NCBI GenBank assembly: GCA_027922465.2
Contig: BQMF02000293.1
Location: forward strand, 62,001 to 126,000
DNA length: 64,000 nucleotides
From: Turritopsis dohrnii
Lineage: Eukaryota > Cnidaria > Hydrozoa > Anthoathecata > Oceaniidae
Direction: 5' to 3'
Shown here: positions 1 through 64,000 of the stretch, one piece after another
How positions within the stretch are numbered: position 1 is the stretch's first letter
Layout: every line of letters begins with the position of its first letter
Translations under genes and position numbers: made by a program
Notes under the pieces: model-generated
The model's input: only the letters and a program-made list of their open reading frames with translations
Databases searched by the model: none
What the model was told of the DNA's origin: nothing

Positions 1-8
1 TCAAATGC

Positions 9-2987
9 ATGTATCGAACTGTGAAAAACTTTTCTAATAAACTTAACCAGTGGACATGCCACAATTGCCTGCTTACTGGGTTGCCTTTCTTTGGTGTTCG
101 CGATTTGACAGATATTCAAGTAGCTGAGCACGAAAATCTAAAGGAAGACGAACATCATCGAGCCCTCAACGAAAATCGTGGTCGATTCAGTATCTGCCAT
201 CTCAACACCCAATCGATAACCTCGACCTTCTCTGCATTCGAACGAATGGTTTGGAGTTATAAGTTTGACATTATTACACTATCTGAAACCTGGCTCAAAG
301 ACAACCCGCAACTCCTCAAGCATGTATGAATCGAAGGCTATGTCCCCAAGTTCCACCATCGTGACAAGAAACGTGGAGGCGGTGTCGGCATGTATATTCG
401 AGAGTCGGTCAAACACAAGAAACGAGATGACATCACCCAAAGAGACAACACTATCGAACACATGTGGATGGAGATCAAAGGTAAACACGACTCCTTTCTT
501 TTAGCTGCTATGTATCAACCAAGCCCTACCCTTGCAGACAAACGTATATGGCTGACCAAGCTCGACACACTTTTGGCGTATGTATCAACAATCTGGACAG
601 GTCCAATAATCATCACCGGTGACACCAACATTGATATGCTTGAGAACTCTGAGATTGTACAAGAGTATAGAGAACTTTTACAAAATCATGGCCTCAAGCA
701 ACACATAAGCAAACCCACCAGACATGGCCGCAGGCTGATAGATCATATCGCCTCAAATCTCCCAAAAATCAACTACGAAAACGTTCTTCCCTGTGACAAA
801 ATCAGCGATCATGATGGTCCGTATGTGATGTTCGACGTGAAGAAACCACGTTTCGAACCACGATACAAAAACATCCGCATCGAAACCAACTTTAATCCTG
901 CATCATTCGTCTCCGATGTTGAAAAGCTCCCCTTCGCAACCGTTTACGGACTTGAATCGTCAGAGGATAAGTTGCACTGCTTTAATAAACTGTTCTTATC
1001 TTGTTTAAATGAACACGCGCCACTTGTCAAATGTAAGATCACTAGACCACCAGCTCCATGGCTACACGAACTCAACCTATCTGCAAAGCTTCGTGAACGC
1101 AATCAACTTCGCACACGTGCACATGAGCGACCACACGACGAACAAGCTTGGACCGCATTCCGTAAAATTCGAAACGAGGTGAAAAAAGACATCCGTAATA
1201 CGAAAGCAAACTTTTACAAGAAAGCTCTGTCATCGAAACGCCCGAAAGAAGTTTGGAACACAATCCATCGAATTCTTAACCCTAGCCCTAAAAATATCGA
1301 TGCAGATCCCAATGTACTTAATGAACACTACAACACCACAGCAGTAAGGCTCTTGAACTCTGTAGCTAAGCCTGAAGAAACTCTCCGCAACTTTATCGAT
1401 TCACTTCCTGTCAACCCAAACACATTCAGCTTCTCCAAAACCACCTACTCAGACACAAGGAAAGCAATCCTCTCCCTTCGCAATGATTGTTCCACCGGAC
1501 AAGATAAGATACCCTCGAAATTCTTAAAACTCTGCATTAATGAAATCACTAGTCCCATTTGCCACATAATAAACACTGCAATCGAAGAGAATTCCTTTCC
1601 AGACCAACGGAAAATCTCAAAGATCACCCCCATTCCGAAAATCGACCAACCGACAGAACCCTCAGATTACCGGCCAATATCGATTCTCCCCATCCTATCG
1701 AAAGTATACGAGAGAATTCTAATGATGCAAATCGTTGATTATATCGAAAACCTGAAACTTCTTTCCAACCATCAATCCAGCTTTCGAAAAGGACACTGTA
1801 CTAACACCACGTGTATGAAAATCAAAAGTGATATCATCAAGGCAATGGACAGCGGTGAAGTTACTCTCTCCGTCATGGCTGACTTCTCAAAAGCGTTCGA
1901 CACTGTTGACTTTGAAATACTGATCGAAAAACTCCATAAACTTAACTTCTCAAAATCAGCCTTGTTAACCATGTCAAGTTACCTATCAAATCGCCGCCAA
2001 TTCGTGCAAGTCAACGACAAAGAATCGAACAGACTGACTGTACTGAACGGAGTCCCTCAAGGAAGTATCCTCGGCCCTGTTCTGTTCAACATCTACGTTC
2101 ACGACATGTCAACAAATACTAATGCCGAATGTATGCAATATGCGGATGACACCAGTTTATATCGCCACACAAAACCACCTCAGTTCGCCGATTGCGTTGA
2201 GAAAATCAATAAAGATATCAAAGATCTCCAGCGATGGTCGAGAAGCCAGAATCTACTATTCAACTCCAAAAAGACAAAAACTATGCTCTTTACAACCCAA
2301 CAAATGGCCAGGCGACATCAGTTCGACTACGAGATAAAATCGCTCGACGAGAAAACTATTGAACGTGTCCAAGAATTCAAGCTCCTCGGTGTAACCTTCA
2401 GTGAGGATATGAAGTGGAACGCCCATGTAAAGAAAGCAACGTCAAAGGCATACGGGACCCTCAAGACTCTGTCCTGTATCAAACGATTCATACCATACCA
2501 TCTACGCAAGCAGCTAGCCGAATCACTGGTGCTAAGCCAACTCGATTACGGTAACGCACTTTTCCTGAACGCACCATCATACCTTCATCAACAGCTTCAA
2601 AGAGTCCAGAATGCAAGTGCCAGTTTCGTAAGAGGCCGCTACTCAAACATATCAGACGTGGTTTCATTGAAATGGCTACCGATATATGAGCGATCAGAAT
2701 TTAGTATGGCTAAGCTTGCTTGGAAGTCCATAAACTCGTCAGCCTGGCCGAGTTTCCTTCCAATGAAAAGAATGCCGCCTCGTGAAGGTTTGAGAAATCC
2801 TGTACATGCTGGTACGATGTTGGCTTGTCCAAACATTGTTGTGAATAGTTTTGAATACGATTCTTCGCGGGTATTCAACAGACTCCCGCAAAAGTGTCGG
2901 GATGAATTAAACTATAAAATATTTTGCAGTGAAACGAAAAAACATTTTTTAGACCAAGGCCTTGCAAAGAGCCTTGCTAAGTTTTAG
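9..2987 (+). pseudogene. LINE endonuclease/reverse transcriptase ORF broken by one stop
   Basis: This encodes the LINE protein that nicks target DNA and copies the element's RNA by target-primed reverse transcription. It opens with the end of a PHD-like finger (WTCHNC). The APE-type endonuclease follows, with LSETWL, GDTNIDML and SDHD motifs. The reverse transcriptase then shows FSKAFDTVD, GVPQGSILGP and the catalytic YADD, followed by a C-terminal tail. The frame is continuous from 9 to 2987 except for one TGA at 327-329, just before IEGY. The intact relative at 58.9 kb has Gln there, and a CGA codon would give TGA by one C-to-T change. Apart from that stop the copy looks well preserved, so it is recently dead or close to it. 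The true start is probably upstream of the window. Confidence 0.9.
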
Positions 2988-3523
2988 ACTAGTTTGCCAG
3001 TATATTTTAATAAGTCCTCCTATCCTTGGCATTATTCCTAGCCCTATTCCGCACTTCCAACAAGACCAATGCTATCAATATTCCTTTATCATATCTCCTT
3101 ACCGTCATCTAGTCCTATTTTAGGTTTTAGATTGCTTTTTGAGTCCAAGTTCTATCTTTACTGCCATGGAGGAATTAATTTATAAGTTTATATATATTAA
3201 CAGTTTTTTTTTTCTAATATTCGGTTCTAACCTCAATTTGGTCCTACACATCGGTTTACATTACGTTAGTCCTTAGGTTTAGTCATGTCCCATTTCCTAG
3301 TTTTCATAACTTCAGTCGACATTCTTTTTGGTTTACGACTATCTGGTTCTACTCTACCTTCACCTTATCCACACCTAGCCACGTCCCATACTACGACTGT
3401 CTCTCTAATTTCTGCCATTATTTTTTTTAATATACAATATTTTTTAGACGCTGCATATACATAATCTTCTCAATTTCCAGGTGAAGAGCCAATTGTAAAA
3501 TTTTGGAGATACTGTGAAATATA

Positions 3524-3525
<2 letters not shown>

Positions 3526-3567
<42 letters not shown>
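3526..3567 (+). repeat. (ATT)n tail of LINE copy 1
   Basis: About 14 uninterrupted ATT units directly after the LINE 3' UTR. Such microsatellite tails mark the 3' end of this LINE group. Confidence 0.85.
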
Positions 3568-3568
<1 letters not shown>

Positions 3569-5560
3569 CCTTGCCTTCTAAGTTCCTATACACAACATAT
3601 GTTTGTTTATTTCAACCCTAACATAATTAGCGATCTATTAAGTCATCGTCTGTCTGATGTAATTGCTTGATAACCTGAGCCGTCTTTGAGTGATTGCCAC
3701 TATGGCTGTCTATGAAATAGGATTACGCACTTTGGTTGCTATTATTTCATGGGTCTCAATCGTAGTTTTTTATTTTTTTCGAGCATTCAGTGACCAATGT
3801 TGTGGACCCCATAATACATTGGATTTTTTTTATGTCTCTCTTAAGGACTTCGTATTAGTATTAGCTAGTATCTAGCGCATTTTGCCAGCTTGAGTGTAGA
3901 ACTTGAAAGTTATTTTACACCTGGAAGATCTGAAACCCATGAAAATTAACTAATGTGCACTGTGCATCCACTTTTTTCAACATAAATTGTATCCAGTGTA
4001 AAATATTTTTATGGGTTTTGATTTTAAAAATGATGTCTCAAAAAAACAGCGACAAAACTTTTTATCACGGAATGATGAATAGAAAGTACATACATCTGAC
4101 CTGAAAAATGTATGGGACTATACACCAACTGTTACTGAGATATGGCGATCAAACATCACAACCCTGTTCGCCAATTTTGTGGACCCAAAAAACGCCTTGT
4201 TCAATTGGAGATGCAATGCAAAGGTTCTCTGTGATTAAAAATTTAATATCAATAAGGAAAATAACACTCCTCACCCTTTTAATTAAAAATCTCTAGGTGT
4301 TCCAGTTTTTCATGTTCACTATCAACACTGGAACTCTGAACAGAAAAATCTCTTTACTGGGAAGATCTGAAACATTCATAATAAATCCTTTCCCAATACC
4401 ATTACAGTAAAATAAATTATGCATACAGGAAAACAAAAGAAAGATTAAAATGGCTGTAACTGCTCATGGAACCCATGCCCAAACATAAACAAAAGGCAAA
4501 CCCGTAAGTCATAAGTGTGTCCAAATATCAATTGTAAGGAAAGGTAAGAATATAGAATGTTGCTCTCCAACCCAGAACGTCATGGTTTAAAACCGTGACA
4601 TTCATTTCTTCAATCACGTATATATTGTTTTTATTTTAATTGAAAGGTAATGATGCAGAAACCCTATTCATACTATAAGACATAAAAGGAAACAAAAAAA
4701 CTTCAAGAGCGTACTTACCCTAAAAATATTAATAAATCGTCATGCAATACTTTCATTAATAACGTTGTTGTCTTGAAATTTCTTACTCTTGTATATATCA
4801 TTTCAAAATAGGAAATGAAAACTTACTCTTGTATATATCATTTCAAAATAGGAAATGAAAACTTGCTTGCAAACTAACGTTGCTATTGTTTCTTGATCTC
4901 GCTAACAAATCAAAACATTTGAAATGATCAAAACAAATGCACTGCAAGGGCTGCTCCTTATACTAATCGTAGAAAAGTAACGTTGTTTTTTTTTATACTA
5001 ATAGTTTACAAATAATAAGCAAACAACTTCATTCATGCTTTCTACAATGGTAATATTGAACAGCAGTAACAAACTAATTATTAAATTGAGTAATCTGTTT
5101 TTTTGCCAAAAAAATAAAAATAAAAGTAAAATCTTCTGTATTTCCCAACTTACTTTTCTATCTTAAAAGATTTTTTTTTTCCACTTTTAAATCTTCTGTG
5201 TTTACTGCTGAAATAAAAAGTATTTCATTATCATTTTACACTAACATCTTTTTTATCCAGCACTGTTTTTATCCTGAGTTGTATGTAACCTTTTCATTGA
5301 TAATAAAACTTTTGTTCAAAAATTGTACCTGCTCTTCTGGTTTTCCATAAACCTACCTTACTTCGATTTATAATTATAAACACACCTTTAGAAGTACTAT
5401 CTCCTCTTCAAAAACATGAAAAGTACAAGTCCTTATCAATGCAACATTGTTGCTGTCAAACCTATCAAAATGGCACAAAAAGCACTCTGCGACTCTACCT
5501 GGTTTGATTCATTTCATGAAGAACCAAACTGTAAAGTTTCGTCAAAATAGTCACCCTCTA
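3568..5560. other. AT-rich stretch without a recognisable gene
   Basis: Only short frames with no recognisable motif occur on either strand. I see no TIRs and no convincing exon. The only local structure is the 40-bp tandem duplication at 4783-4864. Upstream exons of the P-loop gene could lie here but cannot be picked out by eye. Confidence 0.5.
4783..4864. repeat. 40-bp unit in perfect tandem duplicate
   Basis: A unit beginning ttactcttgtatatatcatt is present twice head to tail with period 40 and no visible mismatch, so the duplication is recent. Confidence 0.85.
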
Positions 5561-5564
5561 AAAT

Positions 5565-6600
5565 AAAAGTGTTACTCTTCGTACATTATAAAACATGAAC
5601 CAACCAGAACCGACCAGAACCCAGCAGGAACCAACCAAGAACCGACCAGCATCTAGCACACAGACCCAGGACCACAAAATCAAAGGTGAGACCCGCGGCC
5701 CTAAAATGAAGGGTGGGACCAGGGATCTTAACATCAAAGGTGGGACCCAGGACCCAGGACTCTCAAATCAAAAGTTAGACCCTGGATCTGGGTGCCGAAG
5801 ATGGTGCACTAAAATTCTCTAAACAAACAATTCTCTTGAAAAGATATATATTAAACCCACAGTAATTGTGTTGTTTTGCGTAATAATGATGTATTGCACT
5901 GTAGTTTTTCAGCTTCGCAAAGTGGATCTTTTTGAAAGTGCAGTAATTTCATAGACTGGTGCAGAGTAAGCAAGTGATATTGTGAAGTATTAAAATTGAT
6001 TTGTGCACTACTTACTTAAATCGTGTGGGTGATTTTTTGTAACATGGTAAAAGGCCTACCAGGAAAGTGGGATACGGGAATCGGGACTCCCAACCCTACA
6101 TACAACAGGTGGGACCCAAGACCAGGGAGCCTATTATGTGATAGGTGGGACACTGGCTTCAGATCCTTTCCCTTATACAATTGTAGCTCGGAGAACTGTG
6201 AATTCTTTCTTGTTAACTTCAAAGCTGGAGCCACGTGTGATAATGTAAATGTTAATCAAAACTTCTTTTAACAAAAAGTGTCAAATGATTTTCTCATATC
6301 GTGCTTTGAATCTTGCGTGATATTTCCGAAAACAAATGAAATTTATTTTTGTCACTGACAATGCTCGGCACCCGGGTCTGACTTTTGAATTGAGAGTCCT
6401 GGGTCCTGAGTCTCACCTTTGATGTTAGGATCCTGGGTTCTACCTTTGATTTTTATGGTCCCGGGTCCCGTTTGCAGGGTCTGTATTGATGGGTCTCTGC
6501 TGGGTTCTGGTTGGTTCTTGGTGGGTTCCTGCTGGATTCTGGTGGGTTCCTGCTGGGTTCTGGTCTGTTCATGTTTTATCAAGTAGGGTTACTCTTGTGG
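5565..6600. mobile_element. Foldback element with ~240-bp inverted arms of CAGAACC-type repeats
   Basis: The left arm (about 5576-5810) and right arm (about 6352-6595) are inverted copies of each other. Both start near ataaaacatgaac. They run through repeats of the type accagaacccagcaggaacc, then blocks like aacatcaaaggtgggaccca, and end near gggtgccga. The roughly 540-bp centre holds more gtgggac words. Arms built of internal short repeats around an unrelated centre are typical of foldback-type DNA elements. No protein is visible; the frames at 5595-5822 (+) and 6352-6582 (-) only translate the arms. The element lies in the intron just upstream of the exon at 6673. Confidence 0.7.
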
Positions 6601-6672
6601 ATTAGTATAATAATAATAATAACTTACATTTTATAAAATTTATTTTCTGATACTTCATTGTTCCTGTTATAG

Positions 6673-9322
6673 TGGAAGCTGGTTATGAATCACAACTTGT
6701 TCGAAGAGATCCGAATGTTCTTGTCTATACATGTTGTAAAGATGTATATCAGAAAGTCACTCTGACTGGAGAACAATTGCCAAAAGAAGTAACTTTAGTT
6801 AGAAGTGGAAAGACAGTGCCATTGCCTATGAATTTTGACGAATACATGAAGAAATGCGAAATATTCCTCAACGAATATTTCAAAATTGACATGAACAACA
6901 TAAATAGAATCAGCAAAAAAATTCACTTTCCTCCGTCATATATGATTAATGATAGAGTATCAAAGTTAGCTGACCAATTCCACATTGATCACACAGTTAT
7001 AGTAACGCACTATGATGTAATTGAGCATTGTAAGCTGTTTAAGTTAAATTTGGATGAGATATCGAAAAACTTTCAAATAGATCTTGGACTAGTTGGTAAT
7101 GGAGACAAGGAGATCATTTTATGCAATTACGAATTGAACTATCTTTGTGTTTTACACTACAGTGAAGCACATGATGAAATGCATGCCTTGAAAGACTTGG
7201 AAGTGGGAGAAAGCTATTTTCGACTTTTTTTCTATCTACTCAGTTGTATTCTTGGGAAGGACTTTTCATATATGAGTGTTGTAGCTGCACCGAAGATGAG
7301 TGCTGATTGTGAAAATCCATTGATTTTAGCTGAATCAGATGTAGCTGCCATATCCGAAAGACTGAAATCATTAGGCTGTAATCGAAGCATTAACACACCT
7401 ATCATAGATCGAAAAGAATCATTTGAGAAGTGCTTGATGTTTCTGAGTCTTTTATTAGCATTTGTAGCTACTACTCAAGTGTGTTTCAATGTCTTGTCTG
7501 AAAGTGTTGCTGAGAAAGTTCTTTCAGTATGGTTAACAACCGAACAACTAGAAGTTGTCCTTTCTGATAACTTTTGGAAGATTGTTGTGGGTGGATATGG
7601 TAGTGGTAAGACGTTGATAGCACGGTATCTATTGAAGCATCTAATGAAATATTCCAACATGGCCACAGATATATATTTTGTGCTGTTTGACAATTCCAGT
7701 TTATTAATGAAAAGTATGGAAGATTATTGCAAAGATTTAAGGATGCAGTTCAAAAAAGAGGGACGTAATTTGATATGTCACAATGCTTTAGGAATAGGCA
7801 AATTTCTAAAATATGAAATTGAAGAACTCTTTCCTGACTCATCTGGTTCCATTGATTTCACCATTTCGAATATGCTGTTAGCCATCAAGCAGAGATCACA
7901 GAAAGCCAGCCGTCGCTTTCATTTGATTGTAGATGAAGTTGATGCTGAAGTAATTAATGAAGTTGAAGCAGCGAATTTGAAGAAAATATTTTCAGATGAT
8001 AGAGATGCGATGAAAGAATCTCATATACTATTTGTTCTTCGATCTATGGAAAAGAAACGAGTATACATATCTGAGGGAACATCTTACATACACAAATCAT
8101 ATCAATATTATCGTGATTGCGGAATGAAATTGGTTGAGTTAACTTATTCAATGCGCGTTACTATGCAGGTTTACGAAATTATGAAGATCTGTATGGATGG
8201 CATCACCTCTCCAACAGTAATTCCACATGCAGGTGGAGATTTAGAAAGGCAATCAAAACAAACAAATCTAACAAACATTGCTTCTTCCTCACCTAGCTAT
8301 AAAGAAAAACCAAGAAAACTGACAAATGTTGCTAGTCTGGAAGAAGAACTATCAAATGCAGATAGTGGTTCTTCCTCATCGTCTATTAAAGTCAATGATA
8401 ATGGTGAACAGCATAACAATATTTCTTTTCCTCCACTGATGGGTAGTAAAACTCATAGTGTTGTCTTAAGTCATGATGATCCCAATACAATAGATCACTT
8501 TGCAAAGGTGTGTGAACAGAAATACCAAGGCTCAGCTAACAAATTGGAAACCCTTTACTTTTTCCAAAAATCTAAATTCTGCCAGCATCGTATACATGGT
8601 CACAAGCCAGAACTGATCTTCTTAAATTTGGATGGAGACAATGAGTTAGCAAAGATAGAAATAATGTCATTGCTTTCTGTTGCCTTAACGAAGGTGTTTC
8701 TTTCTAAAGCTACAATCAATGGTGGTAAAAGGTTGATTGTGTGCAGCAATAAAGAAGAAATTGATTTATGCAAATCTATAAAGACATTTAACAAACAAAC
8801 TACATGTTTTCATGAAGCTGAAAACTCCACACACATTGATCATTTTCAAAGGTTTGATACAATTATTACAACTTATGAAGGTTCCAGAGGTTTGGAGTTC
8901 CCTTTAGTTATTGTAATTATAAACCCTGATGATTATTTTAAAAGGCAGTACTTTATTGAAATGATCTCCAGATGTACTGATCACTTAGTTCTCATTGTAC
9001 CATATTGTTACAAAATTTCCAAAGTTCTTTCAAATGAAAGGGAAACTGTGAGAAATATGTTGGAAAAATTAATTTATTTCAAGAATCCGAAGATTGTAAT
9101 CAACATAACATCGTATAAACTTGATGGCGGCATGGATAGTGAGGCACCACTGAAGAACTCCAGTCATATGTCTTTCAAGTATTCTACAGATGGTGTTGAT
9201 AAAAATTTGATGTTGACTGAGATAAAGATCAACAAAAATAATGAGGAATACTATCAGTTGAAATGTTGTAAAGAATACAATTCTCCAGAGGTGAATGAAT
9301 ACAATGATGTTTCCTTGTCAAA
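6673..9322 (+). CDS. Large internal exon of a P-loop NTPase (superfamily-1 helicase-like fold), possible degenerate NERD-like N-terminus
   Basis: An open exon of 883 codons between a clean acceptor (ttcctgttatag, ending 6672) and a donor (AA|GTAAGT at 9323). The apparent GTG start at 6672 is an artefact of the splice junction. Counting that codon as residue 1, Walker A (GGYGSGKT) is at about 307-314 and Walker B (HLIVDEVD) at about 417-424. An arginine motif (YSMRVT) lies near 490, a Ser/Asn-rich insert at about 520-585, and TTYEGSRGLEFP, resembling SF1 motif V, at about 733-744. The 150 residues before Walker A resemble the strand-helix pattern of NERD/PD-(D/E)XK domains, but I cannot see the catalytic E-x-K, so that call is weak. 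I infer a cytosolic ATP-dependent switch or helicase-like protein. The closest groups I know are invertebrate SF1/STAND-like proteins of unknown role. The entry phase matches the later exons, and the gene continues into the exon at 9402. Confidence 0.8.
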
Positions 9323-9401
9323 GTAAGTTACAAAACTTTATTTTAGTAATGTTTTTGGTTTTTAACATAATTATGACATTTATTTTTCCATATTTTTATA
9401 G

Positions 9402-9677
9402 CTATGTACTTCCTATGCCAGCAACTAATGGAACAGTAAAACGAATATCTTCAAGGAAAGTGAAGTTCTTGTGGAATCATCCTGGAAATCATTTTCGACT
9501 TGAACTTTCAACACAATCAGGAGCATCAATCAGCATTGTAAATAGATATCAAAGACATTCATTTGAAATAACAACTGATAATTTCTCCACCTATACTCTG
9601 ATAGTTTATGCTATTTGCAAGTTTGGTGGCCTTTCATCAGATGCATTGAAGATGTCTTATATGCCAAATGAACAGAG
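9402..9677 (+). CDS. Exon encoding a fibronectin type III-like domain
   Basis: The 79-bp intron 9323-9401 (GTAAGT...tttttatag) joins this exon in frame to the P-loop exon: the 'aa' left at 9321-9322 plus 'c' gives Asn. It encodes about 92 residues with an FN3-like layout. VKFLWNHP gives the B-strand Trp, followed by alternating strands. YTLIVYAICKFGG and the S-S-D-A turn resemble the F-G region with its Tyr. It ends at a donor, gag|gtatgt, at 9678. FN3 domains are usually binding modules, so an extracellular-like or partner-binding role next to a P-loop is notable. The FN3 call is from pattern only. Confidence 0.65.
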
Positions 9678-9823
9678 GTATGTTCGTATTGGTTGTTATA
9701 TTGAAAAGTTGTTATTATATGGTTGTAATTACCGAAATTAATCAGTATTGTAGCAACTTTTGCTAGTGTCTCTTCAACAATGAATCTGAATTAATACTTT
9801 TTTTTAATTTTTTTCGATAATAG

Positions 9824-9867
9824 AGCAGAAAGTAGCCATGACAGCCAAGATCTAACAGACAATGAAG
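9824..9867 (+). CDS. Mini-exon A: acidic Ser-rich linker (44 bp)
   Basis: The acceptor is tttcgataatag (ends 9823) and the donor aag|gtacat. Spliced after the FN3 exon it reads RAESSHDSQDLTDNEG and leaves one base, setting the phase 1 used by every later exon of the array. It has the same acidic Ser/Asp/Asn composition as the array exons but different flanking intron sequence, so it may be their ancestor or their upstream neighbour. Confidence 0.6.
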
Positions 9868-11340
9868 GTACATATTCTCAAATCTTGACCAAGTGATTTG
9901 ATAGTCTAATTTTGACATGTCAGAATATTGAAACTCTACATCAAGGTAAATCTTCAGAAACTTGAAGTTGGAGGTTATTTTGTTGGAGTAAAAAATTATA
10001 AAAAATAATAATGTGAATCTATAAACTAAAAACAAATCAAATAATTGAAGAACAAATAATTGAATACTGTTTAATACGAAATCATAGATTTTCAAAGTCA
10101 AATACGAATAGTGCCAATTAAAAAGTACGCTTAAAAAACCAGTAAGTGCAGTATGTCAAAGTGATTACAAGCTTAAGAAGAAGATACAACATAATGAATC
10201 AGTTTCAGCCTCTCGTAGAAAAATTTAAATATAAATAAATTGAAGCAAAAGCATGTTAATATATCGAACCAGTAATGCTAAGTTAAGCCAGAGTATGACT
10301 TATGTAATTTTCAACTTTTAACTTGATGTTACAATGTTATATGATAGTATAATGATGTTTTGATTAACCCTATCATTGCAATTACCATCTAGTTTATGTG
10401 TAGAACTTGGAATCAATTGGTTTCCAAAATATTTTTTTCTTTTTGGTAATTTTTTTTACATAAAAATATTTTTTCTACTAAAAGGTGGTATAGGTGACTC
10501 ATTAATTTGAAGAACTGTGCTCATTTATATATGAAATTGGAAGCAGCTTGATCCATTTCCAAGTAATACATGGTACAAAGTCAAACTTGTTTCAGCACTT
10601 ATTTTATGATACTTCTTGCAATTTTACTTGTGTTGTTTTTGATGCCATTGTTGGGCCTTGTTCAGTGGTTATCGCTCTTGGAATTCATGCTGCAGGCTGG
10701 GGTTCAATTACACAAGGCGGCCGTTCAGTATGCACAATTCAATGTTCTGCAGTACTGGGTACAGTATCTGATACATTGTTGATCATCAGATTTTGCAAAA
10801 AATCATCCAAAACAGAACAGGTCATTGATTGGATATTTGTCACTTAGGAGATTATCCAATCTTTCAGGGCCTTGCAAAGAGGGAATTTCGCAACAGCTAA
10901 ACCATAAATGGCTGAAATTTTGCCTACATGCTAATTGGTCAAAAAGGTTACCAAAAATCTGGGGGCAGCAGCTGGTCAACTGGCTTTGATTATTTGAGTG
11001 AGTGAGTGTCAACTGGTTTAAAATATTCTCATTATGACATCACTAAAAAATTCCTTGAAACTTTCACAAAACCTGACAAGGCCAAATAGAAATAGAAAAA
11101 GGTTAACCTGTCTACGCATGATTCTTTATTACCTACGGTAAGGACTGGTGATATTGCAAGCCTTTAAACTAGCATGACCAGTGAGGGCAAAAATACTCAT
11201 ATACAGGCCTTTACAAAGTCTCTAAATCTCAATAAGACTTTTTTAAGTGACTGTATGGCAGTTTTCTCACTGAGTTGGTGTAAAAGTTCATAAATGAAAA
11301 ACAAATTTTTCTTCTTTGAAATCAAGTCCTATCCATGGTG
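9868..11340. other. Intron-like DNA, no exon recognised
   Basis: This lies between mini-exon A and the array. The only frame near 300 bp (10548-10847) has no recognisable domain and no splice context, so I do not call it. The plain reading is an intron of about 2.2 kb. Confidence 0.4.
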
Positions 11341-11730
11341 ATAGCCAGACGTTCCATCAAGTTTTTAGTTTTGATTAACTGTGAATCCCTATGAGCCAAT
11401 TTGCGATAATTTTCATAAAATTCTCACTTCAAAACGAGGCGTAGTTGGTGTATGGTCGCTTTAGAATAAATTGGAGAGGTTGCTTTAACAATGGGCAGTT
11501 TTCATGTCGTTTTATCATTTGAACTCCACTTTCATCAACATCCTCGTCATTTGAATAGTCATATGCATCACCGTAGCTTCTCATAGTCTACAGACCTATA
11601 TAGTCAGCAGGCTTATGTTTGCAAGTACTCTGAAGTGCTTATCTGAGACATGGTCTTGAAAATCTCTCTCTCCCTGATTTAATGATTCAATGATCCAAAT
11701 TTCTTATATTATTAAGGATGTTATTAAGGA

Positions 11731-12036
11731 TTGTGCAGCGATGGTGTAGTGGTTAGTACCTTTGAGTGCGACCGCTGTGACCCGTGTTCGAGTCCAGTCA
11801 TGTCGTATCTCAATAAACCACTCCGATGCGCTTTAAAAGCAGCGTATCAGCCCATTAGGAGCCATCGACTGACTGCACACTGGCCTTCGGGCAAGTTAGA
11901 GCAATGCTATACGTATCTCTGGCGGTAAGTCAACTAACAGTTGCAAGTCGGCGGGTGGAAGAACCAACCATTACGGATGGAAGCCCAAGGACTAAAAACT
12001 CCCGTTACTTACTTACTTACTTACTTACTTACTATA
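11731..12036 (+). mobile_element. tRNA-derived SINE with (ACTT)n tail
   Basis: The head resembles a tRNA: pol III box A (TGGTGTAGTGG) near 11742 and box B (GTTCGAGTCC) near 11788. A body of about 200 bp follows, then a (ACTT)n tail at 12003-12033. It sits in the intron, only 20-odd bp before the acceptor of exon B at 12056. Sister units without it read straight through (ttattaaggatattttttc), so the insertion came after the units arose. Confidence 0.8.
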
Positions 12037-12055
12037 TTTTTTCTTTTTTTGCTAG

Positions 12056-12109
12056 ATACTAAAAAAGATGATAGCAATAGTAGTGATTCCGAAATACCAG
12101 AATTACAAG
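12056..12109 (+). CDS. Mini-exon B (54 bp)
   Basis: Acceptor gctag, donor caag|gtaaaaag. With the incoming G it reads DTKKDDSNSSDSEIPELQ, leaving one base (phase 1-1). It is an acidic, Ser-rich linker with a hydrophobic IPEL end. The same exon recurs at 18100 and 21994. Confidence 0.65.
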
Positions 12110-12557
12110 GTAAAAAGTTGTTTTTTTCCCTTCATACTACTTAAACTTTTTAACTTGAAAACAGCTAATTGTAACAGCCAAAACACTAAAGCTTTGCTTT
12201 TGAATAACAAGTAACAAGTATTGGGTTCAGCCTCTTATGTTGGGTCTTAAGTCTGCTTTTGTCTAGATGGTTTGACAGTTGTTTCTCACCTTCATTGTGT
12301 GTATTATTATATACATCGTCGTAGGTTCTCATAGTGTGCAGACTAATTTTCATCAACATCCTCGTCGTGTGAATAGTCATATGCATCGCCGTAGCTTCTC
12401 ATAGTCTACAGACCTATGTAGTCAGCAGTCTTATGTTTGCAAGTACTCTGAAGTGCTTATCTGAGACATGGCCTTGAAAATGACACTCTCCCTGATTTAA
12501 TGATTCAATGATCCCAATTTCTTATATTATTAAGGATATTTTTTCCTTTTTTGCTAG

Positions 12558-12626
12558 ATACTGAAAAAGATGATAACAATAGTAGTGATTCCGAAAGTAC
12601 TGGTGGAATGCCTGCTCTTATAACAG
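12558..12626 (+). CDS. Mini-exon C (69 bp)
   Basis: Acceptor ttgctag, donor acag|gtataaag, phase 1-1. It reads DTEKDDNNSSDSESTGG and then MPALIT. Later copies at 18605, 19624 and 22496 have SK instead of SE and end in IN. Confidence 0.65.
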
Positions 12627-13133
12627 GTATAAAGTTGTTATTTTCCCCTCATACAATTTAACTTTTTAACTTGAAAACAGCTAATTGTAACAGCCAAAAC
12701 ACTAAAGCTTTGCTTTTAAATAACAAGTAACAAGTAATGAGTTCAGCCTCTTATGTTGGGTCTTAAAGGGATTGTCCGGTAAAAAATAATAATTTGTGAT
12801 TTTATGTACTTTTGGTAAAGAAACAACAATTTACCGTTTAAACGTTTTGAATCTTCGTTGCTTAGATTAAAATCAACGATTAATATTGGCCATGTTAACA
12901 CAGCACATTTATTTTGATGAATGATCTTCAGCGCTAAAAGGACTGGGTAAATAATCTATTATGCGTAATTATGCGAATGACGTATTAGTTTGCCTTCTGT
13001 TCACGTACTGCATAGTACGTCCGCTGGAATGTACAGTTTACCCCCGGTAATTAAAGAATATTTACGAATTAAAAACTAATGAAAATCGATGATTTTTAAT
13101 GTAAAACCTTAAATATAAAATTTTTGAAATTAA

Positions 13134-13352
13134 GTGATTGAAAAAAAATTTTTTTTTATTGAAAAAACATTTAAAAATGAACGCCAACAATATGCCAATG
13201 AAGGAGTGAAAGGATTTCAATTTAAACCCGAGAGATCTCTTGCCGCAGAAGAGACTGGAACTCATCTTTTTGAGGACGGAGAGTTCTTGCTTCTGCCGTT
13301 AACTGACTCACGGGAGCAAAAAGCAGTAACAGATTGGTGTAAAACAACGTAG
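13134..13352 (+). pseudogene. ORF fragment resembling a P2X7-type intracellular (Cys-rich) domain start
   Basis: This 72-codon frame inside the Kolobok-like element contains VKGFQFKPE, an acidic stretch and, near the end, VTDWCK. That order (YQFEP-like motif, acidic linker, DWC) recalls the start of the P2X purinoceptor-7 intracellular domain found in many cnidarian transposon-associated proteins. The Cys/His-rich part that should follow is missing: the frame stops two codons after WCK. It could be a captured or decayed domain, or chance similarity. Confidence 0.3.
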
Positions 13353-13884
13353 AAACTGAGCCAGACAACAGTTCTTATACTGGGCGCGAAGTTTAGTATA
13401 ACTGATTTTGTAAACATTTTTCAAAACATTTTTCTTCTTTTCTTCTTTCATTTTTCAAAACATAAAAAAAGTTATCTTCGGTAAGTTCGTTCTTTTTATC
13501 GCAGCGATCCACGCTTGTCTTAATTTTGGATCAATTGGCAACTTTAAAAATGTTTCGTGCTTTTAATTTGTACAATTTAACGCTACACGGTTAGTTAGAC
13601 ATGGTGCACAAAACTGACAACTAGATTCAGTAGCGTCCGCGAAAGAAGAACAAGGCTCGCCTAAAAAGAGGCTTCTCTAGAAAGACTGTGGAGCACTTCT
13701 TTTCACGCGTCCGAACATTGATTTTACGTTTTTTCCCAGCAGGCAAAAACCTTTTTATTTTATTGTAAAGGGGGCTGGAAACTAAGATGCTTATTAATTT
13801 TATTGAATAACACGAAAACGAGTCCAACTGGTCCCACTTATGTTTTCATATTCTTTCGGTAGGTGAACAAAGGAATTCGTATAA

Positions 13885-14158
13885 AGCCGGATCTCCACTA
13901 GACGAAAAAGTTCGCGCGAAGCGATTTTTTTCGCGACGAAAAAATCGTCAAGTGGAGATCACTCTTAAAATCGTCTGAAAAAGAATATTAATATTAACAG
14001 TATTAATATTAACAGTAGTGTGTCCTTCCACATTGTCAGCCATCTTGAAACTGGTTATGGTGGTCATGTTCGAAAGTTGGAAATTACTGCAATGCGCATG
14101 TGTCGTTGCGAAAATTTAAGACGATCGTCTTAAAAGTCGTCTAGATGGAGATCCGGCT
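13885..14158. mobile_element. Harbinger-type MITE nested in the Kolobok-like element (274 bp)
   Basis: Inverted ends agccggatctccactagacg / cgtctagatggagatccggct are flanked by TAA on both sides. The three-base TWA-type duplication fits PIF/Harbinger. TTCGCG/CGCGAA words lie near the left end. Confidence 0.75.
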
Positions 14159-15579
14159 TAACGAAGGAAATTTCAAAATTACCTTAGCAACGGTGGTGGT
14201 TCTCCCTAGCATAGCAACAGAGAATAAAGCGATTAGTCGATTCAATGGAGCGCGAAAACTAATAAAATGAGTTTGACATGTCTTAGTTCATTAAATATTT
14301 GATATGTTTTACAATCATTTTTGTCTTCAACAATATGTTTTACAATAAAATGTCTGGAAAACATTTTTTTTTCCAACGACAGACAAAACACGAGACACGA
14401 CATATAAGTTTAGACATACGTATGTCTTTATACAAACAGATGTTTAATTTTTCTGGCGCACTTATAGCGCGTCAAAAAGGCACTACTGCGTCTGTGCTAA
14501 TGGGCCTATTAAAAAAATATACTGCGACTGCGCGCCAGAGTTATGTCGTCGCATAAAGTTAAAACTCCGTTACCAGTGGGTTTCTCACACCGTTGCAGAC
14601 GCGTAAGTTGACTGAAAAGAATTCTCATCAAGATTCGGCCTGGGAACAAAATCTTTACAAGAAAATGTCGCAATAAATTTCTCATAACGAAAAAGAAAAA
14701 AAGAAAGAAGTTTCTCGAAGATTGTGGGGCGGTACTTTAATTCAAAAGCATTTGTTTCATATTCAGTATTATTGCTTGTACTTTCGTAACTCGAGAAGAC
14801 GGGGGGCTTATACATTTTCAAAAAAAAGACCGCTGAAAAATCGAAAGCATTGCAATGGATAAAGAAGATGTCGAAATCGCTCTTTCTCTCGCCTCATTTG
14901 CTTATTGTGTTATGATATTGAAGGCAAACTACTACGTCACAGCAGAAATATTACAATAGCCTCACTTTCGCGAGTTGATTTTTCAAAACAAGATGGCTAT
15001 GCAGAAGGACGCAAACAGCGCGAAGGTTTTTATAAATCTTCGTGTAAATAAGAAACTAGCTTATGTTTGAAGAAAAGGAATTGGAAATTACTTGTTTAAG
15101 TACTAAAGGAATTATGTTAAGAATTTTTGTTTTTTACCGGACAATCCCTTTAAGTCTGGTTTTGTCTAGATGGTTTGACAGTTGTTTCTCACCTTCGTTG
15201 TGTGTATTATCATATACATCGTCGTAAGTTCTCATAGTGTACAGACTAATTTTCATCACCATCCTCGTCGTGTGATTAGTCATATGCATCACCGTAGCTT
15301 CTCAAAGTTTACAGATCTATGTAGTCAGCAGGCTTGTGTTTGCAAGTTCATCAACATCCTTGGTTGTGTGAATAGTCATTTGCGTCGTCGTGGCTTCTGA
15401 TAATCTACAGACCTATGTAGTCATGTTTGCAAGTACTCTGAAGTGCTTATCTGAGACATGGTCTTGAAAATATCTCTCACTCTCTCTCTCTCTCTCACTC
15501 TCTCTCTCTCTCTCTGATTTAATGATCCACTAATCCAAATTTCTTATATTAATAAGAATATTATTTTGTTTTTTGCTAG

Positions 15580-15651
15580 ACAGTGATAGCAGTTACAACA
15601 ACAATAGTAGTGATTCCGAAAGTAACGACGGAACTGACGAGATGACAACAG
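15580..15651 (+). CDS. Mini-exon D (72 bp)
   Basis: Acceptor ttttgctag, donor acag|gtattaag, phase 1-1. It reads DSDSSYNNNSSDSESND then GTDEMTT. It occurs once only in the array. The intron before it carries a (TC)n run at about 15475-15517. Confidence 0.65.
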
Positions 15652-16208
15652 GTATTAAGTTGTTATTTTCCCTTCATACGATTTAACTTTGTAACTTGAA
15701 AACAGCTAATTTTAGAGAATGATAAACCTAAACAGGAAATTGTTTATCATAATGAAGGTGTTTGATTGACAGCTTCTGATCTGACAACTGTGGTAGTTAC
15801 CTTTAGTCCAGATATACGGAAGCCGATGTCTTTCTGTGATGTGTATTGTGTTTTGTTTTTTTTGTTTTAAATCCATTATATTTGGATTATCGAGTTCATA
15901 TAATAAATTCTCAATTTTTAAATATTTTACTGAAGTCTGTAAATCTATAGATGGTTTAACAGTTGCTTCTCATCTTCGTCGTGTGCATTATCATATACAT
16001 CGTCGTAGGTTCTCATAGTGTCAGACTTATGTTTAGTCTGACAGTTCAGACCTCAAAATAAGCCAATCTATGTAGTCAGGAGGCGTATGTTTGCTAGTAC
16101 TCTGTAGTGCTTATCTGAGACATGGCCTTGAAAAGCTCTCTCTCCCCGATTTAATGGTTCAATCCAATTTTCTTATATCAATAGGGATATTGTTTCTGTT
16201 TTTGCTAG

Positions 16209-16283
16209 ATAATGGTAACAGTAACAGCAACAATAGTAATGATTCCGAAAGTAATGACGAAACGTTTAGCAAGATGAAAGCAG
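16209..16283 (+). CDS. Mini-exon E (75 bp)
   Basis: Acceptor tttgctag, donor gcag|gtataaag, phase 1-1. It reads DNGNSNSNNSNDSESNDE then TFSKMKA. Copies at 19088, 20107 and 22979 alternate KM and KR near the end. Confidence 0.65.
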
Positions 16284-16810
16284 GTATAAAGTTGTTATTT
16301 TCCCCTCATACAACTTAACTTTGTAACTTGAAAACAACTAATTCTAATAGCCAAAACACAAAAGCTTTGCTTTTGAATAACAAGTAACAAGTTCACCCTC
16401 TTATGTTGGGAATTCAGCCTCTTATGTTGGGTCTTAAGTCTGGTTTTGTCTAGATGGTTTAACAGTTGCTTTTTTGATTAACTGTGAATCCCTATGAGGA
16501 AATTTGCAATAATTTCGATAAAATTCTCACTTCAAAACGAGGTGTAGTTGGTGTATGGTCGCTTTAAAATAGATTGGAGAGGTTGCTTTAACAATGGCAA
16601 TTTTCATGCCGTTTTATTGTTTGAACTCCACTTCCATCAACACCTTGATCATGTGAACAGTAATATGCATCGCCGTAGCTTTTCATAGTCTACAGAGCTA
16701 TGTAGTCAGCAGTCTTATGTTTGCAAGTACTCTGAAGTGCTTATCTGAGACATGGCCTTGAAAATGACTCTCTCCCTGATTTAATGATTCAATGATCCCA
16801 ATTTCTTATA

Positions 16811-18068
16811 CTAGCATGTAGCTTCAGCTAAAAAATGCCCCCGCGCTCAAGCATTCCAATGTGTACACACAGCAAGCTATACATTGCAAGCTATACAACG
16901 GAAACAAAAACATATTTTTGTCCGAAAACTCAAAAAAATTCAGATGAATGTTTTTGCAAGTCTTTACACAGAAACAAATATATACATTTAAACTTTTGTT
17001 AACATTGTATAAACTAAACACAATAAAAACAAGAAGAATTGCGAGCACGATCATTTCGAAATGGGAGATCAGATTTGAAAACTCCTTGACGGATGGTCTT
17101 CACGGTTTTTCACTTACGTTGTAATTGAGTTAAACTTTCTTTAGGATAACTTTTTTTTTATTGATGCTATTATACCTTTCAAAAAGTGTAATAAATGCTT
17201 AACAAGTAATATCAGAAGTATTTGCTACAAACAAAAGAAATGTGTGAACTGAAACCATGGATACGTATTTTATAATCAAAAAAAGATTTGTTAAAGAAAT
17301 TCTGTAAGAGCCAAAAGAAAAAAAACAAACTTTTTTTAAAAAAAAATCAAAGCAAAAAATCCATTAGAAATCTGCGTTTTAAACTTTGATTCAAAAGAAA
17401 AAGTAGCCAATGTTTATAAAAAAAAAAAACAACAAGAAAATGTAAAAAGCTTTTACTGATCATGATCACACACTAGTAGTATGATAAGGTTTGGCGCAAG
17501 GTGGACAGTTAAAATAGAAAAACACGAAGAAAGACAATTTGTAATATAGCTTTCTTGCATACACAGAAATCCAATTAAAATCTTTGCCAAAAATTAGTGC
17601 GTTGAACAAAGTTTATTGAATGAAATATTTAGAGCTACAACATATATATATATACAATAATAAAATGTATGGTTGGCAAAATTTCAGATTTCAAGCTGTG
17701 CTTCAAAATCCTTGTCGTTCACTTCACTAAAACAACACAAAAGTAACACGAAAAATGTCTAAGCAATTTTAACATACGATCTTCCTAAATAACATAGTAT
17801 AATACAATAATAAATTAGGAAAGAGATACAAAAAAACATTCTGTCTCTCCCACTTACAGTACCATGCTTTGAAACGGAAAAAAAGCAAAGTCAGCTAATA
17901 ATTGTATATAATTGTACATTAATAATTGTATTCCACCGTGTAACGTCAACACGAAAGTTGGAGGATGAAGATGATGATGATGATGATGAACAAAATCGGA
18001 AACTGACATTCGCCTATCTCGTGAAACTACTATGCCTCCTCGCTCGCTTACGCTCGCTGCGGGGGCAA
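16811..18068 (-). mobile_element. Insert X, copy 1: Helitron/Helentron-like non-autonomous element (tentative)
   Basis: Compared with an X-free unit (ttcttatattattaagga), a 1,258-bp segment starts ctagcatg and ends gggggcaa, inserted between A and T with no duplication beyond one ambiguous base. Read on the minus strand it begins TTGCCCCCGC and ends in a short hairpin (TAGCT-GA-AGCTA) followed by CATGCTAG. A CTAG end after a hairpin and an A^T target without duplication are Helitron traits. The internal GCGGGGGCA next to the hairpin, matching the 5' end inverted, recalls Helentron asymmetric TIRs. The 5' TT instead of TC and the lack of a Rep/helicase ORF keep this tentative. Confidence 0.45.
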
Positions 18069-18099
18069 TTATTAAGGATATTTTTTCTTTGTTTGCTAG

Positions 18100-18153
18100 A
18101 TACTAAAAAAGATGATAGCAATAGTAGTGATTCCGAAATACCAGAATTACAAG
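18100..18153 (+). CDS. Mini-exon B, second copy
   Basis: Same 54-bp exon and splice sites as at 12056, but the intron before it contains X instead of the SINE. Confidence 0.65.
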
Positions 18154-18604
18154 GTAAAAAGTTGTTTTTTTCCCTTTATACTACTTAAACTTTTTAACTT
18201 GAAAACAGCTAATTGTAACAGCCAAAACACTAAAGCTTTGCTTTTGAATAACAAGTAACAAGTATTGAGTTCAGCCTCTTATGTTGGGTCTTAAGTCTGC
18301 TTTTGTCTAGATGGTTTGACAGTTGTTTCTCACCTTCATTGTGTGTATTATTATATTATACATCGTCGTAGGTTCTCATAGTGTGCAGACTAATTTTCAT
18401 CAACATCCTCGTCGTGTGAATAGTCATATGCATCGCCGTAGCTTCTCATAGTCTACAGATCTATGTAGTCAGCAGTCTTATGTTTGCAAGTACTCTGAAG
18501 TGCTTATCTGAGACATGGTCTTGAAAATGACTCTCTCCCTGATTTAATGATTCAATGATCCGAATTTCATATATTATTAAGGATATTTTTTCCTTTTTTG
18601 CTAG

Positions 18605-18673
18605 ATACTGAAAAAGATGATAACAATAGTAGTGATTCCAAAAGTACTGGCGGAATGCCTGCTCTTATAAATG
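18605..18673 (+). CDS. Mini-exon C, second copy
   Basis: 69 bp, phase 1-1. It has SKSTGG in place of SESTGG. Its donor is aaatg|gtataaag, weaker at -1/-2 than that of exon C. Confidence 0.6.
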
Positions 18674-19087
18674 GTATAAAGTTGTTATTTTCCCTTCATA
18701 CAATTTAACTTTTTAACTTGAAAACAGCTAATTGTAACAGCCAAAACACTAAAGCTTTGCTTTTGAATAACAAGTAACAATTAACGACTTCTGCCTCTTA
18801 TGTTGTGTCTTAAGTCTGGTTTTGTCTAGATGGTTTAACAGTTGCTTCTCATCTTCGTCGTGTGCATTATCATATACATCGTCGTAGGTTCTCATAGTGT
18901 CAGACTTATGTTTAGTCTGACAGTTCAGACCTCAAAATAAGCCAATCTATGTAGTCAGGAGGCGTATGTTTGCTAGTACTCTGTAGTGCTTATCTGAGAC
19001 ATGGCCTTGAAAAGCTCTCTCTCCCCGATTTAATGGTTCAATCCAATTTTCTTATATCAATAGGGATATTATTTCTTTTTTTGCTAG

Positions 19088-19162
19088 ATAATGGTAACAG
19101 TAACAGCAACAATAGTAATGATTCCGAAAGTAATGACGAAACGTTTAGCAAGAGGAAAGCAG
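19088..19162 (+). CDS. Mini-exon E, second copy
   Basis: 75 bp, phase 1-1, ending in KRKA (AGG instead of ATG). Confidence 0.6.
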
Positions 19163-19623
19163 GTATAAAGTTGTTATTTTCCCCTCATACAACTTAACTT
19201 TGTAACTTGAAAACAACTAATTCTAATAGCCAAAACACAAAAGCTTTGCTTTTGAATAAGAAGTAACAAGTTCACCCTGTTATGTTGGGAATTCAGCCTC
19301 TTATGTTGGGTCTTAAGTCTGCTTTTGTCTAGATGGTTTGACAGTTGTTTCTCACCTTCATTGTGTGTATTATTATATACATCGTCGTAGGTTCTCATAG
19401 TGTGCAGACTAATTTTCATCAACATCCTCGTCGTGTGAATAGTCATATGCATCGCCGTAGCTTCTCATAGTCTACAGATCTATGTAGTCAGCAGTCTTAT
19501 GTTTGCAAGTACTCTGAAGTGCTTATCTGAGACATGGTCTTGAAAATGACTCTCTCCCTGATTTAATGATTCAATGATCCGAATTTCATATATTATTAAG
19601 GATATTTTTTCCTTTTTTGCTAG

Positions 19624-19692
19624 ATACTGAAAAAGATGATAACAATAGTAGTGATTCCAAAAGTACTGGCGGAATGCCTGCTCTTATAAATG
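19624..19692 (+). CDS. Mini-exon C, third copy
   Basis: 69 bp, phase 1-1, identical to the copy at 18605. It arose with the 1,019-bp duplication. Confidence 0.6.
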
Positions 19693-20106
19693 GTATAAAG
19701 TTGTTATTTTCCCTTCATACAATTTAACTTTTTAACTTGAAAACAGCTAATTGTAACAGCCAAAACACTAAAGCTTTGCTTTTGAATAACAAGTAACAAT
19801 TAACGACTTCTGCCTCTTATGTTGTGTCTTAAGTCTGGTTTTGTCTAGATGGTTTAACAGTTGCTTCTCATCTTCGTCGTGTGCATTATCATATACATCG
19901 TCGTAGGTTCTCATAGTGTCAGACTTATGTTTAGTCTGACAGTTCAGACCTCAAAATAAGCCAATCTATGTAGTCAGGAGGTGTATGTTTGCTAGTACTC
20001 TGTAGTGCTTATCTGAGACATGGCCTTGAAAAGCTCTCTCTCCCCGATTTAATGGTTCAATCCAATTTTCTTATATCAATAGGGATATTATTTCTTTTTT
20101 TGCTAG

Positions 20107-20181
20107 ATAATGGTAACAGTAACAGCAACAATAGTAATGATTCCGAAAGTAATGACGAAACGTTTAGCAAGATGAAAGCAG
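20107..20181 (+). CDS. Mini-exon E, third copy
   Basis: 75 bp, phase 1-1, with KMKA as in the first copy. Confidence 0.6.
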
Positions 20182-20708
20182 GTATAAAGTTGTTATTTTC
20201 CCCTCATACAACTTAACTTTGTAACTTGAAAACAACTAATTCTAATAGCCAAAACACAAAAGCTTTGCTTTTGAATAACAAGTAACAAGTTCACCCTCTT
20301 ATGTTGGGAATTCAGCCTCTTATGTTGGGTCTTAAGTCTGGTTTTGTCTAGATGGTTTAACAGTTGCTTTTTTGATTAACTGTGAATCCCTATGAGGAAA
20401 TTTGCAATAATTTCGATAAAATTCTCACTTCAAAACGAGGTGTAGTTGGTGTATGGTCGCTTTAAAATAGATTGGAGAGGTTGCTTTAACAATGGCAATT
20501 TTCATGCCGTTTTATTGTTTGAACTCCACTTCCATCAACACCTTGATCATGTGAACAGTAATATGCATCGCCGTAGCTTTTCATAGTCTACAGAGCTATG
20601 TAGTCAGCAGTCTTATGTTTGCAAGTACTCTGAAGTGCTTATCTGAGACATGGCCTTGAAAATGACTCTCTCCCTGATTTAATGATTCAATGATCCCAAT
20701 TTCTTATA

Positions 20709-21962
20709 CTAGCATGTAGCTTTAGCTAAAAAATGCCCCCGCGCTCAAGCATTCCAATGTGTACACACAGCAAGCTATACATTGCAAGCTATACAACGGA
20801 AACAAAAACATATTTTTGTCCGAAAACTCAAAAAAATTCAGATGAATGTTTTTGCAAGTCTTTACACAGAAACAAATATATACATTTAAACTTTTGTTAA
20901 CATTGTATAAACTAAACACAATAAAAACAAGAAGAATTGCGAGCACGATCATTTCGAAATGGGAGATCAGATTTGAAAACTCCTTGACGGATGGTCTTCA
21001 CGGTTTTTCACTTACGTTGTAATTGAGTTAAACTTTCTTTAGGATAACTTTTTTTTATTGATGCTAATATACCTTTCAAAAAGTGTAATAAATGCTTAAC
21101 AAGTAATATCAGAAGTATTTGCTACAAACAAAAGAAATGTGTGAACTGAAACCATGGATACGTATTTTATAATCAAAAAAAGATTTGTTAAAGAAATTCT
21201 GTAAGAGCCAAAAGAAAAAAAACAAACTTTTTTAAAAAAAAATCAAAGCAAAAAATCCATTAGAAATCTGCGTTTTAAACTTTGATTCAAAACAAAAAGT
21301 AGCCAATGTTTATAAAAAAAAAACGACAAGAAAATGTAAAAAGCTTTTACTGATCATGATCACACACTAGTAGTATGATTAGGTTTGGCGCAAGGTGGAC
21401 AGTTAAAATAGAAAAACACGAAGAAAGACAATTTGTAATATAGCTTTCTTGCATACACAGAAATCCAATTAAAATCTTTGCCAAAAATTAGTGCGTTGAA
21501 CAAAGTTTATTGAATGAAATATTTAGAGCTACAACATATATATATATACAATAATAAAATGTATGGTTGGCAAAATTTCAGATTTCAAGCTGTGCTTCAA
21601 AATCCTTGTCGTTCACTTCACTAAAACAACACAAAAGTAACACGAAAAATGTCTAAGCAATTTTAGCATACGATCTTCCTAAATAACATAGTATAATACA
21701 ATAATAAATTAGGAAAGAGATACAAAAAAACATTCTGTCTCTCCCACTTACAGTACCATGCTTTGAAACGGAAAAAAAGCAAAGTCAGCTAATAATTGTA
21801 TATAATTGTACATTAATAATTGTATTCCACCGTGTAACGTCAACACGAAAGTTGGAGGATGAAGATGATGATGATGATGATGAACAAAATCGGAAACTGA
21901 CATTCGCCTATCTCGTGAAACTACTATGCCTCCTCGCTCGCTTACGCTCGCTGCGGGGGCAA
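20709..21962 (-). mobile_element. Insert X, copy 2
   Basis: Nearly identical to 16811-18068. It differs in homopolymer lengths, and the hairpin loop is TT (tagctttagcta) instead of TC on the plus strand. It spread by the surrounding tandem duplication, not by transposition, because its flanks are the same. Confidence 0.45.
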
Positions 21963-21993
21963 TTATTAAGGATATTTTTTCTTTGTTTGCTAG

Positions 21994-22047
21994 ATACTAA
22001 AAAAGATGATAGCAATAGTAGTGATTCCGAAATACCAGAATTACAAG
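21994..22047 (+). CDS. Mini-exon B, third copy
   Basis: 54 bp, phase 1-1, identical to the copy at 18100. Confidence 0.6.
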
Positions 22048-22495
22048 GTAAAAAGTTGTTTTTTTCCCTTTATACTACTTAAACTTTTTAACTTGAAAAC
22101 AGCTAATTGTAACAGCCAAAACACTAAAGCTTTGCTTTTGAATAACAAGTAACAAGTATTGAGTTCAGCCTCTTATGTTGGGTCTTAAGTCTGCTTTTGT
22201 CTAGATGGTTTGACAGTTGTTTCTCACCTTCATTGTGTGTATTATTATATACATCGTCGTAGGTTCTCATAGTGTGCAGACTAATTTTCATCAACATCCT
22301 CGTCGTGTGAATAGTCATATGCATCGCCGTAGCTTCTCATAGTCTACAGATCTATGTAGTCAGCAGTCTTATGTTTGCAAGTACTCTGAAGTGCTTATCT
22401 GAGACATGGTCTTGAAAATGACTCTCTCCCTGATTTAATGATTCAATGATCCGAATTTCATATATTATTAAGGATATTTTTTCCTTTTTTGCTAG

Positions 22496-22564
22496 ATACT
22501 GAAAAAGATGATAACAATAGTAGTGATTCCAAAAGTACTGGCGGAATGCCTGCTCTTATAAATG
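22496..22564 (+). CDS. Mini-exon C, fourth copy
   Basis: 69 bp, phase 1-1, identical to the copy at 18605. Confidence 0.6.
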
Positions 22565-22978
22565 GTATAAAGTTGTTATTTTCCCTTCATACAATTTAAC
22601 TTTTTAACTTGAAAACAGCTAATTGTAACAGCCAAAACACTAAAGCTTTGCTTTTGAATAACAAGTAACAATTAACGACTTCTGCCTCTTATGTTGTGTC
22701 TTAAGTCTGGTTTTGTCTAGATGGTTTAACAGTTGCTTCTCATCTTCGTCGTGTGCATTATCATATACATCGTCGTAGGTTCTCATAGTGTCAGACTTAT
22801 GTTTAGTCTGACAGTTCAGACCTCAAAATAAGCCAATCTATGTAGTCAGGAGGCGTATGTTTGCTAGTACTCTGTAGTGCTTATCTGAGACATGGCCTTG
22901 AAAAGCTCTCTCTCCCCGATTTAATGGTTCAATCCAATTTTCTTATATCAATAGGGATATTATTTCTTTTTTTGCTAG

Positions 22979-23053
22979 ATAATGGTAACAGTAACAGCAA
23001 CAATAGTAATGATTCCGAAAGTAATGACGAAACGTTTAGCAAGAGGAAAGCAG
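22979..23053 (+). CDS. Mini-exon E, fourth copy
   Basis: 75 bp, phase 1-1, with KRKA as at 19088. Confidence 0.6.
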
Positions 23054-23580
23054 GTATAAAGTTGTTATTTTCCCCTCATACAACTTAACTTTGTAACTTG
23101 AAAACAACTAATTCTAATAGCCAAAACACAAAAGCTTTGCTTTTGAATAACAAGTAACAAGTTCACCCTCTTATGTTGGGAATTCAGCCTCTTATGTTGG
23201 GTCTTAAGTCTGGTTTTGTCTAGATGGTTTAACAGTTGCTTTTTTGATTAACTGTGAATCCCTATGAGGAAATTTGCAATAATTTCGATAAAATTCTCAC
23301 TTCAAAACGAGGTGTAGTTGGTGTATGGTCGCTTTAAAATAGATTGGAGAGGTTGCTTTAACAATGGCAATTTTCATGCCGTTTTATTGTTTGAACTCCA
23401 CTTCCATCAACACCTTGATCATGTTAACAGTAATATGCATCGCCGTAGCTTTTCATAGTCTACAGAGCTATGTAGTCAGCAGTCTTATGTTTGCAAGTAC
23501 TCTGAAGTGCTTATCTGAGACATGGCCTTGAAAATGACTCTCTCCCTGATTTAATGATTCAATGATCCCAATTTCTTATA

Positions 23581-24838
23581 CTAGCATGTAGCTTTAGCTA
23601 AAAAATGCCCCCGCGCTCAAGCATTCCAATGTGTACACACAGCAAGCTATACATTGCAAGCTATACAACGGAAACAAAAACATATTTTTGTCCGAAAACT
23701 CAAAAAAATTCAGATGAATGTTTTTGCAAGTCTTTACACAGAAACAAATATATACATTTAAACTTTTGTTAACATTGTATAAACTAAACACAATAAAAAC
23801 AAGAAGAATTGCGAGCACGATCATTTCGAAATGGGAGATCAGATTTGAAAACTCCTTGACGGATGGTCTTCACGGTTTTTCACTTACGTTGTAATTGAGT
23901 TAAACTTTCTTTAGGATAACTTTTTTTTATTGATGCTAATATACCTTTCAAAAAGTGTAATAAATGCTTAACAAGTAATATCAGAAGTATTTGCTACAAA
24001 CAAAAGAAATGTGTGAACTGAAACCATGGATACGTATTTTATAATCAAAAAAAGATTTGTTAAAGAAATTCTGTAAGAGCCAAAAGAAAAAAAACAAACT
24101 TTTTTAAAAAAAAAATCAAAGCAAAAAATCCATTAGAAATCTGCGTTTTAAACTTTGATTCAAAACAAAAAGTAGCCAATGTTTATAAAAAAAAAACGAC
24201 AAGAAAATGTAAAAAGCTTTTACTGATCATGATCACACACTAGTAGTATGATTAGGTTTGGCGCAAGGTGGACAGTTAAAATAGAAAAACACGAAGAAAG
24301 ACAATTTGTAATATAGCTTTCTTGCATACACAGAAATCCAATTAAAATCTTTGCCAAAAATTAGTGCGTTGAACAAAGTTTATTGAATGAAATATTTAGA
24401 GCTACAACATATATATATATACAATAATAAAATGTATGGTTGGCAAAATTTCAGATTTCAAGCTGTGCTTCAAAATCCTTGTCGTTCACTTCACTAAAAC
24501 AACACAAAAGTAACACGAAAAATGTCTAAGCAATTTTAGCATACGATCTTCCTAAATAACATAGTATAATACAATAATAAATTAGGAAAGAGATACAAAA
24601 AAACATTCTGTCTCTCCCACTTACAGTACCATGCTTTGAAACGGAAAAAAAGCAAAGTCAGCTAATAATTGTATATAATTGTATATTAATAATTGTATTC
24701 CACCGTGTAACGTCAACACGAAAGTTGGAGGATGAAGATGATGATGATGATGATGATGAACAAAATCGGAAACTGACATTCGCCTATCTCGTGAAACTAC
24801 TATGCCTCCTCGCTCGCTTACGCTCGCTGCGGGGGCAA
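23581..24838 (-). mobile_element. Insert X, copy 3
   Basis: Third near-identical copy, with the TT hairpin loop and one extra GAT unit in its (GAT)n run near 24733. Confidence 0.45.
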
Positions 24839-24869
24839 TTATTAAGGATATTTTTTCTTTGTTTGCTAG

Positions 24870-24935
24870 AGACTGAAGAAGATGATAACAATAGTAGTGA
24901 TTCCGGAAGTATTGACGGAATGCCAGATGCACGAA
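24870..24935 (+). CDS. Mini-exon F (66 bp), last of the array
   Basis: Acceptor gtttgctag, donor acgaa|gtaaaaag (A at -1, so weaker), phase 1-1. It reads ETEEDDNNSSDSGSID then GMPDAR. It looks like a B/C hybrid: the B position after X, but C-like coding sequence. Confidence 0.6.
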
Positions 24936-25206
24936 GTAAAAAGTTGTTATTTTCCCTTCATACTACTTAAAGTTTTTAACTTGAAAACAGCTAATTGTAA
25001 CAGCCAAAACACTAAAGCTTTGCTTTTTAATAATAACAAACAATTAACGACTTCTGCCTCTTATGTTGTGTCTTAAGTCTGCTTTTGTCTAGATGGTTTA
25101 ACAGTTGCTTCTCATCTTCGTCGTGTGCATTATCATATACATCGTCGTAGGTTCTCATAGTATGCAGACTTATGTTTAGCCTGACAGTTCAGACCTCAAA
25201 GTAAGC

Positions 25207-25610
25207 CAAAGTGGGAACGTACTAAAGTCTGTTCAAAAAATATGTGCACTAATTTCAGCTTTTATATAAAAACCAGGCTCAAGGGAATTTATGTAATTTG
25301 CTAAATCTGGTTTCCACATGGTAACTGAAATTAGTGCACATATTTTTTGAACAGACTATAGTGTAAAGCGGGAAAGTATCTTAAATGTTCCTTTGATACT
25401 AATATTTTACTGGATTAAAACCCCACCAACTGAATCGATTGAATTGATTTGGGTTTTTGAGTGGTTTTTTGAAAAGTAAGTGAATAATAACCCCCACCTA
25501 ACTCAACAACTCAATCGATTCTGCTGGTGAGGTTTTAATCCAGTATAATATAAATATCAAAGTAACTTTTAAGATATTTTTCAGCTTTATACTAGTTTGT
25601 TCCCACTTTG
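25207..25610. mobile_element. MITE with long inverted arms, split by a second MITE
   Basis: The arms start CAAAGTGGGAAC on each side and continue through inverted matches to ctggattaaaacc and aatcgattga, about 100 bp per arm. The left arm is interrupted at 25224 by the element 25225-25358. With that removed, gtactagtgtaaagc aligns with the right arm's aactagtataaagc. Confidence 0.8.
25225..25358. mobile_element. Mariner-type hairpin MITE (134 bp), TA duplication
   Basis: The inverted ends share AGTCTGTTCAAAAAATATGT and continue past it (gcactaatttcag), about 33 bp each and almost perfect. The element is flanked by TA on both sides and inserted in the left arm of 25207-25610. The AGTCTGTTCAAAA end resembles mariner termini. 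Confidence 0.85.
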
Positions 25611-25639
25611 CCCCCCTGACTGCCAGACTAGACGACTTT

Positions 25640-26560
25640 TACGTGATTACGTTACAAAGTAATGCAGGCATTACTTATTGAAAAGTTTTCGTAACCGCTA
25701 GAAATGCTTGAAACACAGACTTAGCTTTCTTGAGTGCCATAAAAGGGTGCACAGCATTGGTTTGTTACTGAACCCAAATCCCAAGTCCTCGAAATGTTTT
25801 ACATTAGCAATTACTAGAACTGCTTGAACAATTTCCGTACTAGTCCTTGAAGAAGTTGACCCAACGTAATTTTCGAGACTGTTAAAAATAAAATCAAAAT
25901 TACGCAAATAAGGACTTAATGTTCGCATTCAGCTAAAACACACAGTTGGAAAAAGTAAGTTGAAATCAATTCAGAACACAGGATATATAAATGTAGTTCA
26001 AATAAAATCAGCAGATCAACATTTAACTTTCATACTTGAATCAAATAGAAAATTTCGCCATATTAAACCATATTTTAGAGTTTAGCAAATGCAAATTGAC
26101 ACGAATAGACAAATGAACCAACAGAACTTACACTTTACAATGTTTATTTCCACAAATCAAATAAGCAGGCACTTTGGTAAAACTTGTTTGAATCTGTTTA
26201 TTACGATTACATTATATCAGCCTTATCCCTAAACGTTTTATGGAGAGGCTTTAGACAGTTTCAGGTGATGTATTCTGGCTAATACACGACATGTTTAAGC
26301 CATTATACATCATTATGACAACTTTCTTTATTATGACATATTTTCATGACATACATCCTAAACTATATCATTGTGTCTCAATGAAGTAGTTTTTAAAAAT
26401 TGTTAATGATCTTGAACAATGGTATTTCAACAGTCAGCTGCCTCACAATAGTAACTTGCCTGAGCAACAGCTATCACGTTATAGCACGTGATGCATTCCG
26501 GAATTCCTCAGCTTCTTTCTTAGCAAAGTGATATTGATTGTCATGGTACAAGGTTATCAC
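25640..26560 (-). pseudogene. Decayed DNA-transposon protein remnant (SSR-x3-EIVQA family)
   Basis: The minus strand at 25698-25928 encodes a stretch with SSRTSTEIVQAVLVI. The minus strand inside the Kolobok-like element near 36.9 kb encodes SSRPDAEIVQALRLL. Plus-strand stretches at 26350 and 38245 (aactaaatcattgtg-like) also align. The two regions are therefore diverged copies of one element. Function unknown; a Kolobok-type transposase tail would fit the location but I cannot show it. Confidence 0.45.
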
Positions 26561-27170
26561 ATTATTAAAATTTTTAAATTTTTAAGTACCGTATTATGGT
26601 AATTTAAAAAGTATCTACAGACATTAAAACCCTAAATTTTTGATCAAATAATATCACAAATGATCTTTTATTGTGTATTGCATTTACCATTGGGTTTAGG
26701 GCTTGTTATTATCTATTCTGAATAAACAAACAATCAGAAACCCGAACACAATCCGAAATCATGGAACAGCGGGAAACTGTAAGGCAGATAGATAGAATGT
26801 CTAATCGTACACGGAAATTGAACAACCACAACAGAACAGAAATATTTTAGCATCGCTAAGGGGTTATATGCTAATTAATCATGGATAATTGTAGATATGA
26901 CGTCCATGTGGTAATTAAATAAATATGAATTCGAATACTATCAGTGGATCACATTTTGATAATACACCGTAGTTTCTTTTTTTTTTTGGCACGTGTTTGT
27001 GGGTGTGTCATAACGCTATCTTTCTTATAAAGATGTCTTAGCATGTTCTGATTGTAACGTACAGAAATGTAATTTTTTTATAATTATAAAGGAAACAGTT
27101 CAAAAAACATTTGGACATGCTTGAGAATTTAAACCGAGTCTAATTTTCATCTTTATTCTTTTTTTATTAG

Positions 27171-27219
27171 TGATCCTTTCAGGTCGAACTGGTATTGGTA
27201 AAACACAGTTATTAGCATG
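27171..27219 (+). pseudogene. Start of a second P-loop exon, truncated by a LINE
   Basis: After the acceptor ctttttttattag (ends 27170) the exon opens in phase 1, matching the array exons. With the incoming G it reads VILSGRTGIGKTQLLAW. GRTGIGKT is a full Walker A motif of NACHT/AAA style. Homology to LINE RT sequence begins about 27220, and the combined frame hits TAG at 27263. As it stands, this transcript would end 17 residues into the domain. It may be a host exon broken by the LINE, or a terminal exon of a truncated product. Confidence 0.6.
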
Positions 27220-27985
27220 GTCATATTTCAAGACAGATGGAATCGAAGATGGAAATCTTCAGTAGAAACTTGCAAGAGACTTTGCTAATGTGGCAGACTG
27301 GCTAGAGAAAAAGGACCTAATCATGAATATGAAACAAGGTAAAACTGAATGTATAGTGTTTGGCTCTCATAAGAAGGTATTAGGGAAATCGTTAAACATA
27401 AAGTACCGCCATAATTCAATTTCAAATACTACCACTTACAAGTACTTAGGAGTTAAACTAGACCAGACTCTCACTCTTACTATTCACGTTAAGGAGACCC
27501 TACAGAAGGCAACTGACCGTTTGAACTTGCTGCAAAGACTGCGTCCCCAGTTAGCAAAGAAATCAGCATTCACAATCTATCAATCGCTACTGATTCCCAT
27601 ATTTACATACTGTTCGATTGTTACGATGCACACAAATAACAGCTACAAGCAGAAAATCAAAACACTTGAATCTCGTTCAGAAAAGATCATTAACATAGGG
27701 AAACCAGGTACCATGAAGATTGCATCCATAAACCATCTGATGAGAAGGAGACTCTGTGAGCAAGTATTGAAATGTCTTAATGGTGATGTATGTGAAAACT
27801 TTGAGAGCTATTTCGCAAAAATGAAAAACAACACCAGAAATGTTACTAAGAGTTCCTAAAATTAGGCTAGAAAGCACCCAAAAAAGTTTTTATTTTGCTG
27901 GCACGAAGCATTTTAATGAGTTACCTGCTTACATTAGGGGTGCAGGTACACTCTCTAAGTTTTTAACATTTTTTAATCAATAAAC
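27220..27985 (+). mobile_element. 5'-truncated LINE fragment (RT C-terminus)
   Basis: The frame from about 27266 to 27859 carries GKTECIVFG, YKYLGVKLD and a C-terminal tail like those of the LINE at 44.8-45.5 kb. An A/T-rich 3' end follows (caataaac). The YFKTDGIE stretch before the stop aligns with VIFFNHND of the other copy, so the LINE probably begins near 27220. Confidence 0.75.
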
Positions 27986-28450
27986 TTTTTTTTTGGTCAG
28001 CGCGGCAGCAGCTGATCTTTCATTAGCATTTGTGTTCGTCCGTCTGTAAGTCCATAAATTTTTGTCCCCAGTTGTAGGCTGATACCACTAAAAACACAAG
28101 CCTTAATTTTAAGGCTGGAATAGAGGCTATTTGTTGAATTGTTTATTGATTGATAATTACAACTACTTTATCAGGGTGAGTGCGACCTCCATAAAAATAA
28201 AGAGGAGTTCACGTTTCTGGAAACACAGATATATAATGCTTATCAGGGGAGCAATGCAATTATCAATATTATGATCGTTATAAGTGATACTGTGATTATA
28301 CTGCTGAGTTTCCTTGCTAGCTACTTATTTCTGATTTTGTGTTTTGTGTTATTAAATTGGTCAGGAGATATGAGAGCTCTGCTACCTCCATCATGCTATC
28401 TATGATGCATTCCATTACATAATGTCGATGTTATTTTTTGTAATCTGTTA

Positions 28451-29640
28451 CCTTATCGGTAGAAAATTCGTCGGTAAAAAGTGACGAAAAAAATCGCTTG
28501 GTGACGAAATTTTTTACCGACGAATATTTTTTGCCGGCGAATTTTTTTGCCGACGAATATTTTTTACCGACGAATATTTTTTACCGACGAATATTTTTTG
28601 CCGACGAAATTCTCTAAATGTAAAAGTGCTTTTTTCGTAAAATCGTCCTTTTGACTATTTTTGTTTGGAAGTATTAAATAGAACATATTTTTTCATTTTA
28701 GCGTTCTTATTTCTACAGACAAATGCTTTTAAGCAGGAGAATTTCAGAACAATAAAGGAAAGGTTTCGGTTCTGGTAGTAACATTTTCTTCTAGTTCTTT
28801 CTATTGGTGTTTCATATAACAAATTTCAACAAATAAAATATTATACCACATTTCTTTCTTAGGCAAAATTTCATCGTCATACTATGCTATATAAAATAGC
28901 TGAAATCTGCATCGGTTAAAAGTTCAATTTAAACAGAAATATCAACGAAAGTGAAGTCATTTTAAGCTCGGAAAGGGTTTTCAATCCTTGTGTAAACGGT
29001 GTTTGCAGAATCAATCGCTTCTAAGATACCAGCTGACTCAAAGCCCTTTATGATAGAATCCTTTTGTTCTTTTAAGTGATTGTATGATTCAACAATCCAT
29101 TTAGCATGGAGTGGTTTTAGAATGCTCAATTTGAGGGAAACTTGTACGTCAGCGGGGTTGGTGCCATTCGACAACTGAGCGCTTACTCTGTCGGCGTACC
29201 AGGAGTTGAATTTGTGTGAGATGAATTTTTTGGCGACATGATTGATGCTTATGTCAAGCAGTTGAAATTTATTGGTTAAATTTTGAGGGACAATCACCAG
29301 CTCACAATTGTTCTTTGAGCATAATTTTTTGACATCATCATTGTCTTGGCCTTTAAAGGTATCCATGATTAACGATTTCCGTTCATCTGGATGACCGAGT
29401 TCCTTTTTCTTTCTCTTTAGAAAGGGGAAAATGATGACTTTAAATAAAGTCACTAAATAAAAGTCACTTTAGTAAAAAATAATTATATCCTCTTTACTTA
29501 AAAAGTGCAGAAAAAAATTCGTCGGCGAAAAATATTCGTCGGCAAAAAGTGACGAAATTATTGGCAAGTGACGAAATCTTTTGCCGACGAATATTTTTTG
29601 CCGACGAATTTTTTCACCGACGAATTTTCTACCGATAAGG
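28451..29640. mobile_element. CCTTATCGG-family DNA transposon, element 1 (DDE gene remnant)
   Basis: TIRs start CCTTATCGGTAGAAAATTCG and lead into clusters of TTCGTCGG and GTGACGAA words at both ends (28458-28615 and 29512-29636). The left flank is TTA and the right flank TTA. It contains a partial pogo-like transposase on the minus strand. Confidence 0.85.
28962..29453 (-). pseudogene. Pogo/Tigger-type DDE transposase, C-terminal part
   Basis: This 163-codon frame reads LIMDTFKGQDND, then VIVPQNLTNKFQLLD, then LKPLHAKWIVESYNHL, ending VYTRIENPFRA. The spacing of the Asp in MDTF and of the Asp in QLLD fits the last catalytic residues of DDE_1 (pogo/Tigger) transposases, which cut and rejoin element ends at TA sites. 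The N-terminal DNA-binding (CENP-B type HTH) part and the first Asp are absent. The frame meets the right TIR within about 60 bp, so this is an internal-deletion copy. The same C-terminal ending occurs at 36.3 kb. Confidence 0.75.
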
Positions 29641-30471
29641 TTACATCCGTCAACTTAGAAGAGTTTTCAATGTGTGTGTGTGTGTGTGTGAGTAGAAATC
29701 TATAGTCACCCAAACAGACAACATCTCCAAAGTTTATATATATATATAAGACATTTTATATTACCTCTTTGTTGTGAAGGTGCATTTGTGTGCTAGCTAC
29801 TTAAAATTGAATTAATCAACAATATTTTGTGTTAGTTGTAATGTAATGCACTTATTATCAAGCAATGGACGCATAATGTTTACAAACTCTAATTAACACT
29901 TGAAATCCGGAATGTCTATTTATTCAGTATTTCAATGAACGAATTCCCTATGAAATCATTATAAGTTTATTCAGGTCACGGCAAAGCCGAGAACTGTTTA
30001 ATTACGGCTGTGGTGGCGCGAGGCGAGGCGAAATTTTGGGAAAAAGTAGATCTCGACTGTATTTCTTACTATTATTACTTTTTTCTTCCAAATTCTCAAA
30101 ATGTTTGGTCTGTAAATTATACGTACATTGTTTTCTTAAAATTCCGGCGTACTGCTACTGGCATTTGGATCGTTGAAAACAAGTGCGGACTCGAACAAAT
30201 TGTGAATGTTAAAGTGAATATATAAAGTGAATTCGAAACAACTGTAATTATGGTACTCTACTGCAATTTCATCATAACTCATTAGACGTTTAAGCAAACA
30301 TAATAATCATGTATTGAAGATCTCTTCTCACAAATCGACTCACAAAACACTGTTTTTTTGTACTATATAAAGTATAACTATACAAGACTTCTAATAAGAG
30401 TGCTTGCAGGAAAAAGCCAAACCTTATCTCACTTCCACAGTTTCCACCCTCACCCCCACTTTATTATCAAC

Positions 30472-30606
30472 CCCCCCCCCCCCCCCCCATTTTATGTAAT
30501 TTTGGGAAAATTCCCTGTGGTGCATTTTATAAATGCCCCCCCCATTTTACAATTTTTTCCCTGGAGTACCCACCCACCCACCCCCCCCCCCCCCCCCCCC
30601 CCCCCC
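30472..30606 (+). repeat. Two long poly-C tracts
   Basis: C runs of about 18 (from 30471) and about 28 (from 30579) lie with an 8-C run between them, inside CCCACC-rich sequence. No element ends were recognised around them. Confidence 0.9.
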
Positions 30607-31811
30607 TTGCTTATTCGAAAAAAAACTACGAAAAACCACAAGAACAATCCAAAAACCACGAGAAAAACAAACAACTACGAGAAGAAACCATAACTTGTGT
30701 GATTACGATTACGATTTCGAATTCGAATACAAAACGAGAAAACTGTTACATAGAACTAGAGGTTCCTTGAGTGTTAAAACTATTTTAACAATACTTTTGC
30801 TATTTTGTCTTTCTAATACACGTTTTTTTTTTAAGAAACACGAGTTTAGGAAACTTTTAGTGGGAAAATCTTGAAATTCTAGTTGAACTAAGTTTCTGTT
30901 TGGTAAATTGAGTAATAGAATGTACATGCCCTACAAATCAAGATGTCAAGAATGTGGGGAGCCAGTGTGTGAGAAACATTCAAAGCTGATTTGTGATAAG
31001 CATTTGTAAATACTGTTGGTCGCTTGTCGTTTGACGGTTGTTGTGAAATATCAATTTTTGACTTTGCCTGACTTGATATTATGGGATATGGATACATGTT
31101 TTCATAATTCTTTCATGTATTTTATATTAGTTCTAACTTTTCCAAATGAAAAAAAACTTCAAAAAAGTCCAATAACTTTGGCTCGCAAGTCGGTTTCAAA
31201 ATGCCATATTTTACACTTTTATCGCATAATTATGACATAATTAGTGACGTCATCATTTTTAGAATGAGAATTTTTGAGATTTTTTCTTTGGAACTTCTTT
31301 TATTCATTATTAGTAATGATCTTGCCAACTTTCAAGTAGAAATCTTTTCCAATCTCGAAAATATGGGTCACTGAAGCTAAAAATTTGAAAAAGTGACATT
31401 TTACGCGTTTTTGAGCATTTTTGAGAATTTTGTTAACTTTGACCGTATATTTTAGGACTTTTCATGTGTCAAATATGATATTCTTTGAAATTTTCACTAA
31501 CTATGGTCTAATACCTTTCCAAAAGTTGAAAAACAATCTAAAAAACATACTTTTGTAATCCACAATTGAAAATTAGTAAAAGACCTATTTTTGACATTTT
31601 TCGCACAAATTTTTCCAATCACTGACATAATTAGTAACGTCATCAATTAGAAATTTGAAATTTTGAAATTTTTTTTTCCCAATTAGTTTTGGTTTAAGTA
31701 GGGTTAAGAAACATTGAGGCTGCCTGGGAAAACGTGTTTCTTAAAAAAAAAACGTGTATCGCTACACATTGTAACAGTTTTTACACAGTATCAATATAAT
31801 GTTGTTTTCTA

Positions 31812-31864
31812 CCGCATTCTCTCTAATTAACGCCTGTCTCCAATGAGCCCCCCTCTCTTATAAG

Positions 31865-31896
<32 letters not shown>

Positions 31897-32831
31897 TTCT
31901 AATCAAAAATATTTTTATAAGCGCCCCTCTGCAATAAGAGTGATTTAACATTAACTCAGAAATTAATTAAAGTGAAAATTCTGTATATAATAGAAACGGA
32001 AGACTATATTTTTGTGATGTCTACTTTGAAGTCAGAAAGTTTCGCGGGAAGAAAGTTTCACGGATCGGCGAATCCGCGAAATTTTTGCATTTCGCGGGAA
32101 AAAACTTTTGCGGATGACCAATTTTTAAAATCTTCGCGGGAAAAAACTTTCGCGGCTGACCAACTTAAAAAGATTTTGCGGGAAAAAACTTTCGCGGAAG
32201 CAAACAAAGAAAGGACAAAATATTTGGTAATCTCAGTTTTTTTTGTTTTTTTTAATTTATTTCCACAATATCTGGAATATTCTTTTGGGATTCGGAACTG
32301 GACTGGATCTTTCTTTGTTGGTTTCTGTCAATAACAACATTTAATTACTTGATTACTTTAAAGTACCTGGAAAGAAAGTACTGCAAAAAATTGTAATATT
32401 TCATGACAAAAAACTTTCGCGGATCAGGCATTTCGAAAAAATTCACGGGAAAAAACTTTCGCGGATAGGCCATTTTAAAATATTTCGCGGGAAAAAACTT
32501 TCGTGGATCAGGCATTTTGAAAAATTTCGCGGAAAAACCTTTCGCGAAAAGGGCAAAAAAACGCGAAACCGCGAAAGTTTATTCCCGCGAAAGTTTCTGA
32601 CTTTAAAGTAAATGTAAGTTATAAGTACAAAATCTTATTTCGTTGCCATGAAAAATACAGTTGTTAGTATTCTTTTATGATAAAAAGAAATGCCTCGTTC
32701 ACAGCTAGCATGACCATTTCAAAATTTTTTTGTAAGCGCCCCTCTCCAATTAGCGCCTCTCTCTAATACGCGCCCTTCTAATTTCCAAAAATATTTTATA
32801 AGCGCCCAGGCGCTTATTAGAGAGAATACGG
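31812..32831. mobile_element. CCGTATTCTCTCTAA-family element, copy A, interrupted
   Basis: Inverted ends ccg(t/c)attctctctaat are flanked by TA. Subterminal words GCGCTTAT/ATAAGCGC repeat at both ends. The interior is inverted relative to the copy at 34446-34901 (acttataacttaaattt... block). It is split at a TA by the element 32024-32608 and carries a roughly 30-bp poly-C expansion at 31867. Confidence 0.85.
32024..32608. mobile_element. TA-flanked MITE with TTTCGCGG subterminal repeats (585 bp)
   Basis: Ends are CTTTGAAGTCAGAAA and its inverted partner TTTCTGACTTTAAAG, flanked by TA. The uninterrupted target is seen in 34446-34901. The word TTCGCGG(GA) with AAAAAACT repeats about ten times. 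The long frame 31972-32334 only translates these repeats. Confidence 0.85.
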
Positions 32832-33224
32832 TATCGACAAATATTTAGTATTTACAGACCTTCCATCTGAAATTGAGATAATGAATCTCATCTTTACTGA
32901 GTTTTTATATAGTTTTTACAGTTGTTTTATGCTTAAAGAAACTTTGAATCACTAGTTTATTTTACAGCTTTGACAAGATACAGTATGTTTTGTTATTTTT
33001 ATTTTTCTGTTAATCCAGTATACATTGTTTATTCTTGCTTCATATTTTGTTTTGCTTTGTTGTTGTTTTATTTAAAGTTTATAAAGGTTTTTGCCCGTGC
33101 AGCTTCGCTTAGTTTTTTTTCTAATCATTTTGTTAAGTTATCTTCCGTTCAGCATTTAAGGAATATAAAAATTTAAAACTGAATTTTTTCTCTTTGTCTT
33201 CATATAGACATATATAGTTCATAT

Positions 33225-33545
33225 ATAGTTTTGGCGCAAAAAGATGCACCAAAATAAAACTGCACCAAATTTACAGTGAGCTGATTAAACGTTTTGTTTA
33301 TTAACTCTGAACTTTATCATTTTGTAATTACCTTAAGTGAAGAAGTTTTGGCGCAAAAAATTGCACCAAATTTACAGTGAGCTGTACCAAATATATAAAT
33401 CTTTTCTTCGAAAAACATAAAAATAGTCTAAAATTAGTGTAAATTTTGACCAAGAAGTCCGAATTGCACCAAATTTAAAATAACCTTGGCTGCACAAAAT
33501 CAAACCTGCGCCAAATAAATCGAATTGACTGTGCACCAAAATTTC
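33225..33545. repeat. Cluster of TTTGGCGCA / TGCACCAAA words
   Basis: At least nine copies of the word or its complement, some inside a duplicated block (caaatttacagtgagctg near 33267 and 33366). The architecture resembles the subterminal repeats of the neighbouring MITEs, but I could not fix terminal inverted repeats. Confidence 0.5.
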
Positions 33546-34178
33546 TTCATTTAGGTATTTTGCCAAACTCATATTTTCATTTGGGCAGTTTCTCTATTTG
33601 AGCCTTAAATTGAAATTAATTTCACTTTAAAAACATAGAATGAAAAGTTTAGAAAGGGTCGTTTACTTTTAGCATTTTGCATGGAATTTTTACTCCATAT
33701 TTTAAGGTTTTAATGCTACTAATTTTAGATAATATGTGTGGTTCCTTAGTATTTAATCCTAAATTTCAGATGTAAATATTTGCTGCTAGTTATTGTATCA
33801 TACTTATATAACCATTTCATTTGTTTAGTTGTCTCTTGTCTGCTTATACCCCTGACAAACTTTTTGCATAAAAATTGACAAGTGTTGACATCTTTTGTCC
33901 AATTTTTGAAACTAATGACCTTTCATAACTACCGTTCTACTTAACTTTTTTGACTGAAGTTTTTATAAGCCTGCATAAAAAATTTTCAAATTCAAAAATT
34001 TTCGAACAGCAAAATACCAATACCGACAAATAAAAAAACCCATCAAAATACATGCTAATGGTCTTATTTTGAAAGGTCGGCGTAATAATTTCAGAGACCT
34101 CTAACGCCCGCCCTAATACCGCCACTCAAAAAATAACGCCATTTAAGGCCGGTGTAATAAGGATCGATAAGGTAAATA

Positions 34179-34410
34179 CACCTTTCCTGTAATTGATTGC
34201 GCAATACTTTTTACCATACTCCGCCTCGTTTTCGCAAAGGTTGATATGGTAACAGAATGGCACGGGACTCATTTCAGTAATGAGCAATTAGTGTTATGAT
34301 TGTGATAGTGTTAATGATTGAGCACGGGAGATTCGGTTGTCATGGTATAGCATATTGAAAACGAGGTAGAGCATGATAAAAATATTGCGCAATCAATTAC
34401 GAGAAAGGTG
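34179..34410. mobile_element. CACCTTTCC-family MITE (232 bp)
   Basis: Inverted ends CACCTTTCCTGTAATTGATT / AATCAATTACGAGAAAGGTG are followed inward by gcgcaata, with TA on both sides. Nearly the same length as the related MITE at 47273-47505. Confidence 0.85.
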
Positions 34411-34445
34411 TATTAAAGTTCTGAAACATTTGTAAGTTTCAAATA

Positions 34446-34901
34446 CCGTATTCTCTCTAATAAGCGCCCGGGCGCTTATAAAATTTTTTTAGAAATTAGG
34501 GGAGCGCTTATTAGAGAGGGACGCTAATTGGAGAGGGGCGCTTATAAAAACATTTTAAAATGGTCATGCTAGCTGTGAACGAGGCATTGCTTTTTATCAT
34601 AAAAGAGTAAAAACAACTGTATTTTTCATGGCAACACGAAATAAGATTTTGTACTTATAACTTAAATTTAGACATCACAAAAACATAGCCTTCCGTTTCT
34701 ATTACAGAATATTCGTGTTTGGTTCAAAGTTCTAATTACCGTCCGGGCGCTTATAAATTTCTGAGTAATGTCTAGTCACTCTATAAGCGCGCCCGGGCGC
34801 TTATTGGAGAGGGGCGCTTATAAAAATATTTTTGACTAGAAGGGGGCGCTTATTAGAGAGGGGCGCTTACTGGAGAGGGGCGCTAGTTAGAGAGAAAACG
34901 G
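34446..34901. mobile_element. CCGTATTCTCTCTAA-family element, copy B (456 bp)
   Basis: Ends CCGTATTCTCTCTAATAAGC and its partner (ttagagagaaaacgg) are flanked by TA. GCGCTTAT-type words are clustered near both ends. The interior matches copy A in reverse orientation and without the nested insert. Confidence 0.85.
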
Positions 34902-36055
34902 TATGCAGATTTTACCTTTTGGGAATGCAGAGTTCAACGAATTAAGAGTTGTCAATTTATATAAGCGTTCACCCTTCAAGATTGAACATTTTAAAGCATG
35001 ACCCAGCATGGTTGGGGGGAGGTTTACCTAACCTAATTTTCCGCGAGTGAGAAGAAAAAGCATGAGCGTATTTTTCGACGCAATTCCAACACATAAATTT
35101 GTTATAATATCACATTTTATTTTAGAATTTCAAATTAAAATATCTACAAATAACCCTTAGTTTTCACGCTTCTCGGCCTGTCTCAGATGTCTACAAACTC
35201 TAGAAATGTAGAGTAAAAGTATATAATACAGTTAAAATGAAAAAACATAGCAAAATAAAAAACATCTATTCTTCAGGCAATAAATAACAGTAAAGCTTTA
35301 AGTCGTGACCTGTTGCAGCCATGCGGCTTGTTTTTTTATTTCTTTCATAGTCTTGTCTTGTTACTCATGTTTCGTATAATCTTTTATGTTTTCATGTATG
35401 TAAAATATTATAATTATTTATTCTGCTTATTTGCTTGGCCAGCAATCTCTTATTTTCTTATTCTCAAATAATAAGCAGTTGTTTTGCTTACTTTTTTTAT
35501 TTTCAATGAAGTACAACAAAAATGTGTGAAAGACACATTGTCACGCATACGAACACAGTATTTTTTAATTATTGTCATAAATTTTCAATGATCTACAGTC
35601 ATTCCTTTTCGGAATCATCTGCACAGGGAGAGGTTTACTTTTGAACTTTTTGTGATCATATAACAAGGTCTGCATAAAATCTTTTGAAGTATATACCTTA
35701 TCGGACAAAACTTAGTCGGACAAAATTTTAGTCGGACGAAAATATTAGTCGGACAAAATTTTAGTCACCTCCAAATATTTTAGTCACTTTTGTCCGACTA
35801 ATAATATTGTCCGACTAAAATTTTTGTCCTTTTCATAACTTACTTAATTTTCGAAAAGGATTATCGAAAAGCGTGTGGGAGTGCGCCGATTACTCTAAGT
35901 TCTAGATATGTATATGAAAACGAGGGGAAAGACATATTTAATAAAAAACAGTTTTGCCGACGTGAAAAACATGTATGTCCAGCAAAATCATCATACCACG
36001 ACGGCACAATTTTGCCGTCGGAAAAAATCCTAATTAAAAGGGTTGTAGCATAATT

Positions 36056-36238
36056 TTATTTTTTAATTTCAATGCCATATTCCTGATCAGTATAAAAATA
36101 TATTTTGGTTCCTGCATTGGCTTCAGCAGTTTCTTCTATTATGACTGTCTTCTTCATTTTCCTTTGAACTACCTCGCTATCACTTTCATCGGAAGTTTCT
36201 GTTATTACCGGTGCTTTTCTCTTTTCCTGTGGATTCCT
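36056..36238 (-). pseudogene. Tail of the HIRAN-like acidic accessory protein
   Basis: Reads RNPQEKRKAPVITETSDESDS, then EVVQRKMKK, and ends YGIEIKK-stop. The run of basic patch, Ser/Asp/Glu stretch, K-R patch and a final (V/I)-I-E-x-K resembles the C-terminus of the protein at 43219-43960. Its stop is about 360 bp from the left terminus, comparable to about 280 bp in element 3. Confidence 0.5.
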
Positions 36239-36242
36239 TCCT

Positions 36243-36311
36243 GGAATAAGTGAGGCTATTAAAAACGCCCAATCTGTTTACGAAAGGGTCGAGAATCCCT
36301 TTAGAGCGTAA
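36243..36311 (+). pseudogene. Tail of the pogo-like DDE transposase
   Basis: Encodes GISEAIKNAQSVYERVENPF and then RA-stop, matching the transposase ending at 28962 (GILEAI, then VYTRIENPFRA). Only the last 22 residues remain, about 300 bp from the right terminus. Confidence 0.75.
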
Positions 36312-36825
36312 ATAATAAACAATGAACATCATGAAAACGAGCGTTAATATTATTTATCAAAAAACTTTACCACTTTAAAAATTGTTTAATTATGGCTAAG
36401 TCATGTAAAAATATTGTATTCGTTGGTGAACAAAAAGAAAAATCATCAAGAAATTGTAAATATTTAAAATTTTGCAATTAAAGTGATAAGAAGAAGAATT
36501 CTGAAAAAAAATGTTTTGGACCAAATATTTAGTCGGACATAATAATTAGTCGGACAAAATTTTAGTCACTTCCAAAAAATTTAGTCACTTTTGTCCGACT
36601 AAGTTTTGTCCAATAAGGTATACTCAAAAACAGCTTATTTGAAGACTTAGTAACTTATTTTGACTTTAAAGGGGCATTGGCCGGCTTAAATGTAAATATT
36701 ATTCTCACGTGATCAAAACAATCAAAATCAAAACAATTATGGCGCGAAGATCGCGATCGCTTTGAACATCGTTTACTGAACTGTGGAGTGAGAAAATAAA
36801 ATAACAAAATAATAGAAACACATGG

Positions 36826-36947
36826 CTTTTAATAATAGAAATACACCTGGCACATGTATCTTGTGACATATCATTCAATGTGAAGACAGAAACTAGAAGC
36901 CTCAGGGCTTGAACAATTTCCGCATCAGGCCTAGAGGAAATAGCTTT
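36826..36947 (-). pseudogene. Remnant of a transposon protein (SSRPDAEIVQALRLL)
   Basis: This reads on the minus strand as KAISSRPDAEIVQALRLLVS and on, an amphipathic helix-like pattern. It matches the remnant at 25.7-25.9 kb. It is probably part of the protein of this Kolobok-like family, exact role unknown. Confidence 0.45.
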
Positions 36948-37699
36948 AGGCTAATTTTTCAAGATATCTGAATGGCTATCCATTCTGTTCTTGTTGCGTA
37001 CGTGAGAACAGGTCTATCACAATTCCCAAAGTATGACTTATGGTTCACATGAAGAATAAAATGATATTCGATAGAAGTGAACCAAAATCATTTGAAAATC
37101 AAGGAAAAATCAGGGAAAAATCTGCAAGTAACTGCCAACTTTTATATCAGGACCTTCCAATTGTTATTTGTGCACACCTTCCAAATTTTGTCAGAAATGT
37201 GAATTCGGTAATATATTTAAGTAAACATTGTTGGTAATATATATTTAAATAAACATTGAAATTGTTCATAACTTGCATTAACACGAGCAGGAGAAACTTG
37301 GGCATTTCAAAGATTTTAATCCATGACATTTAACAGGAATTACAAGAAGATAAAAATTATACATAACTTAAATCAACATAACATACAATACGAAAATCTA
37401 TTTCTACTAAACTCGCCAGTGGCGGATCCAGAGGTAAGCCACAACTTATGTAGGAGAGTGTTAGCAATTCAAACATAAAAGAAAAAGGTTCAAATAATCC
37501 CATTGATAACATGAACTGAATTCACAACTTATGTTAATGCGCTTCTCCACAAGTTGCGACTACACTCTAGATCCACCAATGTCTGCATATTACCACTTCT
37601 ATGGAGTCTACAAATAACACCAATGTGCCCGAAGAGACAAATAACACAATAAAACTTTGTTAGAATCTGTATGAAAATGTTTTTTTCGAACATGATATA

Positions 37700-38128
37700 C
37701 CTTAAGGGGATTTGTTTTTGCGTGGACTAATTTTTGCGAGCCAAGGTTTGAGAGCGTTTTACGTGGATTAATATTTTTAATTCAGAGCTTCTCAAGGAAA
37801 ATGTTTGGATTTATATTTGCGAATGGGCACAAAGTGCAATGTGTGTACTTTATAATATAGCTTAGAAGTAGCAGCAAAAATCACCATTTCCATGCCAGCC
37901 ACATTGCAAAACCAATGGGTGCTTGATAAGTACAAGGAAATAGTTAATATATAAAAAGTACGCAGAGCCAAAAAATGAGCAAATAAAATCATGAAATTTT
38001 GCGTGGATTTATTTTCGCGAATCGTTCATGTCTTGAAGTTTTGCATGGATTTATTTTTGCGAATTTAACCAAAATTCGCAAAAGTTGCAAAACTTATATA
38101 ATCCACGCAAAAAAAAATCCCCTTAAGG
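37700..38128. mobile_element. CCTTAAGGGGATTT MITE with TTGCGTGGA words (429 bp)
   Basis: Inverted ends CCTTAAGGGGATTTG / (A)AATCCCCTTAAGG, TA on both sides. Words TTTTTGCGTGGA(TT) and TTTTTGCGAA recur inside both ends. Inserted in the 36670-40344 element. Confidence 0.85.
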
Positions 38129-40524
38129 TATTGTGTCCTAGAACATATTACACTCCAAATTTTCACAAGGCTTTAGTGATCTCATTGTATGTATATAATA
38201 TAATTGGTTGGATTCTAATCATCATCCAAAGTTTGTTTTCCTCTGACATATATCCAAACTAAATCATTGTGCCTCCATTGAGTGGTTTGCAGGATTATTT
38301 TGAACAACGTCATCCACACAAGTGATACTTGACCAAGCATCGTACAGTGATGAATAATTTGATACAGTCTGGAAATTCCCCAAATTACTCCCTTCTTTAA
38401 TTTATTACCGCTTTTCAATTCACTATGACGTTTCGGAGCAAGAAAAACAGTTTTATAAGACACATCGTTCACCAATATCTTGCACATGTTTATACTTTCA
38501 GTATGTGTTTGAGTCAATTAATTCACTGTGATTTGTGCTGCAATGATAATTTCATTTGTTTTGTTTTTTTTTCAATATCTTCAACTTTCGGTGTAATATT
38601 TATTAAATGAAATGAACATGTTTCATGCATTTATTGATAAGATGTATTCACCAGTATTCACTACTTCTGCTGTGATATTGAAAGTTTTTTTCACAGCTAA
38701 GTTTCGTTTACTATCAAACCTTCACCTTCTTTTTCAAGAATTTTTCCCAGAGTCAGCTAAACATCAATATTTCCTCCATAAGTAATGTTCTCATGATTAT
38801 ATTTCGATTGCAATAGTAGATAAAGTCTTAAAATTCTTCTTTATAGCTGATGTGCTTTCAGTTCATATTATATCAGGACGTAAAATAAAAATAAATCTCC
38901 AGCCGGTATTGATAATGAATTTTCGCCTTTGCACTGAAATCGCAGCTTCAATGTTCCAAGCATTTAATTACCAATCATCATCATACATATAGCATTATTG
39001 TCATCAACAAAAACAAAACAATACTTTTCTGTTTTCTACACGTTTCTTCAAAAGTTTTTAAACCTTTTTAAGACAATACTGAACTAAAACGATTTATTTC
39101 CATCATTTAATTTGAATTCTCTTGAATCATTTTAAAAGCTAGTGGAAAAATCAAAAATCTTCTACAGCCCATCTGACTGAAAAAACATGGCGTACTACTT
39201 GACTGTAGACTAGCCTCTATTCTTATCTACTGAACCGCGGCTATAAAAGTGAACGGAGAAGGAGTAGAAGAAGGAGAAGGAAAATGCCGGTTTTAACATA
39301 TATTTCGCCCTATGGGGAAATATATAAAAACAAAAGTTATTTTCAATGATTATCCAGATGCAATTAATGTATAAACACGAAAAATTGATCAGCCACAGAA
39401 GTGACTCCAGGAGGCAGAAATAACGGATATGTCATTCTGACAAAATCAAGATTTGTGTTTTTATTAAAATTTTGGAAACAGAAAAAAAGTAAGCGTAATG
39501 AAGATTAAGGAGAGAAAAACTATTCAAAAACAAATTGTTTCCTTATACAGTGTTAAATGTTGAAACTTATTCTAGCTACAGTGTACGAATATGTCAAAGT
39601 AGATTCAAAAATTGTATAGCTTGCAATTGAATTCATGCCAGTAATGTTCTTATTCACTGGGATATATTTTTCTGTGGATTGCCAAAGCAAATGGATTTTC
39701 CTTTACATTTTGTTTTGGTTTTCTAGAGAGCAAAATAAGCAAAATAAGTTCTCATGAAATAACTCAAACTCAAAACTAATGGACCATGGCTACAAAACAT
39801 GCCACAAAATTAAAGTAATTTCAAGAATCTTTATGATCTTCAGATAGGAATACCTAGCAAGCTAACAACAAAAAATGCTTCCAAAGAAAGCAATCCAAAC
39901 GACCTCTCCGCCTTCCTCTAAATTATCTGGGAGGTAGGACTCAGCAAAATCAAAAGCAATAATGCAAGTTATATACAATAGCAAATTTAAACTTATTTTG
40001 TATAAACTATACAGAGATGTGAATGTAGAGATTTCACCCGGCACTCACGAATCCGTTTATATCTTTAAAATAACAAATACTTCATTCAATAACTAACACA
40101 GAAATATTCCTTAATAAATTCATGATAACTTCGTATCAATATTTAATACCATATTTTAATTTACGTCCATAGACAAGACATTGAAAAAAATAATTCTGAC
40201 AGCAATGAAAATCTTCCGTCCTCTTCGCCATAATGTTTACAAGTTGTCTCGATCATTCTAATTTTTTAATCCTCAAATCACATGGCAGATTTGAATAACC
40301 AAGAGTAACTCAAATTCTATTGTTTTAAGCCGGCCAATGCCCCTTTAATACAAACTTTTTTAATCGAAATCAGATTTGTATTCACTTCAATTGAAAAAAA
40401 AAATCATATTTTGTTTGGAAAAGATCTCTTATAAGTTACTTTAGAGAAAACCCCTACATGAAAGTCTTTTTTATATAAACTTAATTTTACATATTCAGGT
40501 ATATACAAGTAAAACATTAATAAA

Positions 40525-41085
40525 TATTCGAGTGAATGCTTCGTATCTTTAATTTCTTTGATAAAGATTTTATTGAATTAAGTTTTTTTGTAATGATGCT
40601 GGTGAATGCAATCAATTTTGAGAAGGTACCTGTCTGCTTTTTCAACTAGAATGTGTTATTCTCTGAATCGCTGCCACTATTTTGACCTTCCCGCTGCAAA
40701 AGTGTTTTTCGATTTTCCTTCACAGTCCAACATATTTCAACTTTGCTGAAATCACTAACTTTCAGGCCTCATCTCCTGTTGTTTCTATTAGTTTTATGTG
40801 TAGACATTAATGGTGCATTCATAAGTATTTGAGTGAATGTGTTGCATATTTAATATCTATGATTGTTTTGAATTAAATTTTACTACGATGTTATGTTGCT
40901 TCATGAACTCAATATCTGTTTCACATTTGAACTGGGGTTTCTTATTCACTGTCACACTAGTTGTATCTCCTAATTCCTATTTCGAGCTTCCTGGTGAGCA
41001 AAAAGGTTTTTGATTTTGCTTTACAGTCCATCACCCCTCAACTTTCCTGAAAGCGCTGACCTTCAGGCCTCAGGGCCTCTTGTTT
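40525..41085 (+). repeat. Diverged direct repeat of about 280 bp, two copies
   Basis: 40525-40785 and about 40825-41085 align from gagtgaatg through ttttcacagtcca-like sequence to tttcaggcctca...tgtt. Both copies carry the same order of landmarks with scattered differences. Confidence 0.7.
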
Positions 41086-41429
41086 ATATACGGCCTCCCC
41101 TTCTCTGTTTTTACTAAATGTTACTCACTTTTATTCTTTCTCTTTTATTCGTCATATCCTCAATTTCTTCTTCCTTTTTCTTCGCTTTGTCACACAGGAC
41201 CCAATGGGAGAACAGAATTTATTTATTTGTATTAATTGTATGTTGTAAATATGTATATTTTAGATTGGTTAATCCTGTATAACAATTCGTCAATAATATT
41301 AATAATAACTAGCCGCCAAGGCGGCGTCGCTCGCTGCCCATGTTCAGCCTGTGTTGAGTTCACGAAAAATAAAATTAAGGAATTGGCAATGGTAAGTGTG
41401 CCCATGTTGTACAGCTCGAAAATTTTGCT

Positions 41430-42226
41430 GTGAAGAAGTTCAGTTTTGTGTCTGGTGACACTATTGGGCTTGTTATTAGTGGAAAAGAAGAGGCTAGTCT
41501 TACAAATGAGAACTATTTTATGTCGTCGATTTTTGTTAATGGAAGAGAAAGGAACTTCTACCATAAATTCTCGCGACCAGGTATCTTCACATTACTTTTA
41601 TTGCTAGCTGGTGACGTTCACCTTTGTCCAGGTCCTGATAGAGTTATACCAGAATTAAGTGACCTATGTAAACGCCGTGGATTAACCATTTTGCACCAAA
41701 ACTCGCGTGGATTGTTTTCAAACTTAGACTATATACGGGATATTTTAGAAAATTTTAAAGTTGACATTTTAACTCTCAGCGAAACCCATATCACCGATGA
41801 GAATCCAAACTTTTTTAACATTCCGGGTTACACATTTGTCAACAAAAATCGTGCATCTAAAAAAGGTGGCGGAGTAGCCGCATATGTCTCAACCCAAATT
41901 AACTGGGTACGTCGTGAGGACATCGAATCTGGTAATGCTGAAGTCATGTGGATCGAAATCATCCCAGAAAAGGCTGAAAGCTTCTTGATTGGCACCATAT
42001 ATAGACCCCCGGGTACGTCCAAGTATCTTCCTAAGAACTTTAATGATACACTTAATGACATGTTAGAAACTGCAACATCTGAGTCGAAAGAAGTGATAAT
42101 CCTTGGGGACGTTAATGTAAATTTTCTTAACAAATCTGATAACAAAGCTTTTAAGGAGTTATTAACTTTATATGGCTTTGAACAGTTGATTAAGAAAGCC
42201 ACTCGCACAACAACAGACTCGAAAAC
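41430..42226 (+). pseudogene. LINE endonuclease domain (N-terminal part of broken ORF)
   Basis: APE-type endonuclease: ILHQNSRGL, LTLSETHI, GGGVAAYVS, IYRPPG and LGDVNVNFL are all present in order. This is the first third of the LINE protein. The reading frame ends at the junction with the inserted LINE fragment, before the SDHD motif, which resumes as GDHDMIGC at 42558. The sequence itself is well preserved. Confidence 0.8.
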
Positions 42227-42228
42227 AT

Positions 42229-42557
42229 AATAGATAGTTACCTACCTATTGTTACCTATTGTTGAGTTTTGATGATATCTTCATCGGCCCATTTCGTTGA
42301 AACCAGCCCTATTCATATCGAAAATAGCATTTGATTTTTCATTTCCAGTTGCATAGCCAGGTAGTTGTGGATAATCTGCAACTGTCTTCAAATAAACATC
42401 TAGTTCTTTCTTGAATAAATCTTTCGAGCATCTGGTCATGTCCCTGAGTGTTTTAGGTAAGCAGTTGAATAATTTTGGCCCTCTGTAGCGAAAGCTGCCG
42501 TACATGACATAATTGATAGTAATTGGGTCTCTACTATATCTGCTACTGACGTCATAC
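42229..42557 (-). mobile_element. Short LINE 3' fragment inserted in reverse
   Basis: The minus strand encodes an RT-ORF C-terminus (FRYRGPKLFNCLPKTLRDMT, then KKELDVYLK) from another LINE family. Its 3' side ends in caataggta repeats (42238-42262 on the plus strand). It splits the LINE endonuclease between TTTDSKT and GDHDMIG. Confidence 0.75.
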
Positions 42558-43076
42558 CATCGTGCATCGGAGACCACGACATGATTGGTTGCTGTAGAAA
42601 AATAAATCATCTAAAATTCAGATCTCGCACCATCAAAACACGAAACTTCAAAAACTACGATTCTGAAAAAATTCGTGATGATTCGAAAAACGCCGACCGG
42701 TCGCGGATAGAAACTGTGAATGACGTCAACAAATGTTTATCATGTTTCAATTCTGTTCTAAAAAATATTTTTGAAATACATGCCCCAACAATAACTAAAC
42801 GCGTCCGTGGTAAAAACTCTCCCTGGCTAACAACAACAATCAAGTCAGAAATGAACACACGCGACAAACTATTACGTAGATCTCGAAGATACCAGAAGGA
42901 TGAGGATATCCTAGCCTACAAACAAAAACGAAATAAAGTGAACAATATGATCCGAAAATCGAAAGCAAATTTCAATAAGCAACTTCTTCGGGAAAATTCT
43001 TCGGATCCTGACAGTTTCTGGAAGATTTTGAAAGCTGTATACCCATCCAAAGTTAAAAGTTAACTATCGTGTCAGC
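42558..43076 (+). pseudogene. LINE ORF middle part (end of EN, linker)
   Basis: Begins with DHDMIGC, the conserved DHD of the endonuclease. It continues through the basic linker (SPWLTTTIKSEMNTRDKLLR, then FNKQLLRENS) to FWKILKAVYPSK. A stop (TAA at 43061) precedes the transposon junction. The frame resumes at 44245. Confidence 0.75.
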
Positions 43077-43078
43077 TA

Positions 43079-43217
43079 CCTTATCGGCCAAAACTTAGTC
43101 GGCCCTAAGTGACTAAATTTTGACGAGGTGACTAAAATTAGGGCCGACTAATAATTAAGGCCGACTAAAATTTGGGCCGACTAATAATTAAGGCCGACTA
43201 AGTTTTGGCCGATAAGG
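43079..43217. repeat. 139-bp hairpin unit at the left end of element 3, itself TA-bounded
   Basis: It runs from ccttatcggccaaaacttag to its near-perfect inverse and is followed by TA, so it could stand as a MITE. It includes gactaaattttgacgaggtg, which the right end (from 44150) carries in the same orientation. Confidence 0.8.
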
Positions 43218-43218
43218 T

Positions 43219-43960
43219 ATACAAAAACACAACTTGGATTAGAGCAAAAGCTGGAGACAAAGTCAAAGTATCAATAGAAACCGATAAAAAAAGTATTGAT
43301 ATTGACCCCTATGCTTGTGCTATCAAATGCATGGTTGGTTCACCTGAAATGTTGAAAACTGTTGGACAAATTCCCAGAGAAATTTCCCGGCATACTTAGT
43401 TTTTTCTAAAAGAAGAAGGAGGTACAATTGATGGTATTGTTCAATCAGTTCAATACAGACCATCACCTATTCCAGCCGGAGGGTTGGAAATTCCACTCCT
43501 CTTAACTTTTAAAAGTCGGCGTTATATAATTCATACTAAAATGAAGGAGTTTGTAACAACACTTTATTCCTACGAGTATACTAGCACCAGGGAACAGGTA
43601 GAGTCAGAATCTTCAGATGATGAAATCAATTTTTTTATCACAGAATCCACAGACAGTGAAGGAGAGGAAAGACCGAATCTGTTACAGGCCAAAGATCCGC
43701 AACCTGCTATCACAAAATCAAGATCCGAAAACAACGCGCACAATGATCAAGAAAGTGACAGTGAGATCGTTAATGTCATTGCCAAAAGGAAACGGAATAA
43801 AAGAGTTCCCGTAGTCGTTTCTAGTGACAGTAGTGGGAGCGGTGATGATGAGACCTTGGAGCAAATAAAGAGGAAAAGAGTAGCCGAAATTGGTGATGAA
43901 ACACCTGAACTGTTTTGCATTGACCCGAGTGAGATGTGCGAAATCGTTATTGAGAAGTAA
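43219..43960 (+). pseudogene. HIRAN-like domain plus acidic tail protein, broken by one stop
   Basis: The frame (codons in step with 43217) reads RAKAGDKVKVSIETDKKSID, then DPYACAIKC, GQIPREISRH, [TAG at 43397-43399], FFLKEEGGTIDG, and GGLEIPLLLTFKS. It then has a long Ser/Asp/Glu-rich tail with KRKR and KRKRV patches, ending CEIVIEK. The order (V-I-x-T strand, D-P-Y-A-V, G-x-I-P-R-E-x-S, GG-x-I, GG-L-E-I-P) fits HIRAN-like domains that accompany DNA elements in cnidarians. HIRAN domains elsewhere bind DNA ends, e.g. in HLTF. The basic patches suggest nuclear location. The N-terminus is cut by the hairpin unit. Confidence 0.5.
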
Positions 43961-44244
43961 TTATGCTTCCAATAGATTGTACAAACTTTTGATATGTTGT
44001 TATTGTTGATTATATACTTGTTTTTGAAATATATCCATGATAAGTATTAAAAATCTGTGAATTATCATTAAAAAGTGTCTATTTTCCATCTGCTTGTAAA
44101 TTTAGAAATGGCCCAAATTTTTAGTCGGTCTTAATTATTAGTCGGCCCTTGAGACTAAATTTTGACGAGGTGACTAAAATTAGGGCCGACTAATAATTAA
44201 GGCCGACTAAAATTAAGGCCGACTAAGTTTTGGGCGATAAGGTA

Positions 44245-45546
44245 TTTGAATCGGAAGGGAAACGTGTAGACGACCCAAAATCAATATCAAATGGTTTTAG
44301 TAATTTTTTTGGAAATGTTGCTACTAAATTAAAGTCTAAAGCCTTCCCGTTATTTAATCTTGTTTGGAGAAGGGCGAAAGAAATTCCTTGTCAATGCTAC
44401 AGTACCTTTAGATTTACCTACATATCACGAGTAGAAGTTGAAAAGCATCTTCGATCAATCAAACGAAAGAAAGCTTCAGGACCAGATGATCTCCCTGGCT
44501 GTCTTTTGAAAGATGCAGCACCAAAAATCTCTGTACCACTTACCAGAATCATTAACCTTTCTTTGGAAACAGGAGGGGTATTCCCTAGTGAATGGAAGAT
44601 TGCTAAGACTGTCCCTATCTATAAATCCGGAAACGTGACATTATATGATAATTATCGACCAATATCACTTCTTCCCATTTTGTCAAAAATCTTGGAGAAA
44701 GTAGTGCGCGAACGTCTTATGAACCACCTTGAAAAACTCGAACTACTATCAAAGACACAATTTTGATTTCGTAAGAATCGATCTACCGAATCCGCTGCTG
44801 TGCTGTTTGTAGATTCCATTCGGAAGGCAGCTGATAGGGGTGAGTTGGTTGGAGCTGTGTTTTTAGATTTAAGCAAGGCGTTTAATACCATCAGCCATGC
44901 CAATTTACTTGCCAAATTGCCTTGCTATGGGATTAGAGAAACTGAACTTAATTGGATGACCGATTATCTTTTTGGTCGGAGACAACATGTCAGTTATAAA
45001 AACACTCTATCCGATGTTGAATATGTTACTAGCGGGGTTCCACAAGGATCAATATTAGGCCCCCTCCTCTTTCTTATCTTGTTCAATGACATTGGAATGC
45101 AACTAAAACACTCCCGCATTATCAAGTATGCTGACGATTCAGTGATTTTTTTCAATCATAACGATTTTTCTGTAATTCAGAATTCCTTGAATGTTGACGT
45201 TGAATCCCTTGCACAATGGTTTGACGACAATGACATGATTCCCAATTTAAAGCCCGGAAAGACTGAATGCATGTTATTTGGTACATCGCAAAAACTGTCA
45301 AAACTACCCAGCAAATACTTGAACATAATGTTTCGACATAGAAAGATAAATACCACCAACACATATAAGTATCTTGGGAACAAAGTTACAAACACTCTTA
45401 GTATAAACGATCAATTTCACTCGAATTATAAGAAATTTTCGAGTCGTTTAAATCTACTACGGAAACTTCGATTCTTGATGGATAAGTCAGCAACCACGAT
45501 CTATCATAGTATTCTTCGTCCAATTTTTGGAGTGCCCTATCATTAA
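44245..45546 (+). pseudogene. LINE reverse transcriptase, one in-frame stop
   Basis: Resumes the LINE ORF right after the transposon with FESEGKRVDDPKSIS. RT motifs follow: ASGPDDLPG, YRPISLLPILSK, FLDLSKAFNTISH, SGVPQGSILGP and the catalytic YADD, then GKTECMLFG and YKYLG. A TGA at 44764-44766 replaces the Gly codon of the usual (Q-x)GFR motif. The frame is lost again near 45540. Confidence 0.85.
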
Positions 45547-45656
45547 AACTAAACGAATCACAAAGATGAAAGCTGCAAAATCTTACAACTCGTGCAACCA
45601 GTATAATCAGTCCTGATGGAAGTGTTCTAATACCGTCGATAGAAAACATTAACAAA

Positions 45657-45920
45657 TTGTCAACTTGTGTGTTTGTACATAAATACATCTCGAAATCTAC
45701 TTGCTCAAACTTTCATAACTACTTCACCGAGATTAATCATAAACTCCGAACCAGAAATAATGGGATCAGTTTGGCTTTACCAAAAGTGAGAACGGAATTT
45801 GGAAAGTGTGGTTTTTATTTCCAAGGTGCTACTCTTTATAACTCTCTACCGACTGACATTCGTAGAGAAAAAGATGTGAAAAAACTCAAAGATATGCTGA
45901 AAAAGCATTTTAGTGTCTGA
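45657..45920 (+). pseudogene. LINE RT ORF C-terminal end
   Basis: Reads to the natural LINE end: GFYFQGATLYNSLPTDIRR, then KDMLKKHF-stop. A frameshift separates it from the RT part. It is followed by the 3' UTR. Confidence 0.75.
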
Positions 45921-46130
45921 TTCAAAAGTATATAATTGCGATTAATCTACTTGATTCATAACCTAGGTCTGAGTTTGGAGATGGAGATTTTTTATGAGTT
46001 CTTCTTTTACCTTTTGCTTTTCCTTTGCCCAGGCTTTTTAAATTTTTAAATTTTAAGGTTAATTACAGGACACACTTTTATAACAGTTATTCATTTAGCT
46101 GAAGTGTTTATATCCTGTGTAAATATTCGT

Positions 46131-46132
46131 TA

Positions 46133-46227
<95 letters not shown>

Positions 46228-46228
46228 C
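46131..46228 (+). repeat. (AAAT)n, about 24 units
   Basis: An uninterrupted tetranucleotide run that is both the tail of the LINE and the start of composite block I. The same junction (AAAT)n-caatattcatgttcccg recurs at 53536-53600. Confidence 0.9.
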
Positions 46229-46510
46229 AATATTCATGTTCCCGAAAATGAAATTCGTTGTTCCCGTTTTTAAATTTTGTTCCCGATATTGAAATTAAAT
46301 TTTCATTTTCGGGAACATGTTCCCGAAATTGAAACTTGTTGTTCCCTTTGTTCCCGAATTTGAAAAGAAAAATTTTATTTTCGGGAACGTGTTCCCGATA
46401 TTGAAACAAGTTGCTCCTTTATGTTCCCTAATGTTCCCGAAAATGTAAGTTCAAGTTCGTTTCATTTTCGGGAACATTAGGGAACATAACTTAAAGGAAC
46501 AGCTTTTTTG
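46229..46510. repeat. TTCCCGAAATTGAAA-word array, block I
   Basis: About a dozen copies of gttcccgaaa(t/a)tgaaa in both orientations, ending in a hairpin (tgttccctaatgttcccg... and cgggaacattagggaacat). Confidence 0.85.
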
Positions 46511-46699
46511 ACCTCAAGTTCGTGCAATAGTAACATGTTGATTTCAATATGGTAGATGTATCAGTGTGAATAAGCTGAGTTTCCTTTATGTCATTTATGA
46601 AAATGAGGTTTCAAGTAAACTTTTCATAAGAAAGAAACTAGTGTTGAATGCTCAACATTGCAATGACGGAATTCTTTAACTTTCCTGAACCTTATTATG

Positions 46700-46800
46700 A
46701 TGGATTGCTGGCTCCCTATTAAACCGACACCAGGCGACCATAACTATAAACCAAAAAATGGTGCTCCACAAGGTTCCATGTTAGGGCCAGTACGTTAGAA
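46700..46800 (+). pseudogene. LINE reverse-transcriptase scrap
   Basis: Matches the RT scrap at 54.05-54.18 kb and carries the GAPQGSMLGPV version of the GVPQGSILGP motif, then breaks off. Confidence 0.6.
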
Positions 46801-46997
46801 TCCCTGATGGCAAGATCCTTTATCGGCATTTCAAGTACGATCGAATTAACAACAGACTTATCGCACCCTATCACGATCTTTATGCCCCTTTTCTCCTGCT
46901 GGTAGCAATTATTCATCTTGATGTATTGAAATAACTTATGTTTAAAAAAATATTTCACATAGTCTCTTTTAAATGTTCTACTTTTGCTGTTCCCCAT

Positions 46998-47130
46998 TAC
47001 CACGGAACTGCACCTTCGTTAAAATAAGACTTGAATTCTTCTCTAACTTCTTTCGTTGGTCTTGACGAATTTCTATTCACAGGTGGTTCCAAATCGATCC
47101 AGCTATCGCTTGGTACATCATTTCTCCAAG
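46998..47130 (-). pseudogene. PIF/Harbinger transposase, C-terminal remnant
   Basis: Minus strand: WRNDVPSDSWIDLEPP, then RPTKEVREEFKSYFNEGAVPW-stop, the typical ending of Harbinger (DDE_Tnp_4) proteins. The rest of the gene lies at 49490-50100, separated by a MITE and a LINE. Confidence 0.7.
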
Positions 47131-47272
47131 TGCCAGTGATCACCATGTATATCATGAAAAGCAACAAGATAAGAGGGGATGAAAATTGTACCTAAGCTTT
47201 ATTCAAATCGGGGAAAATTGTGTAAAGTCAAAACTGCATGTGTTATCACTTTGAATTTTTTGGGTTGCAATA

Positions 47273-47505
47273 GACCTTTCCCGAATTTCTGTTTAAACAC
47301 CGTGTTATAGCCTAGCCTCTAAGTTTCGCCTCTTTTTCAAACTCTTAATCACTTCTAATTATTCCACTGGGGAACTGAAAGAACGAGTAACTATTACTTA
47401 CTGAAAACATTATGCAATTAGAAAAACAATGAAAAACATAGAAACGAGGCGAAACTTGATAACTAAGCATTAACTCGGCATTTAAACAGAAATTCGGGAA
47501 AGGTG
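47273..47505. mobile_element. ACCTTTCC-type MITE (233 bp)
   Basis: Inverted ends (G/C)ACCTTTCCCGAATTTCTGT / ACAGAAATTCGGGAAAGGTG, TA on both sides, inner gaggcgaaact partners. Shares the first 9 bp and the length with 34179-34410 but not the next 20 bp. Confidence 0.85.
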
Positions 47506-47552
47506 TATTAGAATGACTTGTGAAAAACCCTCCAGCGATTGGCAGGTATACC

Positions 47553-49480
47553 AGAACAGTTTGTTTGTTTGTTTGTTTCTCGAATATTTATGCAGGATAA
47601 CAATCTACAGCAGTATCATATTCAAATATTATACAGTGTTATCTTAGATGTCCTGTGAAATAAAAGATATAAAATAAAGGTACATGAATATTATGTATGT
47701 ATATAGTAAGCTAAATTTAGAAATATCCCTTAACGAGAAATGAAGAACAGTAAAAGTAAAAGTTGATATCTTTGTCAGAAAAAGTAGACTACTGTGTCGT
47801 CTGTATACATTAACATTTTGCAGGTAGTCAGGGAGTAAATAGAGTCATTAAAATGCAATAGAAATAAGACAGGACCAAGTATTCGACCTTGGGGGACACC
47901 ACAAGCGATAAAACTGGGTGATGATATGGTATCTTTGTACGACACGCATTGAGTTCTTGAGAAAAGATAACTCAAAAACCATTTCTTGGCAATGCCACTA
48001 ATGCCTTAGGATGGAAGCTTGTTGACGATAGTGGCATGGTTAATGGTATCGAAAGCCTTGCTTAAATCGATAAATAAGGCTCCTGTCAGTTGCCCCTTAT
48101 CCATTGCTTTCTTTATGTGGTCAGTGAAATAGGTGGTTGCCTGCTCTGTAGATCGGTACTGGCGATATCCAAACTAATATTGCGAAAGAAATTTATGTCT
48201 TTCCAAGTGGCTCATTACTTGTTGGTGAACGCATTTCTCATAGATTTTTGAAAGAGCTGGTAAGACACTGATGGGCTGGTAGTTGTCAAATGAGTTTTTC
48301 GTGCCACATTTGTATATTGGTGTTACACGAGCTACTTTCAATTCCTCTGGGAATTCCCCACTTTTCAAAGAGAAGTTGATCATGTAGGTAAGTGGATTGC
48401 TGATGACGAAGGCAACATCCTTTAAAAAACAAGTTGGTATGTTGTTCAGTCTAGTGGCAGATTTACGTTTGAATTTCCGTAGATAATTTAAAACATCAGT
48501 GTTAGATACCTCACCATATGTAAATTGGTTGAAATTAGATTTGTAGGGTATTTGGTATCTCCAAATAAGATTGACGAGAGGAAACGCTATTCGTTTCAAG
48601 TTAGATGCAACAGATTTATAGAAATTTCGGAATCCTTCTGCAATCGACTGTTTCTCAGTGAGTATTTCATCTCCTTGTTTGGAGGATCTTGAGGTTGAAA
48701 TTGAAGACAGTTTTACTGGAAATATTTTCTTGATTATTCTCCAAAGTGTATCTGGTTTATTGTGGTTTTCTTTCAGTTTGGATTGAAAATAGGTACGCTT
48801 TGATCGTGCGATTTCGTTTTTTACAAAATTTCGTTTTCTACGTTAGTCCAGTCTGACTCGTTCTTCGATTGTTCATATGGCGCTTTACCTCTTCATTCAT
48901 CGATGGCGATGGTTTTCCTTTTACTTTCTTCTGAATCATTAGAGCAAAGCAATTGAGTGTTTGAGAAAGTATTTCCTTCAGATTATTGTACGCTGTATTT
49001 GCTGATGTAGAGTTGTATACTGTGCTCCAGTCGACATTATTGACAGCGTTAGTATCGTAGTGTGAAAAGTCGCGACAAGTAATGACTTTAGGCGAATTGA
49101 TTAACATTGACAGGGTTGTTAGTTAAAATAACGTCTATCCGAGTAGCTGTGTCGGCTGTAATTCGTGTTGCTTTTTTTATTAATTGTGTATAAGCATTAA
49201 CAATAAACGTTTCTTTGATTTTATAGCGATCGTTATTTTCGAGGTAATTTGTGTTTAAATTTCCCATTAGGATAACATCTTTTCTTTCGTCATTAACTGA
49301 TTCAATTTTTTCTTGCAGTTTTGATGGAAAGTTCTTTGATAGATAATCTGAAGATTCGAGGGGTTTATACATAGCACAAAAAATGAAAGATTTTGAGAAT
49401 GTTGGCATGATTTCAATCCACATCGTTTCAATATCAGGATCATATCATTGAGATGCGTCTAACGGTAAAATGGTAGTTAA
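47553..49480 (-). mobile_element. 5'-truncated LINE in Harbinger block I, (AAAC)n tail
   Basis: On the minus strand there are EN motifs (IMPTFSKSFIFCAMYKP, GNLNTNYLE) at 49088-49423, then linker. RT motifs follow: YQPISVLPALSKIYEK at 48174-48599, GVPQGRILGP and YTDDT at 47775-47975. Several stops and frameshifts are present, and YADD is changed to YTDD. The 3' end carries (AAAC)n (gtttgtttg on the plus strand near 47555). Same family as the LINE at 41.3 kb. Confidence 0.8.
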
Positions 49481-49489
49481 AACTCCCTT

Positions 49490-50100
49490 GTCAGAACAAA
49501 GATTATTCTATGAATATGGCTTCATTATATTTCGATAACAGGAAAGCGTCATCTCCGACAAAAACATAGGGGATGTCATCCAAGCCTTCTGACAAAGGTG
49601 TTTGGTATGTTTAAAGTGCTATCTTCCAGTCCTATTCTTAATGAACTCTGTGCCAAAGCACCTCCAACTTCGACATAAAGGAATACATATTCAGGATCAA
49701 CTGCAGCCATAAGAATAATGCTGTCACTGCCCTTGTAGTTGCAGTAATGTGAACCGTAGTGATTGCTCTAACACCATATGGTTTCCGTCGATAGTACCAA
49801 TATTGTTAGGATAATTCTATCGTTGGAAATATGGAGTTTTCAGCTTTACATTTCTTCAATGATAGCCCCTGTAACCATTTCCGTTATTCTTGCTATTGAT
49901 CGCTTACTAACTCTGAATTAACATTACAGCGCACAGAAAGTTTCCCCTCTTGTAATACATCGTAGAAACACTGTTCACTAGGTTTGATATTTGTCCTAAA
50001 AACAGTGTCATTTTTTATTAAGCAAAGATATAAACGTTCTAATGGATAACCAGTGCATCTGATTTATCCTGATGTAAGACTTTCCTGTCTGTCCTGTTTT
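49490..50100 (-). pseudogene. PIF/Harbinger transposase, N-terminal and DDE part
   Basis: On the minus strand, across frameshifts: NNIGTIDGNHMVLE (first catalytic Asp region), then NYKGSDSIILMAAVDPEYVF, LEDSTLNIPNTF and PYVFVGDDAF (second Asp region). These are the DDE_Tnp_4 landmarks in the right order. The protein cut and pasted a Harbinger element. This copy is dead. Confidence 0.75.
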
Positions 50101-50435
50101 TTCGATCCATGACTTTACCCATATGCTCTGTTTCGCTCGTTCTTTCTTATCAAGCTTAAGCAAAGTAACAGAGAGCTTGCTTCCTTCACGTAAATGGCTA
50201 CCAGTTCAGCAACTCTGTACTTGCAATAAAGCAGGATATATCCAATTCCAACTAGTGCCAAACCTTAAGAGTACATTCACAAAGCTTTGAAAGACACACA
50301 ATAAAAGGAAAGACCTAAAGATGTACCGAAATCTGTTGAAATAAGATGAGATAGAAAAACCATAGTTTTAATTTTGTTATAAGCTTCATTAGCCAACTTA
50401 TTACTGCGACACCACAATTAACTCTTGTTAGCCTT

Positions 50436-51059
50436 CCCAGCGGGCACAAAGACGTCGTAAAGACGTCGTAAAGACGTCTTTTCAAGACGTCCCTAAGACG
50501 TCGCAAAATGGTCGCGAAGTGGGAATCTCAAAAGACGTCCCAATTACATCTTCATTGAGACGTCTCGATGACATCCCAACGACATCGTAACGACGTCGCA
50601 GGATTATGAAATTTACTCTTTCAAAAACTATAATAGGCCACAGGCGGACCCGAACCTGGAACCTCTGGTGTGTCAGCCGAACTCGTAACCGTTATGCCAC
50701 CGCTGCTTGTTGTCAAGACGTTTAAAAACATTTACAATAAATTATTCTATACAGACTGATTGCTTTAGAAAGGTCGTTATTGAATCTGAACAGAACGTCC
50801 CAAAAACGTCGTAAAAGGATCCCAATTGCGACGTCCCGTTTCAAACGTTCCTACGACGTCCCAAAATGATCTTAAGTTTATAATTGTTTCGAAGGTCGTT
50901 ATTCAATCCGTATAAAGACGTCCCAAAAACGTCGTAAAAGGATCCCAATTGCGACGTCCTGTTTCAGACGTCCCTACGACGTCCCAAAATGATCTGGAAA
51001 GCAAACGACCATTTTACGATTAAAATAAGACGTCTCAAAGACGTCGTGTACCCGCTGGG
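50436..51059. mobile_element. CCCAGCGGG MITE with ACGTC repeats (624 bp)
   Basis: Inverted ends CCCAGCGGGCACAAAGACGTC-like (the right side reads gacgtcgtgtacccgctggg). More than 20 copies of AGACGTC/GACGTCC words fill both halves. Superfamily and target duplication are not clear. A tRNA-like module sits in the middle. Confidence 0.8.
50636..50706 (-). mobile_element. tRNA-like module (SINE head or tRNA pseudogene)
   Basis: The minus strand reads GCAGCGGTGGCATAACGG (box A region) and, about 35 bp later, AGGTTCGGGTCC (box B). The size matches a tRNA. It begins with the same GCAGCG as the SINE at 11731. It may be a SINE trapped in the MITE or an original part of it. Confidence 0.6.
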
Positions 51060-51261
51060 TTGTTTCTTTATTTAATTGAAACTTAGTATAAGTATTTCGG
51101 TAGTATATATTATTATACGTTTTCTATACACATTATACGTAACACCATGCATATATATATTATTCCATACGCTTTCTCTGTAAGAAGAACCATTTTGATG
51201 GATGCAGGGAATATATTGATTTAAAAAAAAAGAAAAGAGAAACATCAGAAACATCGAACAT

Positions 51262-51620
51262 CGAATGATAGAATCAGAAACATCTTATACGGAAGACAAT
51301 TATGTAACTCGTGAAAGGCATTTCCAAAAGGGTGAATCCGAATAACTTAAACACACTACAACTAATGACTGGGATACGGTTGACGATCCTGACTAGCAAC
51401 TACAAACTATCAAAATTTATGGTTTCATTTTCTTCTAATGAAAAAGAAAACTTGGTTGGTGAACCAGAAAATAACGAAAACGTGGAAATTATTATCAAGC
51501 AGGTCAAGATAATACTATGTGACAACAGTGAAGAATGTTTTGTATTGTCTTGCTTATTTGATCAATAAGCCCTCAGAGATTTGTAGCTAATTAACTACGT
51601 AAATCAGTAGAATTTTAGCT
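51262..51620 (+). pseudogene. Crypton 5' remnant, block I
   Basis: Shares gtgaatccgaataact and the peptide NENVEIIIKQV-x-IILCDN and LSCLFDQ with block II (55430). It aligns with EDENMEIV...QHVKQVISILRDCSEES of the fuller Crypton at 56.5 kb, with an internal deletion. Confidence 0.6.
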
Positions 51621-52079
51621 CTCTGCGATATTTTTTTAAGTTGCTCTTACCGACATAACAGATGGATGAAAACAATTAAAAGATAGCTGACAGATCCTAA
51701 TCGCTTCATGCACAAGTTGGGTTGCCCTTTATTCTATTGAAATTGCTCAAAGCATCTGATATAAAGCGGTCGGATATTTCTGAATTAGGTTCTTACTGTA
51801 ATAAACAGTAAAGCAGTAAATGTTTTTTCACTCTCATCATTGCTAATATGATTTTTGGAGGAACTTTCTGCTGAAAAATGTTCGTTAATGACTTTAGTTT
51901 GGTCAACATTTATTTCTTCAGAGTCTTCTTCTCTCAGCAGAGCATTTTGTACCTCTTTTCTTTCATTTCTCTTGTAGGAAATAATTCTCTTCGCAGTGTT
52001 TTCTGATTGACAAATTAAGTTTGCTATATCTTTTTGTAAATCCTGACGAGTTTTACTGTGTCTTTGTGGATAAACAAAG

Positions 52080-53530
52080 ATGAGTACGAAAATTATGCAA
52101 AATGAAATTGTTATGCATTTAGGATTTTAACCTAGTCTTCGTGAGGTTGAATTCATTCTTAATTTGTTACTTCGCCCTTCATTTCTCATTTTTTTGATTA
52201 TTGGTAACACTTGTAATCTTCAATACAAAGTGAGTTGACTTGAGAATGCATAATACCAACAAGCAGTACCAGACAGAAATCTCGAAGTTGTGAGGAAATA
52301 GGGAAACTTGCGTGAATAGGAAAAGATGTCTTATAACTGACAGGTCCTATAACTAACATTGAGGAAAGCAAGCGATTTTACTTGCAGAGACCTCGCTGTT
52401 GGAGCAGACGTCTCAAATGTTCCTCTACCAACACCCTGAAAACGTAAGGGTTGCTGTAGGTTCGTCTGAACACTCTACTTCCAATGTAGGGAAGGAACAA
52501 TGGGTAAGTTTTGGAAAATTCGACGTAAATAGTTCCCGAAATTAAAATTTTTAAAATTATTATTTTCCTAAAAGCGTTCAAAATAATGACAAAACGAATA
52601 TTTGTTTGTGTTTGTTTATTATCGAGGTATTAGGCTTCATTTACCACAGGTACATTGGGTTAGTGTTACCTTTCAACTGGGAAACAGGCATTGTAGTGAT
52701 AAAACAGTATGTTCCCGAAATTGAAAATTTTGCAAAATTGGACGTAAATAGTTCCCGATATTGAAATTGTGAAAATTTCAATTTCTCTAAAATCGCACAA
52801 AATAATGACAAAACGAACATTATTTTTGTTTTTGTTTATCATCAGGTATTAGACATTATTTGCAATCTGTAAATTGGGTCATTGTTAGCTTTAAATTGGG
52901 AAACAGGCATTTTAGCGATAAAACCGCATGTTCCCGAAATTGAAAATTTTACGTTTTGTGTAAAAATTGGGTTTCAGGCTATGGCCAATGAGTCGCACTG
53001 GTCAGTCTTGTTGGAAAAAAGTCACTAGCATCAGTTTTTTTACAATCAATACAAAATATGCTAAGAAAAACCTGGAAATTTGAGCCTTTTTGGATTTTAT
53101 CAATCGACACATCTTGTTGCTGTTGACACAACAACCCCATATTCAACGCATATACTAGCACGGCACTTGTAATGGCGAAAAAAATCGCTTATTTAGCATC
53201 AAAAACCTTAAATACTAGGTGGAATCAGGTGGAATGCGTGTGTTATTATGAGGAACCCAAGCCGAAGATATCACAATAAAAAGGAGTGACCACGCCCTTT
53301 TCCTTTAAATTTTGAATAGCAGTGTTCCCGAAATTGAAATCTCTATACCTTGGCCCAAAAACGATGTCTATTAGTAAAATATTGGGGCATTTGGAATATC
53401 CCATAGATGGACTATCTGCAAGGAATGTCATGATATCATTTTGATTGGTTTTAGGCTTGTCAGTCAGAAGTGAAATGAAATTTTTCACTGTTCCCTAAGT
53501 TTCAGTATCGGGAACAAACCCCTTATTCAT
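52080..53530. repeat. Dispersed repeat with TTCCCGAAATTGAAA words, copy 1
   Basis: Aligns with 62960-64000. Shared landmarks are aggttgaattcattcttaat, gagaatgcataa, gcagagacctcgct, tgtttatcatc, ggaaacaggcattgtag and repeated gttcccgaaattgaaaattt blocks (at least two internal units). No protein recognised. Confidence 0.75.
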
Positions 53531-53535
53531 GAATC

Positions 53536-53541
53536 TACAAA

Positions 53542-53588
<47 letters not shown>

Positions 53589-53850
53589 CAATATTCATGT
53601 TCCCGAAATTGAAATTCGATGTTCCCGTTTTTAAATTTTGTTCCCGATATTGAAATTAATTTTTCATTTTCGGGAACATGTTCCCGAAATTGAAATGTGT
53701 TGTTCCCTTTTGTTCCCGAATTTGAAAATAACAATTTTATTTTAGGGAACGTGTTCCCGATATTGAAAAAAGTTGCTCCTTTATGTTCCCTGATGTTCCC
53801 GAAAATGAAACGAACTTGAACTTTCATTTTCGGGAACTTAAAGGAATAGC
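53536..53850. repeat. (AAAT)n plus TTCCCG-word array, block II
   Basis: (AAAT)13 or so, then the same array as at 46229-46510, shorter by one hairpin arm. Confidence 0.85.
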
Positions 53851-54015
53851 TTTTTTGACCTCAAGTTCGTGCAATAGTGGCATGTTGATTTCAATATGGT
53901 AGATGTATCAGTGTGAATAAGCTGAGTTTCCTTTATGTCATTTATGAAAATGAGGTTTCAAGTGAACGTTTTCATAAGAAAGAAACTAGTGTTGATCCCT
54001 CAGGCAGGGTTGTGC

Positions 54016-54230
54016 CAACTCAACATAGTAAAAATGCAATCGTTTAACTTTCCTGAACCTAATTTATACTGGATTGCTGGTTCCCTATTAAACCGAAACC
54101 AAGCGACCATAAATATGACCCAACAAAATGGTGATCCACAAGGTTCCATGTTAGGGCCAGTACTTTTTAACATATACGTTGAATACCTGGGCAATGTCTT
54201 GCAAAAATCAAAATCCCTGATCACAAGACC
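54016..54230 (+). pseudogene. LINE reverse-transcriptase scrap, block II
   Basis: Reads NLYWIAGSLLNRNQATINM, then GDPQGSMLGPVLFNIYV, the RT motif region, followed by Harbinger sequence. Confidence 0.7.
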
Positions 54231-54449
54231 CTTTATCGGCGTTGCAAGTACGATCGAATTAACAACACACTAATCGCCGCGATCCTTATGCCCTCTTTTC
54301 TCCTGCTGGTAGCAATTATTCATCGTGATGTATTGAAATAACTCATGTTTCAAAAAATATTTTCTAATACATTCTACATAGTCTTTTATAATGTTCTACT
54401 TGTACTGCTCCCCATTGCATTATCGTTAAAATAGCGCTTGAATTCTTCT

Positions 54450-55100
54450 CTAACTTCTTTCGTTTTTGTCTTGACGAGTTTCTATTCACAGGTGGCTCCA
54501 AATCGATCCAGCTATCTCTTGGTACATCATTTCATCATTTCTCCAATTCTGAGAAAATTGTGTTTAGTCAAAACTAAATTAGTTAGCTTTGGTATGTAAG
54601 TGCTATCTTCCAGTCCAATTCTTAATGGACTTTGTGCCAAAGCTCCTTCAATTTCGACATAAAGGAATACATATTCAGGATCAACTGCAGCCATAAGAAT
54701 AATGCTGCCACTGCCCTTGTAGTTGCAGTAATGTGAACCGGATTGATTGCTCTAACACCATATGGTTTCCGTCGATAGCTCCAATAATATTAGGAAAATT
54801 CTATCGATCGAAATATGGAGTTTTCAGCTTTACATTTCCTGCAACCATTTCCATTTCCATTATTCTTGCTATTGATCGCTTACTAACTCTGAATTGACAT
54901 TACAGCGCACAGAAAGTTTCCCCTCTTGTAATACATCGTAGAAACACTGTTCACCAGGTTTGATATTTGTCCTAAAAACAGTGTCATTTTTTATTAAGCA
55001 AAGATATAACCGTTCTAATGGAAGTGCATCCGATTCATCCTGATGTAAGACTCTCCTGTCTGCCCAGGCCTTTTTTCTATCCATGACTATACCCATATGC
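54450..55100 (-). pseudogene. PIF/Harbinger transposase remnant, block II
   Basis: Same landmarks as block I without the LINE and MITE insertions. The N-terminal frame at 54869-55096 (ERLYLCLIKNDTVFRTNIKP and on) is the best kept part. Stops and frameshifts follow. Confidence 0.7.
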
Positions 55101-55319
55101 TCTGTTTCGCTCGCTCTTTCCTTTCAAAGAGAGAGCTTTCTTCCTTTACGTAAATGGCTGCCAGTTCAGCAACGTCTGTACTTATCTCCAACCTTGCAAT
55201 AAGGCAGGATATATCCAAGTCCAACTAGTGCCAAACCTTAAGAGTACATTCACAAAGCTTTGAAAGACACACAACAAAGGAAAGACCTAAAGATGCACCG
55301 AAGTAACATCAGAAACATC

Positions 55320-56080
55320 GAACATCGAATGATAGCATCAGAAACATCTTATATCGGAAGATAATTATGTAACTCCTGAAAGGCATTTCCAAAAGGGTGA
55401 ATCCGAATAACTAAAACAAACTACAAGTAATGACTGGGATACGATTGACGATCCTGACTAGCAACTACAAACTATCAAAATTTATGGTTTCATTTTCTTC
55501 TAATGAAGAAGACAACTTGGTTGATGAACCAGAAAATAACGAAAACGTGGAAATTATTATCAAGCAGGTCATTTTAATACTTTGTGACAACTACGAAAAA
55601 TGTTTTGTATTGTCTTGCTTATTTGATCAATAAGCCCTCAGAGATTTGTAGCTAATTAACTACGTAAATCAGTAGAAGCCTGGAATAGCCAACCGTTATT
55701 TATCTCTCTGCGATATTTTTTTATGTTGCTCTTACCGACAAAACAGATGGATGAAAATAATTAAAAGACAAGTGACAGACCCAAGTCGCTACATGCAAAA
55801 GTTGGGTTGCCTTTCATTTTATGAAAGTGAAAAAGAATCGCTGATTCAACTGTTCAAAGCATCTGATATGAAACAGTCGGATAATTCTGAATTAGGTTCT
55901 TACTGTAATAAAAAACAGTAAAATCTCAATCGGCAAAGGAAGTTGCCCCTTCCCAAAGTCAATTTCCGAGAGATTATTTTTGTATGTACCTTGCTTGGAT
56001 AATGCATCACGCACCGGTGCTTTGACCAATATGACTTTACAAGAATTCAGCAGAGCTACATTACTTAACGGCGTGAAAAC
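55320..56080 (+). pseudogene. Crypton 5' remnant, block II, internally deleted
   Basis: Contains the NENVEIIIKQV peptide (55430-55633), a degenerate linker, then LDNASRTGALTNMTLQEFSR near 55988-56055 (the recombinase Arg region). The central part is missing compared with the copy starting at 56216. Confidence 0.65.
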
Positions 56081-56215
56081 TTGCACAAGTGAAACGGAAA
56101 AGAAAGAAAGAAAGTGGTACTTGAATTTCGATTTAACAAATATCTTCTCTGCACAGCGAAACATCAACTTTCTACAAAGTAGCTACAACTACACTTTTGA
56201 TTGCATGTATTTTAG

Positions 56216-56302
56216 ATATCCAGAACATTCAATTACCGGGTACTATCTCCAGAAAAGAAACTGATGAAGATTATGGGGATGTTTTATCTGACATAGAAAA
56301 AG
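56216..56302 (+). CDS. Crypton gene, exon encoding acidic linker
   Basis: Acceptor catgtattttag, donor aaaag|gtatttta, phase 1-1 (87 bp). It reads DIQNIQLPGTISRKETDEDY, then GDVLSDIEK, joining in frame to the next exon. Earlier exons are not identified. Confidence 0.5.
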
Positions 56303-56501
56303 GTATTTTAGTGAACAAGTTACACAGTAGATTGATATCTAAACGAAAGTTTATATTAACATATTAATTTTTTGTCCCACAAGTGATGCAGAAAGTAAGT
56401 TAGGGTTTTGTCGTGTGTATGGTTGTTTTGATTCCTACTATGAATGACAATTAGAAACCTTAAGAAATTTGATGAAGTTCAATGAAGCTTATGTTTTTCA
56501 G

Positions 56502-57430
56502 ACAACTCGAGTAACGAGTCTTCCAATGAAGAAGAACACATGGTGGATGAAGCCGAGGAAGATGAAAACATGGAAATCGTTATGACACCATGGAAGGACC
56601 ATCCTGTATTTGAAAACTTCCAAATGTGGTTGACAAGCCCTGATGCTAAATCAAAACCTTTACGTGTAGCACAACAACATGTCAAGCAAGTTATTTCCAT
56701 ACTTCGTGACTGCAGTGAAGAGTCGTATGCCTTATCATCCCTATTTGACCGAAAGATCCTCAGAGATTCATGGCTCGTTATCTTTGAGAATCAGAGGAAG
56801 CCAGGGACCGTCAAAAGTTATGTTAGCTCTCTGCGGTATTTCTTTTATTTTGTCATTGCTGACGAACCAGAAGAATGTAAAATATTCAAAGAAAAGTGCC
56901 AGGTGCTAGTCGTTACTTGTACGAATTTGGTTGCACTTTATTTCAAAAAAATGAAAAAGGAGCGCTGACAAAAGGATGTGGATCAGCTAACACAGTTATT
57001 CAAAGCATCAGATATTAAACAATTGGATAATTCGGACTTAGTTGCTTACTGTAAAAAAACAGTAAAGACTCTAGCGACGCAGGAAGTTGCCCCTACACAA
57101 CGACTATTTACGAACGTAAGGATTATCTTTGCATGTACCTCTGCTTGGATAATGCGTCACGCACCGGTGCCTTGGCCAATATGACTTTACAAGAATTCAG
57201 CAGAGCTACATTACTTAACGGCTCTTATAAGATCAATGTAGTGGATCACAAGACTGCGGCTACCTCAGGGCCAGCTTGCATCGTTGCTACTGCGGAACTC
57301 TACAAGGACATGTCTGTGTACGTGCACGAAATGAGAAATAAACTACAGGGCATAGATAATAATTGGGACGGAAAAAGCTACGTTTTCATCAGCTGGAGTG
57401 GCACAAAAATGTCTTCCTCCATGGTTACAG
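56502..57430 (+). pseudogene. Crypton tyrosine recombinase, core-binding and first catalytic part
   Basis: Acceptor tttttcag, phase 1, opening (D)NSSNESSNEEE, then the SAM-like core-binding region (FQMWLTSPDA, QHVKQVISILRD, LSSLFDRKILRDSWL, RKPGTVKSYVSSLRYF). An in-frame TGA at 56966-56968 and a frameshift near 57115 break it. The catalytic domain resumes as DYLCMYLCLDNASRTGAL with the conserved Arg, then VVDHKTA with the conserved Lys, to a donor at 57430. Cryptons move through a tyrosine recombinase and have no long TIRs. The damage suggests a recently inactivated copy, unless the TGA region is spliced out. Confidence 0.75.
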
Positions 57431-57512
57431 GTAGATATAGACTTATTTTTCTTCCTTAATGTAAAGAGAATGTCGACTGAAAATGTTCACGTGTTTATAT
57501 TCTTCCGCCCAG

Positions 57513-57944
57513 ATAAATTCGTTTTGGGGAAAAAGCGGTTGGACAACAGGCCTCGTGTTAGTGCAAATTTAGTTCGGAAATCTGCTGTGTCAAAAGTGCA
57601 CGAAACACGTCAAGATTTACGAACTGATTTGGCAAACTTAATGTGCCATTCAGAAGACACTGCAAAGAGGATATATTTCCTTCAAGACAAATCAAAAAAG
57701 CCCGGGGAAACAAGTGCTACCCTCAGAGATGTTTTACGTCAAGAAGAAGACTCCGAAGAAACAGATGCTGACCTAAATAAAATTATTGAAGAACATTTTT
57801 CGGCAGAAATTGCTTCGAAAAAAATCACTCTTGCAATGATAAGAGAACAAAAACCTTCAGTACCTGCCCTCGCGAAAGTCTCGGATTTAGTTCTCCGAGA
57901 TAAAATACGATATCTTATCACAACAAGTCCTTTGATCACAGAAG
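57513..57944 (+). CDS. Crypton tyrosine recombinase, second catalytic part
   Basis: The 82-bp intron 57431-57512 (gtagat...ccgcccag) joins in phase: MVT-DKFVLGKK. The exon carries VRKSAVSKVHETR, LANLMCHSEDTAKRIYF (His plus nucleophilic Tyr region), then a first C-terminal helical module (IIEEHFSAEIASKKITL and on). It ends at a donor, gaag|gtattt. Confidence 0.7.
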
Positions 57945-58022
57945 GTATTTGAAATTTGCGATTGGTATTGTTATGTGAATTTTACGGTTCTTAAAATCTG
58001 TGTAATCTACTTCTATTTGTAG

Positions 58023-58295
58023 ATCAAAAAAGTGACGCAAGTGGTTCAGACCATCCAGACACAGGAAGCTGGCCAAGAAAAAGAAAGAGTTATATTTTCA
58101 AGGTCCGAAATTACGCACATATCAAAGCAATTTAAAGGGCTCATCAAAGGTCGAAGAGAAAACAAAATTCGTATTAATGAATTTGAAAGGATTGTCAATG
58201 GGAAGGAGATGAAAGCGCTATTACTAAAATATGGAAAGACAACCTTATTATCCAAAGTGCGCACAGAACACAAACGATATTTGCAGCAACATTAA
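58023..58295 (+). CDS. Crypton C-terminal exon
   Basis: Acceptor cttctatttgtag. In phase with the previous exon it starts DQKSDASGSDHPDTG, again an acidic Ser/Asp stretch. The well-kept C-terminal module (ITHISKQFKGLIKGRRENKI, then FERIVNGKEM, to LQQH-stop) is in another frame, so a small indel near 58090 or an altered acceptor is needed. Confidence 0.55.
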   Translation: MKKVTQVVQTIQTQEAGQEKERVIFSRSEITHISKQFKGLIKGRRENKIRINEFERIVNGKEMKALLLKYGKTTLLSKVRTEHKRYLQQH

Positions 58296-58299
58296 TATG

Positions 58300-58750
58300 T
58301 GATATGTTATGTTATGTTAGGTTATGTTCATATTTCATTAATTGTTCGATACACTTTTCCTGGGTTTTCTACAAACTGTGGCTGAGTTATAATTAACGCT
58401 TCTTTGGAATTATTGTGGGAGACTTTTCAACAATGTTTGTTTCTGCATTAAGCACCATTAATATAAATTTGGATGTACTACAACTTATTCTTATAGTACC
58501 TTTGCAAAAGGTATGGAGAATGCAATGTGGATCTTCTTTTTTAGCATTTCGATACTCATTCTATTTCATTCCTTTGGTTGATTCTGCTCACTTACATTTC
58601 TCTTATAAGCAAAGTTATTAAATGCAAACTTCATGCTTCATACTATTCATACTTCAGGTACATGTTCAAGTCCGTATGATGAGAAAAAGAACTTTTTTCA
58701 AAGTTGTTATCATTTGTTAATTTAAAGCGTTGTCGTACGGAAGAAAATAG
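58300..58750. other. No gene or repeat recognised
   Basis: AT-rich DNA between the Crypton end and the MITE. Only short meaningless frames. Confidence 0.5.
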
Positions 58751-58905
58751 GGGCCTTACGAAACTACGACGGCAACGTGGACGACGACGTGAGGCAAACA
58801 AAAGATTCACTTTACTCCATAGATTGCTTTAGAATGGAAGTCATTTCACACTATACTTTTGGGAAATGTTTTTAATCAAATCGAATAAAATGTGAAGTTT
58901 GTCAA

Positions 58906-61900
58906 ATGCTTACCCACATATCATGTCTAAACATTTCAAAAACCCAACAAAAAAACTACACAGTTAAATCAGTACCAACGTGGACTTGTCACTTATGCAC
59001 TTTATCTACACTACCTTTTCACAAAGCTAATTATATCGATAAATCTTTAGATACCGTATCACACAATATTCCATCTTACAAAAACGATCAAGTCAAAAAG
59101 CTGAGAAAAAATCCAAAATTCACCTCCGTCAGTCACCTAAACGTACAAGCTTTAATGTCTACATTTAATGAATTTTGTGTTATGTTAAACGAATATAATT
59201 TTGACATTATAGCGATAACAGAAACATGGTTACAAGACAGCAACTATCAAGAACAATATGTTCAAATAGAGGGATATAATGCCGTATTTAAAAATCGACT
59301 GAATAAAAGAGGGGGAGGTGTCGGTATTTACATAAAAGAACACCTCTCTTACAAGGTACGTAACGATCTCACTCGAATTCACGAAAATCTTGAAGTTTTA
59401 ATCATTGAAGTTAAAGGTAGACGCACGCCAACTTTAATATGTGTTGCATATCAGCCCAGCTCAAACGAACCTGAAAAGTTACAATGGCTTGATAAGTTTG
59501 GAATTTTACTTGCCGACATAAATTCGAGATGGAATGGTGTCTTGGTCGTAACAGGTGATTTTAACATTGACTTACTTGGAGAACAGAAAGAATCAGTAAA
59601 AAGATATAAAGATATACTTCATACCTTTTCACTAAAACAACATATAACCAAAGCTACCAGAAAGAATAAAACCTTAATTGATCATTTATGCAGCAATATT
59701 CCTAGTAAAGTAATTCATAGTGATGTGATTTACACCGATGAAATCTCAGATCATGATACTATCTACACGATTTTCAATATTAAAAAAGAACGCTTTGAAA
59801 AACGATATAAATATGTGAGAAACGAAAAGAGCCTAGATATGAATAAGTTTTCAGCTGATTTCAAAGAATTACCCCTTAGTCTGATATACAGCTTCGATGA
59901 GCCTGATGATCAGATTTCCGTATTGAACAAATTAATTACTGATTGTATCTCCGAACATGCGCCAACCAGGAAAACAAAGTTTACACGACCACCAGCCCCC
60001 TGGATGAACGACCCTAAAGTTATCACAGCGAAAAATAATCTCGAAAATCTACGAATATCTTCTCGTGACGCAAATAAACCAAACACACAGGAGACGTATC
60101 GCATGGAAAAGATGATCTACAAAAAAACTATAAAAGACACAAAAGCATCATTTTTAAAGAAGGCACTCAGTTCAAAGAATCCAAAGGAAGTTTGGGAAAC
60201 TGTCCACCACATAATTAATCCACCAAAGAAACGTATTAAGATTAATCCAAATGACTTTAACAAATACTACAGCACTCTTGCTTCAAACCTTTGTAAAAAA
60301 CAAAACGAATCTTTTGACCAACAGAAGTTTTTAGAGAGTTTACCAAAGGACAAAAATGACAGTTCCTTTATTATAAAACATACCAACTACGCTGAAGTTA
60401 AGAAAATTCTCCTTAGTCTACGAAATGATTGTTCTACTGGACATGACCAAGTTCCTGTAAAATTCTTGAAACCAGTCATTGAAGAAATAACCTCACCTAT
60501 TGTCCATATCATAAATAATTCTATAGACAAAGGGATATTTCCTGACAATTGGAAGATCGCTAGAGTTTGTCCCATTCCTAAAGTAGACCATCCACTGAGC
60601 GTGAAAGACTTCAGACCTATTTCGATTCTACCAATATTGTCAAAAGTTTACGAAAAGGTAATTTTGCAACAACTATTAAAATTCACCGAAAAATATTCAC
60701 TTTACAATCCTTGTCAATCTGGCTTTCGCAAAGGACACTCAACAACTACTTTACTACTTAAATTTAGAGATGATATACAGAAAGCCCTTAACAGAAATGA
60801 GATTACAACTTCGGTACTTATTGACTACTCGAAGGCTTTCGATACTATAGACCACCAAATACTACTCAAAAAATTGTCATCTCTAAACTTCGATACTAGT
60901 GCTATCAAGATTCTAATGAGCTATCTCACAAATAGAAAACAGTTTGTGCAAATTGACGATCAATCATCAACCTTGTTACCGATGTTCTTTGGTGTACCCC
61001 AAGGGAGCATTCTTGGACCAGTGCTTTTTAACATCTACGTATCCGAACTTCCAGCTTGCCTTCAATCTCAATCAATTCAATATGCTGATGACACAACTGT
61101 TTATAATTTCTGTAAAGTTAATAACATCACACAAACTATAAAAACTCTTGAATCAGATATTGCTGCACTCTCAAAATGGTCTTCCAAAAATGGTCTTATT
61201 TTCAATAGCGACAAACTAAAATACGCAATGTTTTCTTCAAACCGACTCAAAGATTTTAACGATAGAAGTTATTTAATTCGATCAGGAGGAAAATCAATTC
61301 AAAAAGTGGCTACTGTTAAACTACTTGGTATACATTTCGATCAGAATTTGTTATGGAATAAACACATCAATGAAGTATTAAAATCATCTTATGGAGTCCT
61401 AAGAACCTTAAAGACATTTAAACGTTTTACTCCGTTTAAAGTTCGCAAATCATTAGCTGAAGCTCTTATACTATCTAGAATAAACTACTGTAATGTTGTG
61501 TATGGCCAACTTCCTGCATATCTTCAAAACCGTTTACAAAGAGCTCAAAACTGTGCAGCTGGTTATGTGCTTGGAAGATATGCCAGTCTTTCAGATAACA
61601 TATCACTCAATTGGTTACCAGTTGTCGAAAATATTGAATTTAATACAGTGAGATACGTACATCAAGCCCTTAGCAACGATCTCTGGCCAGATTACCTGAA
61701 AGTTGAAACAGTTAGAGCTACTAGAAATCTACGTTCCAATAATTCAGGAACAAAAATTAATCATGGTGAAAAACGAACTTTCCAAGAGCAGGCTACAATA
61801 TTCAACAATCTTCCACGTAACATTCGAATGAGCAGCAGTCAAAAAATTTTTATTAGGGAGGCAAGGGCGTTTTACATGGATAAAGCCCTAGCGAGGTGTC

Positions 61901-61911
61901 TGTCCAGGTAA
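58906..61911 (+). CDS. LINE endonuclease/reverse transcriptase, uninterrupted (1,001 codons)
   Basis: The open frame extends upstream to 58876 without ATG and adds KCEVCQ, giving a full PHD-like pattern: C-x2-C at 58891-58902, HISC, then WTCHLC. The ATG at 58906 therefore sits inside the finger and is not the native start. The endonuclease has SHLNVQALMS, ITETWL, GGGVGIYI, VTGDFNIDLL and ISDHD. The RT has FRPISILPILSKVYEK, IDYSKAFDTID, FGVPQGSILGP and catalytic YADD. A thumb and tail end in KALARCLSR. No stop or frameshift is present, so it is young and enzymatically plausible. Without a native 5' end it could hardly drive its own expression. Confidence 0.9.
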   Translation: MLTHISCLNISKTQQKNYTVKSVPTWTCHLCTLSTLPFHKANYIDKSLDTVSHNIPSYKNDQVKKLRKNPKFTSVSHLNVQALMSTFNEFCVMLNEYNFDIIAITETWLQDSNYQEQYVQIEGYNAVFKNRLNKRGGGVGIYIKEHLSYKVRNDLTRIHENLEVLIIEVKGRRTPTLICVAYQPSSNEPEKLQWLDKFGILLADINSRWNGVLVVTGDFNIDLLGEQKESVKRYKDILHTFSLKQHITKATRKNKTLIDHLCSNIPSKVIHSDVIYTDEISDHDTIYTIFNIKKERFEKRYKYVRNEKSLDMNKFSADFKELPLSLIYSFDEPDDQISVLNKLITDCISEHAPTRKTKFTRPPAPWMNDPKVITAKNNLENLRISSRDANKPNTQETYRMEKMIYKKTIKDTKASFLKKALSSKNPKEVWETVHHIINPPKKRIKINPNDFNKYYSTLASNLCKKQNESFDQQKFLESLPKDKNDSSFIIKHTNYAEVKKILLSLRNDCSTGHDQVPVKFLKPVIEEITSPIVHIINNSIDKGIFPDNWKIARVCPIPKVDHPLSVKDFRPISILPILSKVYEKVILQQLLKFTEKYSLYNPCQSGFRKGHSTTTLLLKFRDDIQKALNRNEITTSVLIDYSKAFDTIDHQILLKKLSSLNFDTSAIKILMSYLTNRKQFVQIDDQSSTLLPMFFGVPQGSILGPVLFNIYVSELPACLQSQSIQYADDTTVYNFCKVNNITQTIKTLESDIAALSKWSSKNGLIFNSDKLKYAMFSSNRLKDFNDRSYLIRSGGKSIQKVATVKLLGIHFDQNLLWNKHINEVLKSSYGVLRTLKTFKRFTPFKVRKSLAEALILSRINYCNVVYGQLPAYLQNRLQRAQNCAAGYVLGRYASLSDNISLNWLPVVENIEFNTVRYVHQALSNDLWPDYLKVETVRATRNLRSNNSGTKINHGEKRTFQEQATIFNNLPRNIRMSSSQKIFIREARAFYMDKALARCLSR

Positions 61912-62620
61912 ACCTTGCTTGTAATAATATTTCTTTTATTTTAACTTTTAAACAATCTATCTATTCACTTGTAGTCCTTAAATTGGTTTTTGTAATTTCC
62001 AGCCTCCCTTTACCTTTACTTTCAATCGAATTTTTGCTTTACCCTTTTACACCACCTATGCATTCTGTTTTATCACCGTGTTCCAAATTTTGACTTACCG
62101 GCCAGCATCTACGTTCCAAGCTCCAATTTTGCCCTCAATTGGCTCAATCTTTCAATTTTGTATTTCACATACAGATTTATGCTACATACATGGTCTTTCC
62201 TTTTTTTCTTATTTTATTTTATTCTATTGGATTTTAAACAATACGTGGTTTCAGCCGTTTTATCCTTCATACTCGACTTTCATACCGAGACCAGTCTCAG
62301 ATAGGACCACTACAGCCTCTACGATACCAACCTATTCATGCAAATTTTTAGCATCTGCTTACCAATTTTGCCAATTGTACCTCGACAACAATCCAATTCC
62401 AAGGTTCGTTCTATCACTTATCAATCCACATTCACTTGCCTATTCATTTTCGCTTCAAGTGCTACATTCCTGAATTTTTATATATTTATAAGGTATTTAT
62501 ATATTTTATCAATTTTTAATAGTTATTTTTATTACTGAATTTTAATATTTATAAATTTCATTTTCATTTTTAATTTGTAGGGAGAAGAACCATTTGTATA
62601 TAATGGAACCCAATTTTATG

Positions 62621-62658
<38 letters not shown>
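62621..62658 (+). repeat. (AAT)n tail of LINE copy 2
   Basis: About 12 AAT units following ttttatg. On the same strand of the element, copy 1 has (ATT)n, the complementary triplet. Confidence 0.85.
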
Positions 62659-62959
62659 CATACTAATATCATTATCAGATTTGCACGTTCAACACACAAC
62701 GTGAAAAGGAGTGTTTAAAGTCGTCATCAAAACGAAGACGTGAGAATAGCAGTACTTCGGAAAAATTTTCCTTGGTTCCTTCATGATTCTGTGTCTCAAA
62801 GTTCAAAAAACAAACTTCAAAGGCATTATAAAATAAACTTCTTAACCCAAGTGTATAGTTTTTGCTCCTTTGTGATTCATTAAAGATGAATATCTTGTAC
62901 GTCGTCGTCTACGTTGCCGTCGTACTTTCGTAAGTTCCCTAATATATACTTCTTGCAAC

Positions 62960-64000
62960 ATGTTTTGATTGCCTCGTCTATGCGAAAAATACGCACAATG
63001 AGATTATGACGCATTTAGAATTTTAAGCCAGACATTGGGAGGTTGAATTCATTCTTGATTTTTTACTTCGTCTTAATCTCTCATCTTTTTGATAATATTG
63101 GTAACATTTATAATCTTTAAAACAAAAAGAGTTGGGTTGAGAATGCATAAAATGAACGAGCAGTGTCAGGTAGAAATCCTTCCCAGAAACCTCGAAGTTG
63201 TGGGCAAAATACTTCAGGCATGAATAGGAGAAGATGTCTTTATGAGGTACCAACACTGTGAGAAGTAGAGGTCCTATAACTAACATTCAGGAGTTTACGC
63301 TAGCGTGAACGAGGAAAGCAAAAAGCTTTTCTTTGCAGAAACCTCGCTATTGAAACAGAGATTCTTAAAATTTACCAACATCCCGATAACTTAAGTGTTG
63401 TCAAAGAGTTGTGAAAACGGCGATCTTCAAACAGCTAGTTCGATTCATTCTACATACTGAAAGGACACAATTACCAAAAATATAGTGTACTCAAACGATC
63501 TTCCATTAACGCACATATCTTTCAAAAGAGGAAGAATCATGGGTTAGTTTGCAAATTTCGAAGTAAACAGTTCCCGAAATTGAAATTTTCAAAATTATAA
63601 TTTTTCTAAAACCGTACAAAATAATGACAAAGCGAATATTTTTTTTGTGTTTGCTTATCATTGGGGTATTAGGCTTCATTTACCACACGTACATTGGGTT
63701 AGTGTTACCTTTCAACTGGGAAACAGGCATTGTAGTGATAAAACAGTATGTTCCCGAAATTGAAAATTTTGCAAAATTCGACGTAAATAGTTCCCGATAT
63801 TGAAATTGTGAAAATCTTAATTTCTCTAAAACCGACAAAATAATGGCAAAGCGAACATTTTTTTGGTTTTTGTTTATCATCCGGTATTAGACATTATTTG
63901 CAATCTGTAAATTGGGTTAGTGTTAGCTTTAAATTGGGAAACACGCATTTAAGTGATAAAACAGTATGTTCCCGAAATTGAAAATTTTACGGTTTTTGTA
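62960..64000. repeat. Dispersed repeat with TTCCCGAAATTGAAA words, copy 2, running off the window
   Basis: Same order of landmarks as 52080-53530, including the duplicated gttcccgaaattgaaaattt units near 63750 and 63970. It lies just outside the right TIR of the MITE 58751-62940. Confidence 0.75.

Follow-up and report, generated by a model that had tools for sequence, protein, structure and literature searches.

On its sequence, the locus described here is most probably a working gene from a large family, probably specific to its lineage, whose genes run from an ATPase exon through an FN3 exon and exon A to exchangeable 3′ modules; the array of thirteen mini-exons at this locus would be an amplified acidic tail unit. 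The window (the whole analysed stretch of 64,000 nucleotides from Turritopsis dohrnii) contains the homologous big exon, FN3 exon and exon A of the family in this order, and members of the ATPase-FN3-exon A family occupy at least 72 loci of the assembly. The three exons are as follows.

6673..9322, + strand: big exon, 882 full codons without a stop, entered in phase 1 and left in phase 2 (ATPase motifs, family comparison)
9402..9677, + strand: FN3 domain exon, 276 nt, phase 2-2 (profile search)
9824..9867, + strand: exon A, an adaptor of 44 nt that is entered in phase 2 and left in phase 1 (frame reading, paralog comparison)

A Walker A motif (GGYGSGKT), DEVD and C-terminal motifs that we take to be helicase-like were read in the big exon. 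Big exons of 26 members were aligned from 30 loci, leaving out C494 (one in-frame stop; also excluded from dN/dS) and the partial L011, L018 and L019. Among the 26, matches at E ≤ 0.01 were obtained for AAA_22 (23/26), DEAD (5) and Helicase_C (4), with the window exon below the curated cut-off for all of them, and NPHP3_N was matched in 20/26, the window exon again being below the cut-off. No TPR match was obtained in the window. A profile of the FN3 exon (18 rows) matched titin FN3 (E=6.7e-11), and exon A belonged to the length class 3n+2 in the window gene and in all 7 paralogs measured. In three trios, dN/dS of the big exon was 0.24-0.28 on the window branch, 0.35-0.41 on that of the paired paralog and 0.30-0.31 on the third; the big exon of the window gene is under purifying selection. 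Searches by sequence gave no convincing PDB relative of the big exon, an NCBIfam search gave nothing near the cut-offs, and none of the 7975 candidates scored in a protein database, which may be poor in animal proteins, reached E ≤ 0.001. The structure of the 882-aa exon predicted from the single sequence was unusable (pLDDT 33.6), and no exon upstream of the big exon was recognised when window positions 1-6670 were compared with the 1.5-kb flanks of the paralogs.

The array lies 3′ of these exons in the order B C D E B C E C E B C E F. Each segment was identified by its borders, phase and open frame, and E2 also by comparison of its intron.

12056..12109, + strand: acidic exon B1, 54 nt
12558..12626, + strand: acidic exon C1, 69 nt
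15580..15651, + strand: acidic exon D1, 72 nt
16209..16283, + strand: acidic exon E1, 75 nt
18100..18153, + strand: acidic exon B2
18605..18673, + strand: acidic exon C2
19088..19162, + strand: acidic exon E2, with a downstream intron of the B type (recombinant unit)
19624..19692, + strand: acidic exon C3
20107..20181, + strand: acidic exon E3
21994..22047, + strand: acidic exon B3
22496..22564, + strand: acidic exon C4
22979..23053, + strand: acidic exon E4
24870..24935, + strand: acidic exon F, 66 nt, the final array exon

The original prediction of thirteen mini-exons of length 3n and phase 1-1, with TTGCTAG acceptors and homologous introns, was borne out by the border and frame check for 13/13 segments (12056-24935), all of which had AG/GT borders, an open frame and a length of 54, 66, 69, 72 or 75 nt. 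The acceptor side was TTGCTAG in all thirteen, the donor side was GTAAAAAG, GTATAAAG or GTATTAAG, and the introns between the array exons were homologous. Exon F, with GAA/GTAAAA, had the sole array donor without G at -1, and read-through past it would meet a stop after 11 further codons. The proposed common core NNSSDSE was present in C1 and D but was not uniform, the remaining exons having SNSSDSE in B, NNSSDSK in the other three C copies, NNSNDSE in the four E copies and NNSSDSG in F. The usual base at donor +5 is G; 12/13 array exons had A at this position and one (D1) had T, which could favour skipping. Together with the symmetry of all array copies, this is consistent with a linker or phospho-acceptor spacer joining two P-loop modules, tunable and subject to alternative splicing, a reading that we regard as very improbable on the evidence given below, although splice choice among the array copies is possible.

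Adjacent exons of the array are homologous, with equal end phases and lengths of 3n, as in a tandem-duplicated symmetric exon array. They fall into five types, and the remaining eight exons repeat B, C or E and lie in blocks that are 96-99% alike, so the array does not represent thirteen independent events. By self-comparison the region was delimited as follows.

15930..25176, + strand: recent tandem duplication region

Within it, 15930-19350 and 19828-23241 were 99.2% alike, and 19061-22288 and 21967-25176 were 96.3% alike. The intron of E2 was 95% alike to the B type and 73% to the E type, as in a recombinant unit; a FastTree of the introns was spoiled for C1 by an insertion within the 330 bp used and was doubtful for D1. 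The acidic unit measured about 500 bp where it was without insertions. The array appears to have grown by unequal tandem duplication, in part recently, and the earlier claim of a frame-neutral array made by tandem exon duplication, adding an acidic Ser/Asn segment that varies in length, is supported. Long 99%-alike stretches within 10 kb could also arise if duplicate haplotype pieces had inflated the copy number in the assembly, but haplotype duplication alone cannot account for five types that have diverged, nor for a recombinant unit, and the copies stand in tandem, in a single orientation, on one contig; such an artefact is very unlikely.

The array keeps its frame, not its residues. In 10 between-type comparisons, 15/23 gaps were in frame in the exons vs 4/21 in the flanks, while a first-pass count of raw mafft gaps (12/26 in exons, 4/25 and 5/21 in introns) was not clearly so for the exons. 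In a neutral simulation, the probability that all five types stay intact was 0.0004, 0.013 or 0.09 under three rate settings. Exon divergence exceeded flank divergence in 8/10 between-type pairs, and among all 16 pairs three had p of 0.0015-0.007, uncorrected; since the exons differ more than their flanks, no purifying selection is visible on the residues. A dN/dS trial on the mini-exons gave pS 0.35 and pN 0.16, summed over 15 non-independent pairs, and was set aside because the alignment step favours low pN. The suggested CK2-like phospho-acceptor spacer was rejected, S/T-x-x-D/E motifs being no more frequent than in shuffled sequence (20 observed vs a shuffled mean of 22.3; 1590/2000 shuffles reached 20), which also weighs against the linker reading.

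Unconstrained residues, and the origin of 8/13 exons as 96-99%-alike extra copies of three types, would also be expected if the 3′ half of the gene were decaying: it would have lost its terminal exon and TPR stretch, and its acidic units would be multiplying without selection as a neutral intronic tandem repeat, intact in appearance mainly through youth. Decay also agrees with four dispersed genomic relatives of this exon type that are broken by stops or a frameshift, and with the failure to find a canonical terminal exon in the stretches searched (below); on this last account the 3′ end of the window gene may be broken. Against it, purifying selection persists on the big exon along the window branch, and all five diverged types have kept their splice sites and an open frame with a length of 3n; we consider decay rather unlikely.

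The terminal exon in question, EQDENPGPS(T/M)R*, is common to C527, C494 and C541, the three paralogs read, and need not be general, as the C44 gene ends with a vWA exon. Searches for its form EQDENPGPSTR* found nothing in the window after 25200 or in C293:126001-146000, and a whole-genome DNA search gave no match on C293; additional DNA matches to it were seen on other contigs. One candidate was noted.

27171..27265, + strand: candidate terminal exon, 31 aa to a stop, with a pyrimidine-rich acceptor (no homology established)

The start of a second P-loop module had been proposed at 27171. It was rejected, the Pfam NACHT match covering about 15 residues (E=0.08, 13.2 bits vs a cut-off of 26.7) of the 31-aa frame, and this too speaks against a linker. 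Downstream of the stop of this frame, a reverse-transcriptase fragment was read by eye.

In the closest paralog, C527, a single acidic exon homologous to the array (L050:670-768, 99 nt, phase 1-1) adjoins the short terminal exon EQDENPGPSTR*. Because a stop-bearing terminal exon comes next after this homologue, the array has the look of a penultimate tail exon that was amplified, and not of the bridge between two P-loop modules that had been proposed. Other same-strand, phase-1 modules stand behind exon A in paralogs: TPR exons of 126 nt and phase 1-1 in C494 (7) and C527 (3), and a vWA exon in C44. Ankyrin repeats stand behind the FN3 exon of the paralog at C293:147292. The acidic exons likewise follow the phase-1 end of exon A on the same strand, and exon A is probably spliced to TPR, vWA or acidic modules.

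The preferred reading is that of an amplified tail in a working gene. Where C527 has a lone acidic exon of phase 1-1 ahead of its terminal exon, the window gene has the homologous unit of exon and intron 13 times. Unequal exchange between adjacent units would have enlarged the array stepwise, since every product keeps the frame. The ATPase would then carry a disordered acidic tail of some 290 residues, its frame held open and its sequence free, and this tail might serve as a charged spacer or bristle, replacing the TPR stretch. So read, the locus shows exon amplification in progress, from a single exon in a sister gene through five types that have diverged and one recombinant unit to near-identical recent copies, all in frame, and the family as a whole is a natural setting for testing how genes with a fixed intron phase can swap C-terminal modules.

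A bolder proposal, which we consider unlikely, is that dozens of ATPases keep exchanging and amplifying TPR, vWA, ankyrin and acidic 3′ modules behind exon A, whose phase-1 end would serve them as a permanent socket. The array would then be a tail that diversifies fast and in which selection favours change, differing in copy number between individuals and perhaps serving an immune or self-recognition repertoire. If copy number does vary among individuals, the locus would be a direct case of disordered-tail length variation through exon copy number. Passages of PMC8195603 describe expanded conflict/immunity families in marine animals with variable C-termini; lineage-specific expansion and exchangeable vWA or ankyrin C-terminal regions are shared features, but these passages concern TRADD-N/Death-type proteins, the window gene is known here without its 5′ exons, and the words FN3 and SF1 do not occur in the main text of that paper. 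Searches of openly licensed papers yielded no description of the array or its gene family.

The exon multiplication is most likely a form of an already known gene change. Titin PEVK exons are an example of tandem duplication of symmetric exons, and the likeness lies in short same-phase exons, tandemly multiplied, that encode an unstructured charged stretch and permit in-frame gain or loss; unlike them, the window array occupies the slot of a TPR array in two close paralogs, and homologous introns form part of its units, one of which is a recent recombinant. Of the nephrocystin-3-like combination, an NPHP3_N NTPase plus TPR, the paralogs C494 and C527 have TPR, whereas in the window gene NPHP3_N stayed below the cut-off and TPR was not matched. 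The TPR arrays of these two paralogs share with the acidic array the slot after exon A, the phase 1-1 exons and local tandem duplication, and the TPR unit in C494 is of similar size (about 535 bp). Their exons encode 42-aa repeats of TPR_12/TPR_10 type at a constant 126 nt in the 10 measured, whereas the acidic exons range from 54 to 99 nt.

All 13 acidic mini-exons of the array (12056-24935; types B to F in the order B C D E B C E C E B C E F) were found at the positions of the original prediction, each with a TTGCTAG acceptor, a GTA donor, a length of 3n and an open phase 1-1 frame, and the 44-nt exon A (9824-9867) was likewise confirmed to switch phase 2 to phase 1. The big ATPase exon has an open frame from 6673 until its donor (9323) and is followed by the 276-nt FN3-like exon (9402-9677); for 13/13 mini-exons read-through into the intron is stopped after 11 more codons. 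Exon A and the array together encode 307 aa (79 D/E, 25 K/R, 66 S and 49 N), a composition that fits a disordered acidic tail. Frame-neutral exon amplification within a large ATPase family is well documented here. On the best reading, the product would be a charged, unstructured C-terminal bristle on the ATPase, its length set by copy number; transcription and translation of the array are presumed, as is whatever the bristle would bind or keep apart.

The source assembly (436 Mb in 891 contigs), where the window occupies C293:62001-126000, was searched with the 882-aa exon (63 matches; 51 scored of 311 candidates) and with a paralog ~39% identical to it (59 matches; 54 scored of 338), both match lists being lower bounds for the number of places. 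Counted manually over both, the family occupies at least 72 distinct places, four of which contain in-frame stops (C494, C268, C325:18842 and C644), and some may be two haplotypes of a single gene, C495 and C344 being one possible such pair. These two paralogs (L033, L034) are 96-99% alike across ~7 kb of 3' sequence, as young duplicates or separated haplotypes. In an alignment of 26 members, mean column identity was 55%, with Walker A, DEVD or DELD/DDID, and C-terminal motifs kept; Pfam at E<=0.01 assigned AAA_22 to 23, NPHP3_N to 20 and Helicase_C to 4. A profile of 18 paralogous rows of the 276-nt exon matched titin FN3 at E=6.7e-11, and fn3 was detected in 11/18 rows (best E 0.0009) and not in the window copy in the same search; on these matches the FN3 assignment is good. 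Exon A was recognisable by alignment in 8/16 paralogs tried, and was 41, 44 or 47 nt, always 3n+2, in seven measured paralogs and the window. No description of the family was found in the openly licensed papers searched.

The acidic array was absent from the 9.9 kb read 3' of each of seven close paralogs. TPR exons, all 126 nt, phase 1-1 and typed TPR_12/TPR_10, were measured in C494 (seven) and C527 (three); C44 carries a single phase-1 vWA exon with a stop at its end (VWA_2 at 25.1 bits, with the cut-off at 27), and in the remaining four of the seven no module was recognised, partly by eye, within the stretch read. Ankyrin repeats lie behind the FN3 exon of the C293:147292 paralog. The family with its exchangeable 3' modules may be of more interest than the array itself.

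With the B1 unit (mini-exon and intron) as query, 14 places were found genome-wide, namely the 13 array units and C527:199666, which lies 17 kb behind the big exon of the closest paralog. The C527 acidic exon is single, 99 nt and phase 1-1, codes DSKKDYSSDSNSSNDSESDEETDEMSMLSKMTT, and is followed by a ~424 bp intron, a short exon EQDENPGPSTR* and AATAAA; this terminal exon is common to C494 (17 kb behind the big exon) and C541 (34 kb behind). Because window 10947-10995 (86%) and 11063-11426 (69%) match the sequence preceding the C527 acidic exon, the array and that exon are in corresponding positions. The C527 TPR exons, which follow exon A and precede the acidic exon, had no match in the window, and EQDENPGPSTR* was not found behind the array, where one candidate was noted.
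27171-27265, putative terminal exon, candidate only

Introns of different types diverge by roughly 4-25% where alignable, and repeated blocks are 96-99% alike. Two inserted elements help in ordering the steps by which the array grew: a TTAA element is single-copy, and a second element, with a GC-rich end, has three copies, positioned alike in every block.
12767-15149, TTAA-flanked insertion of 2383 bp with inverted ends AGGGATTGTCCGGTAAAAA, in the intron after C1
about 16814-18067, 20712-21961 and 23584-24837, ~1.25-kb element, three copies duplicated with array blocks
The intron of E2 is B-type (95% alike to B, 73% to the E type), as expected from exchange between non-equivalent units. Since the big exons of the window gene and C527 differ by a dS of 0.23, far above the 1-4% divergence between blocks, the latest array expansions most likely postdate the split of these genes.

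The ATPase big exon remained under purifying selection (dN/dS 0.24-0.28 on the window branch). All six acidic exon types, C527 included, are 3n, and in-frame gaps numbered 15/23 in exons versus 4/21 in flanks (10 between-type pairs, counted by hand and not independent). Five intact types had a probability of 0.0004-0.09 under neutral simulation, which supports frame maintenance and does not prove it. Between types, exon divergence exceeded flank divergence in 8/10 pairs, with the reverse in E1-C527 and D1-C527; within types it was lower in 4/6 pairs, none significant. The exon-flank difference reached p 0.0015-0.007, uncorrected, in 3/16 pairs. By these sequence comparisons, the array exons keep their frame and not their residues.

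Searching with the C527 unit gave 18 further places that match exon and flanks, and two more that match a short part. Four dispersed copies were read.
C51:273700, C432:188890, C537:15760 and C147:204250 (L051-L053, L055), dispersed acidic-exon copies
A stop lies inside the acidic exon in three and a frameshift in one, which weakens the claim that the acidic exon is always maintained. These copies may represent either a repeat that includes the acidic exon or old 3' ends or 3' fragments of genes. Long flanks are common to three of the four.

A nested palindromic insertion (~25209-25605) lies at the end of the intron homology behind exon F. Long open frames at 330-2987 and 58876-61911 (885 and 1011 aa) are LINE endonuclease/reverse transcriptase-like by eye. 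Two single-exon frames of 310 and 305 aa (C293:133126-134055 and 140099-141013; L038/L039), seven-helix receptor-like by eye, lie in the interval that separates the window from the next paralog.
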